64,000 nt of DNA, taken from assembly GCF_014199265.1 (NCBI RefSeq), contig NZ_JACIJG010000004.1, positions 124,001 to 188,000 of the forward strand, read 5' to 3'. The position numbers and the translations under genes were made by a program. Below are positions 1 through 64,000 of this stretch, piece after piece (position 1 is the first letter of the stretch; every line of letters begins with the position of its first letter). The notes below the pieces were generated by a model. It saw nothing but the letters and a program-made list of their open reading frames with translations. It made no database searches and was not told where the DNA came from. The DNA is from Brucella daejeonensis (GTDB lineage: Bacteria > Pseudomonadota > Alphaproteobacteria > Rhizobiales > Rhizobiaceae).

Positions 1-226
1 GCATCAGGCCAATAAACGCATCATCGACGCGTCTGCCAGAAAGCTGAACATTGCCGAAGACAAGGTTGTCATCACCGTTGACCGCCACGGCAATACGTCC
101 GCCGCATCGGTTCCGCTGGCGCTTGCGACCGCCGTCGCCGATGGCCGCATCAAGAAGGGCGACCTCGTTCTGCTCGAAGCGATGGGCGGCGGATTTACCT
201 GGGGCGCGGTCCTGCTGCGCTGGTAG
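1..226 (+). CDS. fabH: 3-oxoacyl-ACP synthase III, C-terminal end (partial)
   Basis: The last 74 residues are present and the reading frame enters at base 2. FabH condenses acetyl-CoA with malonyl-ACP to start type II fatty acid synthesis in the cytoplasm. Two family motifs are visible: HQANKRI, which carries the catalytic His, and GNTSAAS, which carries the catalytic Asn. The catalytic Cys lies upstream of the window. The frame ends with ...GAVLLRW and TAG, the usual FabH terminus. A strong hairpin terminator follows. The gene sits before ihfA, the usual order in Brucella-type genomes. The identification is firm; only the 5' part is missing. Confidence 0.95.
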
Positions 227-252
227 GGTCCATCCGCCCCGGCTACATGCAC

Positions 253-292
253 GAAAAGGCGAAGGAAATGGACACATTTCCTTCGCCTTTTC
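253..292 (+). terminator. Rho-independent terminator after fabH
   Basis: A 17-bp perfect inverted repeat (253-269 with 276-292, loop of 6) lies 26 bases after the fabH stop. The right arm ends in TTTTC TCCTT. The stem begins with AAAA, so it may work in both directions. Confidence 0.85.
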
Positions 293-472
293 TCCTTGCA
301 TCCAAACGGATGGCCTCAAACCAATTTCACCAAATTGACAGGTACTGACCTTAAGCAACAAATTTGATCCGCCGCGATGGAACTCGCGGCTTGACCGTTA
401 CGCTTTTATTTGTGTAACGTCCTGTCACGTAAGGATATTATCTGTTCAAACGCTAACCAGGCAGGTTCGGTC

Positions 473-796
473 ATGGGAGGTAAGACGGTCACGCGAGCTG
501 ATCTGGCAGAGGCTGTCTACCGTAAGGTAGGCCTTTCCAGAACGGAGTCGGCGGCTTTGGTCGAGATGATCCTCGATGAAGTCTGTGACGCAATCGTCAA
601 CGGTGAAACGGTGAAATTGTCGTCTTTCGCGACATTTCAGGTTCGCGACAAGAACGAGCGCATTGGCCGCAACCCGAAAACGGGCGAGGAGGTTCCGATT
701 CTTCCTCGCCGTGTGATGACGTTCAAGGCTTCGAACGTCCTCAAACAGCGCATTCTGCAAGAGCACCAGAAGCGCGAAGCCGGCAAGCAGAAATAA
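473..796 (+). CDS. ihfA: Integration host factor subunit alpha
   Basis: A 107-residue DNA-bending protein of the HU/IHF fold that pairs with IHF-beta. IHF bends DNA at specific sites and takes part in replication, transcription and phage integration. The beta-arm segment [12 protein letters not shown], with the intercalating Pro, is at about residues 61-72 and identifies the alpha subunit. The ATG at 473 is chosen because [16 protein letters not shown] matches the family N-terminus; an in-frame codon at 410 would add a non-conserved extension. The gene is monocistronic, between the fabH terminator and its own terminator at 802-834. The nearby prophage integrase may use IHF, although that is only inferred. 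Confidence 0.95.
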
Positions 797-801
797 TCGC
801 A

Positions 802-834
802 AATGCTGTCCTTTCGGGCGGCATTTTCTTTTTG
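802..834 (+). terminator. Terminator after ihfA
   Basis: A 10-bp stem with two G-U pairs (802-811 with 816-825) has a TTTC loop and is followed by TTCTTTTT. It begins 5 bases after the ihfA stop. Confidence 0.8.
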
Positions 835-1310
835 ACCGCGTTCGACATTTTCGATTCGCGCCTTTTCGGTCGGGTTACCCAATGCTGGCGGTAATTCGGT
901 TACGTCCTTTCATGGCAGTGTGAACTGAGCCGGTGCTGTTTCGCCAGACCGGTTTGCTCGATTGGCGGCGCAACTCCGTGCGGCATCCGCCGTCTTGTGT
1001 GAAGGGATGCTTATAAAGCTCTGATATTATATAATAGGTGTGGTGAGGCGAATCGCTTCGCCGGTATTGTTTTCCGGACAGCCAGGGGCTTTCTGGAGAG
1101 AGTTTTTGTGTTAAACGCCGTCCGGTTTTGAATGACGTTTAAGCCGTGCCTCGCACGCCGGAGATTTTTAACTCCCGTCTTTTAAAATCCGTTGGTGACA
1201 AATGCCTTTCGTGTTGCGGATGCGTTCGCGTGGGCAGTGAGTTTGAACTATCTGGACAGGCGAGGCTGCGCCGCGCTGGCGAAGCCCGAACCACTGGAAA
1301 GGGCAAGTGG
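835..1310. other. Intergenic region before the merR-type gene
   Basis: About 475 bases without a convincing gene. An AT-rich patch around 1010-1045 (TTATAAAG, then TATTATATAATAG) is the likeliest promoter zone for the downstream regulator. An open frame continues upstream of the regulator's ATG to 1146, but its translation is not like the family, so I treat it as leader. Confidence 0.5.
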
Positions 1311-1850
1311 ATGGACAAGAGCCCTGATGCATTCAGGACGATCAGTGAAGTGGCGGAGGCCCTCGATCTTCCGCAGCACGTGCTGCGTTTCTGGGAAACG
1401 CGCTTCACCCAGATCAAGCCCATGAAACGCGGCGGCGGCCGCCGCTATTATCGCCCGCTCGATGTGGAGCTGCTCAAGGGCATCCGCCATCTGCTCTACG
1501 ATCAGGGCTACACGATCAAGGGTGTGCAGCGCCTGCTGCGCGAGAACAATGCGCAGTTCATCATCGCGCTTGGGAATGGCGATGTTCAGGCCATGGAGGC
1601 GATAACCCGTCAGAGACAGGCCGCAGCGGAAAAGCGCACGGCGGAAGAGGCGGCGGACAGCGAAATGGCGCTGCCGAGCGGCATCAAGGCTCCGCAGCCT
1701 GCGCGCAAGCTCTTCGGTCTTCTGAAGGGCGAGGAAGATGGCCCGATCGGTGCGGATGGCAAACGTCCGTCGAAGGACAATCGCTCGCTGTTGCAGGAAG
1801 CGCTGTTCGATCTTCTGGAATGCAAGCGCCTGCTGGATCAGGTGCGCTGA
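1311..1850 (+). CDS. MerR family transcriptional regulator
   Basis: A 179-residue DNA-binding protein. Residues 8-75 form a MerR winged helix: [22 protein letters not shown], then the wing GGGRRYYRP and the helix [13 protein letters not shown]. The C-terminal half is low-complexity and Ala/Glu-rich, and it ends in a helix ([19 protein letters not shown]) that probably dimerises. No metal-binding Cys cluster of the MerR/CueR kind is seen, so no ligand can be proposed. The ATG at 1311 is chosen because homology starts there; an in-frame extension to 1146 exists. It follows ihfA on the same strand, the conserved arrangement in this group. The target genes are unknown. Confidence 0.88.
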
Positions 1851-1870
1851 CCGGGCTGCAACGAACGTAA

Positions 1871-1896
1871 AAAAGGGAGGCTTCGGCCTCCCTTTT
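1871..1896. terminator. Bidirectional terminator between merR-type gene and gdx
   Basis: An 11-bp perfect stem (1871-1881 with 1886-1896) with a TTCG tetraloop has A- and T-tracts on both sides. It separates two convergent genes. Confidence 0.9.
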
Positions 1897-1910
1897 CATT
1901 GTCGCCCAAC

Positions 1911-2228
1911 TCAGTTGGACGAGAGCTTCAAGCCGACAAGACCGGCAAGGATCAGCGTCACGCTGGCGATGCGGAAGAGGGTCGCCGCTTCGCCAAGGAT
2001 GAACACGCCCACCAGAAATGCGCCGACCGCCCCTATACCGGTCCAGACTGCATAGGCGGTGCCGAGCGGCAGGCTGCGCATGGCGATGGACAGAAGAAGG
2101 AAACTGCCGATCATCGTTACAATGGTGATCGCGCTCGGAGTAAAAAGCGAAAAGCCTTCGGACTTTTTCATGAAATAGGCCCAGACGACTTCGAGAAGCC
2201 CGGCCAGCGCAAGATAAAACCACGCCAT
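1911..2228 (-). CDS. gdx: Guanidinium exporter of the SMR family (Gdx/SugE)
   Basis: A 105-residue inner-membrane protein with four transmembrane helices, the exact size of small multidrug resistance transporters. The essential Glu13 is present in GLLEVVWAYF. The following KKSEGF segment and the W-A-Y-F context are of the SugE/Gdx type rather than the EmrE type. Gdx works as a dual-topology dimer and exchanges guanidinium for protons. The upstream guanidine-II-like riboswitch independently supports guanidinium as the substrate. No good ribosome-binding site stands directly before the ATG; a 17-codon leader frame ends 1 base upstream and may couple translation. The gene was formerly annotated as quaternary ammonium resistance SugE. 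Confidence 0.92.
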   Translation of the reverse strand: MAWFYLALAGLLEVVWAYFMKKSEGFSLFTPSAITIVTMIGSFLLLSIAMRSLPLGTAYAVWTGIGAVGAFLVGVFILGEAATLFRIASVTLILAGLVGLKLSSN

Positions 2229-2229
2229 T

Positions 2230-2283
2230 TCAGTGCGGTCCGAAGATGGAGTTCATTGGAGATTGTTCGATCGGCTTTGTCAT
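2230..2283 (-). CDS. Leader peptide between riboswitch and gdx
   Basis: This 17-codon frame, MTKPIEQSPMNSIFGPH, starts with ATG behind an AGGAAGGG ribosome-binding site. It ends with TGA one base before the gdx ATG. It is out of frame with gdx. The only good ribosome-binding site in the leader serves this frame, so gdx translation may depend on it through coupling. It may alternatively be an accident of the leader. No homology can be claimed for such a short peptide. Confidence 0.45.
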   Translation of the reverse strand: MTKPIEQSPMNSIFGPH

Positions 2284-2299
2284 GGGACACCCTTCCTAT

Positions 2300-2342
2300 G
2301 GGGCCGTCCCCGATGCGAACACAGGCGCGGGTCGTCCCGCGC
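2300..2342 (-). promoter_or_regulatory. Guanidine-II (mini-ykkC) riboswitch candidate
   Basis: On the minus strand there are two GC hairpins with four-base loops. The first has a 7-bp stem and loop ACGA (2325-2342). The second has a 4-bp stem and loop ACGG (2300-2311). The linker is 13 bases. Tandem hairpins with ACGR loops are the defining signature of the guanidine-II class, which controls guanidinium exporters. Here the element lies about 70 bases before gdx, and the second hairpin abuts the AGGAAGGG ribosome-binding site, which suggests control of translation by sequestering it. Confidence 0.88.
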
Positions 2343-2432
2343 AGCTTTCAAATAATGCTTCCCGGCTCTTGAGGCAAGGGCAGGCGAGAACTCGCCGCCA
2401 CAGCCTGGGGCGCTTCTCGGATGCGCTCCAGA

Positions 2433-3161
2433 TTATCGTCCGCCCGCGACGTCGATGAACGTACCGGTAACATAAGCGGGAGCGTCGTTCAGGAGCCAGA
2501 ATATAGCTTCGGCGACTTCCTCCGCCTTTCCGGCGCGTCCAATCGGTGTTGCAGCGCCCAGCCGCGCCGCGCGGTCGGGATTGCCGCCGCTGGCATGAAT
2601 TTCCGTATCGATCAGGCCGGGCCGAACGGCATTCACGCGGATGGCTTTGGGCGCCAGCTCTTTCGAGAGGCCGACGGTCAGCGTATCCAGCGCGCCCTTG
2701 GCCCCGGCGTAATCCACATATTCGAAGGGCGATCCGAGACGCGACGCCATGGACGAGACGATGACGATCGTGCTGTCGGGCGGCAGGCGCCGCGCAGCTT
2801 CTCTCGCGCAAAGATAGGTGCCGTAGACATTGACGTCGAACATGGTGCGCAGGCGTTCGGCGCTCATTTCGGCAAGCGGCATGGTCTGGGCGACGATGCC
2901 GGCATTGAGAACGACGCCCCTGAGCGGGCCTAGCTCGGCCTCGGCGCGGTCGAACATGGAGATGACATCGTCTTCCCTGGAAATGTCGCCCTGGATCGCC
3001 AGAGCGCCTGGAGCCGATGTGGCCAGCGCTTCAAGTGTCCGATCGGCGGCCTGCCTGTTTCCGGCGTAATTGAGCGCTATCGACCAGCCATCGGCTGCGC
3101 AGCGCAACGCCGTTGCCCGACCGATGCCGCGACTGCCACCTGTGATCAGAACGTTCTTCAT
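2433..3161 (-). CDS. SDR family NAD(P)-dependent oxidoreductase
   Basis: A 242-residue classical short-chain dehydrogenase/reductase. The nucleotide-binding motif TGGSRGIG is at residues 7-14, NAG at 86-88, catalytic Ser at about 137 and the YxxxK pair Tyr151/Lys155. The Arg at residue 11 and the NYAGNR segment after beta-2 favour NADP(H), though this is only inferred. The substrate cannot be read from the sequence. It ends in the FIDVAGGR pattern typical of FabG-like members. The ATG at 3161 has a GGAGAAGAGG ribosome-binding site; a longer frame to 3284 lacks family similarity. It is transcribed towards gdx, but gdx has its own riboswitch leader. Confidence 0.88.
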   Translation of the reverse strand: MKNVLITGGSRGIGRATALRCAADGWSIALNYAGNRQAADRTLEALATSAPGALAIQGDISREDDVISMFDRAEAELGPLRGVVLNAGIVAQTMPLAEMSAERLRTMFDVNVYGTYLCAREAARRLPPDSTIVIVSSMASRLGSPFEYVDYAGAKGALDTLTVGLSKELAPKAIRVNAVRPGLIDTEIHASGGNPDRAARLGAATPIGRAGKAEEVAEAIFWLLNDAPAYVTGTFIDVAGGR

Positions 3162-3352
3162 GCCTCTTCTCCATGCGATTTCATGGGGTGCTAACCCATT
3201 TATTGGCGGCAATGTTTTCCGTGTTGGTAACAAAGTTCGGCTGACCGGACAGCCGGTAATCTGATCTATGCGTCGCCCGCTCACCAGCTTTTTCTTTGTG
3301 GAAAGGAAATGCCAATGACATGACGTACGGTTTTTGTGTGGGCATCAGAAAT

Positions 3353-5038
3353 TTAATCGGGTTTTCGATCCATTAGATCAATCTCCCAACCGATGGTCCG
3401 ATTGCGTCCCGGACATACGGCACGAACCACTGTTGTCGGTTCCATTTTGAGATAGGATGTCGTGGTCCAACCGAGAGGAGTAGGATCGGTTCTCCCGCGT
3501 ACAACCTCCAAAGCGCAATCGGCTTCGGAAAGTGATGCAGAGATAATAGTATTGTTAAAGCGTACCTCAAAACCGTTGTCTGTCAGAATTGGCTCTAAGT
3601 CGGGTGCAAGATAGAGGCTGCTGACGTAATCGTAAGTGGAGCGCGCGGAAAGGCGATCTTTAATTATTAACTTTTCGCCAGGGCGATAATGGATTTGACG
3701 CTCCTGCGTGAAGAGATTGGGATGTTTGGCCTTTCCCTCAAGGACAAACTGTCCGCCCTCGACCCTCGTGCTGCTTAACAAGGAACTTCCTGATAGGGTA
3801 TCGTCAGGCCCAATACTTTGGCCCGCAATAGAAATTGTATTATGGGCTTCCTTACTAAGCGCATATTTGCGCATGGCGTCATCTTGATAGCTGTATTTTC
3901 CGGCTTCGGTGAATATCAGCCTCCCACGTTCATAGAGGACAAAGCTCAAATCATCGGCATGGTCGTGTGGCTGAGCTTGCTCCATCCCCGTGACAAATAG
4001 CATGGATGGTCCTTGGGGATTATCTGATCGCACAATTGCGTAGCCAGACTGTTCGATATTTGCGAGCGCGAAACACCGGTTGTCCGGTAGGCATTCATGC
4101 CGTCCGCCCGCGAGGGCTTGCGGTGCTCCAGCCTTCCCTTCGCTATCTCCTATAGGGGGCCAGTTCCCGTCTGGGAGAACCAGCCACGGTTCGACTTGCT
4201 TGGCCTTTTTCAGTAGCTCATTGACAGCTGGATCATTGAAGCGCTCGCCGCCGCCTAGTCTTTCGATGACCCGGATAGCAAAACGGTGGTAAGTTGGAGA
4301 ATTCTCCATATGAACGCCCTGCGGGGTAAACTGATGGGACAGTATCCATTTAAATTTTTCGGCTGCAAAGCGACGCCCATCGGCGCATTCCATTATATTC
4401 ACGACAGAGCAAAGCAAATTCAGACCGAAAACTTGAAATAGTCCATGGTTCCCGGAGTTGATAAACTTATCGACTTGCAAACGAGTGGCGTGCTCTCGGG
4501 CCAGGTCGAGCATTTCGTCTCGATAGTCAGATGACAGCTTTCCGTTATCGATCATGCTGATGAGGAATGCGATCTTGAGAGCACGTATTCCGGTCCCCAT
4601 GTCATCCCAAGAGAATCTTGCTTCCTGTGATTTATGCCAATGGAGCCAGTCAACCGCAATCTTGGCCGCGTAATCCAGGGAAGCGAGGTTTCCGTCCTTG
4701 AAATATCTGGTCAGTAGCGGATCCATAATCCGCCACATATGCAGTTGTGATTGCCAGTTTAGATCATTGTACGGGTTGGCGGACCAATCCAAAGGCAATG
4801 TATAATGCCAGGCTGGGGTGTCTCTACGTGGATGAAATGTTCTTTCGTCGCCAGGCAAACCGCGGACAAGAGATATGTCATCCGGTCCAATCTGGATGGC
4901 ATGTGCCATCGAAGACGGCCAGATCAGGCAGAATAGTGCTGCGAGTGCGCGGAAACTGTCAAAAAATCCTGTCGGCTGAACAGACGTAATCCCACCATTG
5001 CGCCCTGCAAGGCGCGCGACCATTCTCTTCAATATCAT
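3353..5038 (-). CDS. Heparinase II/III-like polysaccharide lyase
   Basis: A 561-residue protein with a signal-peptide-like N-terminus: a basic start, then a hydrophobic stretch at about 28-46 ending in AHA, so export is likely. The first two thirds resemble the (alpha/alpha) toroid of heparinase II/III-like lyases (ALKIAFLISMID, SGNHGLFQVFGLNLL, NSPTYHRFAIRVI). The rest resembles the beta-sandwich domain, with HDHADDLSFVLYERGRLIFTEAG. Such enzymes cleave uronic-acid polysaccharides by beta-elimination. The substrate is not known. Base composition is visibly richer in A+T than the neighbouring host genes, and it lies directly beside the tRNA attachment site, which suggests acquisition. It lies outside the direct repeats, so it is not part of the present prophage. 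Confidence 0.82.
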   Translation of the reverse strand: MILKRMVARLAGRNGGITSVQPTGFFDSFRALAALFCLIWPSSMAHAIQIGPDDISLVRGLPGDERTFHPRRDTPAWHYTLPLDWSANPYNDLNWQSQLHMWRIMDPLLTRYFKDGNLASLDYAAKIAVDWLHWHKSQEARFSWDDMGTGIRALKIAFLISMIDNGKLSSDYRDEMLDLAREHATRLQVDKFINSGNHGLFQVFGLNLLCSVVNIMECADGRRFAAEKFKWILSHQFTPQGVHMENSPTYHRFAIRVIERLGGGERFNDPAVNELLKKAKQVEPWLVLPDGNWPPIGDSEGKAGAPQALAGGRHECLPDNRCFALANIEQSGYAIVRSDNPQGPSMLFVTGMEQAQPHDHADDLSFVLYERGRLIFTEAGKYSYQDDAMRKYALSKEAHNTISIAGQSIGPDDTLSGSSLLSSTRVEGGQFVLEGKAKHPNLFTQERQIHYRPGEKLIIKDRLSARSTYDYVSSLYLAPDLEPILTDNGFEVRFNNTIISASLSEADCALEVVRGRTDPTPLGWTTTSYLKMEPTTVVRAVCPGRNRTIGWEIDLMDRKPD

Positions 5039-5324
5039 CTAGTAACGTCCCCATAGCCCAAGTAATGCACCCATTCGTTGCGCTAGCATGGTGAATTACA
5101 CCTCTGCAACCCAAATTTCGGCACCTGTAGAGGTGGCATTCCATTACCGAAAAGGAAAAGGCCTGGCGTCCCGGGAGGTTCAGGAAAGCGTTCGAGACTG
5201 CCTACCGAAGATATTAGCGAGGGGTGGCACGCAATAATTGAGCGATATATCGGGCAGGAGTGAACATTCGACTGGATGCGTCATTATTTGGTGGCGATAA
5301 GTGACTATTTTGTCGTCCACGGTA
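5039..5324. other. Intergenic region left of the prophage
   Basis: About 285 bases between the lyase gene and attL. I see no gene or RNA. It should contain the promoter of the lyase on the minus strand and the former 3' flank of the tRNA-Pro gene. Confidence 0.5.
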
Positions 5325-5405
5325 AATCAAAGACGGTAGCTAAATCTTTGATTTCAAATGGTCGGAGCGGCGGGATTCGAACCCACGACCCCTTGATCCC
5401 CAGTC
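5325..5405. repeat. attL (left copy of the 81-bp direct repeat)
   Basis: It matches 41994-42074 with few differences. The uninterrupted identical core of about 41 bases (5356-5396) is the T-arm, acceptor stem and CCA end of tRNA-Pro, read on the minus strand. After 5405 the sequence departs from the tRNA. Confidence 0.92.
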
Positions 5406-5422
5406 TTGTAATGACCGTTATC

Positions 5423-5540
5423 TGGCTATTTATGGTGTTGGATTGATAAGTGCAAGCTATTGAAAATCCAACATCATCCAACCGACGCACCATTGACCGA
5501 ATGATGATTGTTACGTAAAGTCTGGCTACATAGTGGCTAT
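5423..5540. promoter_or_regulatory. Putative integrase arm-type sites, left arm
   Basis: TGGCTAT occurs at 5423-5429 and 5534-5540, with a one-mismatch copy at 5523-5529. GTTGGAT occurs at 5437-5443 and, inverted, at 5466-5472 and 5476-5482. TGGCTAT recurs inside the right end (41960, 41971, 41985). Such repeats flanking the core on both arms are what arm-type integrase or Xis sites look like; the assignment is inferred. Confidence 0.5.
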
Positions 5541-5553
5541 ACGGAAGGTCGAC

Positions 5554-6795
5554 ATGGCGAGGTTAAAGATATCGGCTGGTGCGGTTGCGGAGCTCATGGA
5601 CACTGCGATACCAAACAAAACGACGTTTTATTTCGATACAGAATTGTCCGGTTTTGGGCTGTATCGGACCCCTTCAAACGTCGGGACGTACTTCGCCGAA
5701 TATCGTCCAGTAGCAGGTGGCAATAAGAAGCGCGTCAAACTCGGACGTGTTGGGATATTGAAGGCCAACGACGCTCGAGAAGCTGCGCGCAAAGCTATCG
5801 CGAATGCGGCACTGGGCAAGGATTTAGCTAAAGATCGGGCAATGGAGCGAGCTAGCTTAACGGTCCATGAGCTGGTCGAAAAATACATTGATGAGTTTGT
5901 CTCACAGAAGAAAAAGGCGTCCTCTGCGGAATTCTATCGGACCATGCTGCGCAAGCATATTGCTCCGAAACTCGGTTCTATCAAGGCGGTGACATTGACG
6001 CGGGTCGATATCCAGCGCGCGCACACCGCAATGTCAAAAACAGCCAAGATTTCCGCAAACCGATCGATGAAATTGCTTTCCGCGGCTTTTAACTGGGGTG
6101 GCAAAAATGGTCATGTGCCGGAAGGCTTTAATCCAGCAAGTGGCATCGAGTTAAATGAAGAGAACGAGCGCGAACGGTTTTTGAGTGAAGCTGAAATGGT
6201 TCGCCTTGGCGACGCGATGCATGAAGCCGAGACGATAGGATTGGAAGTAAATGCAGGCGATGCGAAGCACGCTCCTAAAGGGCAGCGCGTGAAGATGAGC
6301 GTTGCAGTTACAGGAGCCTTCCGCCTTTATATGCTGACGGGCTGCCGTTTGAGGGAAATCCTGCATCTGCGCTGGTCGGATTTGGATCTGGATCGTGGAA
6401 TCGCATTTCTTCCAGATTCAAAGGTTGGAAAGCGCACAATCTTGCTGTCAACAGCAGCCGTTTCGGTGCTAGAGAACATCCCTCGGATCGGAATATACGT
6501 GATCGCCAGTGATACCGCTGGAACGCAGAATGAAAAGCCAAGGGCCGATTTGAAACGTCCGTGGGCGTCGATAACGAAACGCGCTGGCCTTGAGGGGCTT
6601 CGGATTCATGATCTTCGTCACAGCTTTGCAAGCGTTGGAGCTTGGTCTGGTCTTGGGCTGCCGGTCATTGGAAAACTGCTCGGGCATGCGGATGTAAAAA
6701 CAACGGCTAGATACGCCCATATAGCGGACGATGCCGCACGGCGCGGGGCTGATGTGATTGCGGAGCAGATCGCCGCAAAGATAGGGGGCAAGTGA
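5554..6795 (+). CDS. int: Prophage tyrosine recombinase (integrase)
   Basis: A 413-residue phage integrase. The N-terminal 90 residues form the DUF4102-type arm-binding domain (FYFDTELSGFGLYRTPSNVGTYF). A SAM-like core-binding domain covers about 100-200 and the catalytic domain 205-405. Catalytic residues visible are Arg265 (TGCRLREIL), Lys290, His352 and Arg355 (HDLRHSF), His378 (GHAD) and nucleophile Tyr387 (ARYAH). It recombines attP with the tRNA-Pro attB. The ATG at 5554 is preferred because GGAAGG lies 7 bases before it; a GTG at 5533 in frame is the alternative. The stop overlaps the start of the next gene (TGATG), so the two are translationally coupled. Confidence 0.95.
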   Translation: MARLKISAGAVAELMDTAIPNKTTFYFDTELSGFGLYRTPSNVGTYFAEYRPVAGGNKKRVKLGRVGILKANDAREAARKAIANAALGKDLAKDRAMERASLTVHELVEKYIDEFVSQKKKASSAEFYRTMLRKHIAPKLGSIKAVTLTRVDIQRAHTAMSKTAKISANRSMKLLSAAFNWGGKNGHVPEGFNPASGIELNEENERERFLSEAEMVRLGDAMHEAETIGLEVNAGDAKHAPKGQRVKMSVAVTGAFRLYMLTGCRLREILHLRWSDLDLDRGIAFLPDSKVGKRTILLSTAAVSVLENIPRIGIYVIASDTAGTQNEKPRADLKRPWASITKRAGLEGLRIHDLRHSFASVGAWSGLGLPVIGKLLGHADVKTTARYAHIADDAARRGADVIAEQIAAKIGGK

Positions 6796-7184
6796 TGGCT
6801 AAACTTCCGTTTGTAGTCAGCATCCAGGCAATTCCCATCGAAGCCGCTCTATCAGAAGGCAGGACGGAAGATGCGAAAACAATGGTTGTCGAACGATTGC
6901 TATCCGGTGATGCCGACCCGGCAGTCCAGAAAATTGCCGCTGAACTAATCAAGCCTAAAAAGAGCGGGCGCGGACGAAGGAAGGCGCACACCCGATACTG
7001 GTTAGACATTGGAGAAATGTATAACGATCTTCGAGATCAGCAGATGAAAAGGGAAGAAGCGCTCGCACAAGTCGCAGATCATTTCGGAGTCAGTGAGACG
7101 CACGTCCGAACAGCGGTAAAAGAATATGACGCCGCGAAGGAAGCGCACGACGAAGCGTCTCGAAACAGTGACAAGGCAAATTAA
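6795..7184 (+). CDS. Hypothetical phage protein with C-terminal HTH-like segment
   Basis: 129 residues, starting at the ATG that overlaps the integrase stop. The middle is basic (KPKKSGRGRRKAHTRYW). Residues 85-115 (MKREEALAQVADHFGVSETHVRTAVKEY) fit a helix-turn-helix of the kind that finds "does this sequence follow the rule A-x-x-F-G-V-S". A DNA-binding or regulatory role is therefore plausible, but no family is recognised. Coupling to int suggests a role in integration control or early regulation. The gene ends before an untranslated gap of about 90 bases. Confidence 0.6.
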   Translation: MAKLPFVVSIQAIPIEAALSEGRTEDAKTMVVERLLSGDADPAVQKIAAELIKPKKSGRGRRKAHTRYWLDIGEMYNDLRDQQMKREEALAQVADHFGVSETHVRTAVKEYDAAKEAHDEASRNSDKAN

Positions 7185-7273
7185 TCCCATTTTTTTGCCT
7201 AAAAACACAACTGCAACAGTGTCATATTGCATCCACCACCACACCACCGACCAACAACACGAGGAGAAAAAAT

Positions 7274-7492
7274 ATGGGAAAGAACGTTCGCGTTCTGGAA
7301 GCTGCAGAATATCTGTGCCTATCGAAAAGCAGCTTAGATAAGATGCGCTGTTATGGCGGAGGACCAAAATATTATGAACTCGGTCGCGCCATCATTTATA
7401 ATACCGACGATTTAGATGCATGGCGCAATGAGCGTGCCGTTTTTGGCATGAAGGCTGACAATCAGAACTCTGTAGCGAAGCAGGTGGCGTAA
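7274..7492 (+). CDS. Excisionase-like helix-turn-helix protein
   Basis: A 72-residue MerR/AlpA-type winged-helix protein: VLEAAEYLCLSKSSLDKMRCYGGGPKYYELGRAIIYNTDDLDAW is the HTH_17 pattern of excisionases and small phage activators. Such proteins bend DNA at attP and steer the integrase toward excision, or activate transcription. Its position two genes after int fits a recombination directionality factor. It has an ACACGAGGAG ribosome-binding leader preceded by a CACCACCAC run, a leader type that recurs in this prophage. Confidence 0.72.
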   Translation: MGKNVRVLEAAEYLCLSKSSLDKMRCYGGGPKYYELGRAIIYNTDDLDAWRNERAVFGMKADNQNSVAKQVA

Positions 7493-7494
7493 CC

Positions 7495-7887
7495 ATGCCG
7501 AGCATCACCGAGACTGAAGGATGGCGCGCCGCGCGCTCCATCATCATGGATATTGCGCTGACCGAGCGAACGGAATTTCGCGAAGACATCCGCCTTGTCA
7601 CAAAACTGGTTGATGGGCCGAGGATGCTTGCGGTCTACGTCGATGATGCGTTTGAGAAAACGAATATCCTGATATCGCTATCCAGTTTACTTGAAGAGTT
7701 TGCAGGACGCGACTATGCGCTGGATTACGGGGCGGCTTTGCGGGACATTAATGATGACCGTTTCCGGCGGGGCAAGACAGTTTTCCCGATTTCGTTTGCT
7801 GATGAAAAAGGCAATCCAGACAATGTAATTTACATTTCGGATTGGCTCGCAAGGCGTGCTGCGATGGCAGACGAAGCCGCCGCCTAA
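7495..7887 (+). CDS. Hypothetical phage protein
   Basis: 130 residues, acidic, no membrane segment or signal peptide. I recognise no domain. It starts two bases after the Xis-like gene and so belongs to the same early transcript. The N-terminal half (WRAARSIIMDIALTERTEFREDIRLV) looks helical; the second half contains alternating beta-like stretches. The function is unknown. Confidence 0.6.
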   Translation: MPSITETEGWRAARSIIMDIALTERTEFREDIRLVTKLVDGPRMLAVYVDDAFEKTNILISLSSLLEEFAGRDYALDYGAALRDINDDRFRRGKTVFPISFADEKGNPDNVIYISDWLARRAAMADEAAA

Positions 7888-7968
7888 CACCAACCACCAA
7901 ACCACCACCGCATGCGCAGTTGCCCGCGCCACGGGCTTTTGCGCGCTTAAACACGAAGGAGCACTTGA

Positions 7969-8292
7969 ATGAATATCGCAGCAGAACACCACAACTCAGT
8001 AGGCGCCATCCGTAAGCAAGCGGACAGTCTTGCAGAATTTATCGACCATCACGAAGATCCAATTGAACTGGCGGACATCGTGAAGAATTTTCCAGATTTC
8101 CGCACTGCTACCGTCATGCTGGCAATCGGTAAAACCCGAAAGCTTGACCTCTATCTCGCGGATAATTCGGCAGAGCTTCTGTGCCGAGGCCACCACCTTC
8201 TCACCGAGCGCGCAGTGCTCTCCGATGAAGATTTCGCCAGCCGACTACACGGGATTATTACTCTGGCGAAGTGCTCGGCGGCTGCAGCATGA
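7969..8292 (+). CDS. Hypothetical phage protein
   Basis: 107 residues, predicted helical and soluble, no recognised domain. The ribosome-binding site is CACGAAGGAG, 10 bases before the ATG. The 80-base gap before it holds CCACCACC runs and a GC-rich hairpin (GCGCGCC-type arms near 7925-7950). It overlaps the start of the next gene by 4 bases. Early-region gene of unknown role. Confidence 0.6.
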   Translation: MNIAAEHHNSVGAIRKQADSLAEFIDHHEDPIELADIVKNFPDFRTATVMLAIGKTRKLDLYLADNSAELLCRGHHLLTERAVLSDEDFASRLHGIITLAKCSAAAA

Positions 8293-8531
8293 CCGACCAA
8301 GCTGCCGATTTCGCGAAGTTTCTGATTGAAGAATATCGCGGGATGCCGCCAGCAAGTGCGGTCATCCAGATCAAACACCGATTTCCCAATATCACCTATG
8401 GGGAATTCATGCGTGGCTTTGCGATTGCCGAAGAACTGGCAGTCGCCGATGCTTCAACCACCACTACTGAACACGAGGAAACACCATGGCTGATGAACCT
8501 TATTATCACGAGGGCATGCAGTGCTACGTGA
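8289..8531 (+). CDS. Hypothetical phage protein
   Basis: 80 residues starting at the ATGA overlap with the preceding stop. The first 55 residues look like a compact helical domain (QAADFAKFLIEEYRGMPPASAVIQIKHRF is its start region). The last 15 codons overlap the following gene by 46 bases in another frame, so the C-terminus may be dispensable. The function is unknown. Confidence 0.55.
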   Translation: MTDQAADFAKFLIEEYRGMPPASAVIQIKHRFPNITYGEFMRGFAIAEELAVADASTTTTEHEETPWLMNLIITRACSAT

Positions 8532-8737
8532 ACTCTATCCATTACGATTTTCACACGAAGACCGGCACCGTCTTTATGGAAGAGGATGCCTGCACTGATA
8601 TGTCGGGATGCATTGCATTCTTTGAACGCATAGACCCGCAGGCGCTGCTTATCAGGACGGTCGCAGGAGAAGAAGACGACACGGTTTATCGGCGCGGTCC
8701 ACGCCGTTGGTCCGCATTTGCACCGGGCGTTCTGTAA
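8486..8737 (+). CDS. Hypothetical phage protein
   Basis: 83 residues. It has the recurrent AACACGAGGA ribosome-binding leader, which lies inside the end of the previous gene. The sequence looks like a small beta-barrel (YVNSIHYDFHTKTGTVFMEEDA, then VYRRGPRRWSAFAPG), and Cys and His are few. No family is recognised. The gene ends 2 bases before the next ATG. Confidence 0.6.
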   Translation: MADEPYYHEGMQCYVNSIHYDFHTKTGTVFMEEDACTDMSGCIAFFERIDPQALLIRTVAGEEDDTVYRRGPRRWSAFAPGVL

Positions 8738-8739
8738 CC

Positions 8740-9000
8740 ATGGCCGCACGAATTTTCAACATCACCCCCTCGCGTCGCGGCGAGGGGAACACGCTCGCTT
8801 GGTTTGATGCGGAGTTCCCGAATGGCGTCAAGATTTACCGGCTAAAACTGGTCGAAACGCGCAACGGGCATCGGGTTTATGGGCCGCGTGATCATATCGG
8901 CCAAACCATCTCTTTGCCGATCGATCTTGCCGATCAACTCGCCATCCTTGCAGTCTCACAGCGGAAAGCAGTTGCCACCAATGACAATCATCGACGTTAA
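8740..9000 (+). CDS. Hypothetical phage protein
   Basis: 86 residues. It resembles the small single-domain beta-rich proteins found before phage primases (NTLAWFDAEFPNGVKIYRLKLV, RVYGPRDHIG). Such proteins sometimes assist DNA replication, but this is only positional inference. Its last 20 bases overlap the primase start. The ATG at 8740 is chosen over 8707 because the latter lies inside the preceding gene without a ribosome-binding site. Confidence 0.6.
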   Translation: MAARIFNITPSRRGEGNTLAWFDAEFPNGVKIYRLKLVETRNGHRVYGPRDHIGQTISLPIDLADQLAILAVSQRKAVATNDNHRR

Positions 9001-9823
9001 ATCTGCTGCCGCAATTCTAGGCGGTGATACCTTTCGCGGAAATCGCGTTCTATGCCCGGGACCTGGGCACAGTAAGAGCGACCGCAGTCTGCAGGTCGTG
9101 TTCAAGGCAGACGGCAGTTTTACCGTCACATCCTATGCGGGCGACGATTTTCGAGACTGCCGTGATTACGTCAAAGCGCGGCTCGGATTGAGCGATGAAC
9201 AGCCCGTATCATTTGCAACGCCATTGCCGGTGATTGACGTCGACAAGCTGCGCAAGCAGCAGACCGCGGCGGATATCTGGTCGAGGTCCATACCTATCGC
9301 GGGCACATTGGCTGAAGCATATCTCCGGTCGCGCCGTCTATCATATGCAGGTGACGCTCTGCGCTTTTGGCCAGGTGGTCGCGCCATGGTCGGATTAATC
9401 ACCGATACTATAACGGGCGTCCCCATCGGTATTCATCGCACTTTTCTCGATCGCGATGGCAAGCGTACAGCCAAGAAGATGCTTGGAGCCGCCGCTGGTG
9501 GCGTTGTTCGCCTGTCAGGCGACGATGAGGTGAGTACCGGATTGTCAATCTGTGAAGGAATCGAGACGGGCCTGGGCGCACTGCGTTTCGGTTATGGGCC
9601 GGTATGGGCCTGCTTGTCGGAAGGCACGATGCGCCGATTTCCAGTGATTGACGGTGTCGAGGCGCTGACAATCTTTGCAGACAATGACCGGAACCGCGTT
9701 GGCCTGCGCGCCGCAGATGAATGTGCGCGCCGTTGGCATGAGGCAGGCCGTGAGGTGACGATTATCGCCTCTGAAACGGTGGGCGAAGATATTGCAGATA
9801 TAGCAGAGAGGACAGCGGCATGA
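8981..9823 (+). CDS. Phage DNA primase with TOPRIM domain
   Basis: 280 residues. The N-terminus (GNRVLCPGPGHSKSDRSLQV, about residues 17-36) looks like a reduced zinc-binding/CHC2-like template-binding region. The C-terminal half is a TOPRIM fold, with Glu in SICEGIETGLGA and the acidic pair in TIFADNDRN. It should synthesise RNA primers at the phage origin. It is coupled by ATGA overlap to a small protein and then to the replicative ATPase, a standard primase-helicase replication module. The ATG at 8981 overlaps the preceding gene's end. Confidence 0.85.
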   Translation: MTIIDVKSAAAILGGDTFRGNRVLCPGPGHSKSDRSLQVVFKADGSFTVTSYAGDDFRDCRDYVKARLGLSDEQPVSFATPLPVIDVDKLRKQQTAADIWSRSIPIAGTLAEAYLRSRRLSYAGDALRFWPGGRAMVGLITDTITGVPIGIHRTFLDRDGKRTAKKMLGAAAGGVVRLSGDDEVSTGLSICEGIETGLGALRFGYGPVWACLSEGTMRRFPVIDGVEALTIFADNDRNRVGLRAADECARRWHEAGREVTIIASETVGEDIADIAERTAA

Positions 9824-10167
9824 AATCTAACTGCGCAGTGACCAATATCAGGTCAGCCATTGCCGCGTACCTGCGGCACCGTTCCGGCATATCGCTAATT
9901 GAGATGTGTCGCGACATAGTCGGGTTTGCCGGGGACAAAACCTGGATCATTGCCGACGCTAATCTTGTTGTATGGCCGGGCATGTCGGATGAAGCCGTCG
10001 AGGCGATGATGGCCATGATAGTTGCAGAAGAAATTACGCCGACAGTCACCACACCCTTTGTCTACCTCTATGATGGCGGCATGCTGGATATGCCGGTAGC
10101 TAAGAGCCTCAAGCATTACAAAACAAAGCGCTGGATACCGCTGGTCTTTGCAGGAGGTGCTGCATAA
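9820..10167 (+). CDS. Hypothetical protein of the replication module
   Basis: 115 residues between primase and ATPase, sharing 4 bases with the first and 1 with the second, so all three are co-translated. Residues 55-75 (MSDEAVEAMMAMIVAEEITP) are helical. A hydrophobic beta-rich part follows. No family is recognised; a replication accessory role is inferred from context only. Confidence 0.6.
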   Translation: MKSNCAVTNIRSAIAAYLRHRSGISLIEMCRDIVGFAGDKTWIIADANLVVWPGMSDEAVEAMMAMIVAEEITPTVTTPFVYLYDGGMLDMPVAKSLKHYKTKRWIPLVFAGGAA

Positions 10168-11459
10168 TGGTGGCCATACCCGGAACGAAAAGCGTCGTCT
10201 ACGATCCCGATAAGCCTGCGCCGGAATTACAGGCGTCTAACGACAATGACCCAGCCAAGGGTAAGCAAGTCCTCAATCTGCGAGACTGGACATCGTCCAT
10301 TTACGCCAGTGAACCGCCTCCGGTGGAATACCTAGTCGATGGCGTGATCGAAAAGGGAATTCCTGGCCTGATCGCCGCTATGGGTGAAGTTGGTAAATCC
10401 TACCTCATGCTGGAGCTTGCGCGACGAGTGGCGTTCGGTTCATCTCGTTTTGCCTCTCCAATTTTCGGGGGGCAAGTTGTTCAGGAGGGTACGGCGGTCT
10501 TTCTCACGGGCGAGGATGACCGCAACGCACTTCATAGGCGTATGCATGCAATCGACCCGGAACAGGCCCGCTTGACCGCGCGCAATGAACGGTTAATTGC
10601 AGTTCCCCTTCCATCGGCGGCGCCATCGATCCAGCCCTATTGGGTCGAGAAGAAGGGAGAGCTTATCGAAACCGAAGCCTGGTCTCGTCTGAAAGACCAA
10701 CTGCTGTCGTTTTCCGATCTCCGTCTGGTTGTTCTGGATCCGTTGCAGTTGCTGGCACTTCTGCCATTGAATGAAGACCCAGCGGCGGGGCAGTTCGTTT
10801 GTGCGTCGATTGCGTCATTGGCGGCAGAGAGTGGCGCTAATGTTTTTTTCACGCATCACATGAACAAGGGCGCAAAATCGATCGCAAATCTGGCGGATGC
10901 CCGCGAAGCGGTGCGCGGCACAACCGCCATCGTTGACGGTGTGCGCGTTGCATATGGCCTGTGGTATGGCGACGAACAAAAAAGCAAGGCGATATGCAAA
11001 CAGATCGGCATCCCGTTCACGTTCAACCGTATAGCGTACGGCGGCGTTCTGAAGGCAAACGGTGCGGCCAAGCGCATTCTGACCACGTATTCGCGAAATC
11101 CTTCGGGGCTTCTGGTCGATGCTAACGCACGACTTGGTGGAGATTTCATCGACCAAGACGATCTTCGTACAGCATTGGTTATAGCCATTGAAGCCGCCGC
11201 AGCTGATGGACAGCCCTTTGCAAAAACAGGACAAGCCGGATTGTTTGAAAACAAGGAGCGCTTGCCGGAAGATTTGCGTGGACTGTCCAAGCATAAAATG
11301 GGCGAACTCGCCGACAGCGCGCTAGACCGTGGCGAGATTGTCAGGGCTACAGCCAAGGGTGAAAAAACACCCAAGTGGCTTGATGTTCCGGGCGGACAAT
11401 TCGCAATTGGCATCGGCGAATTCGGGGTCGGGGCGATACGAAAACCCGTTCCCGGATGA
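10167..11459 (+). CDS. RepA-like replicative ATPase/helicase (AAA_25, RecA fold)
   Basis: 430 residues. Walker A is GEVGKS at 73-78 and Walker B is LVVLDPL at about 187-193, with a TGEDD segment at about 113-117 and a sensor-like FFTHHMN. This pattern is that of the hexameric RepA/RSF1010-type and phage AAA_25 helicases. The C-terminal 100 residues form a separate helical/winged region. It should unwind DNA at the phage origin alongside the primase. The gene is followed at once by the GTTCCC-rich segment, which is a plausible origin. Confidence 0.85.
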   Translation: MVAIPGTKSVVYDPDKPAPELQASNDNDPAKGKQVLNLRDWTSSIYASEPPPVEYLVDGVIEKGIPGLIAAMGEVGKSYLMLELARRVAFGSSRFASPIFGGQVVQEGTAVFLTGEDDRNALHRRMHAIDPEQARLTARNERLIAVPLPSAAPSIQPYWVEKKGELIETEAWSRLKDQLLSFSDLRLVVLDPLQLLALLPLNEDPAAGQFVCASIASLAAESGANVFFTHHMNKGAKSIANLADAREAVRGTTAIVDGVRVAYGLWYGDEQKSKAICKQIGIPFTFNRIAYGGVLKANGAAKRILTTYSRNPSGLLVDANARLGGDFIDQDDLRTALVIAIEAAAADGQPFAKTGQAGLFENKERLPEDLRGLSKHKMGELADSALDRGEIVRATAKGEKTPKWLDVPGGQFAIGIGEFGVGAIRKPVPG

Positions 11460-11640
11460 CGCCGGGAACGCATCGTTCCCACGGGAATGGGAATGTCTTT
11501 TTTAATGATTTCAATCACTTAGCGTTCCCATTCCCGGCGTTCCCGGAACCCGGCGGGAACGGATAAGCTATTGATTTTAAAGGCGTTCCCGCGTTCCCGG
11601 AATTTACCCCTACTACGTAGGGGAAGGCGTCTGGGAACGC
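11447..11640. repeat. GTTCCC repeat cluster, possible phage replication origin
   Basis: Nine GTTCCC/GGGAAC copies in about 190 bases: forward at 11448, 11475, 11524, 11539, 11585 and 11593; inverted at 11464, 11555 and 11633. Most are preceded by C or GC. A perfect 7-bp hairpin (11607-11613 with 11617-11623) and an AT-rich patch (11498-11520) lie within. It follows the primase and helicase genes. Iteron-like arrays beside a replication module suggest an origin; no experimental or database support is available here. Confidence 0.55.
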
Positions 11641-11760
11641 CATCCCCCAGTTATGCGAATAACAGCCTTGCCGTCTGTGGCTCATTAACACCGCATTTAT
11701 TAAACCACCACACCATCATTCTTGGCCTCACCAGCCGACACCACAACACGAGGAGCAAAC

Positions 11761-12300
11761 ATGTCTCATTTGCAAAAGAATATTCACGCTGCCCTTTTTG
11801 GCGTTCCAGAGTTAGAGCGCCTGGAACTGCATACGATCGCCGAAAAATGGGCAGCAGACAAAAACCGCCCGACCATCCCGTTTCAGCGATTGGCCGAACT
11901 TGCCTTTGTAGAAGGATGGTCGCTATCAGAGCTTCCAGCTAATCCCGTCTACACTCAAGTCTGGCAATCGAAAGCCTGGGTATCTGCGGCGTTGCTTGGC
12001 GCGATCTATCAAATTTCTGCGGCTTACCGCCGTCAGTCCAACGACACGCACCAGCGGTCTGTTTTGGAGGAACTACAGGCCAAGGTCGCACGGCTTACTG
12101 CATCATGTCGGGCAGCTTGGCGAGCGTCAGATTTAAAGGTGCCATTTCGCGAACCTCGCCGTGTAGGCACCAGCGCCTATTCACCCGAGCCGATGGATGC
12201 AACTGAGCAGCATAATGACGGTGCCTTGCGCGGAAAGCGCATCACCCGTGCGGAATTGCACAAGCAGCGCCCCGATCTTCGCGACGGAGAAGCTGCATGA
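11761..12300 (+). CDS. Hypothetical phage protein
   Basis: 179 residues, soluble, mostly helical, with a basic C-terminus (RGKRITRAELHKQRPDLRDGEAA). No family is recognised. The start has the ACACGAGGAG leader preceded by CCACCACACC, the same arrangement as at 7274. It overlaps the next gene by 4 bases. It may be a regulatory or DNA-processing protein by position; that is a guess. Confidence 0.6.
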   Translation: MSHLQKNIHAALFGVPELERLELHTIAEKWAADKNRPTIPFQRLAELAFVEGWSLSELPANPVYTQVWQSKAWVSAALLGAIYQISAAYRRQSNDTHQRSVLEELQAKVARLTASCRAAWRASDLKVPFREPRRVGTSAYSPEPMDATEQHNDGALRGKRITRAELHKQRPDLRDGEAA

Positions 12301-13604
12301 GCGCGGTTCTACGGCAGCCGACAAGCGACATGATGATCGAAGTAGATCCTCACCAGTACGTCAATTGGCTGAGCGCGATGCAGAACGGCCTTATCGTGAA
12401 GAATGCTCTATCCTCTAAGCGACAATACCTGCGCCGCGAAATGGGAATTGAGAACGCTGCTACGGATGCGCACGACACTCATCTCGCTCTAAAGGAAAGC
12501 CGAGAGGGCGCAATCTTTGGGCGCCCCACGGCACCGGTCAATATTTTTGCGGCTCCAGCCGGACCGGTTCAGAATCCTTACCGGACACGCACCCGCTGGC
12601 TGCGAGACCAGTCCGGCGCACTGGTCCGTGACGAACACGGCCTTCCAATGCCTGAGCCGCGCAAGGTGACGCGCCGGTCGTCAGTAACTGACCCGCGTAC
12701 TGCGGCTTGGCGGAGTATTTCAGGCCAGAAAGTGCGCATCGCCAAAACTTGGACGGAGGGGAAAATGAAGGAAGAACATTCACCGCAAGAACGTGAACTC
12801 GGCCGGGCGATTGCTTGGTATCGGCGTGTTGTAGCCGAAGAAGACCTGACCGCGGCACTGGAAAAAGCAAACAGTCGGCGCGCCGAACTTGCAGAATCTG
12901 CGGCCAATGACAATGAGCCTCAACAGGGTTGGGAACTGTTGCGGCAACTCCGCCGTGATCATCGCCATGACGATATCGAGGTTGTCGAACTGTATCGCGG
13001 ATTGTGCGGCCTGATTGCCAGCAATCCGCTGCAGGGCGCCGACTATGGATATGATGCATCTGCGGAGAAGGAATATCGAACCTTAAAGCTAAACGGTGTG
13101 GAGGAAGTAGACGAAGCTGCTTCCAAAGGATGGCAAGATAACGCGGTGCCTGGCGGTGAGATTGAATACAAGGAAGTCCGGAAGCGCGGCTCCGATGACC
13201 CAAACTGGACTATTCCAGCAAAGCAAAAGGTAGTCGGGAAAGACCCTACAAATATCAAGGCACGCCCATTCGCCGTGAAATTCAATGAGAATGTCATGAT
13301 CGCGAAAATCGATATGCGACCCGTTCTGGAGGAATTGCGTGCGTCTCTAGGCATTGGCCTGGACGCGTTCGAGGACGCGGTACTTGCGGGCAAGACATTG
13401 ACAGAGATCGGCGAGGCCCGAGGCTATAAGCATCGTCAAGCATCATCGGTCGGCAAGGAACTTGTTTATGCGTCCATCGGTGCTCTCCGTGTGGCGTGGC
13501 AAAAGATCAAAACGCGCCAGCGGAAAGAGGCGAAGCAGGCCATGCGGAATGTGCAGCGTGCCCGCGAGCGTTTGGAAGCGCAGCAATACAAGCGCGCCGC
13601 ATAG
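12297..13604 (+). CDS. Hypothetical phage protein with C-terminal HTH-like region
   Basis: 435 residues. The N-terminal two thirds are charged and helical and not recognised. The last 90 residues contain LDAFEDAVLAGKTLTEIGEARGYKHRQASSVGKELV, which fits a sigma-region-4-like helix-turn-helix, followed by a basic coiled tail. It is the last gene before a terminator and just before the late (packaging) genes, the usual place for a late-gene activator or antiterminator. That function is inferred from position and the HTH only. Confidence 0.6.
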   Translation: MSAVLRQPTSDMMIEVDPHQYVNWLSAMQNGLIVKNALSSKRQYLRREMGIENAATDAHDTHLALKESREGAIFGRPTAPVNIFAAPAGPVQNPYRTRTRWLRDQSGALVRDEHGLPMPEPRKVTRRSSVTDPRTAAWRSISGQKVRIAKTWTEGKMKEEHSPQERELGRAIAWYRRVVAEEDLTAALEKANSRRAELAESAANDNEPQQGWELLRQLRRDHRHDDIEVVELYRGLCGLIASNPLQGADYGYDASAEKEYRTLKLNGVEEVDEAASKGWQDNAVPGGEIEYKEVRKRGSDDPNWTIPAKQKVVGKDPTNIKARPFAVKFNENVMIAKIDMRPVLEELRASLGIGLDAFEDAVLAGKTLTEIGEARGYKHRQASSVGKELVYASIGALRVAWQKIKTRQRKEAKQAMRNVQRARERLEAQQYKRAA

Positions 13605-13661
13605 TGAGGTGTACGTCAAACCCGCTCCCAAGGGTATAAGAGAGAGAGAAGAAAACAATTC

Positions 13662-13690
13662 AAAAGCCCGGTCGCAAGCCGGGCTTTTTC
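13662..13690 (+). terminator. Terminator at the end of the early operon
   Basis: A 10-bp perfect stem (13662-13671 with 13679-13688) with 7-base loop, followed by T5. It separates the early block from the late genes. Confidence 0.85.
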
Positions 13691-14005
13691 TATTTCAGAT
13701 CAGCGTGGGTTTGCTCCTTTCCCCACGCTGTAGCTGTGAAGACGGTTTCTCCTCCCGTTGTAGCAGCCCTCACCGGGTTGAGCGCTGTCCCCGGCGCTCC
13801 CCGGTGTTTTGGTTTCTTCTTACGTGGTCGCGCCACGGACCGCACGCCAGTTGGATAGCGTGGCAAAACAAGCCCACACAGTTTCAGCACCCTTGAGATC
13901 GTCGGTGCAAGTCCGACCCCTGCAACCAATCTTCAAGGGCATGGGCCCGTATACAGCCGAACGGATTGATGAACCGCGTCGGCTGCCCAATTCATGAGGT
14001 GATAC
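13691..14005. other. Non-coding gap with a degenerate tRNA-like segment
   Basis: About 315 bases without a convincing gene. Bases 13840-13928 hold tRNA-like pieces: a D-arm-like ACGC/GCGT stem around CAGTTGGATA, a T-arm (GTCGG, TGCAAGT, CCGAC) and ACCA at 13925-13928. The 3' acceptor strand has no matching 5' strand and no anticodon stem pairs, so this is at best a remnant. The late promoter may also lie here. Confidence 0.4.
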
Positions 14006-14272
14006 ATGACTGACCCACGTTTGGATGATCTGCAGCGCAGGCTCGAGTCCGCGTTCAAGCGAAACAAACTGACGATGCCGCGGATAGCCACGGCGGATGA
14101 GCAGGAAGCTGACAGGCAATTCAGGCTTAAGGGCTTGTGTCGACTTCAGCGCGAGATTTCCTTCGCACGTCTCGGCCCGCGCAAAGGTGGTATCAATGAC
14201 CTTTCGCAATGGGCAGAGTTCGGTGGCCATCTTCCCCGGCCAGCGCCGCCCACGTTTGGCTCGGCACAATGA
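14006..14272 (+). CDS. Hypothetical phage protein
   Basis: 88 residues, basic and helical (LDDLQRRLESAFKRNKL), no recognised domain. The ribosome-binding site is GAGGTG. It overlaps the HNH gene by 4 bases (ATGA). It heads the packaging operon, so a minor packaging role is possible. Confidence 0.55.
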   Translation: MTDPRLDDLQRRLESAFKRNKLTMPRIATADEQEADRQFRLKGLCRLQREISFARLGPRKGGINDLSQWAEFGGHLPRPAPPTFGSAQ

Positions 14273-14574
14273 CCGACCCACGCAGCGCTGAGGCGAAGAA
14301 ATACCGCGCGCTTTATAAGTCAGCCAAGTGGAGACGCATCCGCGAAGCCCAGCTTCGAATGCAGCCTCTCTGCGAATACTGCCTGCAATCGGAGATCGTA
14401 GAACCCGCCACGGTCGTGCATCACGGCGACGGTGGTCACAAGGGAGATATGAACCGTTTCTGGACCGGGCCGTTCGTATCACTTTGCAAGCCCTGCCATG
14501 ACCGTGATGGTCAGCGTGAAGACCTCGGCCAGACCGTCATCAGGTTCGACGCGCAGGGCTGGCCCATCGGCTGA
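14269..14574 (+). CDS. HNH endonuclease
   Basis: 101 residues. The HNH beta-beta-alpha-metal fold is visible: first CxxC (LCEYCLQ), the HH pair (VVHHGDGG), an Asn in DMNRFW and second CxxC (LCKPCHD). HNH proteins next to terminase genes assist cos cleavage and genome packaging in HK97-type phages. The position directly before the small terminase gene supports this. Confidence 0.9.
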   Translation: MTDPRSAEAKKYRALYKSAKWRRIREAQLRMQPLCEYCLQSEIVEPATVVHHGDGGHKGDMNRFWTGPFVSLCKPCHDRDGQREDLGQTVIRFDAQGWPIG

Positions 14575-14692
14575 TGTGACCGAAAAACACACCCCCGGGG
14601 GCTATCTCGGTCTCTCCGGCCATCGGCCATCGGGAACCGGCGATGGGCGAACGCGCACGCGAAACCAATTCAGATGTTGAGATGAGGATTTC

Positions 14693-15070
14693 ATGGCTAG
14701 ACCCAGAAATCCCCTCGCCAAGGCGGAGGCGGAGGGGAGAAACGTTACGCACCCGACCCGCTTCAAGGGACGGAAAGAACCGAAAGCGGCGACCGATATC
14801 GGTAGGGCGCCGAAATGGATGAATGCCGAGCAGGCCAAAGTCTGGAACTTGTTTGCGAAGGAACTGCCTTGGTTGAATGGCTCGCATAGATCGCTCTTGG
14901 AAATCGCCACTACGATCCGAACGCGCGTCATAGCGGGCGAGGAAGTCGGCGTACAGGCGTTGAACCTCCTGCGACAGTGTCTCGGTCAAATGGGCGCTAC
15001 GCCATCCGATGCAACAAAGGTCTCAATGCCGGATAGCGGCGAGGAAAAGGACGATTTGGTAGATGACTAA
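14693..15070 (+). CDS. Terminase small subunit, P27 family
   Basis: 125 residues. The basic N-terminus (KAEAEGRNVTHPTRFKGRKEP) and the helix PKWMNAEQAKVWNLFAKELPWL are typical of the P27-type small terminase. It recognises phage DNA ends and hands them to the large subunit. The stop overlaps the large-subunit start by 8 bases. Confidence 0.88.
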   Translation: MARPRNPLAKAEAEGRNVTHPTRFKGRKEPKAATDIGRAPKWMNAEQAKVWNLFAKELPWLNGSHRSLLEIATTIRTRVIAGEEVGVQALNLLRQCLGQMGATPSDATKVSMPDSGEEKDDLVDD

Positions 15071-16937
15071 GACGCCGGCGCTTGACCGCGTGAATACTTA
15101 CGCGCGCGCCGTGCTCGATGGTGTTGAAGTTGCGGGACCGCATGTCCGGAACGCCTGCCAACGCCATTTCGACGATCTGGCGCAAGCGCATGAACGCGGT
15201 TATTTTTGGGATGACGCTAAAGCCAATCGTGCGATGCGGTTCTTCGAAGAGCGACTGAAGCTGAACGACGGTCAGTTCGACGGTAAGCCGTTCAAGCTGC
15301 ATGCCTCACAGGCTTTCAAGCTGGGCTCGATCTTCGGCTGGGTGGATTCAGACGGCAATCGTCGTTTTCGCCGTGTCTATATCGAGGAAGGCAAAGGTAA
15401 CGGCAAGTCACCCTTTGCAGGTGGCCTCGGCCTCTATGGGCTGATGTCAGACGGCGAGGCGGGCGCGCAAATTTATGCAGCCGGCGCGAAAAAGGAGCAG
15501 GCCCAGATCCTTTTTCAGGATGCCGTTAAAATGGCAAGGGCAGCTCCAAAACTGTCAAAACGCATAACCTTCAGCGGCGGCATTGGACGCGAGTTCAACA
15601 TCGCCTTTCTTGAGAAAAAGGCATTCTTTCGTCCGATTTCCAAGGATGCAGGTAAAACCGGCAGTGGCCCCCGACCGCACTACGCTTTGTGCGATGAGGT
15701 GCACGAACATCCTGACCGCTCAGTCATGGAAATGCTGGAGCGCGGGTTCAAATTTCGACAGCAGCCGCTGCTTTTCATGATCACGAATTCGGGCAGTGAC
15801 CGAAACAGCGTTTGCTGGGAGGAACATGAGCACGCGGTTCGGGTAGCGGCTGGCACGAAAACGCCTGATGACGACTTCAGTTATGTCGGTGAGGTGATCG
15901 ACGACACGACATTCGCCTATGTCTGCGCTCTGGACAAGGGTGACGACCCGCTCGAAGATCAGTCTTGCTGGAAGAAGGCTAATCCGCTTCTTGGTGTGAT
16001 TTTGACCGAGAAGTATCTGGCCGGTGTAGTTGATCAGGCCAAACAGATACCGGGCAAACTGAACGGCATTCTTCGGCTGCATTTTTGCGTCTGGACCTCT
16101 GCCGACAAGGCTTGGATGCCACGCGAGACTGTCGAAGCCGTTATGGATGACTTCGACCCGATTGAAGAGCATCGCGGTAAGCAGTTGTTCCTTTCCGTCG
16201 ACTTGTCCGCCGCGCGCGATATGACGGCCCTTGCCTGCGCTGTGAAAACTGGCACTAAGACCATGGAGCGTGAAGACGGATCGACGATCGAGCTGCCGAC
16301 GTTCGACGCATGGATTGAAGCATGGACACCAGCGGAAACGCTGAAGGCCCGCGCTCTGGCTGATAAAGCACCATACGATGTGTGGGTAGAGCAGGGATTT
16401 CTGAATGCCTCGCCGGGTAAGCGAATTCGGTTCGACTTCGTCGCGCAGCGAGTCGCTCAGTTATCGCAAGAGTTCGACGTCGAAGGCATCGCCTATGACC
16501 GCTACGCCTACGACAAGTTCCGCGAGGAACTGGACGCAATCGGCGTTGAAGTCGAGCACATCCCGCATCCACAGGGCGGCAAAGTTCGTGCGAAAGCCAG
16601 CGAAAAGAAGATCGAAGCGGCGAAAGCAGCCGGTTTACCCGAGCCTAGAGGCATGTGGATGCCAGGATCTGTCACGGAGCTTGAGAACGCCATTATCGAT
16701 GGTCGCGTCAGGCTTCGGCGTAATCCAGTGCTCATGACTGCCCTGATGGGCGCCACCTTCGATCGCGATCCGCTCGACAATCGATGGTTCGTGAAAACCA
16801 AAGCATCGGTGCGCATCGATGCTGCCGTGGCTCTGGCCATGGTTACGGGTTTTGCAGCCGATACACCTGTCGAGGTCAAGTCCTCGCTATCACCATGGGA
16901 CGACCCAGAATTTACTCTAACGAAAGCAGCCTCATGA
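15063..16937 (+). CDS. Terminase large subunit
   Basis: 624 residues, full length for the HK97/Terminase_1 family. Walker A is GKGNGKS at 110-116 and the Walker B acidic pair is D211-E212 (ALCDEVHEHPD). The RNase-H-like nuclease domain starts at about 370 with FLSVDLSAARDM. It pumps DNA into the prohead and cuts it. It is coupled to the small subunit upstream and to the portal gene downstream (ATGA overlap). Confidence 0.95.
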   Translation: MTKTPALDRVNTYARAVLDGVEVAGPHVRNACQRHFDDLAQAHERGYFWDDAKANRAMRFFEERLKLNDGQFDGKPFKLHASQAFKLGSIFGWVDSDGNRRFRRVYIEEGKGNGKSPFAGGLGLYGLMSDGEAGAQIYAAGAKKEQAQILFQDAVKMARAAPKLSKRITFSGGIGREFNIAFLEKKAFFRPISKDAGKTGSGPRPHYALCDEVHEHPDRSVMEMLERGFKFRQQPLLFMITNSGSDRNSVCWEEHEHAVRVAAGTKTPDDDFSYVGEVIDDTTFAYVCALDKGDDPLEDQSCWKKANPLLGVILTEKYLAGVVDQAKQIPGKLNGILRLHFCVWTSADKAWMPRETVEAVMDDFDPIEEHRGKQLFLSVDLSAARDMTALACAVKTGTKTMEREDGSTIELPTFDAWIEAWTPAETLKARALADKAPYDVWVEQGFLNASPGKRIRFDFVAQRVAQLSQEFDVEGIAYDRYAYDKFREELDAIGVEVEHIPHPQGGKVRAKASEKKIEAAKAAGLPEPRGMWMPGSVTELENAIIDGRVRLRRNPVLMTALMGATFDRDPLDNRWFVKTKASVRIDAAVALAMVTGFAADTPVEVKSSLSPWDDPEFTLTKAAS

Positions 16938-18196
16938 GGATATTCCCGCGGTTCTCGCGTTCGCGACGAGAAGCCGATATTGAACAACGCGCCAGCCCTG
17001 AAAACGCTGGTGTACCGGTGAGTGCTGAAAATTTCCTAGCTTACTTTGGCGTTCAACCGGTCAACCTTCCATCTGTCACGATCGAAAGCGCCTTGACCGT
17101 GCCCGCGGTTCTTGCTGCGGTTTCATTTCTTTCCCGCACAATGGCCGCGTTGCCTCGTCACGCATATCGTGATGGCAAAGGCGGTTCCAAGCGTCTGGGC
17201 GGTAAGCTTGAGACCATTGTGAACACAGCCCCCAACTCGGATATGGGTGCTTTCAAGTTCTGGCAGTACTTTTGGCAGCAGGTTTTTACTGGCGGTCGTG
17301 GTCTGGCTTGGATCGAGCGATCGGGAGAAGAAGTTTTGGCTTTGTGGCCTATGGACCCGACCAAAACCACCGTGAAGCGCAAAGGTCTGGCTGTTGTCTA
17401 CCGATTTGACAACAAGGAATATCCAGCCGCCGACGTCATAGACGTGCCGTTCATGTTGCGGGCCGATGGAATTCGACATTTCGGCCCTATCGCTCAGGCA
17501 GCCAAGGCGATTCAGCTTGCCATCGCCATGAATGACTACGGGTCGAACTTCTTCGCCGGCGGCGGCGTTCCTCCTCTAGCTCTAGAAGGCCCTCTGCCGC
17601 AAGGCGGGGCGGCCATGCAACGGGCGATGGGCGATATTCATCGCGCAATTGACGAAGCCCGAAAGAGCGAAAAGCCGATCTTTCCAATGCCGCCTGGCCA
17701 CAAGTTGACCCAGGTTGGCTATGACCCCGCCAAGGGCCAGATGATCGACGCGCGCCGCTTTCAGGTCGAAGAAATCGCCCGCACTTGGCAACTTCCACCT
17801 GTATTCTTGCAGGATCTTACGCATGCTAGTTTTTCGAATGCAGAACAGCAGGATCTGCATCTCGTCAAGCACCTGATCATGCAATGGGCCAAGGCTCTCG
17901 AAGACGAGATGAACCTGAAGATATTCGAGGTCGCGGGTGGTACGCGTTACATCCGTCACAATCTGGACGGGCTTCTCCGTGGTGACTTCAAGAGCCGCAT
18001 GGACGGTTATGGGGTGGCAATCCAAAACGGTATCCGGACACCAGATGAAGTGCGTTCTCTGGAAAACTTGCCAGCCAAGGGCGGGGCGGCGGATCAGCTT
18101 CATATTCAGGGTGCCACCGTTCCGTTGGGGACGCAACCGGCGATCGCTCAACCCCCTGCCAACGACAATTCTGTTGAGGAAAATGCTGCAGCATGA
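16934..18196 (+). CDS. Portal protein, HK97 family
   Basis: 420 residues. The core is typical of HK97-type portals (VPAVLAAVSFLSRTMAALP, FQVEEIARTWQLPP, FSNAEQQDLHLVKHLIMQWAK). Twelve copies form the DNA channel at one vertex of the capsid. The ATG at 16934 overlaps the terminase stop; an upstream in-frame codon at 16784 lies well inside the terminase and is not used. The stop overlaps the protease start. Confidence 0.95.
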   Translation: MRIFPRFSRSRREADIEQRASPENAGVPVSAENFLAYFGVQPVNLPSVTIESALTVPAVLAAVSFLSRTMAALPRHAYRDGKGGSKRLGGKLETIVNTAPNSDMGAFKFWQYFWQQVFTGGRGLAWIERSGEEVLALWPMDPTKTTVKRKGLAVVYRFDNKEYPAADVIDVPFMLRADGIRHFGPIAQAAKAIQLAIAMNDYGSNFFAGGGVPPLALEGPLPQGGAAMQRAMGDIHRAIDEARKSEKPIFPMPPGHKLTQVGYDPAKGQMIDARRFQVEEIARTWQLPPVFLQDLTHASFSNAEQQDLHLVKHLIMQWAKALEDEMNLKIFEVAGGTRYIRHNLDGLLRGDFKSRMDGYGVAIQNGIRTPDEVRSLENLPAKGGAADQLHIQGATVPLGTQPAIAQPPANDNSVEENAAA

Positions 18197-18804
18197 CCGA
18201 AATTGAAAAACGTAGTGGGTCTCTCGGCGTAGAGACCCGCGCAGACGACAAAAAGCGTGTGTTGACCGGGTACGCGGTTATCTGGAACAGCAACACGACC
18301 ATCGGCGACTATTTTGTCGAGCGGATTGCACCCGGCGCATTTTCCGGGTCGATGGGCGGCGACATCCTGGCCCTTCTGCATCACGATTCTGGTCGTGTGC
18401 TGGGTCGTACCAAGAGCAACACGCTGAGGCTGAAGGAAGATGCCCGCGGGCTTCACGTCGAAATCGATGTGCCCAACACCACCGACGGTAACGATCTATG
18501 GGAACTGGTCGAGCGAGGTGACATCACGGGCATGTCCTTCGGAATGCGGGTAACTAAGCAGGAATGGGATGATACAGGCGCGATACCTCATCGCACCATT
18601 CTTGAGGCGGAGCTTTTCGAAGTCACTGCCACTCCCACCCCCGCTTACGAAGACACTCATCTGGCGAAACGCTCATTAGATGCGTGGCGAGCCGAGGCGG
18701 ATGCGACTATAGCGCGGCGCCGAGATGAAAATCGAACGGCAGCTGCCCGCCGTATCGCTGAGAAACGCGCCTCTTTTGAACAGAGAATTCGCGGCATCGC
18801 CTGA
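18193..18804 (+). CDS. Prohead protease, HK97 family
   Basis: 203 residues. The family core KRVLTGYAVIWNS, then the catalytic His in LLHHDSGRVLG and Ser in ITGMSFGM, are present. It cleaves the delta domain of the capsid protein during maturation. The C-terminal tail is charged and helical. It lies between portal and capsid, the standard order. Confidence 0.93.
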   Translation: MTEIEKRSGSLGVETRADDKKRVLTGYAVIWNSNTTIGDYFVERIAPGAFSGSMGGDILALLHHDSGRVLGRTKSNTLRLKEDARGLHVEIDVPNTTDGNDLWELVERGDITGMSFGMRVTKQEWDDTGAIPHRTILEAELFEVTATPTPAYEDTHLAKRSLDAWRAEADATIARRRDENRTAAARRIAEKRASFEQRIRGIA

Positions 18805-18882
18805 TGTCGTGACCATTACCCGGCATGCCGGAGGGTCTGCATGGCAGGCCAGAGCAAAACCGTTATCTTCAAGGAAAATCTA

Positions 18883-20154
18883 ATGTCTCTTACCGAACTG
18901 CACGAGCAGCGCGGCCGTCTGGTCACGCAGGCTCGCGAAGCCCTCGACGAAATCAAGTCGAATACCGACGAAGCGCGATCCAGTGAGCTGAACGAGCGCC
19001 ATGACCGCATCATGACGGAATTTGATAGGATCGAAAATCTTATCAAGCGCGAGAAGACTCTCGCTGAAATTGAAGCGCGCGCAGCAGATGAGCGAGCACG
19101 ACAGCGCCCGATTTCCGATTCCGAAGGTCGCGGTAGCGATGTCGGCGACGAAATCGAATATCGTTCCGTGTTCTATAAATTTCTCGCCAACAATGCCGAT
19201 ATCGGCGAATTGTCGGCAGAAGAGCGTACCGTTCTAAAGCGCGGCGTTCAGCCCGCCGCCGAGACCCGTACCCAGGTAACGGCGACCAACGCCGCTGGCG
19301 GTTACACCGTACCGGTCGAGCTCGCCAACGAGATCGTCAAGTCTATGAAGGCTTGGGGCCCGATGTACGATGAGGACATCGCGACCGAGATCGTTACTTC
19401 CGCTGGTAATCGTATCAACATTCCGACCGTTGATGATACCGGAGTTGAAGCCGAAAAGCATACCGAAGGAACGCCATTGACCGACGATGGCGGCAAGGAC
19501 GTGACGTTCGGTCAGAAGAATCTTGACGCGTTCGTTTACGACACTGAGTTCGTCAAGTTCTCCATGGAACTTGCACAGGATTCAATTTTCAGCGTTGAAG
19601 CCCTGCTTGGCCAGCTTCTGGGCGAGCGCCTTGGTCGTATTGCAAACAAGCAGCTGACCATCGGCACCGGCACTGACAGCCCGAACGGTCTCGTCACCGC
19701 CTCTTCGCTTGGCAAGGAAACGGCTGCCTCGGCGGCGATCACTTCTGACGAACTGATCGACCTGCTGCATTCGGTCGACCCAGCTTATCGCCAGAGCCCG
19801 AAAACGCGTTGGATGTTCAACGACCTTACCCTTGGTTCGGTCCGTAAGATCAAGGATAACGAAGGTCGTTACATCTGGTCGATGGGTGATATCACGAAGG
19901 GCGAGCCCGGCACCCTTCTTGGTTATCGATACAGCATCAACCAGGCAATGGCTGGCATCGGCGCGGGCAACAAGCCAATCGTGTTCGGTGACTTCGGCAA
20001 GTACTTTGTCCGAAAGGTCGGTTCTCCGGTGATTGGCGTTCTTCGCGAGCGCTTTTGGCCGGATCTCGGCATTGCCGGCATCATCCGCTTTGACGGTGAG
20101 CTCGGCGATACCGCTGCGGTCAAGCATCTCGTAAACGCTGCATCTGGCGGCTAA
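18883..20154 (+). CDS. Major capsid protein, HK97 fold
   Basis: 423 residues. The first ~100 are a charged coiled-coil delta domain that scaffolds assembly. The capsid fold follows (AAGGYTVPVELANEIVKSM, FVYDTEFVKFSMELAQDS, ending GVLRERFWPDLGIAGIIRF). The ATG at 18883 is preferred, with AAGGAAA 6 bases before it; an in-frame ATG at 18841 would add 14 residues without a good ribosome-binding site. A terminator-like hairpin follows. Confidence 0.94.
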   Translation: MSLTELHEQRGRLVTQAREALDEIKSNTDEARSSELNERHDRIMTEFDRIENLIKREKTLAEIEARAADERARQRPISDSEGRGSDVGDEIEYRSVFYKFLANNADIGELSAEERTVLKRGVQPAAETRTQVTATNAAGGYTVPVELANEIVKSMKAWGPMYDEDIATEIVTSAGNRINIPTVDDTGVEAEKHTEGTPLTDDGGKDVTFGQKNLDAFVYDTEFVKFSMELAQDSIFSVEALLGQLLGERLGRIANKQLTIGTGTDSPNGLVTASSLGKETAASAAITSDELIDLLHSVDPAYRQSPKTRWMFNDLTLGSVRKIKDNEGRYIWSMGDITKGEPGTLLGYRYSINQAMAGIGAGNKPIVFGDFGKYFVRKVGSPVIGVLRERFWPDLGIAGIIRFDGELGDTAAVKHLVNAASGG

Positions 20155-20162
20155 TCAATCTT

Positions 20163-20190
20163 CGGGGCGGTTTATCCGCCCCGTTCCTTT
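20163..20190 (+). terminator. Terminator-like hairpin after the capsid gene
   Basis: An 8-bp GC stem (20163-20170 with 20176-20183) is followed by TTCCTTTTT. The next ribosome-binding site (GGGGA) begins straight after the T-tract. Confidence 0.75.
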
Positions 20191-20202
20191 TTGGGGACGC
20201 TC

Positions 20203-20418
20203 ATGAAAATTACTATTACGACCAGTCTGTCAGGGCCGACCTACACGCTCGAACCTGGCGCCGTCGCCGACTTTGCCGAGGCCGAAGCGATCCGCCTCAT
20301 CAACGCTGGTTTTGCTATTCCCGCTACAGATGATGGCGAAGTCGAACGTGCTGTGAAATCCGTTCCCAATGGGGAGAGGCGCGAGAAGCGAGGCCGATCG
20401 AATGTGGCATCCGTATAA
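20203..20418 (+). CDS. Small phage structural-region protein
   Basis: 71 residues (MKITITTSLSGPTYTLEPGAV start). The pattern of a beta-rich start followed by AEAIRLINAGFAIPA resembles small proteins often found after capsid genes in HK97-type phages, which may be decoration or connector-associated. No firm family. The last 17 codons overlap the next gene. Confidence 0.65.
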   Translation: MKITITTSLSGPTYTLEPGAVADFAEAEAIRLINAGFAIPATDDGEVERAVKSVPNGERREKRGRSNVASV

Positions 20419-20947
20419 GGTCGCGCAAGGTCCGACGGGCGATGTCATCGCGCTTGAGGATGTAAAGCGCCATTTGAATGTGATGCACGACGATGATGAC
20501 GTTTACATCCGATCGCTCATTACGGCCGCATCTGACTTTGTTGAGAAGTATTGCGGGATCGTCGTCGCGGGGCAAAAGATCGAAGCGTCATGCGATGCTT
20601 TTTCCGACATGTCTCGTCTCTCGGTTGGTCCGGTATCAGAAGTCGATAAGATCGAATATATCGCTCCCGACGGATCGAAGAACTCGGTAAACGCTGATGC
20701 ATATGTTTTGAACAGCGATGGTGTCGAGCCGTCGATTGCCTCGGCATATGGAAGCCGTTGGCCGATTGTTCGGCCCGGGGCTCGTATAGCGGTCACCATG
20801 AATGCAGGTTTCAATCCACTTCCAGCATCTATTCGTCACGCCATGCTGTTGTGGATTGCCGATGCCTACCTCGTTCGGGCTAACAGTGCGACGGTCGAAT
20901 GGTCGGCTTTTGACAGCCTGCTTTGCAATTACCGAAGAGGTCGATGA
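20402..20947 (+). CDS. Head-tail connector protein (gp6-like)
   Basis: 181 residues. VIALEDVKRHLNVMHDDDDVYIRSLITAASDFVEKYCG is the signature of the HK97 gp6 / phiE125 gp8 connector family. It forms a ring under the portal. The start at 20402 lies inside the previous gene, a common tight packing. It overlaps the next start by 4 bases. Confidence 0.88.
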   Translation: MWHPYKVAQGPTGDVIALEDVKRHLNVMHDDDDVYIRSLITAASDFVEKYCGIVVAGQKIEASCDAFSDMSRLSVGPVSEVDKIEYIAPDGSKNSVNADAYVLNSDGVEPSIASAYGSRWPIVRPGARIAVTMNAGFNPLPASIRHAMLLWIADAYLVRANSATVEWSAFDSLLCNYRRGR

Positions 20948-21336
20948 TGGCCGACACGAAGTATCGAGCTGATGCAATCGGCCAGTTGAACGCCCGCATT
21001 ACCTTTGCCAAACGGGTCGAGATTGATGATGGTTTCGGCGGCACCCGCGGAGAATGGGTTGACCAGTTTACCGTACCGGCACGCTTGAAACCGAAGTTTG
21101 GCGGCAATGCTGAAAGCCTCGTTGCATCAAGGCTGGTTTCAAAACAGCCCTATAACTTGACGATCTACAGCAGCACAGCAGCGAGACAGGTCACAGCCTC
21201 CTGGCGCGCCTATGATGCTCGGGCAGGCAAGACCGGCGAAAACCCAAATCGCGTTTTTGGCATTAAAACCATCGTCAACCCCGACGAAACAAACCGCTTT
21301 CTCGAAATGCTGGTTATTGAAAACGAGGTCGCCTGA
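20944..21336 (+). CDS. Head-tail adaptor (head closure) protein
   Basis: 130 residues from the first of two adjacent ATG codons (20944 or 20947). ADAIGQLNARITFAKRVEIDDGFGGTRGEW and the C-terminal pattern match the Phage_H_T_join/SPP1 gp16-like family that closes the filled head. Order and overlaps (1 base with the next gene) fit. Confidence 0.85.
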   Translation: MMADTKYRADAIGQLNARITFAKRVEIDDGFGGTRGEWVDQFTVPARLKPKFGGNAESLVASRLVSKQPYNLTIYSSTAARQVTASWRAYDARAGKTGENPNRVFGIKTIVNPDETNRFLEMLVIENEVA

Positions 21337-21833
21337 TGGTGGTTCGTGCGAAGCTTAAGCGCACCGATCTGATGAAGAAGATTCAGCAGATCGCGCCGAA
21401 GGCGATCGAAAAGATGGCCGAAGCCCAGTTGCAGGTTGCTGAAGAAGTTGCCGAAGCAATCAAGGCGCGCGCTCCAGTTCGCGCCAATGGCGGTGGCGAA
21501 TACAGAGATAGCATCCACGCCGCCAAGCAAAGCGATAATCCAGGCAAAGAGGTCTTCGGCGCCCGCAAATCGACGGACCCGAATGCTGTCGGCGTCTACG
21601 GAAGCTGGATCTGGCGCTTTCTGGAATTCGGCACGAAGGCAAGCGCTGGCACCGCTGCTCGCGTCGATCGTCGGTACAAGTCTGGCACAGTCATGACCAA
21701 GGCCAAAGGGCCGCACGCCGCTACACCCGCTATGCCGCACGTTTTCCCAGTCTGGCGCGGCATGCGGAAGAAAGCCGTCAGACGCATTCGTGCGGCTATG
21801 AATAAGGCGATCAGAGAGGCCATGCAAAAATGA
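21336..21833 (+). CDS. HK97 gp10-like tail completion protein
   Basis: 165 residues. KKIQQIAPKAIEKMAEAQLQ, then IKARAPVRANGGGEYRDSI, and VYGSWIWRFLEFGTKA are characteristic of HK97-gp10 family proteins that join head to tail. The C-terminus is basic. It overlaps both neighbours. Confidence 0.88.
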   Translation: MVVRAKLKRTDLMKKIQQIAPKAIEKMAEAQLQVAEEVAEAIKARAPVRANGGGEYRDSIHAAKQSDNPGKEVFGARKSTDPNAVGVYGSWIWRFLEFGTKASAGTAARVDRRYKSGTVMTKAKGPHAATPAMPHVFPVWRGMRKKAVRRIRAAMNKAIREAMQK

Positions 21834-22249
21834 TCGATAGCGAAAGCTTGGAATTACAGGGCGCTGTTGTTTCTCGTTTGAAAGCATGGCCAGACCTGCA
21901 AGCTCTCGTCGGTACCAAGATTTACGACATCGTGCCGTCAGACACTACTGCGCCTTACGTCGAGATCGGTGACTTTGATGATCATCGAGACGACAAAACC
22001 TGCGTTTCCGGTCGGCTTATTTACGTGACCATTCACGTCTGGACAAAAGCACCGGCTGGTAGCAGCCGTGTGGAGGCCAGCCGGATCGCAAGGGCCGTAG
22101 AAGGTGCGCTCACTGAAGCCAGCCTGACGATGCCGTCATATCGGCTCGTTTCTTTGGACCACACCCGAACGCAAGTCTTCAAAGACCTGGATGACGCCCA
22201 CCTCCATGGTGTCGTCGAGTTTACCGCCAGGACAGAACGTCTGGCCTAG
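21830..22249 (+). CDS. Tail terminator/completion protein (DUF3168)
   Basis: 139 residues. ELQGAVVSRLKAWPDLQAL, then APYVEIGDF and VTIHVWTKAPAGSS match the DUF3168/gp17-like tail terminator family that caps the tail tube. It overlaps gp10 by 4 bases and is followed by a terminator-like hairpin. Confidence 0.87.
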   Translation: MIDSESLELQGAVVSRLKAWPDLQALVGTKIYDIVPSDTTAPYVEIGDFDDHRDDKTCVSGRLIYVTIHVWTKAPAGSSRVEASRIARAVEGALTEASLTMPSYRLVSLDHTRTQVFKDLDDAHLHGVVEFTARTERLA

Positions 22250-22279
22250 CCCACCTCCCCAAACAATCAGTTCAACCGC

Positions 22280-22306
22280 AGCCCGCCATTTCGGCGGGCT
22301 TTTTTA
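22280..22306 (+). terminator. Terminator-like hairpin before the major tail gene
   Basis: An 8-bp stem (22280-22287 with 22293-22300) is followed by T5 A TT. The next ATG is at 22322. Confidence 0.8.
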
Positions 22307-22321
22307 TTGAAAGGCCATAAA

Positions 22322-22753
22322 ATGGCTGATGGACAGCAAATCGGTCGCCTTCTCCTCATTCAGATCGGCGATGGTGAAACTCCCGAAGTTTTCACGAACC
22401 TCTGCGGCTTGCAGACCCGTTCGTTCAATATGTCGGCTAACTCCGTCGATACCACTATCCCAGATTGTCAGAATCCCGGTGCAACGCCGCAGAAGACTGG
22501 CGTGCCTGGTATCAAGCAGCGCACATTTACCGGCTCCGGTAAGTTCGTGGCGGGTGCGAATTCCGCCTACTTCATCGGCAAGGTGAACGACGCTGCGATT
22601 TTCAACGCGATCGTAATTGTTCCTGGCCTTGGCTCATATGAAGGCCCGTGGTTCGTGACGGACTTTGAATTCTCCGGCGAGCAGGAAGGCAATATGGACT
22701 TCAGCGCTACCTTCGAAGCAGCAGGTCCGCTGACTTTCGAAGCTGAGGTATAA
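22322..22753 (+). CDS. Major tail protein (TP901-1 type)
   Basis: 143 residues. QIGRLLLIQIGDGETPEVF, NSVDTTIPD and the C-terminal VTDFEFSGEQEGNMDFSATF match the phage major tail tube family related to TP901-1 and gene transfer agents. It polymerises around the tape measure. The ribosome-binding site is AAAGG. Confidence 0.88.
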   Translation: MADGQQIGRLLLIQIGDGETPEVFTNLCGLQTRSFNMSANSVDTTIPDCQNPGATPQKTGVPGIKQRTFTGSGKFVAGANSAYFIGKVNDAAIFNAIVIVPGLGSYEGPWFVTDFEFSGEQEGNMDFSATFEAAGPLTFEAEV

Positions 22754-22754
22754 C

Positions 22755-23087
22755 ATGGAGCTTCCGGTTAACGGAGCTCGCGGCGAAGTCGGCGTCACTA
22801 TCGGTGGCGTCGAAATCGTCCTCGCGGCGACCATGGGCGGACTGGCGGCTGTTTCTGAAGAGCTCGGCTGCAAGTCAATGAACGAGCTGTTCGCACGACT
22901 GTCGGACGCCGAGATCAACGCTGCAATTGTCGGCCTTCGACACTTAACGGTGCAGGGCGACGCAGCTGCGGCTATCGAGCGATTGAATTTAAGCCATTTC
23001 GCTTCGCTCTCCACTGCATTTCAGGCTGCGCTAGCGCACCATTTTCAGGGCGACTCGGGAAACGGAAAGGCCAAGGGAAAAGCGTAG
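22755..23087 (+). CDS. Tail assembly chaperone, upstream frame (GTA gp10-like)
   Basis: 110 residues, similar to the gene-transfer-agent family chaperone (NGARGEVGVTIGGVEIVLAAT, then LSDAEINAAIVGLRHLT). It should coat the tape measure before tail polymerisation. At 23075-23081, six codons' width before the TAG, the zero frame reads G GGA AAA, a canonical -1 slippery heptamer. A -1 shift there leads into the next frame and gives a 182-residue product. Confidence 0.85.
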   Translation: MELPVNGARGEVGVTIGGVEIVLAATMGGLAAVSEELGCKSMNELFARLSDAEINAAIVGLRHLTVQGDAAAAIERLNLSHFASLSTAFQAALAHHFQGDSGNGKAKGKA

Positions 23088-23302
23088 CTGCCGATTTCCC
23101 TTGGCTGGCGTGGCAGCAGGCAGCTTTCGGAATCCTTAGATGGACGCCGAAAACATTCTGGAACTCGTCTCTGACGGAGTTCCTTGCCGCTCTTGATGGC
23201 TTCACGGAAGCCCGAGGCGGGAAGAAAAACGCAGAGCCACCGACCGACGCGCAGATGGATGATCTGCTCAAGAAATACGGAAAACCCAAGAAGCCCGCCT
23301 AG
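23081..23302 (+). CDS. Tail assembly chaperone, -1 frameshift extension
   Basis: 73 codons reached only by frameshifting at 23075-23081. The product continues G-K-S-V-A-A-D-F-P-W-L and matches the small C-terminal chaperone domain (DFPWLAWQQAAFGILRWTP, FLAALDGFTEARG). No ATG, GTG or TTG start lies in this frame between the slip site and the conserved part. The arrangement copies lambda gpG/gpGT. It ends in TAG within a terminator-like hairpin. Confidence 0.85.
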   Translation, partial: SVAADFPWLAWQQAAFGILRWTPKTFWNSSLTEFLAALDGFTEARGGKKNAEPPTDAQMDDLLKKYGKPKKPA

Positions 23303-23320
23303 TGCGGGCTTTTTCTTTTT
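23292..23320 (+). terminator. Terminator-like hairpin before the tape measure gene
   Basis: A 7-bp stem (23292-23298 with 23304-23310) with the chaperone stop in its loop, followed by TTTTCTTTTT. The tape-measure ribosome-binding site GGAG begins 3 bases after. Confidence 0.8.
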
Positions 23321-23332
23321 ATGGAGAGCCGC

Positions 23333-26300
23333 GTGGCCGAAGAAAACACCGATATTATTCTATCCATTTCCTCAGATGTCGCATCGATGCGACGTGCGCA
23401 GAAGCGAATGGAAGAAATGCTGAACTCTATGGGCAGGAGTTCCGACAGCGCCTTCAATAAAATAGCAGACCGGGCCAATGCCGATATGCGCCGCATTGAG
23501 GAGGGCGCAATCAAGCTGCGCCGGCAGCTCGACGCGACATTTCAGCAGTCATTCGGGAGCAGCTTAAACAAAGGACTGGCTGCGGTTGGTTCCGTTCTCG
23601 GAACGAACGAAGTCCGCAAGTACGCAGACCAATGGACGACTGCCGAAAACATGTTGAAGGCAGCGACCGCTGCCACCGGTATGCAGACACGCTCGTTAAA
23701 GGAGTTGCGTTTTGGAGCGGACGACGCTCGCGTGTCCGTCGAGGATTACGTCGATCTTTACGCGCGCATGGTGCGCTCGGCATCTGGTGTAGCCAAGTCC
23801 GAGAACGAAATTGCGTTGGCGACCAATCTCGTTTCTAAAGCGTTCAAGGCCGGCGGCGCGTCTGCGCAGGAACAGGCGGCTGGTATTCTCCAGCTTGGTC
23901 AGGCGCTCGGCAGTGGCGTTTTGCAGGGTGATGAACTGCGATCGCTGCGCGAAAACGCGCCTATCGTCGCCAAGGCTATCGCGGATGAATTCGGCGTGAC
24001 GGTTGCGAAACTTAAAGATCTCGGCGCCGAAGGCAAGCTCACGTCTGATCGCGTGTTTAGAGCGATCATAAACGCGCAAAAGACGATTGAAGCACAGTTT
24101 GCCGCCACGAACGCGACCATTGGCGACGGCATGACCGCCATTAATAATGCCATGCTCCAGTATATTGGCACGGCCGGTGATATGACCGGCATTTCGGCCA
24201 CCGTATCGCGCGCCTTGATTCTGATTTCGCAGAATTTCGACCAGGTAGCGGATGCAGGCATGCAGCTGGCCGCGGTTCTGGCCGGTGTGCTCGTCGGTCG
24301 GTCTTTGGGCGGCATGATCCGGACGCTTGGAACCACGACAGCGGCTCTCGTTAAGTTCCATCAAGCGGCGAAGGCCGCGCAGGGCGCTATGGGCCTTGTG
24401 CAGGCTATGGGCGGTCTCGGAGCGGCAGCTGGCCCGCTTGGCGCTATTATCGGTGGTGCGCTTGTGCTGGCCGTTGGTAACTATACCGTCAGCGCCATGG
24501 CCGCGCAGAAAAACTCAGACTCTCTTCGCGCTGAGATGGAAAAGCTCGGGCTGGTTGCGCCCAAGGCCGCGGATGGGATCGATAAGGCGGCTGAGTCGCT
24601 GGATAATCTGGCCGATCCGGAGAAGGCGAGGAAGCTTAAGAATATCGCCAGTGAGCTTGAGCGGTTGCGGAATGGTGGCGGACGTTGGGGTAGCCTTCTT
24701 GGGCAGGGCGACGAACTGGATGTTTTGTCTGCGAATGCTACGGCTCCGCTCAAGAATGTCATGCAGAATCTTGGCATGTCAGATGCAGACAAATCTGCGC
24801 GACGTGAAATTGCAAACCTCATCAGCGATTTCCAAAACTTCGCAATTACCGCAGATAAGGCGAAGGAGCGACTTCATGCGATCAATAACACTTACGTCAG
24901 TAAGGGGGTCGTTGAACTTACTGAACGGGTTCAGGAATCCATTGACCGCATGTCTGGCCTTCAGGCCATGTCAACGCGCGTCGGCGAAATGCCCGGCATT
25001 CAGGAAGCCGAGCAGCGGGTTCTGGAGTTTCGCGATCAACTGGAAAACTTGCGCCAGCAGGAATTCATTGACGATCAGCAGAAGGCGCAACTTCAAGGAA
25101 TAATCGATAAACTCCTTGAAACCAAAACTGGTGCCGGTGAAGCGGTTACCGCCATCAACAGCCTGTCTAACGCCAACCCCAGCATTGCCGGTTTTCTCTC
25201 TACAATGGAGCAGGCCATTGTCACCTTGGGCGGAGTGTATGACGCTGCCGTGAAAGCCCGCAAGGCTATGGCCGCTGCCTACCCGGTAGGCGTCCCTGAC
25301 GAAGCAAAAGCCACAAGCTCCGCCAACGATCCCTTCATCATTCAGCGGAAAAAAGAAAATGCAGCCGCTGCCGATTTCGAGAAAAACGCCACCCGCCGCG
25401 CTGGCTTGACCAAGTCCCAGCTTGAGCTCGAAACTAAGCTGGCTGATGTCCGCAAGCGTCTTCAATCCGAAGGTGTGACGAAGCCAGACGAGGATATGGT
25501 GAAGCGCATCGCTGACGCCGAACTGGCTGGCGAAAAAGCTCGATCCAAGGAAGGCAAAAAGCCGAAGGACGTTAAGAAGTCCACCGACCAGAAGATCGAC
25601 TCCGACATCCAAGCTGTAAAGGACCGCACCGAAGCGTTGCGCCTCGAGGCCGAGATGGTCGGCAAGTCCACGGCCGAGCAGGAAAAGCGCCGCATAGCGA
25701 TGGATCTCGAGCAGGCCGCGCTGGCGAAGCTCAAGGACGAGGCGATCAAAAAAGGCCAGAAAGATTTGTCGAACATAAAAATTTCGGCGGATCAGCGGGC
25801 CCAGATCGACCAAGTTGCTGAGGCCTATGGACGGGAAGCGGCTGCCTTGCAGTTGGTTGAAGACCGGCAGCGACGTTCTGAGCAAGCCGCGAACGACTTT
25901 TACGAGTCATTCAAAAGCAGCACGATCGGTGCAATTACTGGCGCAAACAGTCTGGCGGACGCGTTGAAGAACATCGGCAACAGGTTGGCCGAACTGTTCC
26001 TGAACGCCGGTTTTGATGCTCTGTTTAAGCCGTCGTCCAACGGCATGAGTGGTGGAGCATTCGGCGGCTTCTTTAACAGCATCGGCAGTTTGATCGGGCT
26101 GAAAGACGGCGGCCAGATACCGGGCTATGATAGCGGCGGCCGTATTCGTGGTCCTGGCGGACCACGTGACGATAAGGTGCTTTTGTGGGGTAGCAACGGC
26201 GAGTTTATGATGAACGCGGCAGCAACGCAGAAGTGGCTGCCAGTACTTGAAGCCATGAACGCCGGTCGGTTGCCAGAACTGCGCGATGGTGGCGGAGTTG

Positions 26301-26590
26301 GCTTTTCGGCGCCGCGTATTTCGTCGGCGTCGATTCCTGTTCCTAGCATCCCCAGTGTCGCCCAGCTGTCGGGCAATTCCAGCGTCGATAACTCGCGCAC
26401 CGATAATTCGGTGAGCGGACCGACCATTAACGTGACGGTCAATGGTGCCACCGGCAATGCCGAAGTATCATCGATGGTGCAGGAAGGGATCGCAAAGAGC
26501 ATGATGGCCTGGCAGCGATCGCCTCATTTTGCGAATGCAGTTTCGCAGGGTGTCAAACAAGCCAATAGCCGCGGAATGTTGCGGCGCTGA
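23333..26590 (+). CDS. Tape measure protein
   Basis: About 1,085 residues, which sets tail length. The N-terminal half has the TMP tape_meas_nterm domain (TAENMLKAATAATGMQTRSLKEL, QEQAAGILQLGQALGSG, DELRSLRENAPIVAKAIADEFGV). A hydrophobic stretch (about 300-385) follows, then long charged coiled coil, and a C-terminal part with GGQIPGYDSGGRIRGPGG. The GTG at 23333 is preferred because GGAG lies 8 bases before it; an ATG at 23321 sits against the T-tract without a ribosome-binding site. Confidence 0.92.
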   Translation: MAEENTDIILSISSDVASMRRAQKRMEEMLNSMGRSSDSAFNKIADRANADMRRIEEGAIKLRRQLDATFQQSFGSSLNKGLAAVGSVLGTNEVRKYADQWTTAENMLKAATAATGMQTRSLKELRFGADDARVSVEDYVDLYARMVRSASGVAKSENEIALATNLVSKAFKAGGASAQEQAAGILQLGQALGSGVLQGDELRSLRENAPIVAKAIADEFGVTVAKLKDLGAEGKLTSDRVFRAIINAQKTIEAQFAATNATIGDGMTAINNAMLQYIGTAGDMTGISATVSRALILISQNFDQVADAGMQLAAVLAGVLVGRSLGGMIRTLGTTTAALVKFHQAAKAAQGAMGLVQAMGGLGAAAGPLGAIIGGALVLAVGNYTVSAMAAQKNSDSLRAEMEKLGLVAPKAADGIDKAAESLDNLADPEKARKLKNIASELERLRNGGGRWGSLLGQGDELDVLSANATAPLKNVMQNLGMSDADKSARREIANLISDFQNFAITADKAKERLHAINNTYVSKGVVELTERVQESIDRMSGLQAMSTRVGEMPGIQEAEQRVLEFRDQLENLRQQEFIDDQQKAQLQGIIDKLLETKTGAGEAVTAINSLSNANPSIAGFLSTMEQAIVTLGGVYDAAVKARKAMAAAYPVGVPDEAKATSSANDPFIIQRKKENAAAADFEKNATRRAGLTKSQLELETKLADVRKRLQSEGVTKPDEDMVKRIADAELAGEKARSKEGKKPKDVKKSTDQKIDSDIQAVKDRTEALRLEAEMVGKSTAEQEKRRIAMDLEQAALAKLKDEAIKKGQKDLSNIKISADQRAQIDQVAEAYGREAAALQLVEDRQRRSEQAANDFYESFKSSTIGAITGANSLADALKNIGNRLAELFLNAGFDALFKPSSNGMSGGAFGGFFNSIGSLIGLKDGGQIPGYDSGGRIRGPGGPRDDKVLLWGSNGEFMMNAAATQKWLPVLEAMNAGRLPELRDGGGVGFSAPRISSASIPVPSIPSVAQLSGNSSVDNSRTDNSVSGPTINVTVNGATGNAEVSSMVQEGIAKSMMAWQRSPHFANAVSQGVKQANSRGMLRR

Positions 26591-26597
26591 ATTAAAC

Positions 26598-26630
26598 ATG
26601 GACGGCCCAAAGGCCGTCCATTTTCTTTTT
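26598..26630 (+). terminator. Terminator-like hairpin after the tape measure gene
   Basis: A 10-bp perfect stem (26598-26607 with 26612-26621), CAAA loop, followed by TTTCTTTTT and immediately by the GGAG of the next gene. Confidence 0.85.
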
Positions 26631-26640
26631 GGAGATAAAG

Positions 26641-26883
26641 ATGAACATTTATTTCGTGACGCCAGCACCTGCACAAGGTGGCGACATTCGCGTACTGCAG
26701 GACGATGAAAAGACGCCGATCGTCGGGTTCTTGTCACATGAGGAAGCGGAGGACTTCGCACAGCGCATGGCCCGTCGCTATCCCGGTAATCAGTTTTGGG
26801 TCATGGAAGGCACGGCCACGAAGGCGTTTATTACCGATCCCTTGCCGGTGCGGGAATGCACTCCGGCCGTCGGGGAGTTCTGA
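26641..26883 (+). CDS. Small phage tail-region protein
   Basis: 80 residues (MNIYFVTPAPAQGGDIRV start), with a GGAG ribosome-binding site 6 bases upstream. Contains a compact alpha/beta pattern (EEAEDFAQRMARRYPGNQFWVM). No family is recognised. Its position right after the tape measure suggests a tail-associated or tail-control role. Confidence 0.6.
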   Translation: MNIYFVTPAPAQGGDIRVLQDDEKTPIVGFLSHEEAEDFAQRMARRYPGNQFWVMEGTATKAFITDPLPVRECTPAVGEF

Positions 26884-26884
26884 A

Positions 26885-27496
26885 ATGGCCGAAACGCTTC
26901 CCGAAGGCCTAAATTATCAGGCGAGCCCGCTCAAGCTCAATCGGTCAGTTTCAACGTCCCGATACGGCGATCGGGCAGTCGCGTTCATCGAGAATGGCGA
27001 TCCATATTGGTCGTGGACCGCCAGTATAATCTCGCTTAGCCCTGCCGACCGAAAGCGGCTTGAGGCGTTTTCAGATCGCTGCCGCGGCGGTCAGGTGACG
27101 GTCCACTTCACGCCGAAAGACGCTTGTATTCCGCAAGCCTATTGGGGCGACGCCGATAATCCGGCAATCACAGGCACCGCGACGCTGGCTGCGATCAACG
27201 GCAACTCGCTGACTTTCAACGGCGTGGTGTCTGGACTGATTTTGACGGAAGGCGACCTGCTAGGCTTTACGATCGGCGACTACAACTTCATCGCGCGCGT
27301 TGTAGCCGACGCCACTGCGGTCAGTACGAGTTTGCAGGTGAAGATCGAGCCGTTTCTGCCTTCATATATCGGCGTCGGCTCTACGGTGCGTTTCAAGAAT
27401 CCCGTCATGAATATGCGGATGATGCCGAACAGCTTGGAAATCGGCGATGGCTTTTTCCCCGATGCATCATTTCAGCTTGTTGAAGTGCCGAGGTAG
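26885..27496 (+). CDS. Minor tail protein, probable
   Basis: 203 residues, starting 2 bases after the preceding stop. It is beta-rich: YGDRAVAFIENGDPYWSWTASI, a middle domain with ATLAAINGNSLTFNGV, and the end GDGFFPDASFQLVEV. The pattern resembles the distal-tail/minor-tail proteins that follow tape measures in siphophages. It is the last recognisable tail gene. The convergent helicase gene begins 4 bases later, where tail-tip genes would be expected. Confidence 0.7.
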   Translation: MAETLPEGLNYQASPLKLNRSVSTSRYGDRAVAFIENGDPYWSWTASIISLSPADRKRLEAFSDRCRGGQVTVHFTPKDACIPQAYWGDADNPAITGTATLAAINGNSLTFNGVVSGLILTEGDLLGFTIGDYNFIARVVADATAVSTSLQVKIEPFLPSYIGVGSTVRFKNPVMNMRMMPNSLEIGDGFFPDASFQLVEVPR

Positions 27497-27500
27497 TAGC

Positions 27501-28544
27501 CTATGTTCGTTTACTTGTGGTCTTAAAGGTCGATAACAGTTTTTCAGGAACGAAAAAAAGATCCCGCCTAGCCCTGGAGCACGCGACATATAGTTTGTTG
27601 CGTGTTTCGGGATTGATGTTAAGAAAACTGCCGCTTTCCCATGCTTTAACATTGCTCGGATTGAGTACCACGCATACGTCTTGGTAACTGTCGATCCCTT
27701 TTGATCCACCCCAGTTATTTGAAAAGCAACCAAACTTGTAGTGTTCTTTCAAGAACAGTTTTACTATGTTTGGATCTCGGTAAATCTCATGCGCTGCTTT
27801 TTGGTCGTCCAAATATTTAACTGTTGTTTCTTTTGGGCCTGACGATTGGATCGAAATTCCTATTCGATCGGTAATAAAATCACAGACGGTCTTACTGCAC
27901 CTTCTGCTAAACTTCAGGCTGAAATTGTCTAAGTTAAAATTAGCTTTTCTAAATCGTTGTTGATAGGCTTCAAAGTCTAGGTGAAGATTAGAGTTCACGT
28001 TGCCGTCGCGGCTGGTGTCAAAAGTATGTTGATAAAAATCACCAACAAAAACACTAGTCAATTCTGATTCACTAATAGCCAAGAGAAAATTGAAGTCATG
28101 ACCTGAAAAGTCTTGAACTTCATCAACAAGCAAAACGTCGAAATATCGTTCCAGTCGATGGTTTATTGCTTTGTACAGATTTTCTTTCTCAAGCAATTTT
28201 GCAACGCGATTTGAATAAAGATACCGATTTTTAGTGATATATCTTCTATCATCGATAGAGCTGTATCTAGGAAATATAGGAGGGAGATCAAAAATTATTC
28301 CTCGCGTATTCTTTCTTTGTCTTAAAAACGGTTTATAGCAGAATCCGTGCAAAAAGCTGAAGTACGTAAAAATTATTATGTTCGCAGGTAAGTACCCAAA
28401 TCTATTTATTATTTTGGTGCGAATGTTGTTATAGTTCGCCTGAGTGTAAGTTATAATTAAGAAGCGACGCTCCTCATCCAAGCTTGAAACGAGGTGTGTA
28501 GTCTTTCCGGCGCCGGCAACCGCAAAAATTACGCTCTTATCCAT
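27501..28544 (-). CDS. UvrD/PcrA-like SF1 helicase (GajB-like)
   Basis: 347 residues. Motif I is AGAGKTT (about 10-16), Ia TYTQAN, II DEVQD at 141-145, III VGDFYQ at 167-172, IV-like FSRRC, V SKGIDSYQDV at about 280-289 and VI YVACSRAR at 319-326. All SF1A motifs are present, but the protein is short for UvrD and for typical GajB (about 490), so accessory subdomains are reduced. It begins inside the end of the OLD gene (16-base overlap), so the two are co-translated. OLD nuclease plus UvrD helicase is the Gabija anti-phage arrangement, where the helicase partner senses DNA or nucleotide changes. Base composition is strikingly AT-rich. Confidence 0.85.
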   Translation of the reverse strand: MDKSVIFAVAGAGKTTHLVSSLDEERRFLIITYTQANYNNIRTKIINRFGYLPANIIIFTYFSFLHGFCYKPFLRQRKNTRGIIFDLPPIFPRYSSIDDRRYITKNRYLYSNRVAKLLEKENLYKAINHRLERYFDVLLVDEVQDFSGHDFNFLLAISESELTSVFVGDFYQHTFDTSRDGNVNSNLHLDFEAYQQRFRKANFNLDNFSLKFSRRCSKTVCDFITDRIGISIQSSGPKETTVKYLDDQKAAHEIYRDPNIVKLFLKEHYKFGCFSNNWGGSKGIDSYQDVCVVLNPSNVKAWESGSFLNINPETRNKLYVACSRARRDLFFVPEKLLSTFKTTSKRT

Positions 28545-30097
28545 GTTATTGCTTTTTGGATGTAATCTGGAACGGCTAGAGATGCACCATGGGCGCAAAG
28601 CAATTGGAACGCTGCGTCTGTTTTGTTTTTCAGCATGAAATCCTGAACTGTTAGCTTCTTTCTGCCCTCGGAGAATAGTGTTTCGCACTTCTCTCTATTG
28701 TCTTGATACATACAGACTTCGAATGTCGAGCGATTGTTATCAGTGTCTGCAAAAATATTTATGCTTTCCGTTGTGTAATTTTCGTAGTTGGCTACACAGT
28801 TTGTTTGGAAGTCGCTATCATTGTCGCGAATAGCGGCAACTTTTATTCCCAGTATCTTGGCAAGCTCAAGGTATCTCTTAAAGCTAGTCCCATCGATTGA
28901 AATGATATGGACGCCATCTTCATCAGGACTGATCCCATCAGTGCAATTCTTATAAAGAGCATCCATGAGAATGAACTCGGCGTCACCCTCGAGGAGGATC
29001 GCTTTTTTACACAATGCTAGTTCCAAGACATTGTTATCGGGCGCTTTCATAAAAAATTTTGCGGTTTCATTGCTCAAGTGCTTGAGCGTTGCCGGTCGGG
29101 AAGGGTATTCCTCACTGAGGATTATGACGTTTTGCAAATCCAATCGGGTCGCAATGAAGCTGCTGTGAGTGGCAATGATTAACTGCTTCTTTGTTGAAGA
29201 CCGTATGCGATCAATCAATTGGCGCATGTGAACATTGCTTAGATGGTTTTCTGGCTCTTCCAGTAGGAGTAAATCGAGACCTTGCCCTTCATTCCGTAAT
29301 GCAAATTCTGTTTTTATGAAGCATTGACGGCCCTTTCCCTTGCTATCAACAGGAATATCAGCTTCGGTAAGGATGATATCAGTTTCTACATTCGATTTTT
29401 GGCTTGTGCGCAGATCAAATTGATATTTTGGTAATGTGTCATTCAGTGACTTGAGTACGCTTTCTGTGAATCTCGATTTGGATTTGCGATACTCGAAGCT
29501 GTGATGATTTCGCTCAGATGCCGATGCATGTGCGGCATACATCGCACGGGTGTATTCGCGGGTGGCATATTCGTTATTGATTTGAGAGCTATCAATCAGG
29601 AGGTGTCGAACAGGCTTCCTATAATGGAAAATTGCCTCGTCGGTAAAAGTCTGAAAATGAATTGAATAATATTCAAATGGGAAACTGTCGTGCGCATCAG
29701 ACAGTATTGTCGAGATATCTTTCGAATATTCGTCCATTGGCTTGCATGTTAATTTAATGCCAATATGATCTCTACCGTAGGTGTTATTTCGACCGTCTAG
29801 ATCGAAGCGTCCTTGAATATCGTCTAGATAAATCTCAACCAACATTTCCGGTAAATCTTCGATGCGCCTAGCGCTGCGCATAAATGCGGCGATCGTCTCC
29901 GCATTTAACAGGTTTTCCAAACCTGCTGACTCGATCTTGCTACGACTAGCGCTGAGGACAAGATCTATTGCTTGCAGTACTGAACTCTTCCCCGCCTCGT
30001 TACCGCCAATAAGGACATTGATGTCGTTGGAGAAATCCAATTCCAGAGATTTGAAACGCTTGAAGTTTCTCAGAATAAGCTTTTTTATTGTGGCCAT
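28529..30097 (-). CDS. OLD-family ATP-dependent nuclease (GajA-like)
   Basis: 522 residues. The ABC-type ATPase half has Walker A GGNEAGKS at 31-38, a signature-like GQGLDLL at about 271-277, Walker B LLLLEEPENH at 277-286 and His-switch ATHSS at 309-313. The TOPRIM half has Glu370 in LLEGDAE, GTSFKRYLELAKILGIKV and the acidic pair D425/D427 in AIRDNDSD. These are the features of class 2 OLD nucleases, which pair with UvrD-like helicases. In Gabija, GajA nicks DNA when nucleotides fall. The start at 30097 overlaps the end of a small membrane-protein gene by 13 bases. AT-rich, so horizontally acquired. Confidence 0.88.
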   Translation of the reverse strand: MATIKKLILRNFKRFKSLELDFSNDINVLIGGNEAGKSSVLQAIDLVLSASRSKIESAGLENLLNAETIAAFMRSARRIEDLPEMLVEIYLDDIQGRFDLDGRNNTYGRDHIGIKLTCKPMDEYSKDISTILSDAHDSFPFEYYSIHFQTFTDEAIFHYRKPVRHLLIDSSQINNEYATREYTRAMYAAHASASERNHHSFEYRKSKSRFTESVLKSLNDTLPKYQFDLRTSQKSNVETDIILTEADIPVDSKGKGRQCFIKTEFALRNEGQGLDLLLLEEPENHLSNVHMRQLIDRIRSSTKKQLIIATHSSFIATRLDLQNVIILSEEYPSRPATLKHLSNETAKFFMKAPDNNVLELALCKKAILLEGDAEFILMDALYKNCTDGISPDEDGVHIISIDGTSFKRYLELAKILGIKVAAIRDNDSDFQTNCVANYENYTTESINIFADTDNNRSTFEVCMYQDNREKCETLFSEGRKKLTVQDFMLKNKTDAAFQLLCAHGASLAVPDYIQKAITWIRA

Positions 30098-30462
30098 GCT
30101 GCGATAACCTGTAGAGCTGCACCGATAATGACAGCGCAAAAGCCTAACCTAAAAATCCACATTCGCCGGTTGAGCCGATGAACACTGTCAAGAATCAATA
30201 TCGAATCCAGTTGTTCGGCGGTGACGGTGTCGGGATCAACGTTCTCGAGCAGCTTTTTGGCCTTTGGAGAAATATCGGTGTAGCCATTGAATTTCGGCGA
30301 GCCACCGGACTTCGCAATCAAGTCAGATTGTTCAATTTCCAGTCTATTTAAACTGTCATACATCGAAGTGCGCCATTCGAACGCAAGCATGCAGACTCCC
30401 AAGGTATTGATGAGAATCCCTATAGGGGAGAGCCAAGGAAGCGCTAAAAGATTCTCGATCAC
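30085..30462 (-). CDS. Small membrane protein upstream of the OLD nuclease
   Basis: 125 residues with a GTG start. One transmembrane segment lies near the N-terminus (IGILINTLGVCMLAFEW) and one near the C-terminus (FRLGFCAVIIGAALQVIAAW); between them is a soluble loop of about 65 residues. No family is recognised. It begins 6 bases after the preceding gene's stop and overlaps the OLD nuclease start, so all four genes form one transcript. It could be an accessory part of the defence cassette or an older prophage gene whose promoter the cassette uses. Confidence 0.65.
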   Translation of the reverse strand: MIENLLALPWLSPIGILINTLGVCMLAFEWRTSMYDSLNRLEIEQSDLIAKSGGSPKFNGYTDISPKAKKLLENVDPDTVTAEQLDSILILDSVHRLNRRMWIFRLGFCAVIIGAALQVIAAWPQ

Positions 30463-30468
30463 TCTGCT

Positions 30469-30774
30469 TTACCTATCCGCAAAGATCTGCGCAGGCCTAG
30501 CCGTGCGGGCTGTCGAGACCGGAGCAGGGGCACTTCCAGCCACTGGCTGTTTCCCGCTGAGCGAAGCAGCGATCTGCTTTTGTGACTCGCTAATGCTTGC
30601 AGCGTATTCGACCAATTGTCCGATGCAATAGAGAAACACGCCAGAGACTACGGCGCTGCACCCTGCGGTAAGCGCAAATGAACCGCCGCGGTTCATCTCG
30701 ATAAAGCCCATAAGCGCCAACAGCGCACCGCCGACCAAGCTTAATAGCCCAAGAATTTTTGCCGCTGTTGCCAT
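30469..30774 (-). CDS. Small two-TM membrane protein
   Basis: 101 residues. Two hydrophobic segments (KILGLLSLVGGALLALMGFI and AGCSAVVSGVFLYCIGQLVEY) are followed by a Pro/Ala-rich cytoplasmic-type tail. It is a paralogue of the protein at 37091-37324, with the same layout and the same GGAGGGGCA leader before the ATG. It is the first gene of the operon that ends with the OLD and helicase genes. The function is unknown. Confidence 0.65.
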   Translation of the reverse strand: MATAAKILGLLSLVGGALLALMGFIEMNRGGSFALTAGCSAVVSGVFLYCIGQLVEYAASISESQKQIAASLSGKQPVAGSAPAPVSTARTARPAQIFADR

Positions 30775-31107
30775 GATTGCCCCTCCAACACGATAATCTG
30801 GAAGGTGCCTCATTTAGCCGGCGATATCAACTATCGAAGCGTCTTGTGGGACGCCGTACTGGGCTGAACGGTCTATACCTGGCGTGGAAACAATTCCGCT
30901 CGAACGCTGAGGATGCCGACGGGCGAAGCGCCAGATCCTCACGCCAATATCAAGCTGGAATTGTGTGGTAGCAGGCTTGCTATCGGTTCGGGGAGCAAGA
31001 CGCGGCCAGTCGCGTGTATGATCTGAACAAGATCAATTTCTTCCCGGAGAGTCTTTTAAATGGGTACTGCTAACAAGCCCAGCCCCCGCTGGGCGGGTCA
31101 TGAAGCC
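30775..31107. other. Intergenic region upstream of the OLD operon
   Basis: About 330 bases with no convincing gene. It should contain the promoter of the minus-strand OLD operon. A 7-bp GC hairpin with a CCC loop near 31078-31096 (arms GCCCAGC and GCTGGGC) may end the gene at 31108. Confidence 0.5.
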
Positions 31108-31347
31108 TTATTCCATGTCAGGTATATCTCCCCACTGAAACAGAACAGCAGGCGGTCCATATTCTCCAACGTGGGGATCTGCTTCGCGGCTCCACGCGAC
31201 TACACCGACATGTTTGCCCTCCAGCGATTGCGCTGCACGTAACGCACGGCTCTCTGTTTCAAATGCCATGGGTTCGAACGCCGGAACCAACTCGCCGTCT
31301 GCATTACGGTCGAATGCTGCAACCACGATAAGCCGCGCATTGGTCAT
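31108..31347 (-). CDS. Conserved small hypothetical protein
   Basis: 79 residues: ARLIVVAAFDRNADGELVPAF, then ALRAAQSLEGKHVGVVAWS and ending GDIPDME. I recall this as a widespread short Rhizobiales protein of unknown role, often on mobile elements. It is alpha/beta-like and soluble. It starts 6 bases after the stop of a 42-codon gene on the same strand and is probably co-transcribed with it. Confidence 0.65.
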   Translation of the reverse strand: MTNARLIVVAAFDRNADGELVPAFEPMAFETESRALRAAQSLEGKHVGVVAWSREADPHVGEYGPPAVLFQWGDIPDME

Positions 31348-31353
31348 TTAATT

Positions 31354-31482
31354 TTACTTTCCGTCGGTGTTAAGGTCCAACTCCGGATTATTGTCCGCCT
31401 TGGTTTGGCTCTTCTTTTTTGAGAGACTGCCAGTTTTAGGTTCTGCAGGGCGGTCAGGAGTGCTCGTAAACTTAATGGCCAT
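31354..31482 (-). CDS. Very small basic hypothetical protein
   Basis: 42 residues, MAIKFTSTPDRPAEPKTGSL at the start and rich in Lys and Ser after that, probably disordered. The frame starts with ATG at 31482 and ends with TAA 6 bases before the next gene on the same strand. Short proteins beginning MAIKF...P are common in Rhizobiales genomes. Its function is unknown. Confidence 0.55.
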   Translation of the reverse strand: MAIKFTSTPDRPAEPKTGSLSKKKSQTKADNNPELDLNTDGK

Positions 31483-31695
31483 AATCGTTTCAAATCTCCA
31501 TGAGAAATGTTGCTATTTTGTTCTCGTGACGCGTGTATGTCAGATATTTTTGCACATGTCCAACGATTGCTAGAAGCACGGCATTGGTCAACACCAAAAG
31601 AGCTCGCGGTGATGTATATGCGCATGAACCTAATCATCCCGGAAATCCGTCAAATATTGCAAATCGGGTCATAACGAAGTTGTGTAAGCTCAACG

Positions 31696-31920
31696 CTACC
31701 GGCTATTGCGCAAGCCCTTTTTTGAGGGTGGCGGCATAATGCTCTCCATCTCTTGGCGTTGTTTTCGCAAGCGCAGCGTCTTGGCAACCCGCTCGTCTAC
31801 TTCCGCGTCGAGAATAGTACGCACGGCTTTATTGGTGCGTGAAGCGACCGACTCCCGAGAGGAAGGGACGGGCTTGAAAAGAGTATGTTTCGTAAAGGAG
31901 CCGCGTGGATCTTGGGGCAA
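31696..31920 (-). CDS. Small hypothetical protein (TTG start)
   Basis: 74 residues if the TTG at 31920 is used; AAGGA lies 9-10 bases before it. It reads as a basic helical protein (RTNKAVRTILDAEVDERVAKTL) with an N-terminus PQDPRGSFTKHTLFKPVPSS that looks gene-like rather than random. No family. It heads a small minus-strand cluster with 31354-31482 and 31108-31347. Confidence 0.5.
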   Translation of the reverse strand: MPQDPRGSFTKHTLFKPVPSSRESVASRTNKAVRTILDAEVDERVAKTLRLRKQRQEMESIMPPPSKKGLRNSR

Positions 31921-31953
31921 TTGTTGTAATCCTTTTTAAAGGTAAATAAAAAA

Positions 31954-31973
31954 GGTCGGGCAATGGCCCGACC
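31954..31973 (-). terminator. Terminator after the cold-shock gene
   Basis: A perfect 8-bp stem (31954-31961 with 31966-31973) with four-base loop; on the minus strand it is followed by T6. Confidence 0.82.
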
Positions 31974-32035
31974 CTAAGTCAACTTCTTTCGACAGTGCCA
32001 GTACATCCGTGGTCAAAGGAAAGAAAATCAGCGAT

Positions 32036-32245
32036 TTAAGCGGCTTGCAGGTTGCAGGCCGACATTTTGCCGGACTTGCGATCCTGCTCCAGATCATAAG
32101 TAAGCTTCTGGCCTTCGGTCAGCGAGTACATACCTGCGCGTTCAACCGCAGAGATATGAACAAACGCATCGCCACCGCCATTCTCAGGCTGAATAAACCC
32201 AAAGCCCTTTGCTGTATTAAACCATTTAACTGTGCCGGTGTTCAT
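32036..32245 (-). CDS. Cold-shock domain protein, CspA family
   Basis: 69 residues. The RNP1 motif KGFGFIQ and RNP2 motif DAFVHIS are intact, in a five-strand OB fold that binds single-stranded RNA and DNA. The ribosome-binding site is AAAGGGG, 6 bases before the ATG at 32245; a frame extending to 32260 is unlikely. Carriage inside a prophage is unusual but known for such small genes. A long AT-rich leader (32246-32551) precedes it, as in cold-inducible csp genes, and a terminator follows. Confidence 0.92.
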   Translation of the reverse strand: MNTGTVKWFNTAKGFGFIQPENGGGDAFVHISAVERAGMYSLTEGQKLTYDLEQDRKSGKMSACNLQAA

Positions 32246-32551
32246 TGGAACCCCTTTCATAGAAATATTGATAGCCGCATTTGAAGCAAACGCAGAGATG
32301 AAACGATTTTTTAAAGGGAGTTTTCGTCAACGCACGGCGCTAATCGTGCAGAAAGTTAAGCTCAACAAGAAAATCTCGATGCCATCTTTTAGCAATTTTA
32401 ATAATGTTTGTCAAATTTTTAATATGGTTCAGCTAATTTAAATTATAAAAATACTTAAATATCTTAACATTCCCGTTGTTTTTACGGGGGGTATAACGAT
32501 TTCAATTTATTATTTGAGAGGCCCTATTTGGGCCCCACCAAACAATAATGG
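32246..32551. other. Long AT-rich leader region of the csp gene
   Basis: About 305 bases, strongly A+T-rich in 32340-32520, with no gene. It should hold the csp promoter and a long 5' untranslated region. A short hairpin (GGCCC/GGGCC, around 32521-32536) may end the upstream minus-strand gene. Confidence 0.5.
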
Positions 32552-32776
32552 TTAAGCCGTGCCATAAGCGGAAGACGCTTCCGTCCGCGGACCTGGGATC
32601 GTTTGAATGTCGCCCATTACTCCAGCCATAAAACTCTTCAGAATTAACGCTGACTCATTATAATGGGGTCCTGGTAGGGGCTTCATCCTGGACGTGAGAT
32701 AGCCGGCCTTAATAATCATCTGCTTTAGAATGCGATGGTTTGAGTGAAGATCGCCATTATAGATAATGGAAGACAT
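32552..32776 (-). CDS. MSS-type small protein, copy D
   Basis: 74 residues starting MSSIIYNGDLHSNHRILKQM, then IIKAGYL. It shares the GGAGGACGNNATGTCTTCC start context and the layout (helix, Gly-containing turn, helix) with the proteins at 34605, 35927 and 36582. The function is unknown. Its leader (32797-32853) contains hairpins like those of the other copies. Confidence 0.6.
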   Translation of the reverse strand: MSSIIYNGDLHSNHRILKQMIIKAGYLTSRMKPLPGPHYNESALILKSFMAGVMGDIQTIPGPRTEASSAYGTA

Positions 32777-32796
32777 AGCGTCCTCCTTTCAAATTG

Positions 32797-32853
32797 CGGG
32801 CAAGGGCAATTCAACCCGTGTCAGCGAAGCCCGTAATCAATTAAATCGCTGAC
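32797..32853 (-). promoter_or_regulatory. Structured leader, copy D
   Basis: On the minus strand an 8-bp hairpin (32846-32853 with 32820-32827) has ACGGGC in its loop, followed by a weaker hairpin (cggg/cccg, 32797-32818) and then the ribosome-binding site. It is the most divergent of four related leaders. Confidence 0.45.
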
Positions 32854-32975
32854 AACCCATGGTGGACGGATAGTGCTTGGATAGCAAGCGAACAATTAAG
32901 GTGACTTAGGGGCAGTGTATCCAATGTACTGACGCAAACGGAAGGATTTCGTCCGCGCTAGGCTGACCTCTACCT

Positions 32976-33009
32976 AAAAAGAACCCCGCGGCATCGAGGT
33001 GCGGGGTTG
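32976..33009 (-). terminator. Terminator after the 33071-33265 gene
   Basis: An 8-bp stem (32983-32990 with 33002-33009); on the minus strand it is followed by CTTTTTAGG. It supports the reality of the small gene upstream. Confidence 0.7.
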
Positions 33010-33070
33010 GAAGTCATATGTCATCGGCAAGCAAATTCTATTCCTCGAAAGGAGAAAATCAAGCCGCGAT

Positions 33071-33265
33071 TCACTCGCGATGTTTTCTCTCCGCAGCCTC
33101 CAAGCGCGCCAAAAGCTCCGAAATCGTGTTTTCATTATTGTTGGAGCATGTCACCGCAAAACCGTCTTTCAACGCCTCTGCTATAGCTTGCGATGGAAGA
33201 TCACGACGTCTCACGCCAGCGGCAAATTGTCTCACCGAATGGTATAGTTCTGTTTGGTTTGTCAT
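33071..33265 (-). CDS. Small hypothetical protein
   Basis: 64 residues: TELYHSVRQFAAGVRRRDLP then SQAIAEALKDGFAV and a helical charged end. It looks like a short helical DNA- or protein-binding peptide, but no family is known. The ribosome-binding site is poor. A good terminator lies 60 bases downstream, which supports expression. An overlapping plus-strand frame is less protein-like. Confidence 0.45.
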   Translation of the reverse strand: MTNQTELYHSVRQFAAGVRRRDLPSQAIAEALKDGFAVTCSNNNENTISELLARLEAAERKHRE

Positions 33266-33583
33266 GCACCCAACGCCGCAATCATTTTCAGCATAACGAG
33301 CTGGCGGTGGCTATGTTCCAATAACGAGCACACCGAAATATATATTCTGCAAAGCCCGTAAATCTCCCAACCAGTAAGGCCACGCCTGGAAAAGGTGGGT
33401 ACTAGCAGTGGACGCCTGCTCGGCTCGGAAAATTATGTAGGCATAAAAATTCACTTCGGCGCCGCAAGACAACTCAGAATTAAAATGAATAAAGAATTCG
33501 CGCGAAAGTTGATTGCGTTGGTGCTATAATCAAAATCCAACGCATAATTATGTGCGTTCGATCATTGAAGATCGGATACCATC
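33266..33583 (+). promoter_or_regulatory. Intergenic region with extended -10 promoter
   Basis: About 320 bases without a gene. TG-C-TATAAT at 33522-33530 is a perfect extended -10 for the plus strand, 54 bases before the next ATG. A near-palindrome containing GCATAATTATG (about 33543-33553) lies just downstream and shares TGCATAA-like words with the region beside the Xre gene. Confidence 0.55.
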
Positions 33584-33934
33584 ATGAACAAGTTTGAATG
33601 GTTAAAGCCCGCACTCGGCGGCGCATCGGTTGGTGCCATTGCAGCAATTGCTATCGGGTTTTCCGTAGGTGGATGGGTCACACAAGGCACTTCTGAGCGC
33701 CGGATTGCATCCAACATATCCGACGGGGTGGCGCTTGCCTTGACACCTTACTGTCTTGAAAAATCAAGAAACGATCCGGCTGTTGTGAACATCCTGGCTG
33801 AGTTTAAGGCTGCCCCAGCTTACTCTCGCCGTACTCTTATTGAGAAGTCAGGTTGGGCCACACCGTTGGGAACAGAGCAACCCAACACCGCGCTGGCAAC
33901 TGCGTGCGGCAACGAACTCGCCAAGGCGCTTTAG
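33584..33934 (+). CDS. Small membrane-anchored hypothetical protein
   Basis: 116 residues. One hydrophobic segment (GASVGAIAAIAIGFSVGGWV, about 10-29) looks like a signal anchor, followed by a periplasmic-type domain with two Cys (TPYCLEK and TACGNEL) that could form a disulphide. I recognise it as a common short Rhizobiales protein with the FSxGGWVTxGT motif. Its function is unknown. It is driven by the extended -10 promoter just upstream. Confidence 0.62.
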   Translation: MNKFEWLKPALGGASVGAIAAIAIGFSVGGWVTQGTSERRIASNISDGVALALTPYCLEKSRNDPAVVNILAEFKAAPAYSRRTLIEKSGWATPLGTEQPNTALATACGNELAKAL

Positions 33935-33965
33935 TATGGCGGGGAAGCCTAATGAGGAGGCTATC

Positions 33966-34196
33966 ATGAAAAAACAACGTAATCGTAACATTGGATTGGA
34001 AACTGCTTCTGTACGTCCACGGCACGATGAGGACACGACAGCCAGCAGAAGTGATCTCAGAAATGCTCATGAACAGATGACCTCTCCATCAAAGGATTGG
34101 ACGCAGCTTGCGAACATTCTTCGGCGTTCTTGCGGTGGATTCTCACGTTCCCGGTCGCCGCGCCATTCTTTACCGAGGAGCAAACGCAATGGATAA
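33966..34196 (+). CDS. Small basic hypothetical protein
   Basis: 76 residues, highly basic (MKKQRNRNIGLETASVRPRH start; SRSRSPRHSLPRSKRNG end), probably disordered. The GAGGAGG ribosome-binding site is strong. It overlaps the next start by 8 bases. No family. Confidence 0.45.
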   Translation: MKKQRNRNIGLETASVRPRHDEDTTASRSDLRNAHEQMTSPSKDWTQLANILRRSCGGFSRSRSPRHSLPRSKRNG

Positions 34197-34425
34197 TGAC
34201 ACCACAGCTCTAGAACGAAAGGTTCTTGCACATGAGCAGATACTTCAGGTTCTCATCGGGCATCTAGCCGAGACCGAACCCAAATTTCTGGATCGACTTA
34301 AAGCAGTATTCACGCATCATCATATTCTTGGCCCCAATGAACAGAACTACGTTAATACAGCGCAGTATGCCGAACAATTCATTCACGAAATCGAGAAGAT
34401 GCAAGGGTATAAGGCAACGCGTTGA
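34189..34425 (+). CDS. Small hypothetical protein
   Basis: 78 residues: LERKVLAHEQILQVLIGHLA, then KAVFTHHHILGPNEQNYVNT and a helical end. It has a GAGGAG ribosome-binding site 8 bases upstream. Soluble and helical. The layout resembles short conserved proteins of Rhizobiales genomic islands. Its function is unknown. Confidence 0.6.
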   Translation: MDNDTTALERKVLAHEQILQVLIGHLAETEPKFLDRLKAVFTHHHILGPNEQNYVNTAQYAEQFIHEIEKMQGYKATR

Positions 34426-34534
34426 TTTTCTTCGGATCATGATTATCTGATAGGAGTTTTGAGCCGATTATTTCTAAATAAATATCACGTGTTTGCTTGC
34501 ACTTTAATTCGAAAAGGCGCACTGTTCATTATGC

Positions 34535-34579
34535 ACAGCTTTTGAAACGGGCGCTGTCGTTGGGAGAGAACGATCTCCC
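34535..34579 (+). promoter_or_regulatory. Structured leader, copy A
   Basis: Hairpin 1 is ACAGC/GCTGT (34535-34539 with 34553-34557) with GAAACGGGC in the loop. Hairpin 2 is a 6-bp stem (34562-34567 with 34574-34579). The ribosome-binding site and ATGTCTTCC follow at 34593-34613. Confidence 0.6.
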
Positions 34580-34604
34580 GCCCCAAAAATGAAGGGGACA
34601 CGCG

Positions 34605-34952
34605 ATGTCTTCCGCTTCATATCTATCCTACTTTGGCCCTGAAGATTTCCCGTCGCTTCGTGCTTTCCTGCAACGTTCCGGATATTCGCTGGAGGGTTGC
34701 GAAAAGCCAGAGACTCGCCTGGAAGCCGCCAAACACCTTTGTGAAATTTTCAGCGACGGAAGCCATGATCCTGTGCAGATGCTGGACATACTTTTGGCAA
34801 TCCGCGCCCAACGGCTATCACAATCCAATCAAAGAGAACTGGAAGCCTGGGAGAATGAGGGCGGCTATACGATCCCGCAAGTCACTGCAAAATCCTTGGT
34901 CTTGCGATGGCCTCCTCGAAAGCGGCTCCGATTGAGGTTGGCCCATGGCTGA
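34605..34952 (+). CDS. MSS-type small protein, copy A
   Basis: 115 residues, the longest of the group. SYFGPEDFPSLRAFLQRSGY aligns with PYFGPTDFRMMREILRRAGY of the protein at 35927-36166. An EAAKHLCEIFSDGSHDP segment matches the shared AARxxxxxFxxG region. The C-terminus after about residue 85 is unrelated. Starts ATGTCTTCC after a structured leader. It overlaps the next gene by 8 bases. Confidence 0.62.
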   Translation: MSSASYLSYFGPEDFPSLRAFLQRSGYSLEGCEKPETRLEAAKHLCEIFSDGSHDPVQMLDILLAIRAQRLSQSNQRELEAWENEGGYTIPQVTAKSLVLRWPPRKRLRLRLAHG

Positions 34953-35226
34953 TATTTTGCGTTCCCCAATATCAGGCATTGAGGTGAGAGAGCGAAGGAT
35001 TGGGTCTCGCCGTAACCAGCTCTATCCCGCAATCCGGAATATTGTGCGGATAGAAAACAGGGTCCGCGAACCGTTCAGCGCGAGATGTTTAGCCAAACAC
35101 ATGCCCTCGACGCATATACCTTGGTTGAAAAGCTATTTGAGCTCTCATGCGGCAACGTCGCTTCGGGACCGAGAGGCATATTTCGTGAGGGTATGTCGGG
35201 GCTGGTATCGTCTCAATGACACGTGA
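34945..35226 (+). CDS. Small basic hypothetical protein
   Basis: 93 residues, rich in Arg, no recognised domain, with a C-terminus that looks folded (YFVRVCRGWYRLND). It overlaps both neighbours, so it is part of a three-gene operon with 34605-34952 and 35216-35359. Confidence 0.45.
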   Translation: MADILRSPISGIEVRERRIGSRRNQLYPAIRNIVRIENRVREPFSARCLAKHMPSTHIPWLKSYLSSHAATSLRDREAYFVRVCRGWYRLNDT

Positions 35227-35359
35227 TCAATCTGGCGAGGAGAAACTGTCAGTCCCAAAATCGTTGGATCGTAAAGTGAGCGTGTATCTGATCGCGTTCC
35301 TCATAATATGCATCGATATCGGATTGGTCGTCTGGGTGCTCGGCTCCTACGTCTATTAA
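35216..35359 (+). CDS. Very small single-TM protein
   Basis: 47 residues. The N-terminal half is charged (MTRDQSGEEKLSVPKSLDRK) and the C-terminal half is one transmembrane helix (VYLIAFLIICIDIGLVVWVL). It begins inside the end of the previous gene (11-base overlap). The function is unknown. Confidence 0.5.
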   Translation: MTRDQSGEEKLSVPKSLDRKVSVYLIAFLIICIDIGLVVWVLGSYVY

Positions 35360-35382
35360 TTACCAAGCAGTCATGCGTGGCG

Positions 35383-35658
35383 CTAAAACGTATGCTTTCC
35401 CACAAGAATGAAGTCTGCACTTCCGTGAATGCCGACGTTTTGTACGTCCACCCTCAGCAAACCATCGCCTTTTTCCGACGATAACTGAACGAGCTCGCTT
35501 GAATAAGCCTGCCGGAGCATGTCCATGCTTGCCCACATGACGCCTTTTGTAAACGTCCTCTCGCCTTCCGTGAGTACGGAAATACTGTAGCCAACAGAAC
35601 CGATACTTTTACCTTCGCAATACAAATTACCTATTGAACTAAATGTAGACGTTGGCAT
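35383..35658 (-). CDS. Small hypothetical protein
   Basis: 91 residues from the ATG at 35658, which has GGGG 8 bases upstream. It is beta-rich (GKSIGSVGYSISVLTEGERTF; LLRVDVQNVGIHGSADFILV). A longer frame would start with GTG-TCT-TCC at 35709, oddly like the MSS start context, but lacks a ribosome-binding site. No family. Confidence 0.5.
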   Translation of the reverse strand: MPTSTFSSIGNLYCEGKSIGSVGYSISVLTEGERTFTKGVMWASMDMLRQAYSSELVQLSSEKGDGLLRVDVQNVGIHGSADFILVGKHTF

Positions 35659-35717
35659 GATTGTACCCCGATACGGCTGTGTCTCCTCACCAAGAAAAGT
35701 GGAAGACACAGCTATAA

Positions 35718-35861
35718 CTAATGCCGTTTGGTTTTGATCATGTCATTGGCAGGAGTAGGAAAGAGACCTGCAACAACGTCTGTCGACGCAGTTTTCTCCT
35801 TGGCCTTATCTTTTTTTGGCTTTCTTATTTCTCGGTTACTTCTTTTTTGACCACGGGGCAT
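35718..35861 (-). CDS. Very small basic protein (MPRGQKRS type)
   Basis: 47 residues: MPRGQKRSNREIRKPKKDKA, then a Thr/Ala segment and VVAGLFPTPANDMI. AGGAAG lies 9 bases before the ATG. Short proteins of this kind are common in Rhizobiales; they are basic and probably unstructured at the N-terminus. The function is unknown. It shares a strand with 35383-35658 and may be co-transcribed. Confidence 0.58.
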   Translation of the reverse strand: MPRGQKRSNREIRKPKKDKAKEKTASTDVVAGLFPTPANDMIKTKRH

Positions 35862-35926
35862 TTTGAAAACTTCCTGTTTTTGAGGAATTAACTAATTCTT
35901 GCATACCCGACCAAGCCAGGGATGGT

Positions 35927-36166
35927 TCAAATTACCGCTGGAGATACTTCCACATTCTCACGGGGATGTTGCCGAGAAAGCTGCGACATCGCTCGCGATG
36001 GTGAGCGTACAGATTGAAATTCCTGAATGAATAGCCTTGCTGCGGATATGTGAGCGGCACGGTTTTCTGCGGTGTCGTAAAGCCGATAGCCGGCGCGTCG
36101 CAGTATTTCACGCATCATTCGAAAGTCGGTAGGTCCAAAGTAGGGTTTGATAATTTTGGAAGACAT
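35927..36166 (-). CDS. MSS-type small protein, copy B
   Basis: 79 residues: MSSKIIKPYFGPTDFRMMRE, then ILRRAGYRLYDTAENRAAHI and AARLFIQEFQS. It is the best match to the 34605 protein. Start context GGAGGACGAAATGTCTTCC. Helical, soluble, function unknown. Confidence 0.62.
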   Translation of the reverse strand: MSSKIIKPYFGPTDFRMMREILRRAGYRLYDTAENRAAHISAARLFIQEFQSVRSPSRAMSQLSRQHPRENVEVSPAVI

Positions 36167-36189
36167 TTCGTCCTCCTTGTATTGGGGCT

Positions 36190-36232
36190 GGAGTATGCAC
36201 TCCCAACGACAGCGCCCGTTTCAAAAGCTGTC
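36190..36232 (-). promoter_or_regulatory. Structured leader, copy B
   Basis: On the minus strand hairpin 1 is GACAGC/GCTGTC (36227-36232 with 36208-36213) with loop containing GAAACGGGC; hairpin 2 is GGAGT/ACTCC (36190-36203). The SD and start of copy B follow at 36160-36178. Confidence 0.6.
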
Positions 36233-36318
36233 GAGACATGCACCATGCGCTTTAAATTTGAGCAAAGCAACTGAGGCTGAATTGCGACGGCAGATCGGCT
36301 CAATCATTGCATAAAAAG

Positions 36319-36582
36319 CTACTTCATGTCCTCCATGGTGATGCGATAGGAAGTTTGCCGAGCCTGTGAATAGACCTCGCGAGCAGCATCGTAGATCAGT
36401 TTCCGTGAGGCGTCGAAGGCGGCAAGAAGCGATGATTCCGTCGCTGCAATGACGCCATTCTTCTCCAGGGCGGGCTTATCGATTAGAAATGGGACGGAGG
36501 TCATTCCATCGTAGCCGACAAATCGCACGCCCACCTCAAGATCATCGAAACTTCTGCTGGGGTTTGGAAATGAAAGGGCCAT
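36319..36582 (-). CDS. DUF1488 family protein
   Basis: 87 residues: MALSFPNPSRSFDDLEVGVR, then FVGYDGMTSVPFLIDKPAL and a helical second half. This is the DUF1488 pattern found across Rhizobiales. The function is unknown. Its ATG overlaps the stop of the upstream MSS gene by one base (TAATG), so they are co-translated. Confidence 0.78.
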   Translation of the reverse strand: MALSFPNPSRSFDDLEVGVRFVGYDGMTSVPFLIDKPALEKNGVIAATESSLLAAFDASRKLIYDAAREVYSQARQTSYRITMEDMK

Positions 36583-36836
36583 TACTTTTCGCTTTTTACT
36601 GCGTCGCCTTCGTCATCGCAACGATCGACGGCATTTGCCATTCTTCGATGTTTTTTGATAAATTGTGTCAGGGCGATCTGTAGCCGGCCTTCGTCACGTG
36701 TTCCCTCCTGAAATCGACGCGCCAGATAACGTGCAGCATCAGTGCGCAAATCTTGTGTGTCGCCGGGTTTGCGAGCCTCCCTTAGAAGTCGCGAAATCAT
36801 AGTGATGTTTCTGGAATTCAACGCGATGGAAGACAT
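36582..36836 (-). CDS. MSS-type small protein, copy C
   Basis: 84 residues: MSSIALNSRNITMISRLLRE, then ARKPGDTQDLRTDAARYLAR and RFQEGTRDEGRLQIALTQFI. It has the clearest version of the shared C-terminal AARxLxxxFxxGxxDxxxLxxAL pattern. Start context GGAGGACGAAATGTCTTCC. Operon with the DUF1488 gene. Confidence 0.65.
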   Translation of the reverse strand: MSSIALNSRNITMISRLLREARKPGDTQDLRTDAARYLARRFQEGTRDEGRLQIALTQFIKKHRRMANAVDRCDDEGDAVKSEK

Positions 36837-36857
36837 TTCGTCCTCCTTTGTTGCGGG

Positions 36858-36903
36858 TCAGGCATTTGAAACCTGAACGACAGCGCCCGTTTCAATTACT
36901 GTC
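36858..36903 (-). promoter_or_regulatory. Structured leader, copy C
   Basis: On the minus strand hairpin 1 is GACAGT/GCTGTC (36898-36903 with 36879-36884) with one G-U pair and loop GAAACGGGC; hairpin 2 is TCAGG/CCTGA (36858-36862 with 36872-36876). The second-hairpin sequence differs from copies A and B but the pairing is kept. Confidence 0.6.
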
Positions 36904-37090
36904 ATGATAATTATGATGCGCCTTCTATGAGACGAAAGCAAATAAGGCTGCAATGGAGCTGCTGTTAACTCGGTCCGGGCTGCGTTGCAGAGGACGGCTC
37001 TGCAGTCATATTAACTGCAGCTTTCAACTGCGGTTCGTTATCGTCAATGCTAGGAAAACCATCGATACGTTGATAACGCTGCACCAACTT

Positions 37091-37324
37091 TCAATTCGTG
37101 TTCCCCAGCTTCTCAGCAATGCGCTCCTGGGCGGCTCGGATCGCGCCCAGATGCTCGATCACCCGTCCCATGCACATCATGAAAATCCCGAACGCGATCG
37201 CGGAGAATCCGTAGGATAAAAACGTTATCGTGAATAACCCGCTGCGATCCGCCAGCCCATTAATGATAACGATCACGCCTGCCACGATAGAAATAAGACC
37301 AAATATAAGTGCAGCAACTGACAT
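37091..37324 (-). CDS. Small two-TM membrane protein
   Basis: 77 residues with two hydrophobic segments (LIFGLISIVAGVIVIINGL and YGFSAIAFGIFMMCMGRVIEH) and a helical tail (RAAQERIAEKLG). It is a paralogue of 30469-30774, and both have GGAGGGGCA before the ATG. The function is unknown. Confidence 0.6.
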   Translation of the reverse strand: MSVAALIFGLISIVAGVIVIINGLADRSGLFTITFLSYGFSAIAFGIFMMCMGRVIEHLGAIRAAQERIAEKLGNTN

Positions 37325-37379
37325 TATGCCCCTCCGTTCGATGGCCGACGCTAGAACGGTTGCAATTGTCGCGCAATAG

Positions 37380-37619
37380 TCATTCTTTCCGATCTCGAAG
37401 TCTCACACCGGGCCCATTTCCATTCTGCTCAATGAAGATCACACCTGCATCTTCAAGCGCCGCACGGATATCACGTAAAGTTCGTTCGTAGGGGGTCGAT
37501 TTTTCGGCTTCGAAGTTCGCCAGGGTCGCTCTTCCGACTTTTGCAGCATCACAAAGATCCGACTGGGACCAAGCGATGAGGGCGCGTGCGGCGCGACATT
37601 GGGATGGCGTTAACATCAT
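37380..37619 (-). CDS. Xre-type helix-turn-helix regulator
   Basis: 79 residues. MLTPSQCRAARALIAWSQSD, then LCDAAKVGRATLANFEAEKS is a full HTH_3 domain; the rest resembles the short C-terminal strand of small Rhizobiales Xre proteins (DIRAALEDAGVIFIEQNG). It is divergent from the rightward operon at 37826, the position of a prophage repressor. The protein lacks a cleavable LexA/CI domain, so induction, if any, would not be by autoproteolysis. Confidence 0.78.
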   Translation of the reverse strand: MMLTPSQCRAARALIAWSQSDLCDAAKVGRATLANFEAEKSTPYERTLRDIRAALEDAGVIFIEQNGNGPGVRLRDRKE

Positions 37620-37825
37620 TTTTGCATAACTCGATATTTTTTGTATTGACTTTGTTAACTACGATCATTTATGCATATGGTTATAGGAAATGCATTGAGT
37701 TGTACAGCAATTCAATCAAGCATCCCTAACAGATTACTAATTCCTGATCGGTCGCGGCCAGAGATCCTTTGTTACCCACTAAGCTGACGCCCGACCGATC
37801 AGGAACACCACAAGAGGAGACACCA
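37620..37825 (+). promoter_or_regulatory. Divergent control region and leader hairpin
   Basis: TTGACT (37644-37649) lies a suitable distance before an AT-rich -10-like stretch near 37667-37672. TGCATAA-type words occur at about 37622 and, inverted, at 37671 and are candidate operators. A 14-bp perfect inverted repeat (37741-37754 with 37792-37805) with a 37-base loop containing TTGTTACCCAC forms a leader hairpin just before the AGAGGAGA ribosome-binding site. Confidence 0.5.
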
Positions 37826-38389
37826 ATGCCAACAGCAACCCAGACAGCATCAAAGCCGATCACGCTTTCGGCGATTGCCCGCGACATGCTTATGCAGGCA
37901 GACGGTGACATGAACCGTGCCGCAACTGCTTTCGCCAGCTTTGGCGAAGCTGACGCCAGCGCTCGCGGAGAGATGCTGTTCTATGCCGCCCGCAAGCTTC
38001 TGGCGGAGGTTCCGCAAGTCCAGCGTGCAGCCATCCTGAGTGAGCGCGCCGCAACCATTTCAGAGCCATTCTTGAAAGCTCCGGAGCGCATGCAGAATGC
38101 TGCGAAGGCGGCTCGCGAAAGGCTTGTGTTGGCGAAAGGCGCTTTGCAGTCATCGCTATATGAGCTTCTGTATTCGATCGGAGGCACCACTAAGCCGCTG
38201 CGCGAATGGACTGGCACTGAAATCATAGGCCACGCCGAGATTGAGCTTGCCAAGGGCGCGACGGCTGTTCGCAACGCCCGGTTCTTGCGGTCGGTTGGCT
38301 ATGCCGCTGGTGCGGCAAAAGTCGGCGAGGCGGTTTCGCCGGACGATCTCGAGCGGATGAAAGCCGACGCTGACGCCAGTGAGGTTTGA
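37826..38389 (+). CDS. Hypothetical phage protein
   Basis: 187 residues, Ala-rich and helical, no family recognised. The first gene of the operon divergent from the Xre regulator, with a strong AGAGGAG ribosome-binding site. The segment RLVLAKGALQSSLYELLYSI, then PLREWTGTEIIGHAEIELAK suggests a folded helical bundle. The position would be that of an early phage gene. Confidence 0.6.
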   Translation: MPTATQTASKPITLSAIARDMLMQADGDMNRAATAFASFGEADASARGEMLFYAARKLLAEVPQVQRAAILSERAATISEPFLKAPERMQNAAKAARERLVLAKGALQSSLYELLYSIGGTTKPLREWTGTEIIGHAEIELAKGATAVRNARFLRSVGYAAGAAKVGEAVSPDDLERMKADADASEV

Positions 38390-38535
38390 ACAGTTTTGGG
38401 GACGGCCACAATCTGCTTGTAACCCACGATGGACACGCCTCCCCAATCACCCGTTGCAGTCAGATGCAGCCAATGCAGACGCGCAAACCTTGGCGCCGTC
38501 GCCCATCTGTCTGCACCCCATCCGAGGAGAATGTA
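38390..38535 (+). promoter_or_regulatory. Leader with two large hairpins
   Basis: Hairpin 1: TTGGGGA/TCCCCAA (38396-38402 with 38440-38446) with TTGTAACCCAC in its loop. Hairpin 2: 10 of 11 bp (38456-38466 with 38504-38514) with AACCTTGGCG in its loop. They lie between two genes and end just before the GAGGAGA ribosome-binding site. Confidence 0.5.
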
Positions 38536-39399
38536 ATGAACATTGCAGTTCACCCATCCGAATTATGTGCTGCGATTCACCTGGAGCCGTACAGCCCTGC
38601 GCCCGATATTACCGCGACGATTGCCGAGATCGTAACGCTGCATCGCTTGCGGCAGAATGCGATCAAGGCGCAGACGAAGCTTTCTTTGCAGGGGCAGGCT
38701 GTTATCCGCTTGCTCGTGCCGGCTGACGATATGCCGAAAGAAAAGGCCAAGGCGCGCTATGCCGCCATCTACAAGGCCGCAGCAGCCGATCCCTTGCATG
38801 ATCTGCACGACTATGTTGCGCCGTATCCGCATGCTGGGAGACCACTCGACGAACAGCGTGCAATTTATGAAAGACAGCTTGTGAAGGCCGCGAAGCGCCT
38901 GCCGGTCTATCCATGGGTAAAATCGGTGCGAGGCTTCGGTGACATTTCCTTCGCCACTATTGTCGGCGAATGCGGCGACATCGGCGCTTATAAATCGGTG
39001 TCAGCTGTGTGGAAGCGCCTTGGTCTCGCCGTGATCGACGGCAACCGTCAGGGCAATCCCGGTAAAAGCGCGTCCGCTGACGACTGGATCGCACACGGTT
39101 ACAACCGCCAGCGTCGTTCGGTTAGCTGGAACATGCGAGCGAACATCATTGGCGCACAAGGCATGTGGCGACCGATCTTCGGTGAGAACGTCCGCGCCAA
39201 TCATGATCTGACGCTTTATCAGCAGGTCTTTGCGGAGCGTGCGCGGATGTATGCCGGTCGGCTCGACGTGCCAGTCGCGGAAAGCGCCAAGGGCAAAGAG
39301 TCCTACAGTGAGCACGTAGTCAGGCGAGCAGCCCGGTACGCCGAAAAGCTTCTAATCAAGCACCTTTATCTCGAATGGCGTCGCACCGCTAACCGGTAA
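38536..39399 (+). CDS. Hypothetical protein with IS110-transposase-like helix-hairpin-helix segment
   Basis: 287 residues. Residues 125-165 (WVKSVRGFGDISFATIVGEC, then GDIGAYKSVSAVWKRLGLAV) resemble the Tnp_20/IS116-IS110-IS902 C-terminal domain. The DEDD nuclease half of an IS110 transposase is not present, and no bridge-RNA or IS ends are seen, so it is not an insertion sequence. Phage genomes of this group carry such proteins; the role is unknown. Ribosome-binding site GAGGAGA. Confidence 0.65.
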   Translation: MNIAVHPSELCAAIHLEPYSPAPDITATIAEIVTLHRLRQNAIKAQTKLSLQGQAVIRLLVPADDMPKEKAKARYAAIYKAAAADPLHDLHDYVAPYPHAGRPLDEQRAIYERQLVKAAKRLPVYPWVKSVRGFGDISFATIVGECGDIGAYKSVSAVWKRLGLAVIDGNRQGNPGKSASADDWIAHGYNRQRRSVSWNMRANIIGAQGMWRPIFGENVRANHDLTLYQQVFAERARMYAGRLDVPVAESAKGKESYSEHVVRRAARYAEKLLIKHLYLEWRRTANR

Positions 39400-39436
39400 C
39401 CGCCATCCAGCAATACTGAAAAACGAGGAGAATGCC

Positions 39437-39700
39437 ATGACGTGCGAGAGCGCGAACGGGAAACCTTTGTCCAGCCGTGAGAGAATCCTGAACAGCGAAG
39501 AGAATGTCTGTGATTTGCACCGGTTGGCGATAGCGACGGATGAGGTTTGGGAATCTTTCTCACGCGACTTTGGTGCCGCCAAGAAACACGGAATTGAGAT
39601 CTGCGCCGAACAGCTGAGCGAATTGATGGACGTTCTCGGCGCCAACATTGCCAGCCTTCGCATTATGTCGCGCGACGTCCGGTCGGCTCTTTTTAGTTAA
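39437..39700 (+). CDS. Hypothetical phage protein
   Basis: 87 residues, helical, acidic, no family. The ribosome-binding site is ACGAGGAG, 8 bases upstream, of the repeated prophage type. It is followed after 8 bases by the next gene. Confidence 0.55.
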   Translation: MTCESANGKPLSSRERILNSEENVCDLHRLAIATDEVWESFSRDFGAAKKHGIEICAEQLSELMDVLGANIASLRIMSRDVRSALFS

Positions 39701-39708
39701 GGTGCAGC

Positions 39709-40020
39709 ATGAGCAAAATTCACGCCCTTTACGCCTTGGCATGTGCATGCAGCGGCGAGACGAAAGATCAGCCTGATAAGGTGAATGACGAAATATGGAT
39801 GGCCGTTTGGCATCTGAAGCAGGCCGTTCTCAAACTCCGCGCTCAGTCCCGGGCCGACCTCGAAATCAAAATCGCGCTTTGGACTGACCTCATCGGAGAT
39901 CCGGCCTGCATTCTCGATGTTCATCAAGAGCATTGGCGCACGATGATGGCTGATTTTTCGCTGTTCATGCACGCCGCTGAACATCCCGAACGATACCCTG
40001 AACTGAAGGAAGCATCATGA
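39709..40020 (+). CDS. Hypothetical phage protein
   Basis: 103 residues, soluble and helical (NDEIWMAVWHLKQAVLKLRA; DLEIKIALWTDLIGDP). No family recognised. It overlaps the next gene by 4 bases. Confidence 0.55.
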   Translation: MSKIHALYALACACSGETKDQPDKVNDEIWMAVWHLKQAVLKLRAQSRADLEIKIALWTDLIGDPACILDVHQEHWRTMMADFSLFMHAAEHPERYPELKEAS

Positions 40021-40223
40021 CCCCACAAGAACGCCTTGTACAAGCAATCAACGACGCCACGGCTCTTTCGCTGATTATCGGCGATCTTTTCGACAAGGAC
40101 GACGTGAGGCAGGACTTTCTTGCCCGCCAGCTAGTTTCGGCCACCGAACGGATGAACCGTGCCCTTGCGGCTTGGCAGAAGGAACTCTCCGAGGACGGCG
40201 AGCCGGAACAGGTGGCGGCATGA
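40017..40223 (+). CDS. Hypothetical phage protein
   Basis: 68 residues, helical, no family. It overlaps neighbours on both sides by 4 bases in a tight cascade of very small genes. Confidence 0.5.
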   Translation: MTPQERLVQAINDATALSLIIGDLFDKDDVRQDFLARQLVSATERMNRALAAWQKELSEDGEPEQVAA

Positions 40224-40333
40224 GTATGGCGGAGAAACGAACACTGAAGGAAAACGTGAAGCCTCCGAAAAAGGAGCCCGCGTACCTGAAAGCGCTGGCA
40301 AGCCGCGTGAAGGGGAAGGGGAGGAAGCGATGA
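40220..40333 (+). CDS. Very small basic phage protein
   Basis: 37 residues, MSMAEKRTLKENVKPPKKEP, then a Lys/Arg-rich tail. ATGA overlap with the preceding stop and overlap with the next ATG make translation likely, although the small size leaves doubt. The function is unknown. Confidence 0.45.
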   Translation: MSMAEKRTLKENVKPPKKEPAYLKALASRVKGKGRKR

Positions 40334-40422
40334 TTGATCTGCCGTCCTACTTCCTTGGCGTGGCCGTCGGCAGTGCAGGCTGGACGATTGTCCGCGAATT
40401 ATGGCGCCACCGTCGACGCTAA
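40330..40422 (+). CDS. Very small phage protein
   Basis: 30 residues, MIDLPSYFLGVAVGSAGWTI, then VRELWRHRRR: a short hydrophobic helix followed by a basic end. It could be a tiny membrane peptide. It begins in the stop of the previous frame. Confidence 0.4.
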   Translation: MIDLPSYFLGVAVGSAGWTIVRELWRHRRR

Positions 40423-40429
40423 CAAGTTT

Positions 40430-40505
40430 GCCCGCGTATCGGTCGCGTCTTCTAAACGCGGAACCGTAGAGGATCACGCCAGTTCGAATCTGGCCGCGGG
40501 CTCCA
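40430..40505 (+). tRNA. tRNA-Arg(TCT)-like gene lacking a normal D-arm
   Basis: The 7-bp acceptor stem is perfect (40430-40436 with 40495-40501), followed by T and CCA at 40503-40505. The T-arm is GCCAG/TTCGAAT/CTGGC (40478-40494). The anticodon arm is CGCGT/CTTCTAA/ACGCG (40444-40460) with anticodon TCT at 40451-40453. Only 7 bases join acceptor and anticodon stems, too few for a D-arm, and 17 bases lie between anticodon and T stems. CGGT (40440-40443) can pair with ACCG (40463-40466), giving an alternative extended arm. Length is 76, normal for tRNA. Confidence 0.65.
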
Positions 40506-41272
40506 ATCCTAGGAAGGCCGGAACACGTTCATCCCCAGCGCGCTCCGGCCAGTAGTTCATACCGCCGCCCTTTTGCCCGGCGATATGTCCACGAGTGGTC
40601 CTCACTAAACTAATGGTCCCACGGCGGATGAACACATTAACACGATATACGAGCAATGTATCGCTAATAAACGATCATGTCTTGTGGAGGTTGATGGTCC
40701 CGACCGCATCGCGCGCCGGGGGTACGCGTTGCCTGAGAACGCGATGCGGCGGTACCTGCCGTTTGCGGCAGGCCCGCTATACATGTGGGGATGCGGCAAC
40801 CAATCGGCAATCAGATTTGTGGTTGCACATTACGATTAATGGTTCGCAATCGTGCGAACCTCCTAACACATCCTCTGGCGGCTCGTCGCAAGCTTCCAGA
40901 GGGTACCGGCGAAGCCCGGCACAGTTTGGACGTCGCGGCGATTGGGCGCGAACTGTGGTGCATTGCTTGCCGTCCCGAGCGGCAAGACGGGAAGCGCGTA
41001 AGCGCCCCCATTCCCGGCGGCCTTACCATCCGTTCGGCGGACCAAAACACGAGGAGTCGAAAAAGCCCCTTGGCCTTCGGGCCGAGGGGCAACAAGAAAA
41101 AGGACGGCGTTATGCCCGGCACCACCCGTAAGCCGCCGTCCTCCGTACTAGCCAAGGACACGAGGAGACTAAAAGCCACCAACCTTGGCGTTTCTTCCGG
41201 GTACCACCCCGGCAACCGGCATATGGCCTTCACCACGCCATGTGTCAATCGCCACCAAAACGAGGAATGACT
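40506..41272. other. Long non-coding or weakly coding region with hairpins
   Basis: About 765 bases. No convincing gene is seen. A frame (ATG near 40839, to 41270) stays open, but its product is not protein-like in composition and spans several hairpins. Structures: CCTGCCG/CGGCAGG (40755-40772) and an array of five at 41065-41244: an 11-bp TTCG-loop hairpin (41065-41090), GGACGGCG/CGCCGTCC (41102-41141), GCCAAGG/CCTTGGC (41151-41189), CCGGG/CCCGG (41197-41212) and CATATGGC/GCCATGTG (41220-41244). Several loops contain CCACC or ACCAC words and two ACACGAGGAG sites lie within. Confidence 0.5.
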
Positions 41273-41905
41273 ATGAAGAACGAACAAAAAAAGCAGACCA
41301 TCCAAGACCTGATTGCCAAGATCATCGCGCTTGACCCAGTTGATGGATATCGAACGTATAAGGAATGGATGGGTGGAAAGTTGACGTTTACGGCTGAGCC
41401 CGAGGCCGACGATGGGGCCGACGCCAATCTAAAGCCCTTCGAGACGGATGAATTCGGCGGTGTCCATATGAGGAATGCTGAGGTGAATTATGAGGCCATC
41501 AACAAGGGGGTTGGCGAACTCATGCAGTTCCTGGATCCGAGAATCGGCACGCTCCGGAATGAAATCTTGCGCATGTCAGCTAAGACCAACGGCGAGCATG
41601 CGACTCACGTATCGATGAATTTCTATGTTGGCGAACCGCGATTGATGGTCGAGCCAACCGAAGTGCCACTGTTTGACCCGCGCAAGCACATTGGTGAAAC
41701 GTTCTCCAAAGCCTGCGAAAGTTGGACTGAAAGCATCGCCGAGGCGACAGGTCCGCGATCGGATTTGGCAAAAACTATCGAGCATCTAACGGTTTGTCTC
41801 GATTCAGAAGAGCTTTACGACGATCTGGTGAAAAGCCCGGAATTCAAGTCAGTAATTCTAGACGCGCTCTATCACAGTCCGCGTACCGTGCATATCAAGC
41901 TGTAA
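41273..41905 (+). CDS. Hypothetical phage protein
   Basis: 210 residues, soluble, acidic, helical first part and a beta-containing second part. No family recognised. The ATG at 41273 is preferred because GAGGA lies 6 bases upstream; the ATG at 41267 is too close to it. It is the last gene before attR and in the circular phage would be the gene just before int. Confidence 0.58.
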   Translation: MKNEQKKQTIQDLIAKIIALDPVDGYRTYKEWMGGKLTFTAEPEADDGADANLKPFETDEFGGVHMRNAEVNYEAINKGVGELMQFLDPRIGTLRNEILRMSAKTNGEHATHVSMNFYVGEPRLMVEPTEVPLFDPRKHIGETFSKACESWTESIAEATGPRSDLAKTIEHLTVCLDSEELYDDLVKSPEFKSVILDALYHSPRTVHIKL

Positions 41906-41959
41906 AGAAATGCCCCGCCTGCCAAGCCGGTGGGGCGGGATGAAGCCAAGGTCAATCTC

Positions 41960-41991
41960 TGGCTATAGTGTGGCTATTTCTAAAATAGCCA
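41960..41991. promoter_or_regulatory. Putative integrase arm-type sites, right arm
   Basis: TGGCTAT at 41960-41966 and 41971-41977 and inverted at 41985-41991, matching the copies inside the left end. Confidence 0.5.
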
Positions 41992-41993
41992 GT

Positions 41994-42104
<111 letters not shown>

Positions 42105-42199
42105 AGCCGGAGACAGCCCTAGATTATAACGACTTGGCACGCAAGGGATAATTTCTCGAAACTGGAAAATTACACATGCATTCTTTCATTGACGCGGCA

Positions 42200-42520
42200 T
42201 CAGCCGCGAGGCGCGAACAGGATGATGCATGTGCCCGCCAGAGCCGTGCACGCGCCCACAATGTCCCAGCGATCCGGGCGCGCGCCTTCGGCAAACCAGA
42301 TCCAAAAAATGGAGGCGATGATATAGATGCCGCCATAGGCTGCATAGGCGCGGCCCGCGACGTTGCTTTCAATCAGCGTCAGAAGATAGGCAAACAGCGC
42401 GAGGCTGACCGTGCCGGGCACAAGCCACAACGGCGATTTGTCGAGTTTGAGCCATGCCCAGAAAGTGAAGCATCCGGCGATTTCAAAGAGGGCGGCAGCG
42501 CCGTAGATCGCGAACTGCAA
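42200..42520 (-). CDS. ynfA: YnfA/UPF0060 family membrane protein
   Basis: 106 residues with four transmembrane helices ([20 protein letters not shown] is the signature). The family is SMR-like and of uncertain function. A TTG start at 42520 with AAGGGAG 8 bases upstream gives the normal family length; a TTG at 42559 would extend 39 bases further into the upstream gene. It overlaps the O-antigen-ligase-like gene by 38 bases. Confidence 0.85.
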
Positions 42521-43823
42521 GAAGATTGCTCCCTTGAGCGGTTTCTGTGTCCGTCCCAAGCCGGAACGAACGCGAAAGCTGGTATCTGTATTCCAGCCCC
42601 GCGCAACCCCAGATGATACCGAAAAGCAGATAAAAATGTCGCCAGTGATCGGTGTCGATCACATTGCCGATCAGGACATGGCCGAGATAGGTCGCATAGG
42701 CGACAAGCAGGAATGGCTGCCACGGGCGGTTGCGAAAGATCAGTTTGATGCCGATGCCAAGTGTGAGAAAGGTCAGCGCTACAAAGGCGATGAAACCGAT
42801 CCAGCCATAATCGAGCGCGGCCTTGAGCCAGATATTATGCGTGTCTTCGCCGAACATCGGACCGAATTCCAGCGGCCCGATCCCCAGCGGATGTTGGGCG
42901 GCAAGGATCATCCCCAGCCAGTGGCGTGCGAAGCGCCCGAGTCTCGCGCTGTCGTAGCTTTGTTCCAGACGCGCGCGCTCCACAAAGAAATCTCCCACGC
43001 CGGGAATTTGCAGCAGGATCGCGATCGCAAGGACGACGGTCACGACGGCAAGAAGCCCGATGCCGATAAGCCGGAGCCGGAAGCGGTTGCTGTCGCTTTG
43101 CAGGAAGAGAACGCCGGACAGGACCGCGAAAGAGAGTGGAACCATGGCCCATGCTGCGCGTGAAAAGGATACGAGAACGCCGATGGCAAGCAGGCAGCAG
43201 AGCGGCAGGTAGACAACGAGATCGCGCAGGCCACCGCGCAGGACGCGGTAGAGCGTCCATGTAAGCGGCAATATCAGGAAAGGGCCGTAGACGTTCGGGT
43301 CCTGGAACGCGCCTTGCGCGCGCCCGTAGCGTGTGAAGATCTCCGCGCCTGGAACAAGGCCGAGATAGCCGGCAATGCCCAGGAGAGCCGAAAGCAATCC
43401 CACCAGAAGATAGGCGTTGAAGATCGTTCCGAGGCGTCGGTAGTCGCCCTCGATGGCTGCTGCGTAGAATACCGAGGTGAAAGCCAGAAACAGCGACACA
43501 GCGATATAAAGCGGCGCCTTTTTCATGTCCGCCATCTGCATGATGGAGATGAGACCGCCGAAATTGAACACGGTCAGCAGGGCCAGAAGCACGAGGCTGG
43601 TGCGGGTCAGCCGCAGCCCGAACAGCAATGCCAGCGCGATCAGGCCAACCATGTAGATTTCATAGGGCGCCGGTTCGCTCATCACGAAGCCGAGCAGGAA
43701 GACGCCGAAACCGATTGCGGCATTGGCTATCAGGCGGTTGAGCGCACGTCTGCGCGCCGCCTCCGCTGGCAGTCTTGCGGCCACGGATGGATTACCGTCA
43801 AGCCTTTGCGCCACGGTGGTCAA
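42483..43823 (-). CDS. O-antigen ligase/polymerase-like protein
   Basis: 446 residues, about 10-12 transmembrane helices, with the Wzy_C region in the middle ([39 protein letters not shown]). Such proteins polymerise or ligate exported polysaccharide repeat units on the periplasmic side. The TTG start overlaps the stop of the upstream transferase gene (TTGA), so translation is coupled. Whether it is a polymerase or ligase cannot be decided from sequence. Confidence 0.85.
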
Positions 43824-45382
43824 TAGGCGTTTTCCGTATCGAGAAGCCGTATCGGCGTCAGGAACAGGATCTTGAGATCGAACCAGAGCGACCAGTTTTC
43901 GATGTAATAGAGATCGAATTCCGTACGCATACGAATCTTGTTCTCATTGTCGATCTCGCCGCGCCAGCCATTGATTTGCGCCCAGCCCGTCACGCCTGGC
44001 TTGACGCGGTGGCGCGCGAAATAGCCGTCCACCACCTCATTATAGAGGACATTGTGCGAATGCGCCGCGACCGCATGGGGGCGGGGTCCGACGAGCGACA
44101 GCGACCCGGCCAGAACGTTGAAGAACTGCGGCAGCTCGTCGATGGAGGCCTTGCGAATGAAACGGCCGACGCGCGTGACGCGCGGATCGTTCTTGGTCAC
44201 GGCCTGTCTGGCGGTCGGGTCGCACATCTCGGTATACATCGAGCGGAACTTCCAGACATTGATGATCTCGTTGTTGAAGCCGTGCCGCTTCTGCCTGAAG
44301 ATCACCGGCCCTTTGCTGTCGAGCTTGATGGCGATGGCCGTCGCCAGCATCACCGGCGAGAGCAGAATGATCGCCAGAATGCTGAAGGCAACGTCGAAAA
44401 TGCGCTTGGCGACGGAATCCCAGTCATTGAGCGGCTTGTCGAAAATATCCAGCATCGGCACCGAGCCGACATAGGAATAGGCGCGCGGACGGAACCGAAG
44501 GTGGTTGTTGAGCGCCGACAGGCGGATATCCACCGGCAACACCCACAGTTTCTTCAATAGCGCTAGCACGCGGGCCTCGGCGCTGATCGGCAGGGAGACG
44601 ATCAGCATGTCGATGCGGGCGATACGGGCAAATTCGATCAGTTCGTTGATATTGCCGAGCTTGGGGTAGCCCGCGACGATAGGGGGCGATCGCTTGTCGT
44701 CACGATCGTCGAAAATACCGCAGATGCGGATGTCGTTGTCGGCCTGCTGCTCCAGCGAGCGGATGAGCGTCTCGGCATTGGGACCGCCGCCGACGATCAC
44801 GGCGCGGCGCTCCATCGTGCCGTTGCGCGCCCAGCGCCTGATCTTCCACGACATGAAAAGGCGCGAAATCAAAAGCAGCGCAAAGGCGCTCACCGCCCAG
44901 AACAGGAACCAGCCGCGCGAGAAATCGGCCGAGGTTTTCAGAAGAAAACCGGCAATCGCAAGGATGCCCAACACCGCGCCCCAGCTCACGATGAGACGCC
45001 GCAAATGCCGGGTCGGGCTGCGCAGCACGTTGATCTGGTATCCGTCATTGACTTCCATCAGCAGCACGAACAGCGCGCCACCGGCAACAATGATGAGCGG
45101 ATAATAGAAAACGAGATGGGTGCGGATGCCGATGTAAAACAGGAAACTGACAATGCCGGTGAGGAACACAAGCCCGAATTCCACCATGCGCATGACGCCG
45201 CTCAACATCAACGGCGAGAACGTGTCGTGCCGGAATTGTTCGGCCATGCGCCGCGCCAGCGGGCCAAGCTCTACCGGACCCTGCGGCCTGACATTTTGCC
45301 CTGAATCGGGCCCCGAAGCCGAATTGTTATCGGCTTCCATGGCTTTTCGCCCAAAAGGAGAAAGCGCACCGTTATCTCTCAC
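43820..45382 (-). CDS. Undecaprenyl-phosphate glycosyl-1-phosphate transferase (WbaP/WcaJ type)
   Basis: 520 residues. Four N-terminal transmembrane helices, a CoA-binding-like Rossmann domain (RRAVIVGGGPNAETLIRSLE) and the C-terminal bacterial sugar transferase domain (VAKRIFDVAFSILAIILLSP; FRQKRHGFNNE; PGVTGWAQINGWRGE; YYIENWSLWFDLKILFLT). It transfers the first sugar phosphate to undecaprenyl phosphate and so starts the exopolysaccharide. GTG at 45382 with AGGGG upstream is preferred; ATG at 45340 is possible. Confidence 0.9.
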   Translation of the reverse strand: MRDNGALSPFGRKAMEADNNSASGPDSGQNVRPQGPVELGPLARRMAEQFRHDTFSPLMLSGVMRMVEFGLVFLTGIVSFLFYIGIRTHLVFYYPLIIVAGGALFVLLMEVNDGYQINVLRSPTRHLRRLIVSWGAVLGILAIAGFLLKTSADFSRGWFLFWAVSAFALLLISRLFMSWKIRRWARNGTMERRAVIVGGGPNAETLIRSLEQQADNDIRICGIFDDRDDKRSPPIVAGYPKLGNINELIEFARIARIDMLIVSLPISAEARVLALLKKLWVLPVDIRLSALNNHLRFRPRAYSYVGSVPMLDIFDKPLNDWDSVAKRIFDVAFSILAIILLSPVMLATAIAIKLDSKGPVIFRQKRHGFNNEIINVWKFRSMYTEMCDPTARQAVTKNDPRVTRVGRFIRKASIDELPQFFNVLAGSLSLVGPRPHAVAAHSHNVLYNEVVDGYFARHRVKPGVTGWAQINGWRGEIDNENKIRMRTEFDLYYIENWSLWFDLKILFLTPIRLLDTENAY

Positions 45383-45770
45383 GATATTGCCCCTGACCGT
45401 AGAATGACCGCGCTGTTACTAAACCGGGAGTTCTAAGCAGAATATAAACGCCGCATGACTAGCTTCGGACTTAGGTAAACGCTCGATTAAATGCCCGGAT
45501 GGAGATTTGTATAATTAGAGACTTCTAAAATAAAAGCCGTCGTTGTTATTATTATAACATTGACCGCAGGAATCGAGGCCAATTTGTTGGTCCGGCCATG
45601 CGTCCGCCGTTGCGTCAGCTGCCTTTGGGGGCGCCAACCAAGCCTTAAATGCAAGGCCGCAGTTGTTTCTCAACGATTTGAGGCTCATGCGCCAAGGTTT
45701 TCGGGCGCAAAACCGTTTCACACTTTTGCTGGAAATGCTCTATGGTCCGCGAAACGAGATGTCCAGAACG
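45383..45770. other. Intergenic region between transferase and VOC genes
   Basis: About 390 bases between divergent genes. No gene is seen. An AT-rich part (about 45500-45560) should contain promoters for both directions. Confidence 0.5.
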
Positions 45771-46208
45771 ATGAAACTCGCTCATATTAATCTTGTAGCG
45801 CGTGATGCGGAAGCACTTGCAGCGTTCTACATGAATGTCATGAAATGCGAATTGCTTCGCGCACCCAGGGTGCTGTCCGGGGAAAAAGTCTCGCGAGGCA
45901 ACGGTCTTCCGAACTCGCAGATATATTCCATCTGGCTCAGGTTTCCTGCACTTGAACATCCATTTCTTGAAATACATGAACATACGACCACCCATCATCG
46001 CGATCAACCGCAGGTCAATGAGCCGGGCTTCGGGCATCTTTCCTTCCAGATGAACGACATCGAAGACACGCTTTCGAAAATCATCGAGGCCGGTGGAGCG
46101 CAGATCGGCCAGACTACGAATTTCGGGACGTCGGATAAGCCATACCTGATCGCATATGCAAGAGACCCCGAGGGAAACGTCCTTGAGCTAGAACAGACAA
46201 GCGAATGA
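45771..46208 (+). CDS. VOC (glyoxalase/bleomycin-resistance fold) family protein
   Basis: 145 residues in two beta-alpha-beta-beta-beta modules (MKLAHINLVARDAEALAAFY; GHLSFQMNDIEDTLSKIIEA; YARDPEGNVLELEQ). The metal ligands of glyoxalase I (His5, Glu139 and others) are at plausible positions, but the substrate is unknown. Starts at 45771; an in-frame ATG at 45759 is possible. It lies between exopolysaccharide genes but reads in the opposite direction. Confidence 0.85.
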   Translation: MKLAHINLVARDAEALAAFYMNVMKCELLRAPRVLSGEKVSRGNGLPNSQIYSIWLRFPALEHPFLEIHEHTTTHHRDQPQVNEPGFGHLSFQMNDIEDTLSKIIEAGGAQIGQTTNFGTSDKPYLIAYARDPEGNVLELEQTSE

Positions 46209-46294
46209 CCGCTTGCGCCCCGCAAGTTGCAAACTTCGGGCTTCGCTCCTCGATGGGGTATACGCAATCTTCATGCGGCGTCTGCAACCGCAGG

Positions 46295-47461
46295 TCAGTC
46301 GTCGGGAACGATCCGGTCGGGATGGGCTTCGTAATAGATGGTCTCGACCGAATGCGCCATGGAATGCAGGCTGAAGCGCTCGCGCATCCGTGCGGCATCG
46401 GGCATCATGGATCGGAATTTCGCCTCGTCCGCCGCCACCTGCATCATCTTGTCCGCAAGCGCCTGTTCATCCGGTGCCACCAGGGCCGGGGAATTCGGGC
46501 CGAACACTTCGGGAATGCCGCCGACATTGCTCGCGATGACCGGCTTTCCGGCGGCGAGCGCCTCAAGAACGATATAGGGAAAGGCTTCCGCGCGCGACGG
46601 GATCACCATGGTGCGCCCGAGCGTGAAAGCTTCCCGCGCTGCCATTCCGGGCAGAAAGCGGATTTGACCGGTCAGGCCAAGCTCGTCTGCAAGGGCGACG
46701 AAGCCCGGCTTATCCGTTCCGTCTCCCGCCAGCGTTGCGGTGAAAATACGCCGGTCGCGGTCGCGCAGGCGCGCAAGGGCGCGGATCAGAAGGTCGGGGC
46801 CTTTCAGTTCGCGCATCGTGCCGACAAAGAGAAAATCGCTGGCGTCCGGCGCGGTCGCGACCGGCAGAAACTCGTCTTCGGCAAGCCCGTTATAGACGAC
46901 GGCATAAAGCCCGTAGGGCCTGCCCACTTTTTCTTCGTAGAGTCGCTTCTCGAAATTGGAAACGAACATTACGGCATCCGCCATGGGCGCCAGCATCCTT
47001 TCGACCAGAAAGACCGCGCTTCCGCGCCGCGTCTTCCGGTCGAAATGCAGGCTGCCGCCATGCGGCGAATAGATACGGGCTACGCGAGACCTGAAAACCC
47101 GTAAGAGTGAACCGAACAGCCGCGCATGGACGCCGCCCTTGGCGCCATGTCCGTGCAATATGTCCGGTCGCAATTTCCTGATGATGCGGTATGCCTTGAG
47201 CGCCGCCGCCGCGTCGCCGAGGCCGACACGGCGCTGCATGGCAATGCGGTGGAGGCCGAGCGCAAGGCTTGGCCGCAATTCTTCCAGAAGCGCATCTTCG
47301 CGCGCGCCGCCGGTCGTCGCGTCGCAGACGATGCCGACGGCATGTCCGCTTTCCGCCTGCAACCGCGCGAGGTCGCGAACATGGCGGAACAGCCCGCCGG
47401 TCGGCTCGCGGAAGCAGTGGATGATGCGTAATGGGGAGATTTCGGTGTCATCAGCCATCAA
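46295..47461 (-). CDS. Glycosyltransferase, GT4 family
   Basis: 388 residues, GT-B fold. N-terminal Gly-rich loop after IIHCFREPTGGLFRHV; the C-terminal domain has FLFVGTMRELKGPDLLIRAL and the ExxxxxxxE motif in EAFPYIVLEALAAGKPV. It should add a sugar to the lipid-linked repeat unit in the cytoplasm. It begins 6 bases downstream of the Wza-like gene stop, in one operon with it. The donor is unknown. Confidence 0.88.
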   Translation of the reverse strand: MMADDTEISPLRIIHCFREPTGGLFRHVRDLARLQAESGHAVGIVCDATTGGAREDALLEELRPSLALGLHRIAMQRRVGLGDAAAALKAYRIIRKLRPDILHGHGAKGGVHARLFGSLLRVFRSRVARIYSPHGGSLHFDRKTRRGSAVFLVERMLAPMADAVMFVSNFEKRLYEEKVGRPYGLYAVVYNGLAEDEFLPVATAPDASDFLFVGTMRELKGPDLLIRALARLRDRDRRIFTATLAGDGTDKPGFVALADELGLTGQIRFLPGMAAREAFTLGRTMVIPSRAEAFPYIVLEALAAGKPVIASNVGGIPEVFGPNSPALVAPDEQALADKMMQVAADEAKFRSMMPDAARMRERFSLHSMAHSVETIYYEAHPDRIVPDD

Positions 47462-47467
47462 TCGCCA

Positions 47468-48058
47468 TCAGAACAGACGTTCGCGCACATAGATCGTGTC
47501 GCCCGGCAGGATGGGGCCGGAGATCAGCACGCGTCCGGTCAGAACCTTGCCGTTGAACTGGCGGGTGATGTCCACATTCTCCTGGCTGGCGCGTGGAGAG
47601 AAACCGCCCGCAGCGGCGATGGCCTTTTGTGCAGTCATGCCCGGAACGTAGGAATACTGGCCCGCGGCGCCCACTTCGCCCATCACGAAGATCGGGCGGT
47701 AGCGGTCGATCTCGACGCTTACATCGGGATCGCGCAGATAACCGCCGCGCAGTTTCGACGCGATCAGGCCTTCAAGCTGCTTGGAGGTCTTGCCGCGTGC
47801 CGGAATGCTGCCCACGAGCGGAAAGGCAATATAGCCCGCCTGATCGACATTATAGGTGTTGGTAAGGCTCGACTGTTCGAAAACCGTGATGCGCACGCGG
47901 TCGCCTGCATCCAGCATATAGGGCTGGTTCAGCGCCTCGTGGAATGCGGGCGGAGCAGGGCGATAGCTGGAGCAGGCCGAAAGCGTCATCGCGGCAAGGC
48001 CGAGCGCCACGAGCAATGCGTGGCCTTTGCGCCTGGTCTGAATTGTCTTTGCCGTCAT
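47468..48058 (-). CDS. Polysaccharide export lipoprotein (Wza-like)
   Basis: 196 residues. A lipobox LSAC places the acylated Cys at about residue 29. The Poly_export domain (YMLDAGDRVRITVFEQSSLT) and SLBB domain (RPIFVMGEVGAAGQYSYVPG) follow. It should form the outer-membrane exit of the exopolysaccharide, though it is shorter than Wza and lacks the C-terminal alpha-helical barrel segment. ATG at 48058 with GGGGCGGAAG upstream. Divergent from the Wzc-like gene. Confidence 0.9.
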   Translation of the reverse strand: MTAKTIQTRRKGHALLVALGLAAMTLSACSSYRPAPPAFHEALNQPYMLDAGDRVRITVFEQSSLTNTYNVDQAGYIAFPLVGSIPARGKTSKQLEGLIASKLRGGYLRDPDVSVEIDRYRPIFVMGEVGAAGQYSYVPGMTAQKAIAAAGGFSPRASQENVDITRQFNGKVLTGRVLISGPILPGDTIYVRERLF

Positions 48059-48354
48059 CTTCCGCCCCGGTTTTTCCGAAAAGCATTTGCCCCACGACCG
48101 CAATCAGCGCCGGTATCGGCGCATCGATTACGAGTATCGATTGCAAGCGTTATCGATTGATTAGGGTTAATGGCTGGTAAAGAAGACAGGGTCAGGCGGA
48201 AAAACTTTACAGCTTATCCGCCAAATGCGGGCTTAACCCTCTGGTTACCTTGTTCCTTTACGGTTCGGACAGGAATCGGGGGTGTCTACCCCACGCGGGC
48301 GGGAGCGAGCGATCACGCGCCAGGCGCACTCGCGAAGTCCATGGAGCACGGGGA
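48059..48354. promoter_or_regulatory. Divergent promoter region of the export genes, with ATCGATT repeats
   Basis: About 295 bases without a gene. Three direct copies of ATCGATT start at 48123, 48136 and 48152. They may be regulator-binding sites for the two divergent export operons. Confidence 0.45.
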
Positions 48355-50505
48355 ATGGCAGAAGACGGTCCGTTATCAAGGGATGCAGATATCGATATCG
48401 GCGCGCTGTTTTCGAGCTTGCGCCGTCACTGGCTGTTAATTGTCGTCGGCGCGCTTGTCATGGCGGCGCTGGCATGGGCCATCTGCCTGCTGGTGACGCC
48501 GGATTATCGTGCCGAAAGCCGCATCCTGATCGAAGCCCGCGAATCCGTCTATACCCGTCCCAATGGCGAAACGGCGTCGGAGCGTCCCGTTTTCGACCCG
48601 GAAGCCATCAAGAGCCAGGTGGAGGTGTTCACCTCCGGCGATCTGCTGAAGAAGGTTTCCGACGAACTCGGCCTGACGAGCGACGAGGCGTTCACGACAA
48701 CGGACGTGAAGCCCTGGACCCGCGTTCTCATCCTGTTGGGAATGCGGACCGATCCGGCGCAACTGACGCCCGAAGAGCGCGTTCTGCAAAAGCTGCGCAA
48801 GAACCTTCAGGTTTTCGCCGTTACCGGCTCCCGCGTCATTTCCGTCCAGTACAGGTCGGCCAATCCCAAAACGGCTGCGCGTGTCGCCGATGCGGTCGCC
48901 AACCAGTATATTGCCTTCCAGCGCGCCGCCAAGCTGGAGTCGAACGACGACGCCACCGGCTGGCTTGCGCCGGAGATTGACGATCTGCGCAATCGCGTCC
49001 GCGACGCGGAAAAGAAGGTTGCGGATTATCGCGCCGCGCGCGGGCTCCTGACCGGGCAGAGCAACAGCACGATTGCAACCCAGCAGCTTTCGGAAGTCTC
49101 GACCGAGCTTACCCGCGTTCGCACAGGCCGCGCTTCGGCGGAAGCGAAGGCGGAGAGCATTCGCAAGGCGTTCGCCTCCGGCGCGTCCATCGACACGCTG
49201 CCGGACGTTATCGCTTCCGGCATGATGCAACGTCTTGCCGAACGCCGCATCCAGCTCAACGCGCAGATTGCCGATCTTTCGACGACGTTGCTCGAAGGTC
49301 ATCCGCGCATCAAGGCGCTGCGTTCACAGCTTGCCGACCTCGACCGGCAGATCGGGATCGAGGGCCGCAAGCTTGTGGCGAGCCTCGACAACGAAGTCTC
49401 CGCGGCAAGGCTGCGCGAAGAGGAACTCAACCGCGAACTCAACCGCGTCAAGGCGCAGGCCGCGCAGGCGGGCGATCAGGAAGTTGAATTGCGGGCGCTG
49501 GAGCGCGAGGCGGCGGCACAGCGCCAGCTTCTGGAAACCTATCTCACGCGCTATCGCGAGGCGGCATCGCGCGTGGACCGCAATTATGTGCCGGTCGATG
49601 CGCGCATCTTCGCTTCCGCCGAAGTGCCCGCCGTGCCTTATTATCCGCTGGTCCTGCCTGTGGTCAGCGCGACCTTCGCCGCCGGTCTGCTGCTCCTGTC
49701 GATTTTCGTGCTGCTGCGCGAACTGTTCAGCGGGCGCGCTTTCGTGACTGCGGACGGGCACAGGGCTGAAGCGGTCGAGGAGATCGAAATGCCTGTCATC
49801 GTCGCCGCCACCGAAGCTGCCGCCGAACCGCCATCCGGGGAAACGGTCGCGCCGCCGCGCCGTTCATGGACCATGCCCTTCGTCACCAGACCGTCGGTTT
49901 CCGGCGAGAGAAAACCCGCCGGGGAATCTCCCATGGCCAAACAACGCAATCCCAACGGCGTCGAAGCCGTGGCGGATCAGCTTGCCGGTGGCACGCTGAA
50001 GCGTGTCGTGGTCGTGTCCCCGGAGGGCGACGCAGCGTCGGCGGGAACCGTGCGCCTGCTGCGCGAACTGGCCGACCGGGGCAAGCGGGTCATTCTGGTG
50101 GACATGACTGCCCACGGCACGGTCGGGCTTGCCATGCTGGACGGCGCGGAACTGCCGGGCATCACCGAACTTCTGGCTGGCGCGCGCCGCTTCAACGAGG
50201 TCATCCACAGCGACCGCTTCTCGCAAGCCCATATCGTTCCGCTCGGCAAGGCCGACCCGGAAATCGCCATGCGTTCCGCCGACCGCCTGCCGCTCATTCT
50301 CGATGCGCTGGAAACCGTCTATGATTTCGTCGTGGTGGAATGCGGCCCATCCTCTTCGGAACAGATCAGGCGCATCGCCGATGGACCTGCTTCGGTTGTG
50401 ATGAGCGTTATCGATCCCGACGAGAGGGGCGTGGCGCTTGCCGCCCTCGATCTCGATCAGGGCGGCTATGAGGACGTTATCATCCTGATGGACGAAACGG
50501 CCTGA
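48355..50505 (+). CDS. Polysaccharide co-polymerase (Wzc/GumC-like) with degenerate kinase domain
   Basis: 716 residues. A Wzz domain with TM1 at about 30-50 (LLIVVGALVMAALAWAICLL), a long periplasmic coiled coil and TM2 at about 425-450. The C-terminal ~160 residues have the fold pattern of a bacterial tyrosine kinase (KRVVVVSPEG..., RGKRVILVDMTAHG), but the Walker A GKT is replaced by GDAASAG (about 557-563) and no terminal Tyr cluster exists. It should set chain length but not autophosphorylate. ATG at 48355; divergent from the Wza-like gene. Confidence 0.88.
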   Translation: MAEDGPLSRDADIDIGALFSSLRRHWLLIVVGALVMAALAWAICLLVTPDYRAESRILIEARESVYTRPNGETASERPVFDPEAIKSQVEVFTSGDLLKKVSDELGLTSDEAFTTTDVKPWTRVLILLGMRTDPAQLTPEERVLQKLRKNLQVFAVTGSRVISVQYRSANPKTAARVADAVANQYIAFQRAAKLESNDDATGWLAPEIDDLRNRVRDAEKKVADYRAARGLLTGQSNSTIATQQLSEVSTELTRVRTGRASAEAKAESIRKAFASGASIDTLPDVIASGMMQRLAERRIQLNAQIADLSTTLLEGHPRIKALRSQLADLDRQIGIEGRKLVASLDNEVSAARLREEELNRELNRVKAQAAQAGDQEVELRALEREAAAQRQLLETYLTRYREAASRVDRNYVPVDARIFASAEVPAVPYYPLVLPVVSATFAAGLLLLSIFVLLRELFSGRAFVTADGHRAEAVEEIEMPVIVAATEAAAEPPSGETVAPPRRSWTMPFVTRPSVSGERKPAGESPMAKQRNPNGVEAVADQLAGGTLKRVVVVSPEGDAASAGTVRLLRELADRGKRVILVDMTAHGTVGLAMLDGAELPGITELLAGARRFNEVIHSDRFSQAHIVPLGKADPEIAMRSADRLPLILDALETVYDFVVVECGPSSSEQIRRIADGPASVVMSVIDPDERGVALAALDLDQGGYEDVIILMDETA

Positions 50506-50560
50506 CCGTCCGAAACCGATTCAGGAACAGTGTTTTAGGCGATATTCCTGAATCGGATTG

Positions 50561-51685
50561 CTAACTTCTTGCGAGCTTGCTGCGCAGGCTCCTGGCAAGG
50601 CTCCACAGGCGCGGATTGCGCTTGACCGCGCCTGCAAGCGCATTGCGCGCCATCTGCGCCGCCGTGAAAACCCTGCCTTTGGCGGTCAGCGGCAGCAACG
50701 TGTCGTAGATTGCCAGTTCTATATCGCACCATTCGCGCTTATAGGGTTCGTCGCCGATGCCGAAACCATAGATCGAACGGCCTTCCTCGCAACTGCGCCT
50801 GATATCCTCGAAGAACAGGAATTCGCCGGGACTTGCCGTTATCAGTTCGTCATCCGCAATCGCGCTGAACTCGACCGTCGGTCCTGTGTCGCTGTAAAGC
50901 TTGCCGACGATGGAGCGTATGGTCCCGCCAACATCGAGAAAGCGAAGCTCGCTCAGTTCCTGCCCTTTTGCCAGCCCTTCGCCGAAAAGGGTTTTGAAGA
51001 AGCGGCGCACGTTTTCGTCGGCGAATGGGTCTCTGATTCCCATCTGCCGGAAGCGGTGAGCCTTCATCGTAAAATAGAGATCGAGGATTGCATCCGATGC
51101 CGCACGGTCCTGTGGTCCGGCAATTCTCCAGCCGCCGCTTTCCTCGTAACGGCGACCGTGCTGGCGGTGTTTTTTCAGTTTTCGCCTGCGATTGCTGCGT
51201 TCGAGAACGGAATCGAACCCGCCGCCGAGCGATGCCGCCAGAACGGGGTTTGGATTACGCTTCGCACCGAGCGCCAGCAGCGGATTTTTCACGCCTTGCA
51301 GGTCGGCAAACTGCCTTGTCAGCGAAAGCGCATCGATATCCGGTCGCGCCTGTCTGATTGCACCGACCATCCGTTGCAGCGCATCGCGGTCGGGAGTACC
51401 GGCATTTCCGGCCAAAACCCACGGAAAATTGCAATTGGCGTGGCTTCCGCCGGGATAGCGCGCGATCTTCGCGCCGTTCCGGCTGACCACTTCCAGCGGA
51501 ACCAGCAGGACGGGGCAGTCATCGGTGAAAATCCCGGCGACGAAACTGTCGGCATTGACCGCCCTGTGCCAACCGCCGATCCATTCGAGCGATTGCGGTG
51601 CGCCATGAACCGCCGGAGCATCACTCCACAGTCGCTCGATCTCGCCGAAATCCGTGAGGAGGCGCGCTACTAACCGCTCCGTCAT
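50561..51685 (-). CDS. GNAT acetyltransferase, CelD/BcsL-like
   Basis: 374 residues. Two GNAT-like halves of the Acetyltransf_6/CelD family: EWIGGWHRAVNADSFVAGIF at about 34-53 and FRQMGIRDPFADENVRRFFK, then ELRFLDVGGTIRSIVGKLYS and EFLFFEDIRRSCEEGRSIY. It is likely to acylate or otherwise modify the exopolysaccharide or its precursor; the substrate is unknown. It is convergent with the Wzc-like gene. Confidence 0.85.
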   Translation of the reverse strand: MTERLVARLLTDFGEIERLWSDAPAVHGAPQSLEWIGGWHRAVNADSFVAGIFTDDCPVLLVPLEVVSRNGAKIARYPGGSHANCNFPWVLAGNAGTPDRDALQRMVGAIRQARPDIDALSLTRQFADLQGVKNPLLALGAKRNPNPVLAASLGGGFDSVLERSNRRRKLKKHRQHGRRYEESGGWRIAGPQDRAASDAILDLYFTMKAHRFRQMGIRDPFADENVRRFFKTLFGEGLAKGQELSELRFLDVGGTIRSIVGKLYSDTGPTVEFSAIADDELITASPGEFLFFEDIRRSCEEGRSIYGFGIGDEPYKREWCDIELAIYDTLLPLTAKGRVFTAAQMARNALAGAVKRNPRLWSLARSLRSKLARS

Positions 51686-51709
51686 TGTCTGTCGCCCCCC
51701 GAACCGGCG

Positions 51710-51928
51710 TCAGTGCTGATTTTTGCGTGGAGGCTGGGCCATCCACCAGATGATGCCCATGGCGGGGAGAACCCAGAGAATGCCGGTCACGAAGAAATAG
51801 AGAAGATGCACCCAGGCGCTCGACTGGGCCAGATGCGCGACGGCGATGATGGTCGCGAACACCGCATAGATGATGACCAGTGCAACCAGCAAAAAAGTGC
51901 CTATCAGTTTTTTCAGCCTTACGGGCAT
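51710..51928 (-). CDS. DUF2842 membrane protein
   Basis: 72 residues with two transmembrane helices (IGTFLLVALVIIYAVFATII and LLYFFVTGILWVLPAMGIIW), matching DUF2842, an alphaproteobacterial family often near ctaA. The function is unknown. Confidence 0.88.
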   Translation of the reverse strand: MPVRLKKLIGTFLLVALVIIYAVFATIIAVAHLAQSSAWVHLLYFFVTGILWVLPAMGIIWWMAQPPRKNQH

Positions 51929-52075
51929 GGGGTGTCTCCTTCTCGCAAGTCTTCACTAGCGCGTGAGATCGCATAACGGAAGAGAAAACGCGGCGGCATG
52001 TCGCGTGACACCAGCTTGTAACCGCTTCACCTATGCGGCATGTATCCTTCGGCTCATTATTGAAGGGTGAATGGC

Positions 52076-53149
52076 ATGACGGCAGCAACGGCACACTATG
52101 TAGGGCAAGGCCCCGGATCATCGAGGGATGACCGGGACCGCCGCCTTGTGCGCTACTGGCTCTATGCAGTCTTCGTGGTTCTGATCGCCATCGTCATGGT
52201 CGGCGGCGCGACCCGCATGACCGGCTCCGGCCTGTCGATCACCGAGTGGAAGCCCATCCACGGCGTCATTCCGCCGCTCAACCATGGCGAATGGGTGGAG
52301 GAATTCGAGAAATACCAGCAGATCCCGCAATATCAGCAAATCAACAAGGGCATGTCGCTCGAGGAATTCCAGTCCATCTTCTGGTGGGAATGGGCGCATC
52401 GCCTGCTGGCGCGTTTCGTCGGTTTTCTGGTCGCCATTCCGCTGGCCTTTTTCTGGCTGACCGGACGCCTCAAAGGCAGACTGAAATATCGTATGCTGGG
52501 CCTCATTGTGCTGGGTGGGTTGCAGGGCGCTATCGGCTGGTGGATGGTCGCTTCCGGCCTGAGCGAACTGACCAGTGTCAGCCAGTACCGGCTTGCAATC
52601 CATCTGACGATGGCCTGCATCATCATCACGGCTGTTTTCTACATCGCACGCGGTCTTGCCGCCTATACCGAGCGCCCGGCTGAACGGTCGATCCAGCGTT
52701 TTGCGGGCTGGATGGTCTTTGCGGTTCTGGTGCAAATCTATCTGGGTGGCCTCGTCGCAGGGCTTCATGCCGGGCTGACCTACAATAGCTGGCCGCTGAT
52801 GGACGGTGCGGTCATTCCGTCCGATCTGTTCATTCAGCAGCCCTGGTGGCGTAATCTGTTCGAGAATCCGAAGACGGTGCAGTTCGTGCACCGCATGTTC
52901 GCCTATGCGGTCCTGGTTCTGGTCGTCCTGCACGCCGTGCAGGTCTGGAAAAATGCAGCTGGAACCACCCATGCGCGCCGCACGATCGTTTTTGTGGGCC
53001 TCGTGCTGGTGCAGGCGGTGCTTGGAATCGGAACGCTTTTGATGAGCGTGCCGTTGCATATGGGCCTGACGCATCAGTTTGTGGCTTTGGTGGTGCTCGC
53101 TTTCGCGGTGGCGCACTGGCGCGCAACCAAGGGCGCTTATGGCGCATAA
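52076..53149 (+). CDS. ctaA: Heme A synthase (COX15/CtaA type 2)
   Basis: 357 residues with eight transmembrane helices. Haem-ligand His residues are visible in [31 protein letters not shown] and MGLTHQFVA. It oxidises heme O to heme A for cytochrome oxidase in the inner membrane. ATG at 52076 is preferred (AAGGGTG upstream); a GTG at 52067 is also in frame. It is convergent with argC and shares a bidirectional terminator. Confidence 0.93.
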
Positions 53150-53152
53150 AAC

Positions 53153-53186
53153 AAAACCCGGCTGCGTTTGAGCGCAGCCGGGTTTT
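53153..53186. terminator. Bidirectional terminator between ctaA and argC
   Basis: A 14-bp perfect stem (53153-53166 with 53173-53186) with a 6-base loop and A/T tracts on both sides. Confidence 0.9.
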
Positions 53187-53207
53187 AAAATTCTGGCGTC
53201 TTCCGGC

Positions 53208-54140
53208 TTATTTGCCGAGCATGAGATTCATGTTCTGGACGGCTGCGCCCGACGCACCCTTGCCGAGATTGTCGAGAAGCGCCACCAGATTGACCTGTCC
53301 GTCACCTTCGGTGCCGAAGACAAAAAGCTTCATGCCGTCCTTGCCTGCAAGCTCTTCCGCATCGACGCGCGGAAGCTTCGCGCTTTCCTCAAGCGAGACC
53401 ACTTCGACAATGTCCTGCCCGGCATAATGTTCAGCCAGCACGGCATGAACCTTTTCGAGCGATGGCGACCCTTCGAGTTCGTTCAGGAACAGCGGAACCT
53501 GCACGATCATGCCCTGCGGAAAACGTCCGACGCTTGGGGAAAAGATCGGACGGCGGTCCAGACGGCCGTGCAGTTGCAGTTCCGGCACATGCTTGTGGTG
53601 GAGCGGCAGGCCGTAAAGGAAATTATTGGCGGCGAGATGCTCCGGATGGTTTTTGTCTTCCATCTGGGCGATCATCTGCTTGCCGCCGCCCGTATAGCCG
53701 GACACCGCATTGACGCTGACCGGATAATCAGCGGGCAGGAGGCCCGCATCGCGCAGCGGGCGCACAAGCCCGATAGCGCCGGTCGGATAGCAACCCGGAT
53801 TGGCCACGAGGCGTGCTTCGGCAATGCGCTCGCGCTGCCCTTTGGCGAGTTCCGCGAAGCCGTAAGCCCAGTCGGGGTGCACGCGATGGGCGGTCGACGT
53901 GTCGATGATACGGGTCGAGTTGTGGCCTTCGAGCAGCGAAACGGCTTCCTTCGAGGCGTCGTCGGGCAGGCACAGGATCGCAATGTCGGCGGAGCGCAGA
54001 TAGTCGGCGCGCAAATCCTTGTTGCGCCGCTCGGCTTCCGGGATCGAGATCACATCCAGATCGTCGCGTTCGGCCAGACGGGTGCGAATTTGCAGGCCGG
54101 TGGTGCCATGTTCGCCATCGATGAAGATTTTCGGTTTCAT
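53208..54140 (-). CDS. argC: N-acetyl-gamma-glutamyl-phosphate reductase
   Basis: 310 residues, the short form. The NADP motif [11 protein letters not shown] is at the start; catalytic Cys is in [12 protein letters not shown], and [16 protein letters not shown] follows the family. It catalyses the third step of arginine synthesis. Upstream on the same strand is speB, separated by about 85 bases. Confidence 0.95.
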
Positions 54141-54224
54141 GCGTTTTGCCTTTGAATTCAGAAAGTTATGACAATGACCGGAATCGGTTTTTCAGCTGCT
54201 TGATTCAGTTTCTCAACCGCGCCG

Positions 54225-55175
54225 TCATCGTCGTTCTTTCCGCTCGGCCAGAAGGCCCAGATAATACATTGCAATCGTCGCTCCCGCGATGGCCGTTATA
54301 TCGGCATGGTCGTAAGCTGGTGCAACCTCGACCACATCTGCGCCCACCACGTCAAGAGCGCTGAGCTTGCGCAGCACCGAGAGCATCTTTGCCGAAGAAG
54401 GACCGCCTGCGACCGGCGTGCCCGTTCCGGGCGCGAAGGCTGGGTCGAGGCAGTCGATATCGAAGGTCAGATAGGTCTTGCGGCCTGCGGTGCGCTTCAG
54501 GATTTCTTCGGCAATCGCCGCAGCCGACATATCCTCGACCTCATGGCCATAGACGATCCTGATACCGCAATCTTCCGGGGCATGGGTGCGGATGCCGATC
54601 TGGATGGAGTGTTCGGGATCAATGATACCATCGCGCACGGCACGACCCACGAAAGAGCCATGGTCGATCCGCTTGCCGTCATCGTACCATGTGTCCTGAT
54701 GCGCGTCGAACTGCACCAGCGCCAGCGGGCCGTATTTGGCGGCATGAGCCTTCAAAAGCGGCCATGTCACGAAATGATCGCCGCCGAGCGTCAGCAGGAA
54801 CGCATCGGATTTCAGGATTTTTGCCGCTTCGCGCTCGATGGTTGCGGGCGTCTTGGTGTGATTGCCGTAATCGAGCAGGCAATCGCCATAGTCGATGACG
54901 GCCAGATTCTCGAACAGGTCACGCTCGAACGGATATTGCGGGTCGTTGTCGAAAATGGCCGACGCCCGCCGGATGGCCTGCGGGCCGAAGCGCGCACCGG
55001 GCCGATTGGAGACCGCGGCGTCGAAGGGAATGCCCCAGACGACGGCTTCAGCACCTTTCAGCGACTTGGTGTAGACGCGCCGCATGAAGGACAGCACGCC
55101 CGCATGGGTCGGGTCGGTAGCGGCGCCGGTCAGGCTGCGGGCTGTGATGGCATGATCGATGGTCTTTGAGGGCAT
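54225..55175 (-). CDS. speB: Agmatinase
   Basis: 316 residues of the ureohydrolase family. Mn2+-binding motifs GGDH, DAHQD and DIDCLDP are intact. It converts agmatine to putrescine and urea. ATG at 55175 with CAGGGAG upstream; a longer frame to 55220 is less likely. Proclavaminate/guanidinobutyrase-like alternatives in the family cannot be excluded. Confidence 0.9.
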   Translation of the reverse strand: MPSKTIDHAITARSLTGAATDPTHAGVLSFMRRVYTKSLKGAEAVVWGIPFDAAVSNRPGARFGPQAIRRASAIFDNDPQYPFERDLFENLAVIDYGDCLLDYGNHTKTPATIEREAAKILKSDAFLLTLGGDHFVTWPLLKAHAAKYGPLALVQFDAHQDTWYDDGKRIDHGSFVGRAVRDGIIDPEHSIQIGIRTHAPEDCGIRIVYGHEVEDMSAAAIAEEILKRTAGRKTYLTFDIDCLDPAFAPGTGTPVAGGPSSAKMLSVLRKLSALDVVGADVVEVAPAYDHADITAIAGATIAMYYLGLLAERKERR

Positions 55176-55220
55176 GGCCGCTCCCTGCAAGCTGATTCCT
55201 GCTCCTGTCATCCATAACAA

Positions 55221-55246
55221 AAAAGCGGACCCGAAGGCCCGCTTTT
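55221..55246 (-). terminator. Terminator of the rplM-rpsI operon
   Basis: An 11-base arm pair (55221-55231 with 55236-55246) with one G-U pair on the minus strand and a four-base loop, followed by T6. Confidence 0.8.
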
Positions 55247-55270
55247 CTGTAAGCTCTGAAGCGATAAATA

Positions 55271-55747
55271 TTAACGCTTGGAGAACTGGAAGCTGCGGCG
55301 GGCCTTGGCCTTACCGTACTTCTTACGTTCGACGACGCGGCTATCGCGGGTCAGGAAGCCACCCTTCTTGAGAACCGTGCGCAGGCCCGGTTCGTAGTAG
55401 GTGAGGGCCTTGGAAATGCCGTGACGAACGGCACCGGCCTGACCGGAGAGACCGCCACCGGCGACGGTAGCGACGATGTCGAACTGGCCGGCGCGGTTGG
55501 AAGCGACGAGCGGCTGCTGCAGGATCATCTGCAGGACCGGACGTGCGAAATACTTCTCGAATTCCTTGTCGTTGACGACGATCTTGCCGGAGCCCGGCTT
55601 GACCCATACGCGTGCAACGGCGTCCTTGCGCTTGCCGGTGGCATAGGCGCGGCCCTGTGCGTCCAGCTTCTGGACGTGAACCGGAGCGGCGGCTTCGGTC
55701 TGGGCGACGGTGCCGAGTTCTTCGAGCGAGTTGATGCTCTCAGCCAT
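55271..55747 (-). CDS. rpsI: 30S ribosomal protein S9
   Basis: 158 residues. [20 protein letters not shown] and the basic C-terminus [16 protein letters not shown] are conserved; the tail reaches the P site. The start is 2 bases after the rplM stop, the universal rplM-rpsI order. Confidence 0.97.
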
Positions 55748-55749
55748 GA

Positions 55750-56214
55750 TTATGCATTCCCTTTGTTCTTGCGGTTCAGCGCTGCGACGTCGAGGACTTC
55801 CGGCTGCTGAGCTTCCTGCTGATGGTTCGGGCCTGCATAAACGCGCAGGTTCTTCATCTGGCGACGGCCGAGCGGGCCACGCGGGATCATGCGCTCGATT
55901 GCCTTCTCGATAACGCGTTCCGGGAAACGGCCTTCGAGGATCTGGCGAGCAGTGCGCTCCTTGATGCCGCCCGGATGGCCGGTGTGCCAGTAATAGACCT
56001 TGTCGGTGTACTTCTTGCCGGTCAGGACAACCTTGTCGGCATTGATGATGATGACATTGTCGCCATCGTCAACATGCGGGGTGAAGGTTGCCTTGTGCTT
56101 GCCGCGCAGGCGATTGGCGACGAGCGATGCGAGACGACCGAGGACGAGACCTTCTGCGTCGATCAGCACCCACTTCTTCACCACTTCGGCCGGCTTCTGG
56201 GAGAAAGTTGCCAT
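55750..56214 (-). CDS. rplM: 50S ribosomal protein L13
   Basis: 154 residues. [18 protein letters not shown], then [18 protein letters not shown] and [19 protein letters not shown] are conserved. ATG at 56214 with AAGGAAGAC upstream; the longer frame to 56373 is leader. The leader may hold an autoregulatory structure, but none is identified. Confidence 0.97.
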
Positions 56215-56449
56215 TGAAGTCTTCCTTGACTTGATCCCCGTCCTTGCGAACCGGGCTTTTTTTGTTGCTTGTGTTGGCTTGAACCAACCCGAACGAGCGG
56301 GCAAAAGATCACTTCTGCTCACTTTGGCGGGTCGATACACAATGTCCGCGTCCTCGTCAAGCCCTATTTCCATGGCATCGTTTTAAAAATCAAGCAAAAT
56401 CAATGTGTTAAATATTTGGTATTATAATACCGTATCTTTTTGAGGGCTT
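56215..56449 (-). promoter_or_regulatory. rplM leader and promoter region
   Basis: About 235 bases. A perfect 14-bp palindrome GGTATTATAATACC lies at 56418-56431 and includes TATAAT on both strands. It may be the promoter -10, an operator or both. Confidence 0.45.
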
Positions 56450-56896
56450 TTATCGCGGTGGAATCGAATAGGTGGCGGTTGCGTGGGCGACCAGTTCGCC
56501 ATTGGCGCCGTCGGTAAGGCTGATGTCGAGCACCGCCAGCCGCTTGCCGAGCTTGAGGAGCCGCGCCACGGCTTCCACCGCGCCGGGCGAGGGCTTGCGC
56601 AGGAAATTGATGTTGAGATTGGTGGTTACCGCCAGCGCGACCGGGCCGATATGCGCCAGAATGGCCGCATAGGCCGCGACATCCGCGAGCGCGAAAAGCG
56701 CGGGGCCGGAGACCGTGCCGCCGGGGCGCAGATGCTGCTCGTCGGCATGAAGCCGCATCGTGGCGGAGCCTTCATCCACGCTGACGACCTCGAAAGCATC
56801 GCCCAGTTGCGGAAATTCCCGTTTCATGAAGGCCCGAAGGTCCTGGATTGTCATCACGGGGCCGACACTTGTGCGATGCGCGGTATTGATATTCAT
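56450..56896 (-). CDS. PaaI family thioesterase
   Basis: 148 residues, hotdog fold. HLRPGGTVSGPALFALADVA, then ILAHIGPVALAVTTNLNINF and FLRKPSPGAVEAVARLLKLG match the family; the general base Asp is in ALADVA. It hydrolyses acyl-CoA thioesters; the substrate is unknown. Confidence 0.87.
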   Translation of the reverse strand: MNINTAHRTSVGPVMTIQDLRAFMKREFPQLGDAFEVVSVDEGSATMRLHADEQHLRPGGTVSGPALFALADVAAYAAILAHIGPVALAVTTNLNINFLRKPSPGAVEAVARLLKLGKRLAVLDISLTDGANGELVAHATATYSIPPR

Positions 56897-56978
56897 GCAA
56901 TCCTCCCAAATCTAATAATCAATAGAGGCAGTAGTCGCTTTCACGCAAGCGCCGGTTCAAGCGATTGAAGAGGAAGAA

Positions 56979-57404
56979 ATGCAAAATCCGTCCGCCGACC
57001 AGATTCGCGAAATTCTCCTTTCCGTTAAAACTATCGCGCTTCTGGGCGCTTCACCGAAGCCGGAGCGACCGAGCAACGGGGTGATGGAATTCCTGCTTTC
57101 GAAGGGCTATCGCGTGGTCCCGGTCAATCCGGGGCAGGCGGGCAAGGATATTCACGGCCAGCGCGTGATGGCGCGGCTGGCGGATATCGAAGAGCCGGTG
57201 GACATGGTGGATGTCTTTCGCGAACCCTATTCCCTGCCCGGAATCGTGGACGAGGTTCTGGCCATGAAACACAGGCCGAAAGTCCTGTGGACGCAGCTTG
57301 GCGTCGTGCACGAAGAGGCCGGGAAAAGGGCTTCAGAAGCGGGGCTGACGGTGGTCATGGATCGCTGCCCGGCAATCGAATATCCGCGCCTGATCGGCCG
57401 GTAA
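56979..57404 (+). CDS. CoA-binding domain protein (YccU type)
   Basis: 141 residues, Rossmann CoA-binding fold: IALLGASPKPERPSNGVMEF, then LLSKGYRVVPVNPGQAG and DVFREPYSLPGIVDEVL. The role is unknown but widely conserved. It is followed on the same strand by the sulfhydrylase gene. Confidence 0.88.
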   Translation: MQNPSADQIREILLSVKTIALLGASPKPERPSNGVMEFLLSKGYRVVPVNPGQAGKDIHGQRVMARLADIEEPVDMVDVFREPYSLPGIVDEVLAMKHRPKVLWTQLGVVHEEAGKRASEAGLTVVMDRCPAIEYPRLIGR

Positions 57405-57520
57405 CTGCTTCGCAACGAATTTCCCCGATTTCGCCTGTCGTGAAAAAATCCTCCTTTGCTTTCCTGACGGTAACGCCTAGGGTCCTGTCACCATTGGGGC
57501 TTAGGATGCTGGAGGAAATC

Positions 57521-58804
57521 ATGTCAAAACGCTCGCCCGGAATTGAAACGCTCGCCGTTCACGCAGGCGCGAAGCCCGATCCGACGACGGGCGCCCGCGC
57601 AACGCCGATCTACCAGACCACGTCTTTCGTGTTCGAGGATGCCGACCATGCGGCGTCCCTGTTCGGTCTTCAGGCTTTCGGCAATATCTATACGCGTATC
57701 ACCAATCCGACGACGGCGGTTCTGGAAGAGCGCGTGGCGGCGCTCGAAGGCGGCACGGCGGCGGTTGCGACGGCTTCGGGCCATGCGGCCCAGTTGCTGG
57801 TGTTTCATACGCTTCTGCGGCCGGGCGACAACTTCATCGCCGCGCGCCAGCTTTACGGCGGCTCGATCAACCAGTTCGGCCAGTCCTTCAAGTCTTTCGA
57901 CTGGCATGTGCGCTGGGCCGATGCCACCAACCCGACCGATTTCGCCAAGCAGATCGACGATCGGACCCGTGCCATCTTCATCGAAAGTTTTGCCAATCCG
58001 GGCGGTATCGTGGTCGATATCGAGGCGATTGCCGAAATCGCCCACAAGCACGGCCTGCCGCTGATCGTCGATAATACGCTGGCCTCGCCCTATCTGGTGC
58101 GCCCGATCGAGCACGGCGCGGATATCGTCGTCCATTCGCTGACGAAATTCATCGGCGGTCACGGCAATTCCATGGGCGGCATTCTGGTCGATGGCGGCAC
58201 ATTCGACTGGGCGGAATCCGGCAATTACCCGATGCTGACCGAACCGCGCCCGGATTATGCGGGCCTGGAACTGCACAAGACCTTCGGCAATATCTCTTTT
58301 GCCATTGCTGCCCGTGTGCTGGGCCTGCGCGATTTCGGCCCGGCCATCTCGCCCTTCAATGCCTTTCAGATCCTGACAGGCGTGGAAACGCTGCCGCTGC
58401 GCATTCAGCGCCACAGCGACAATGCGCTGAAGGTCGCCTCCTGGCTGCACGGCCACGACAAGGTGTCCTGGGTCAATTATGCCGGCCTGCCGCACGACAA
58501 GTTTCATGCGTTGCAGCAGAAATATGCGCCGAAGGGCGCTGGCTCGGTTTTCACCTTCGGCCTCAAGGGCGGTTACGATGCGGGCGTGAAATTCGTCGAC
58601 AGCCTCGAACTCTTCTCGCTTCTGGCCAATATCGGCGATACGCGCTCGCTGGTCATTCACCCGGCATCCACCACGCACCGTCAGTTGAACGACGAACAGC
58701 AGGTGGCGGCGGGCGCGGGGCCGGATGTCGTGCGCCTGTCCATAGGCATCGAGGATGCCGACGATATCATCGCCGATCTGGAACAGGCGCTGGCAAAGGT
58801 CTGA
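57521..58804 (+). CDS. metY: O-acetylhomoserine aminocarboxypropyltransferase (sulfhydrylase)
   Basis: 427 residues, a Cys/Met-metabolism PLP enzyme. The PLP Lys209 is in HSLTKFIGGHG; YTRITNPTTAVLEERVAALE and RLSIGIEDADDIIADL are family landmarks. It makes homocysteine from O-acetylhomoserine and sulfide. ATG at 57521 with GGAGGAAA 3 bases before; the longer frame to 57287 is not conserved. I looked for a SAM-II riboswitch upstream and did not find one. Confidence 0.93.
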   Translation: MSKRSPGIETLAVHAGAKPDPTTGARATPIYQTTSFVFEDADHAASLFGLQAFGNIYTRITNPTTAVLEERVAALEGGTAAVATASGHAAQLLVFHTLLRPGDNFIAARQLYGGSINQFGQSFKSFDWHVRWADATNPTDFAKQIDDRTRAIFIESFANPGGIVVDIEAIAEIAHKHGLPLIVDNTLASPYLVRPIEHGADIVVHSLTKFIGGHGNSMGGILVDGGTFDWAESGNYPMLTEPRPDYAGLELHKTFGNISFAIAARVLGLRDFGPAISPFNAFQILTGVETLPLRIQRHSDNALKVASWLHGHDKVSWVNYAGLPHDKFHALQQKYAPKGAGSVFTFGLKGGYDAGVKFVDSLELFSLLANIGDTRSLVIHPASTTHRQLNDEQQVAAGAGPDVVRLSIGIEDADDIIADLEQALAKV

Positions 58805-58823
58805 TTTCTGTTCAACATATAAA

Positions 58824-58858
58824 AACACCCGCCGAACCGATCGGCGGGTGTTTTGTTT
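58824..58858. terminator. Bidirectional terminator after metY
   Basis: AAAACACCCGCCGA pairs with TCGGCGGGTGTTTT around a short CCGA-like loop; A and T tracts flank both sides. Confidence 0.88.
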
Positions 58859-58870
58859 GAAGCGTAAATT

Positions 58871-59263
58871 TTAGTTATGCGGCTCGCGCTTGATAGGCTC
58901 GATGATCGGCAGGTCGCCGCGACCCGGACGGTTGCCTGAAGGCGGACGTTCCGGCCTCTGCGGGCGAGGGCGATCCGGCTTGTTATAGCTCGGGCGATCC
59001 CTGTCCCTGTCCCGGTTTCTATCCCTGACCCTGCTTCTTTCACGGTCGCGATAGCGATAGCGTGAGTCCCGATAATAGCGCGAAGAGCGGCGATGATCGC
59101 GATAATAGCCGCCGCTGTCATAGATGACGCCGGTGCCGATATAGCTGCCGCGCGAATAATAGGGATCGTAACCATCGCCATAATAGCCTTCGGATACGCA
59201 GCCGCCGAGCGTCAGGCTGGCCGCGCCAATGCCGAGTGCCAGAAGGATCGATTTCAATGACAT
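58871..59263 (-). CDS. Putative lipoprotein, Tyr/Arg-rich
   Basis: 130 residues. Signal peptide with lipobox LGGC (MSLKSILLALGIGAASLTLG, then GC). The mature part is rich in Tyr and Gly, then an Arg/Asp-rich repeat region (RDRERSRVRDRNRDRDRDRP) and a Pro/Arg tail. It is likely an envelope protein; the role is unknown. ATG at 59263 rather than the longer frame to 59323. Confidence 0.75.
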   Translation of the reverse strand: MSLKSILLALGIGAASLTLGGCVSEGYYGDGYDPYYSRGSYIGTGVIYDSGGYYRDHRRSSRYYRDSRYRYRDRERSRVRDRNRDRDRDRPSYNKPDRPRPQRPERPPSGNRPGRGDLPIIEPIKREPHN

Positions 59264-59428
59264 GCTCGCTACTCCCGTAAGGCCGGGGCCAGTGCGACTG
59301 TGCACAACCACGCGGCGAACCAAAACTTATGAAGATTATGCGCGTTCCCGCGCACCGTCCATAATCAAGAATGGTTGCAGAGCGTTAGCTTGATTAGCTC
59401 TGCTGGAAAACAGCAATTAGTTGTTCGC

Positions 59429-61819
59429 TCATGCCGGCTGGACCAGATTGGCCATCAGGCGAAAGGCGCCGGGCACGAGCCTGTCGAGCTGATGATGCAG
59501 GACGAGGCTTGTATGCGTATGGCGTCCTTTGCCGATTTCGGCCGAAACGAGCGCGCCGAAAAGCGGCTGTTCGCCCTCGTCGTGCATGGATAAGAGCGGC
59601 AGATAAGCCTCGTTCCAGCCGGAGGCGAAATAGAGCCCGCGTTCCTTGTGCCAGCCGTTCCAGTCACTTTCGTCGATGGTGTTGGGGCCGACAAGAAGGG
59701 AATGTTCAGGCTCAAGAACCGTAACCGCCGCATCCGGGTTCGTAACGCGCCAGCGCAGCGAAGGCGAGCCGATCGTGAGATTGCGCGGCGGGGTTCGGCC
59801 CGGATGCCAGCCATCGGTCGGGCGGTGATAAAGCGTCACCAGATGCCCGCCATCTTCCACGAAACGATGCAGCCTGTCCGTCGCGGCGGCGAGGTCGCCG
59901 CGCAGGCCGAAGGCGAATATGCCGACCACGATGGTCGTGAACTGCGAAAGATCGCCTGCCAGATGATGCGGCTCAACTTCGCTCACGTCGAGCCCCATGC
60001 GCTTCAGCCACAGGCCGACATTGTCCGCGCCGCCACCGATATAGCCGATGCGCGTATCGGGCAATGTGACGTCAAGCTTGAGTACCGAAAGCGCGGCAGG
60101 TTCGCGCCACACGGCCCTGCCGATATGCGGATAGTCCGTCGCGGCGGTCTGCCATGCGGGCTTTCCATTCGCCAGGGCCTGCAAGCGGGTCAGGCCGGGT
60201 TTCGCCTCGACAGGCCCGCGCAGGCTGGCCTTCTCCCCCTCGACGTGGAGTTCCCAGCCGTTTTCAGAGGTAAAGCCGACCGTCTGCACCGGCCCATCGG
60301 CTTGAAGCCGGATTGGCGGGATTGCCTGCCTGTCCGTCATGATGATGGCAGGCGGGTCGATCTTCAACGAGACAGGCGGCGCAATGGCAAGCGGCTCTTC
60401 CAGGTCGAATCTGGTTTCTGCCAGATACCCCTCGAACTGGGCTTTCAGCCGGATATAGGCTTGTCCATTCCCGCCGGTTGACCGCCATGCAGGCTCGAAA
60501 AGCGGGGAATGTGCTGCGTCTTTTGCCAACGCAACAGTCAGAACTTCCCGCTCCGCTGTCCGGTGCCCGGAGCGGATCGAGCAGGCTTCCGGCAACACCG
60601 GTTGCACCGTTATCGCGATTTCCGCCGCTCCGGGGCCGTATTCGACAACAAGGCGCGTCTCGCCGCCTGTCGGCAATATCGGTTCATCCAGATAAGCGCG
60701 CTCGAATAGCGAAGCCGCTTCGATCAGGGCGGCGTCGATTTCCCGCTGCTTGCGCTCCAGCCTGTGTCCGTGTCGCACAAGGAAATCATCCGGCGCGCCG
60801 GTCAGAACAGCCTTCAGCTTTTGCGCGGCTTCGACCAGATTTTTGACAATGGCTTCACGCTTGGGAAAAGCTGCGATGGCCCGCTCAATGGAAGATTGAG
60901 CATCAAGAAGCCGCTGCCGACGTTCAAAGGCCAGTCCATCGGTTTCTGCAAGTGCGGCGAGGGTTTCTGGAAGCCCGTCAAGAATTGTCGATTCCGAGCG
61001 GCTTTCGGGCAGTTTCAGATGCAGCGGCCATTCGATCTTCGGCGTTTCCGGCCAATAACCCATGCCCTGCGTGGCATGGCAGGCGCGGGACCATTCGCCG
61101 ATACGGTCGAAATCCGCGCCCGTTGCCTCGTCGCGCCCGGTCGCCCTGATCGTCAGCGTCGCGTCGGGTGGCGGCAGTTCGTCGTCATAGGTATCGCCGC
61201 CGCCCGGCCATGCTGGAAGATAGAATTTACCCACCTGCCACGGCGTCAGTCCTTCGGCGAAATGCTCGGGAAAGGCGGTTGCGTCTGCGGCGAGCCGGAT
61301 GGCCGTTTCCGCCGCTCTTGTCATGGCGCGGTGGTGACCGTGCTGGCCCGGCACGTCGAGAAAGGTCGGCAGCACGATATCCGGGCGCTCCGCACGATAG
61401 GCGCGCACCAGCCGCTCGACGGTTTTCTCCTCGCCCCAATGGGCAAATGTGCCGTCTCCGTCCTTGGAGAAGCCGAAATCGTGAACGGGATCGTCGGGAC
61501 CATGGCCGAGCCAGTGCAGGTCGCAATCGAGAATGCGCGCCGCTTCTTCCATCTCGCGGCTGCGGATGACGCCGAGCGCGCCGCCGCGTTCCGGCCCAAG
61601 CGCGTTCTGCCCGCCTTCGCCGCGTGTCGAACAGGCGATCACCACCCGAATGCCAAGGCCGAAGCGCAGCCAGGCCATCAGGCCGCTTTGCTCGTCGTCG
61701 GGATGCGCGCCGGTGTGCATCAGCGTCACCGTGGAACGCAGCCTTCCAAGCGCGCGATGCAGGCGGACAAGGGCGGGGGACGACTTCTGGCGCTCGATGC
61801 GCTGGCGGGCGGTCAGCAT
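59429..61819 (-). CDS. PIG-L family deacetylase, two-domain
   Basis: 796 residues. The N-terminal ~270 residues are a PIG-L/LmbE zinc deacetylase: GAHPDDEQSG carries zinc ligands and the catalytic Asp, with the third ligand in HGHHRAM. It should remove acetyl groups from an N-acetylated sugar. The large C-terminal part (about 280-796) contains beta-sandwich-like regions and a glutamine-amidotransferase-like segment (IGYIGGGADNVGLWLKRMGL; VVGIFAFGLRGDL; GHLVTLYHRPTDGWHP). It overlaps the ROK gene by 7 bases and probably acts with the ABC transporter. Confidence 0.88.
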   Translation of the reverse strand: MLTARQRIERQKSSPALVRLHRALGRLRSTVTLMHTGAHPDDEQSGLMAWLRFGLGIRVVIACSTRGEGGQNALGPERGGALGVIRSREMEEAARILDCDLHWLGHGPDDPVHDFGFSKDGDGTFAHWGEEKTVERLVRAYRAERPDIVLPTFLDVPGQHGHHRAMTRAAETAIRLAADATAFPEHFAEGLTPWQVGKFYLPAWPGGGDTYDDELPPPDATLTIRATGRDEATGADFDRIGEWSRACHATQGMGYWPETPKIEWPLHLKLPESRSESTILDGLPETLAALAETDGLAFERRQRLLDAQSSIERAIAAFPKREAIVKNLVEAAQKLKAVLTGAPDDFLVRHGHRLERKQREIDAALIEAASLFERAYLDEPILPTGGETRLVVEYGPGAAEIAITVQPVLPEACSIRSGHRTAEREVLTVALAKDAAHSPLFEPAWRSTGGNGQAYIRLKAQFEGYLAETRFDLEEPLAIAPPVSLKIDPPAIIMTDRQAIPPIRLQADGPVQTVGFTSENGWELHVEGEKASLRGPVEAKPGLTRLQALANGKPAWQTAATDYPHIGRAVWREPAALSVLKLDVTLPDTRIGYIGGGADNVGLWLKRMGLDVSEVEPHHLAGDLSQFTTIVVGIFAFGLRGDLAAATDRLHRFVEDGGHLVTLYHRPTDGWHPGRTPPRNLTIGSPSLRWRVTNPDAAVTVLEPEHSLLVGPNTIDESDWNGWHKERGLYFASGWNEAYLPLLSMHDEGEQPLFGALVSAEIGKGRHTHTSLVLHHQLDRLVPGAFRLMANLVQPA

Positions 61820-63051
61820 GGCCGGATTTCGGAATTGGTGTCGAGTTTTGGCGTCATGGCCTCGAACATGGGCAGCGCGGCGGCGCCGAGCGCGGCGGTA
61901 AACTGCCCGGTCTGGCCCCGGATGACGCGCGGCAATGCGCGGGCGCGGCGGCTTGCGACCGAAATCGGCAATCCCCCCATATGCCAGATCAGATCGTCGA
62001 TGATGGCATCCGGCAACATGCCGCCCAGAATGATCGTCTCCGGGTCGAGGATGTTTTCGATCATCGCGATCATCGGCGCCAGATGGTCGGCGGCTTCCTG
62101 TAGCCAGCCCATCAGGACAGGGTTGCGCGCCAGGTGCAGTTTTTCCAGCGCGTCGAAATCGGTGTTCTTGATCCCCGCTGCATGAAGCTTCTCGCGCAGC
62201 GTGTGCAGCGAGGCATAGGTTTCGAGACAGCCCTTCTGGCCGCAGGCACAGGCGCGCCCGCCGGGTGTGATGACGATGTGGCCAATCTCGCCCGCATTGC
62301 CGAAAGCGCCGCGAAACGGTGCGCCGTCCCGGATCATGCCAAGCCCGATGCCCGCGCCGAAATAGATCATGGCGAAATTGGAAATCGCATGGCCCGCGCC
62401 GAACAGGCGTTCTCCGACAGCCGCCGCATTGGCGTCGTTCTCGACCAGAACCGGCTCGCCGCAGGCCTTGCTCAAGACGGCCGCCGCGTCAATGCCGGAC
62501 CAGCCGGGCAGCGTGGTCGGGCCGACCGAACTCATGCCCTCGATGTCGAACGGTCCCGGCATCACAACGCCGATACCGAGCAGGCGCGCGGGAAACGAGG
62601 CCTTCACCGCATCGACTTCCGTGCGCAACTGCGCCGAGAGCTTTTGCGGGCTGACATCGTGGATCGGGCGCACATGCTGCGTGCGCGGTTTGCCGGAAAG
62701 GTCCAGCACCGTCGTCACCATATGCGTCGATCCCATTTCGACGCCAATGGTCATCGCGCCTTCGGGATTGACGGCGAACTGGATCGGCGGCTGGCCGCGC
62801 CCGGTCTTGAGCCGGCCGAGCTGCATCAGGAGATTTTCCGCCACCAGTTCGTCCACGATATTGGCGATTGCCTGCGCGGTCAGATGCGTCAGGCGGGCGA
62901 TATGCATTCGTCCGAGCGGGCCGTGACGACGCACGACATCGAGCACGACGCGGCGGTTATGGTCGCGGATTCGTTCGGGATTCTTGCCGAGCGTAACCGC
63001 CTGCGCGGTTGCCCGCGCGGTCGCGGATTCACCTTCCGGTCTCGATGTCAT
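61813..63051 (-). CDS. ROK family transcriptional repressor
   Basis: 412 residues. N-terminal winged helix (DHNRRVVLDVVRRHGPLGRM, then HIARLTHLTAQAIANIVDEL) and C-terminal ROK domain with the CxCGxxGCxE zinc motif (CACGQKGCLE) and sugar-binding GEIGH. It should control the divergent sugar ABC genes and the PIG-L gene in response to a sugar. Translation is coupled to PIG-L. Confidence 0.9.
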   Translation of the reverse strand: MTSRPEGESATARATAQAVTLGKNPERIRDHNRRVVLDVVRRHGPLGRMHIARLTHLTAQAIANIVDELVAENLLMQLGRLKTGRGQPPIQFAVNPEGAMTIGVEMGSTHMVTTVLDLSGKPRTQHVRPIHDVSPQKLSAQLRTEVDAVKASFPARLLGIGVVMPGPFDIEGMSSVGPTTLPGWSGIDAAAVLSKACGEPVLVENDANAAAVGERLFGAGHAISNFAMIYFGAGIGLGMIRDGAPFRGAFGNAGEIGHIVITPGGRACACGQKGCLETYASLHTLREKLHAAGIKNTDFDALEKLHLARNPVLMGWLQEAADHLAPMIAMIENILDPETIILGGMLPDAIIDDLIWHMGGLPISVASRRARALPRVIRGQTGQFTAALGAAALPMFEAMTPKLDTNSEIRPC

Positions 63052-63339
63052 GGTCCCTCCTGTCTCCCGTCAAAAGAGATAGCCTGAGGAGCTTTTAACA
63101 GCAATATATTAATTCAACTAAATTATCTTATTGACAAAAGCCTCGCAAAATTGAACCGTAAGGAGAGGGTGGTGCAGACCGCCCTGCTCATGCAGGGGGA
63201 GAGGGTTCCCGCATGGCGGAGAATGGGCGCTGCGCAAGGAATTGCGCGGCATGTGGTGGAATATGCGGGCCGGTCAATCCTGTCCGCAGCCGTGCCTGGC
63301 ACCGCATCAGCAAAGCCGGTGGGGCAAAAGGGAGGTTTT
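63052..63339. promoter_or_regulatory. Divergent promoter/operator between ROK gene and ABC binding protein
   Basis: About 290 bases. An AT-rich stretch at 63090-63145 has TAATT/AATTA arms at about 63111-63125 that could be a ROK operator, followed by TTGACA at 63131. The rest has no gene. Confidence 0.5.
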
Positions 63340-64000
63340 ATGCGCAAGCTTTTATTGGCAGGTCTGGTTGCAGGTCTCAGCACCTTTGCGATCAACGCCG
63401 CACAGGCTGTCGAAATCGAATATTGGCAATATGTCTTCGAGACACGCGTCAAGGCGATGGACAAGCTGATCGAGAATTTCGAGAAGGCCAACCCGGACAT
63501 CAAGGTCAAGCAGGTTACGTTCCCTTACGACGACTATCAGACGCGCGTGATCGCAGCGAAGATGGCGGGCAAGAGCCCGGACGTGATGCAGCTTTTCTAT
63601 GGCTGGCTCGACAAGTTCGTGGCTGGCGGCATTCTCCAGCCGCTGCCGCAGGATGCGTTTCCGCATGACAAGATCGAGGGTGAATTCTTCCCCATCGTTT
63701 CCGCGATGAAGCGCGGCGACGAATATTACGGCCTGCCGACTGCCGTGCGTTCGCTGGCTCTGTTCTACAACAAGAAGCTGTTCACGGAAGCGGGTCTGGA
63801 CCCGAACAATCCGCCGAAGACGCTGGATGAAATGGTCGAAGCCGCGAAGAAGACGACCAAGCGCGACGCTTCCGGCAATCTTCTGGCCGAAGGTATTACG
63901 CTCGACATGCCGGGTCAGGACCAGCATTGGTGGCGCGAGGTTCTGGTGCGCCAGTTCGGCGGCCAGCCCTATACCGACAATGACCGCAAGGTCGCCTATA
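63340..64000 (+). CDS. Sugar ABC transporter substrate-binding protein (partial)
   Basis: The first 220 residues; the gene runs off the window. A signal peptide (MRKLLLAGLVAGLSTFAINA, then AQA) is followed by a family 1 extracellular binding protein: VEIEYWQYVFETRVKAMDKL, DIKVKQVTFPYDDYQTRVIA and LPTAVRSLALFYNKKLFTEA. GGAGG lies 6 bases before the ATG. It should bind a sugar in the periplasm and deliver it to permeases encoded downstream. The ROK regulator and PIG-L deacetylase upstream suggest an N-acetylated sugar. Confidence 0.9.
   Translation, partial: MRKLLLAGLVAGLSTFAINAAQAVEIEYWQYVFETRVKAMDKLIENFEKANPDIKVKQVTFPYDDYQTRVIAAKMAGKSPDVMQLFYGWLDKFVAGGILQPLPQDAFPHDKIEGEFFPIVSAMKRGDEYYGLPTAVRSLALFYNKKLFTEAGLDPNNPPKTLDEMVEAAKKTTKRDASGNLLAEGITLDMPGQDQHWWREVLVRQFGGQPYTDNDRKVAY

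What the first reader, a model, noticed from the sequence alone, without database searches (positions are those of the whole stretch)
27501..30774. Four-gene Gabija-like cassette with two small membrane proteins
An OLD nuclease and a compact UvrD-like helicase are arranged as GajA/GajB with a 16-base overlap. Upstream and co-transcribed are a 125-residue two-TM protein (13-base overlap with the nuclease) and a 101-residue two-TM protein. Membrane partners are not part of described Gabija. The helicase is about 150 residues shorter than usual. This may be a variant system, prophage-borne defence against other phages.
Basis: partly seen in the sequence, partly recalled or inferred. Interest (0 to 1): 0.78.

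Follow-up and report, generated by a model that had tools for sequence, protein, structure and literature searches.

The report
Compact Gabija in prophage cargo slot
A prophage in an Ochrobactrum/Brucella-group bacterium carries a short, ordinary form of the Gabija anti-phage system in a slot where sister prophages carry other cargo; the two small membrane genes beside it seem to belong to the slot, not to Gabija.

Summary
The four genes are real and as described, but the four-gene Gabija variant is not supported. GajA (522 aa) and GajB (347 aa) form a complete compact Gabija pair: PADLOC GajA E 2e-111 and GajB E 2e-45, motifs intact, predicted folds matching OLD/GajA and SF1 helicases. The short GajB and the 16-base overlap are clade features: 85 of 91 relatives with an adjacent GajB share the overlap, and 82 of those 85 GajBs have 337-353 residues. 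The membrane genes do not travel with the pair: of 92 related GajA loci, only the window's own prophage and one Ochrobactrum prophage hold a p101/p125 relative. The nearest p101 relatives (97%, 93%) have no GajA beside them, and a 78%-identical p125 overlaps an unrelated gene by the same 13 bases. p101 and p125 sit at the edge of a variable slot behind a tail gene, where sister prophages carry other cargo, including a restriction-modification pair, dGTPase with Schlafen-AlbA, and PD-Lambda-3_B. Verdict: a known defence system in a phage cargo slot that I did not find described. What p101 and p125 do is unknown; independent lysogen-expressed membrane genes seem most likely.

The parts
27501..28544 (-). 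gajB, compact UvrD-like SF1 helicase/ATPase, 347 aa
   Evidence: PADLOC PDLC00148 GajB E 1.9e-45 over 1-332; Pfam UvrD-helicase; model pLDDT 89.2; Foldseek hits include Gabija chains 8tk1_F (rank 7) and 8sm3_B (rank 39) among other SF1 helicases
28529..30097 (-). gajA, OLD-family ATPase/TOPRIM nuclease, 522 aa
   Evidence: PADLOC PDLC00102 GajA E 2.3e-111 over 3-519; Pfam AAA_15, OLD-like_TOPRIM; model pLDDT 90.0; end-to-end match to 6p74 and 8sm3_A
30085..30462 (-). p125, two-TM protein at the slot edge; not a Gabija component on this evidence
   Evidence: No hit in Pfam, PADLOC or PHROGs at E<=1, only two weak NCBIfam hits far under cut-off; 78% relative in L014 precedes an unrelated gene with the same 13-nt overlap
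30469..30774 (-). p101, two-TM protein of a family found in many genomes of this genus
   Evidence: 11 of 35 genus genomes, own included, have a match; 97% relative without GajA beside it
26885..27496 (+). distal tail protein gene, conserved right flank of the cargo slot
   Evidence: phrog_1302 distal tail protein E 1.9e-35; 82-100% DNA identity over the flank (all or part of 26391-27496) in 14 of 22 loci
31001..32800 (.). conserved left flank of the cargo slot (79-aa gene 31108-31347, 74-aa gene 32036-32260 and neighbours)
   Evidence: 94-99% DNA identity in L165, L166, L171 with different cargo between the flanks
37103..37336 (-). second p101-like gene in the same prophage, 38% identical
5325..5405 (.). 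attachment repeat, left end of prophage
   Evidence: 81 bp, 95% identical to 41994-42074
41994..42074 (.). attachment repeat, right end of prophage, overlapping tRNA-Pro 42028-42104

Best explanation
The locus is a compact two-gene Gabija system (GajA nuclease plus a GajB that lacks much of the usual C-terminal half) that sits as apparently recently acquired, low-G+C cargo in a variable slot of a temperate phage, between the distal tail gene and a block of small genes. p101 and p125 are resident or independently shuffled small membrane genes at the edge of the slot and assort with other cargo too. Mechanism, all inferred from characterised Gabija: GajB binds and hydrolyses ATP on incoming DNA, GajA is held off by ATP and nicks or cuts linear phage DNA when released, so that a lysogen resists other phages. 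Shown here: gene content, motifs, fold, clade, slot, lack of linkage in the loci seen. Inferred: activity, complex, anti-phage benefit, expression in the lysogen.
For: identity, motifs, fold; short GajB and 16-nt overlap are clade features; no p101/p125 relative in 90 of 92 GajA loci, 88 of 92 with over 600 nt upstream; p101 relatives without GajA; p125 before another gene with the same overlap; same flanks, different cargo; among 41 loci read at this place GajA is in WIN and L164 only, one prophage; six of the 41 hold under 4 kb behind the tail gene; cargo includes defence families; G+C 40-44% over 28001-30000 against 56-57% over 24001-27000.
Against: Both Gabija loci found in the genus do have a p101-type gene upstream, and a single origin of their GajA is not rejected (p-AU 0.604), so an old p101-Gabija association is not excluded by the GajA tree. 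The collections hold few phages of this group: only two distinct p125 genes. No activity was tested.
Confidence: 0.85

Rival explanations
1. One reading: a four-gene Gabija variant in which the two membrane proteins act as effectors or anchors of the nuclease-helicase complex.
For: Tight spacing and the 13-nt overlap of p125 with gajA; a p101-like gene 69 nt upstream of gajA also in L057.
Against: No p101/p125 relative in 90 of 92 GajA loci. GajA relatives cover 80% or more of the query in 1675 of 72,556 plasmid records, while p125 finds no plasmid match and p101 one weak match in an Ochrobactrum plasmid (neighbours of those plasmid genes were not inspected). p101 and p125 occur beside other cargo, and the nearest p101s (97%, 93%) have no GajA beside them.
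Confidence: 0.06
2. p101 and p125 are independent lysogen-expressed membrane proteins, for example for superinfection exclusion, that happen to lie upstream of Gabija. Compatible with the best explanation.
For: Same strand as the cargo and opposite to the tail genes; p101 family spread through the genus; p125 is 78% identical between phages with different cargo.
Against: No family match of known function; p101 and p125 also occur apart, so they need not form one module.
Confidence: 0.35
3. p101 and p125 are lysis proteins (holin and antiholin).
For: Small two-TM proteins on a phage; a weak p101 hit to a holin family, phrog_1527 at E 0.36.
Against: Opposite strand to the structural genes and next to cargo; distant copies in many genus members; E 0.36 is chance level.
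Confidence: 0.04
4. The Gabija pair is a decaying passenger of a defective prophage and does nothing.
For: Tail-tip genes that follow the distal tail gene in other phages are not found in the window.
Against: Both ORFs are full length, with ATPase, TOPRIM and helicase motifs intact. An inactive prophage can keep an active defence.
Confidence: 0.08

Closest known systems
Gabija (GajAB; B. cereus VD045 type; PMC10781630, section Main and passages read; PMC10681800, passages)
   Same: OLD-type ATPase/TOPRIM nuclease followed by a UvrD-like helicase; Walker A/B, TOPRIM E and DxD, DExQD box; fold comparisons list 8sm3 chains A and B
   Different: GajA 522 aa, the B. cereus chain being numbered to 575; GajB 347 against 494 aa, the missing length mostly in the C-terminal half where BcGajB has its accessory (2B/Cacc) subdomain
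PADLOC compact GajB class (PDLC00148, 369 positions; PDLC00140, 365 positions)
   Same: Matches nearly full length (1-332 and 2-334), with GajA models of 532 and 534 positions matching 3-519 and 4-520
   Different: The window clade is somewhat removed from the closest members: E 4.5e-44 here against 1e-119 to 1e-147 for five of the eight genomes that match in the order
Phage-borne defence hotspots, such as those of P2-like phages and P4 satellites (PMC9122126, passages read)
   Same: Fixed flanks, interchangeable cargo with defence genes
   Different: Another phage group (tRNA-Pro prophage of the Brucella/Ochrobactrum genus); the slot lies directly behind the distal tail gene, where other relatives have tail-tip genes
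Class 1 OLD nuclease (TsOLD, 6p74)
   Different: Class 1 OLD genes stand alone (PMC10568477, passages read); here a helicase follows

Membership tests
Gabija | OLD-family protein with ABC-type ATPase and TOPRIM domains | tested here: met
Gabija | Adjacent UvrD/PcrA/Rep-like helicase gene | tested here: met
Gabija | Catalytic residues: Walker A/B, TOPRIM Glu and DxD, helicase DExQD box | tested here: met
   K37, E280-E281, E370, D425 and D427 of GajA and K14, D141-E142, Q144-D145 of GajB invariant in alignments of 39 and 34 sequences; residue roles by my comparison with PMC10781630
Gabija | Accessory 2B/Cacc subdomain of GajB as in B. cereus (seen there, not part of the family definition) | tested here: inconclusive
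   Roughly 130 residues fewer after the N-terminal core than in BcGajB (limits; my own boundary on the model); no domain-by-domain superposition was run
Gabija | 4:4 GajA-GajB complex and anti-phage activity | not testable with these tools
   Needs protein and infection assays
Four-gene Gabija variant with membrane partners | Membrane genes recur with the GajAB pair in other backgrounds | tested here: not met
   90 of 92 related GajA loci hold no p101 or p125 relative, 88 of 92 with over 600 nt upstream; both genes occur with other cargo. One partial exception: p101-like gene in L057
Phage defence cargo hotspot | Same flanks with different content in sister phages | tested here: met
   Both flanks at 89-100% DNA identity with four different contents in WIN/L164, L165, L166, L171
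Phage defence cargo hotspot | Contents include recognised defence genes | tested here: met
   Between both flanks: Gabija and PD-Lambda-3_B; with the tail flank only: Type II methyltransferase plus REase-model protein, dGTPase, Schlafen AlbA_2; several cargo genes have no match
Phage defence cargo hotspot | Cargo protects the lysogen | not testable with these tools
   No assay

The most novel reading that the evidence does not exclude
p125 is a slot-resident membrane protein that is translationally coupled, by a conserved 13-base overlap, to whatever cargo gene lands behind it, and tunes or localises that cargo; together with a GajB stripped of its accessory domain, this would be a membrane-tethered minimal Gabija.
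Probability: 0.07. Interest if true: 0.6.

Novelty: new member of a known kind. Interest (0 to 1): 0.3.

Why it matters
It removes a false lead: membrane partners should not be added to Gabija on the strength of this locus. It also points to two useful things: a large clade of minimal GajAB pairs on chromosomes, plasmids and prophages, whose short helicase is a natural test of which GajB parts the mechanism needs; and a cargo slot in temperate phages of the Ochrobactrum/Brucella group whose unmatched contents are candidates for new defence genes.

Tried and rejected
Holin reading of p101/p125: only an E 0.36 match; rejected. Phage records (INPHARED): p101 and p125 have no match, GajA only two Listeria records at 32%. 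Sequence search against solved structures did not list a Gabija chain for GajB at E<=5 (14 rows, all shown), nor for GajA among the 60 of 85 rows shown; the fold comparisons did list them. In the VIA-align list for GajB (50 entries shown) no Gabija entry appears; that says nothing against membership. A GajA tree meant to show two separate acquisitions in the genus failed to do so: one clade is not rejected, p-AU 0.604, although neither free tree made one (5% of 200 bootstrap trees). Vreelandella L102 has an unrelated two-TM ORF before gajA; doubtful and not pursued. A long-GajB control by PADLOC model PDLC00118 gave a match in 1 of 150 genomes, L205, which was not used. No Rfam match in 26000-38000. 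Foldseek for the GajA model (library pdb) never ran; the VIA-align second look did run. p101 and p125 were not folded: both prediction jobs went to GajB and GajA.

Literature: searches for Gabija, Gabija with transmembrane/accessory gene, Ochrobactrum with prophage and defense system, prophage hotspot with Gabija and Gabija with Brucella: among the papers listed I saw no title or abstract start on this slot or on membrane partners of Gabija; listings only. Passages were read in PMC10781630 (also section Main), PMC10681800, PMC12407980, PMC9122126 and PMC10568477; no paper was read whole.

Rows dropped before counts: the 92 loci are 80, 7 of 8 (L126 left out as the same prophage as L046) and 5 of 7 (own copy L001 and stop-bearing L007 left out); L009-L012 repeat loci and were left out. 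One search kept the best 80 of 292. In one search, L022 was left out as identical to L021, and repeats of the window's own prophage were left out. Searches printed more than was shown; the cut parts were reprinted in part, and the presence of GajA, p101 and p125 was recounted over all of them.

Full report
Observation. The four ORFs are present at the stated places on the minus strand, with the stated 16- and 13-base overlaps. They lie in a prophage of about 36.7 kb bounded by an 81-bp repeat (95%) at tRNA-Pro, with an integrase at 5533-6795 and a tape-measure gene at 23321-26590. The host belongs to the genus that holds Brucella pseudintermedia and Ochrobactrum chromiisoli: contigs of two same-genus genomes have exactly the lengths of those named records, and the B. 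pseudintermedia one carries the same prophage (GajA 100%; 99% over 19.5 kb). Base composition over 28001-30000 is 40-44% G+C against 56-57% over 24001-27000, which suggests a recent arrival.

Why the short helicase is ordinary. Of 92 related GajA loci, 91 have an adjacent GajB (the other, L127, ends at the end of its DNA). In 85 of these 91, GajB can start 16 nt inside gajA as here, and 82 of those 85 have 337-353 residues. They come from Pseudomonadota, Bacteroidota, Acidobacteriota, Campylobacterota and others. GajA relatives are also on plasmids: in 1675 of 72,556 records one place covers 80% or more of the query. Compared with B. cereus GajB (subdomain limits in PMC10681800, passages), the missing residues fall mainly in the C-terminal half; I infer loss of the accessory 2B subdomain but did not measure it.

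Why the membrane genes are not part of it. Upstream of gajA, a small ORF with two or more hydrophobic stretches was found in 3 of 92 loci (88 with more than 600 nt upstream): L046 (the window's own prophage), L057 (O. chromiisoli, a 79-aa p101-like gene 69 nt away) and L102 (an unrelated ORF). A search of all ORFs in the 92 loci finds a p101 relative in L046 and L057 only, and a p125 relative in L046 only. Conversely, p101 matches occur in 11 of 35 genomes of the genus. Of 16 distinct ones aligned, two lie beside GajA, one is the window prophage's second copy, and 13 have no GajA hit in the DNA fetched around them. The two beside GajA have as closest kin genes with no GajA beside them: 97% (L016) and 93% (L024). 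p125 was found in only one other phage (L014/L171), 78% identical, where the next gene is an unrelated 213-aa ORF that overlaps it by the same 13 nt: the overlap comes from the end of p125, not from Gabija. Against this: both Gabija loci of the genus have a p101-type neighbour, and their GajAs may form one clade (p-AU 0.604).

The slot. The distal tail gene (phrog_1302) and the left block at 31001-32800 are shared at 89-100% DNA identity by four prophages with different contents: Gabija plus p125 and p101 (window, L164); a PD-Lambda-3_B gene with others (L165); genes without a match among those scanned (L166); an ORC-CDC6-like ATPase with the 213-aa gene and p125 (L171). With the tail flank alone shared at 82% or more, L172 carries a cytosine methyltransferase and a REase-model protein plus a near-copy of the PD-Lambda-3_B gene (264 of 266 residues), L179 a dGTPase and a Schlafen-AlbA protein next to p101, and L184/L185 a stretch with a 708-aa gene that I take for a catalase from recall only. 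Of 41 loci read at this place, counting the window, GajA is in the window and L164 only, which are one prophage; six of the 41 hold under 4 kb behind the tail gene. In the diverged O. chromiisoli prophage, GajB ends within about 25 nt of a piece of the same tail gene, so Gabija sits in the equivalent place there too. Tail-tip genes that follow the distal tail gene in L173 and L175-L178 (in part in L174, L171 and L182) were not found in the window's 64 kb nor in L164-L170, L172, L179, L181 and L183; some of those loci are cut by contig ends. The prophage may thus be defective, or may use other tip genes.

How it most likely works. By analogy only: in B. cereus, GajA and GajB form a 4:4 complex, and changes in the GajA-GajB interface markedly reduce defence (PMC10781630, passages and section Main); in P. 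aeruginosa, Gabija stops circularisation of incoming linear DNA that RecBCD does not occupy (PMC12407980, passages). A lysogen carrying the compact pair would attack competing phages at injection and spare its own integrated DNA. No step of this is shown here.

Verdict. Known system, compact branch, in a cargo slot that I did not find described (searches, listings only). Interest is low to moderate: the pair is ordinary; the slot and its unmatched contents deserve a catalogue.

Noticed in passing
window 30974-31055: An 82-bp non-coding element beside p101 recurs at 80-91% identity, in whole or part, in L036-L038, L184, L185 and once more in the own genome (G000:C2:59497-59578); origin unknown.
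   Followed up: partly
window 37103-37336 (-): A second p101-like gene, 38% identical, in the same prophage.
   Followed up: partly
window 27496-42000 and L164-L172: Tail-tip genes (188, 145, 866 and 527 aa in L191) that follow the distal tail gene in related phages were not found in the window and most slot phages (L171 has two of them), so these prophages may be defective.
   Followed up: partly
L165:8715-10752; L166:10816-11838 and 13618-14388; L170:11424-12491; L167:11778-12692: Slot cargo genes without a Pfam match (PADLOC asked for three of them, L165:8715-9533, L166:10816-11838, L170:11424-12491, no match either): candidates for undescribed defence or other lysogen genes.
   Followed up: no
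L172:14141-15343 and L170:13109-13501: A 130-aa three-TM gene stands before the PD-Lambda-3_B type gene in L172 and recurs at the end of L170; but L165 has that gene without it.
   Followed up: no
window 38386-39399 (+): 337-aa ORF with transposase-family hits in the right half of the prophage (phrog_4285, E 4.4e-11).
   Followed up: no
L204:3501-6187: Unannotated Listeria phage record with a 527-aa GajA relative (32%) and a 372-aa helicase-like ORF, also overlapping by 16 nt.
   Followed up: no
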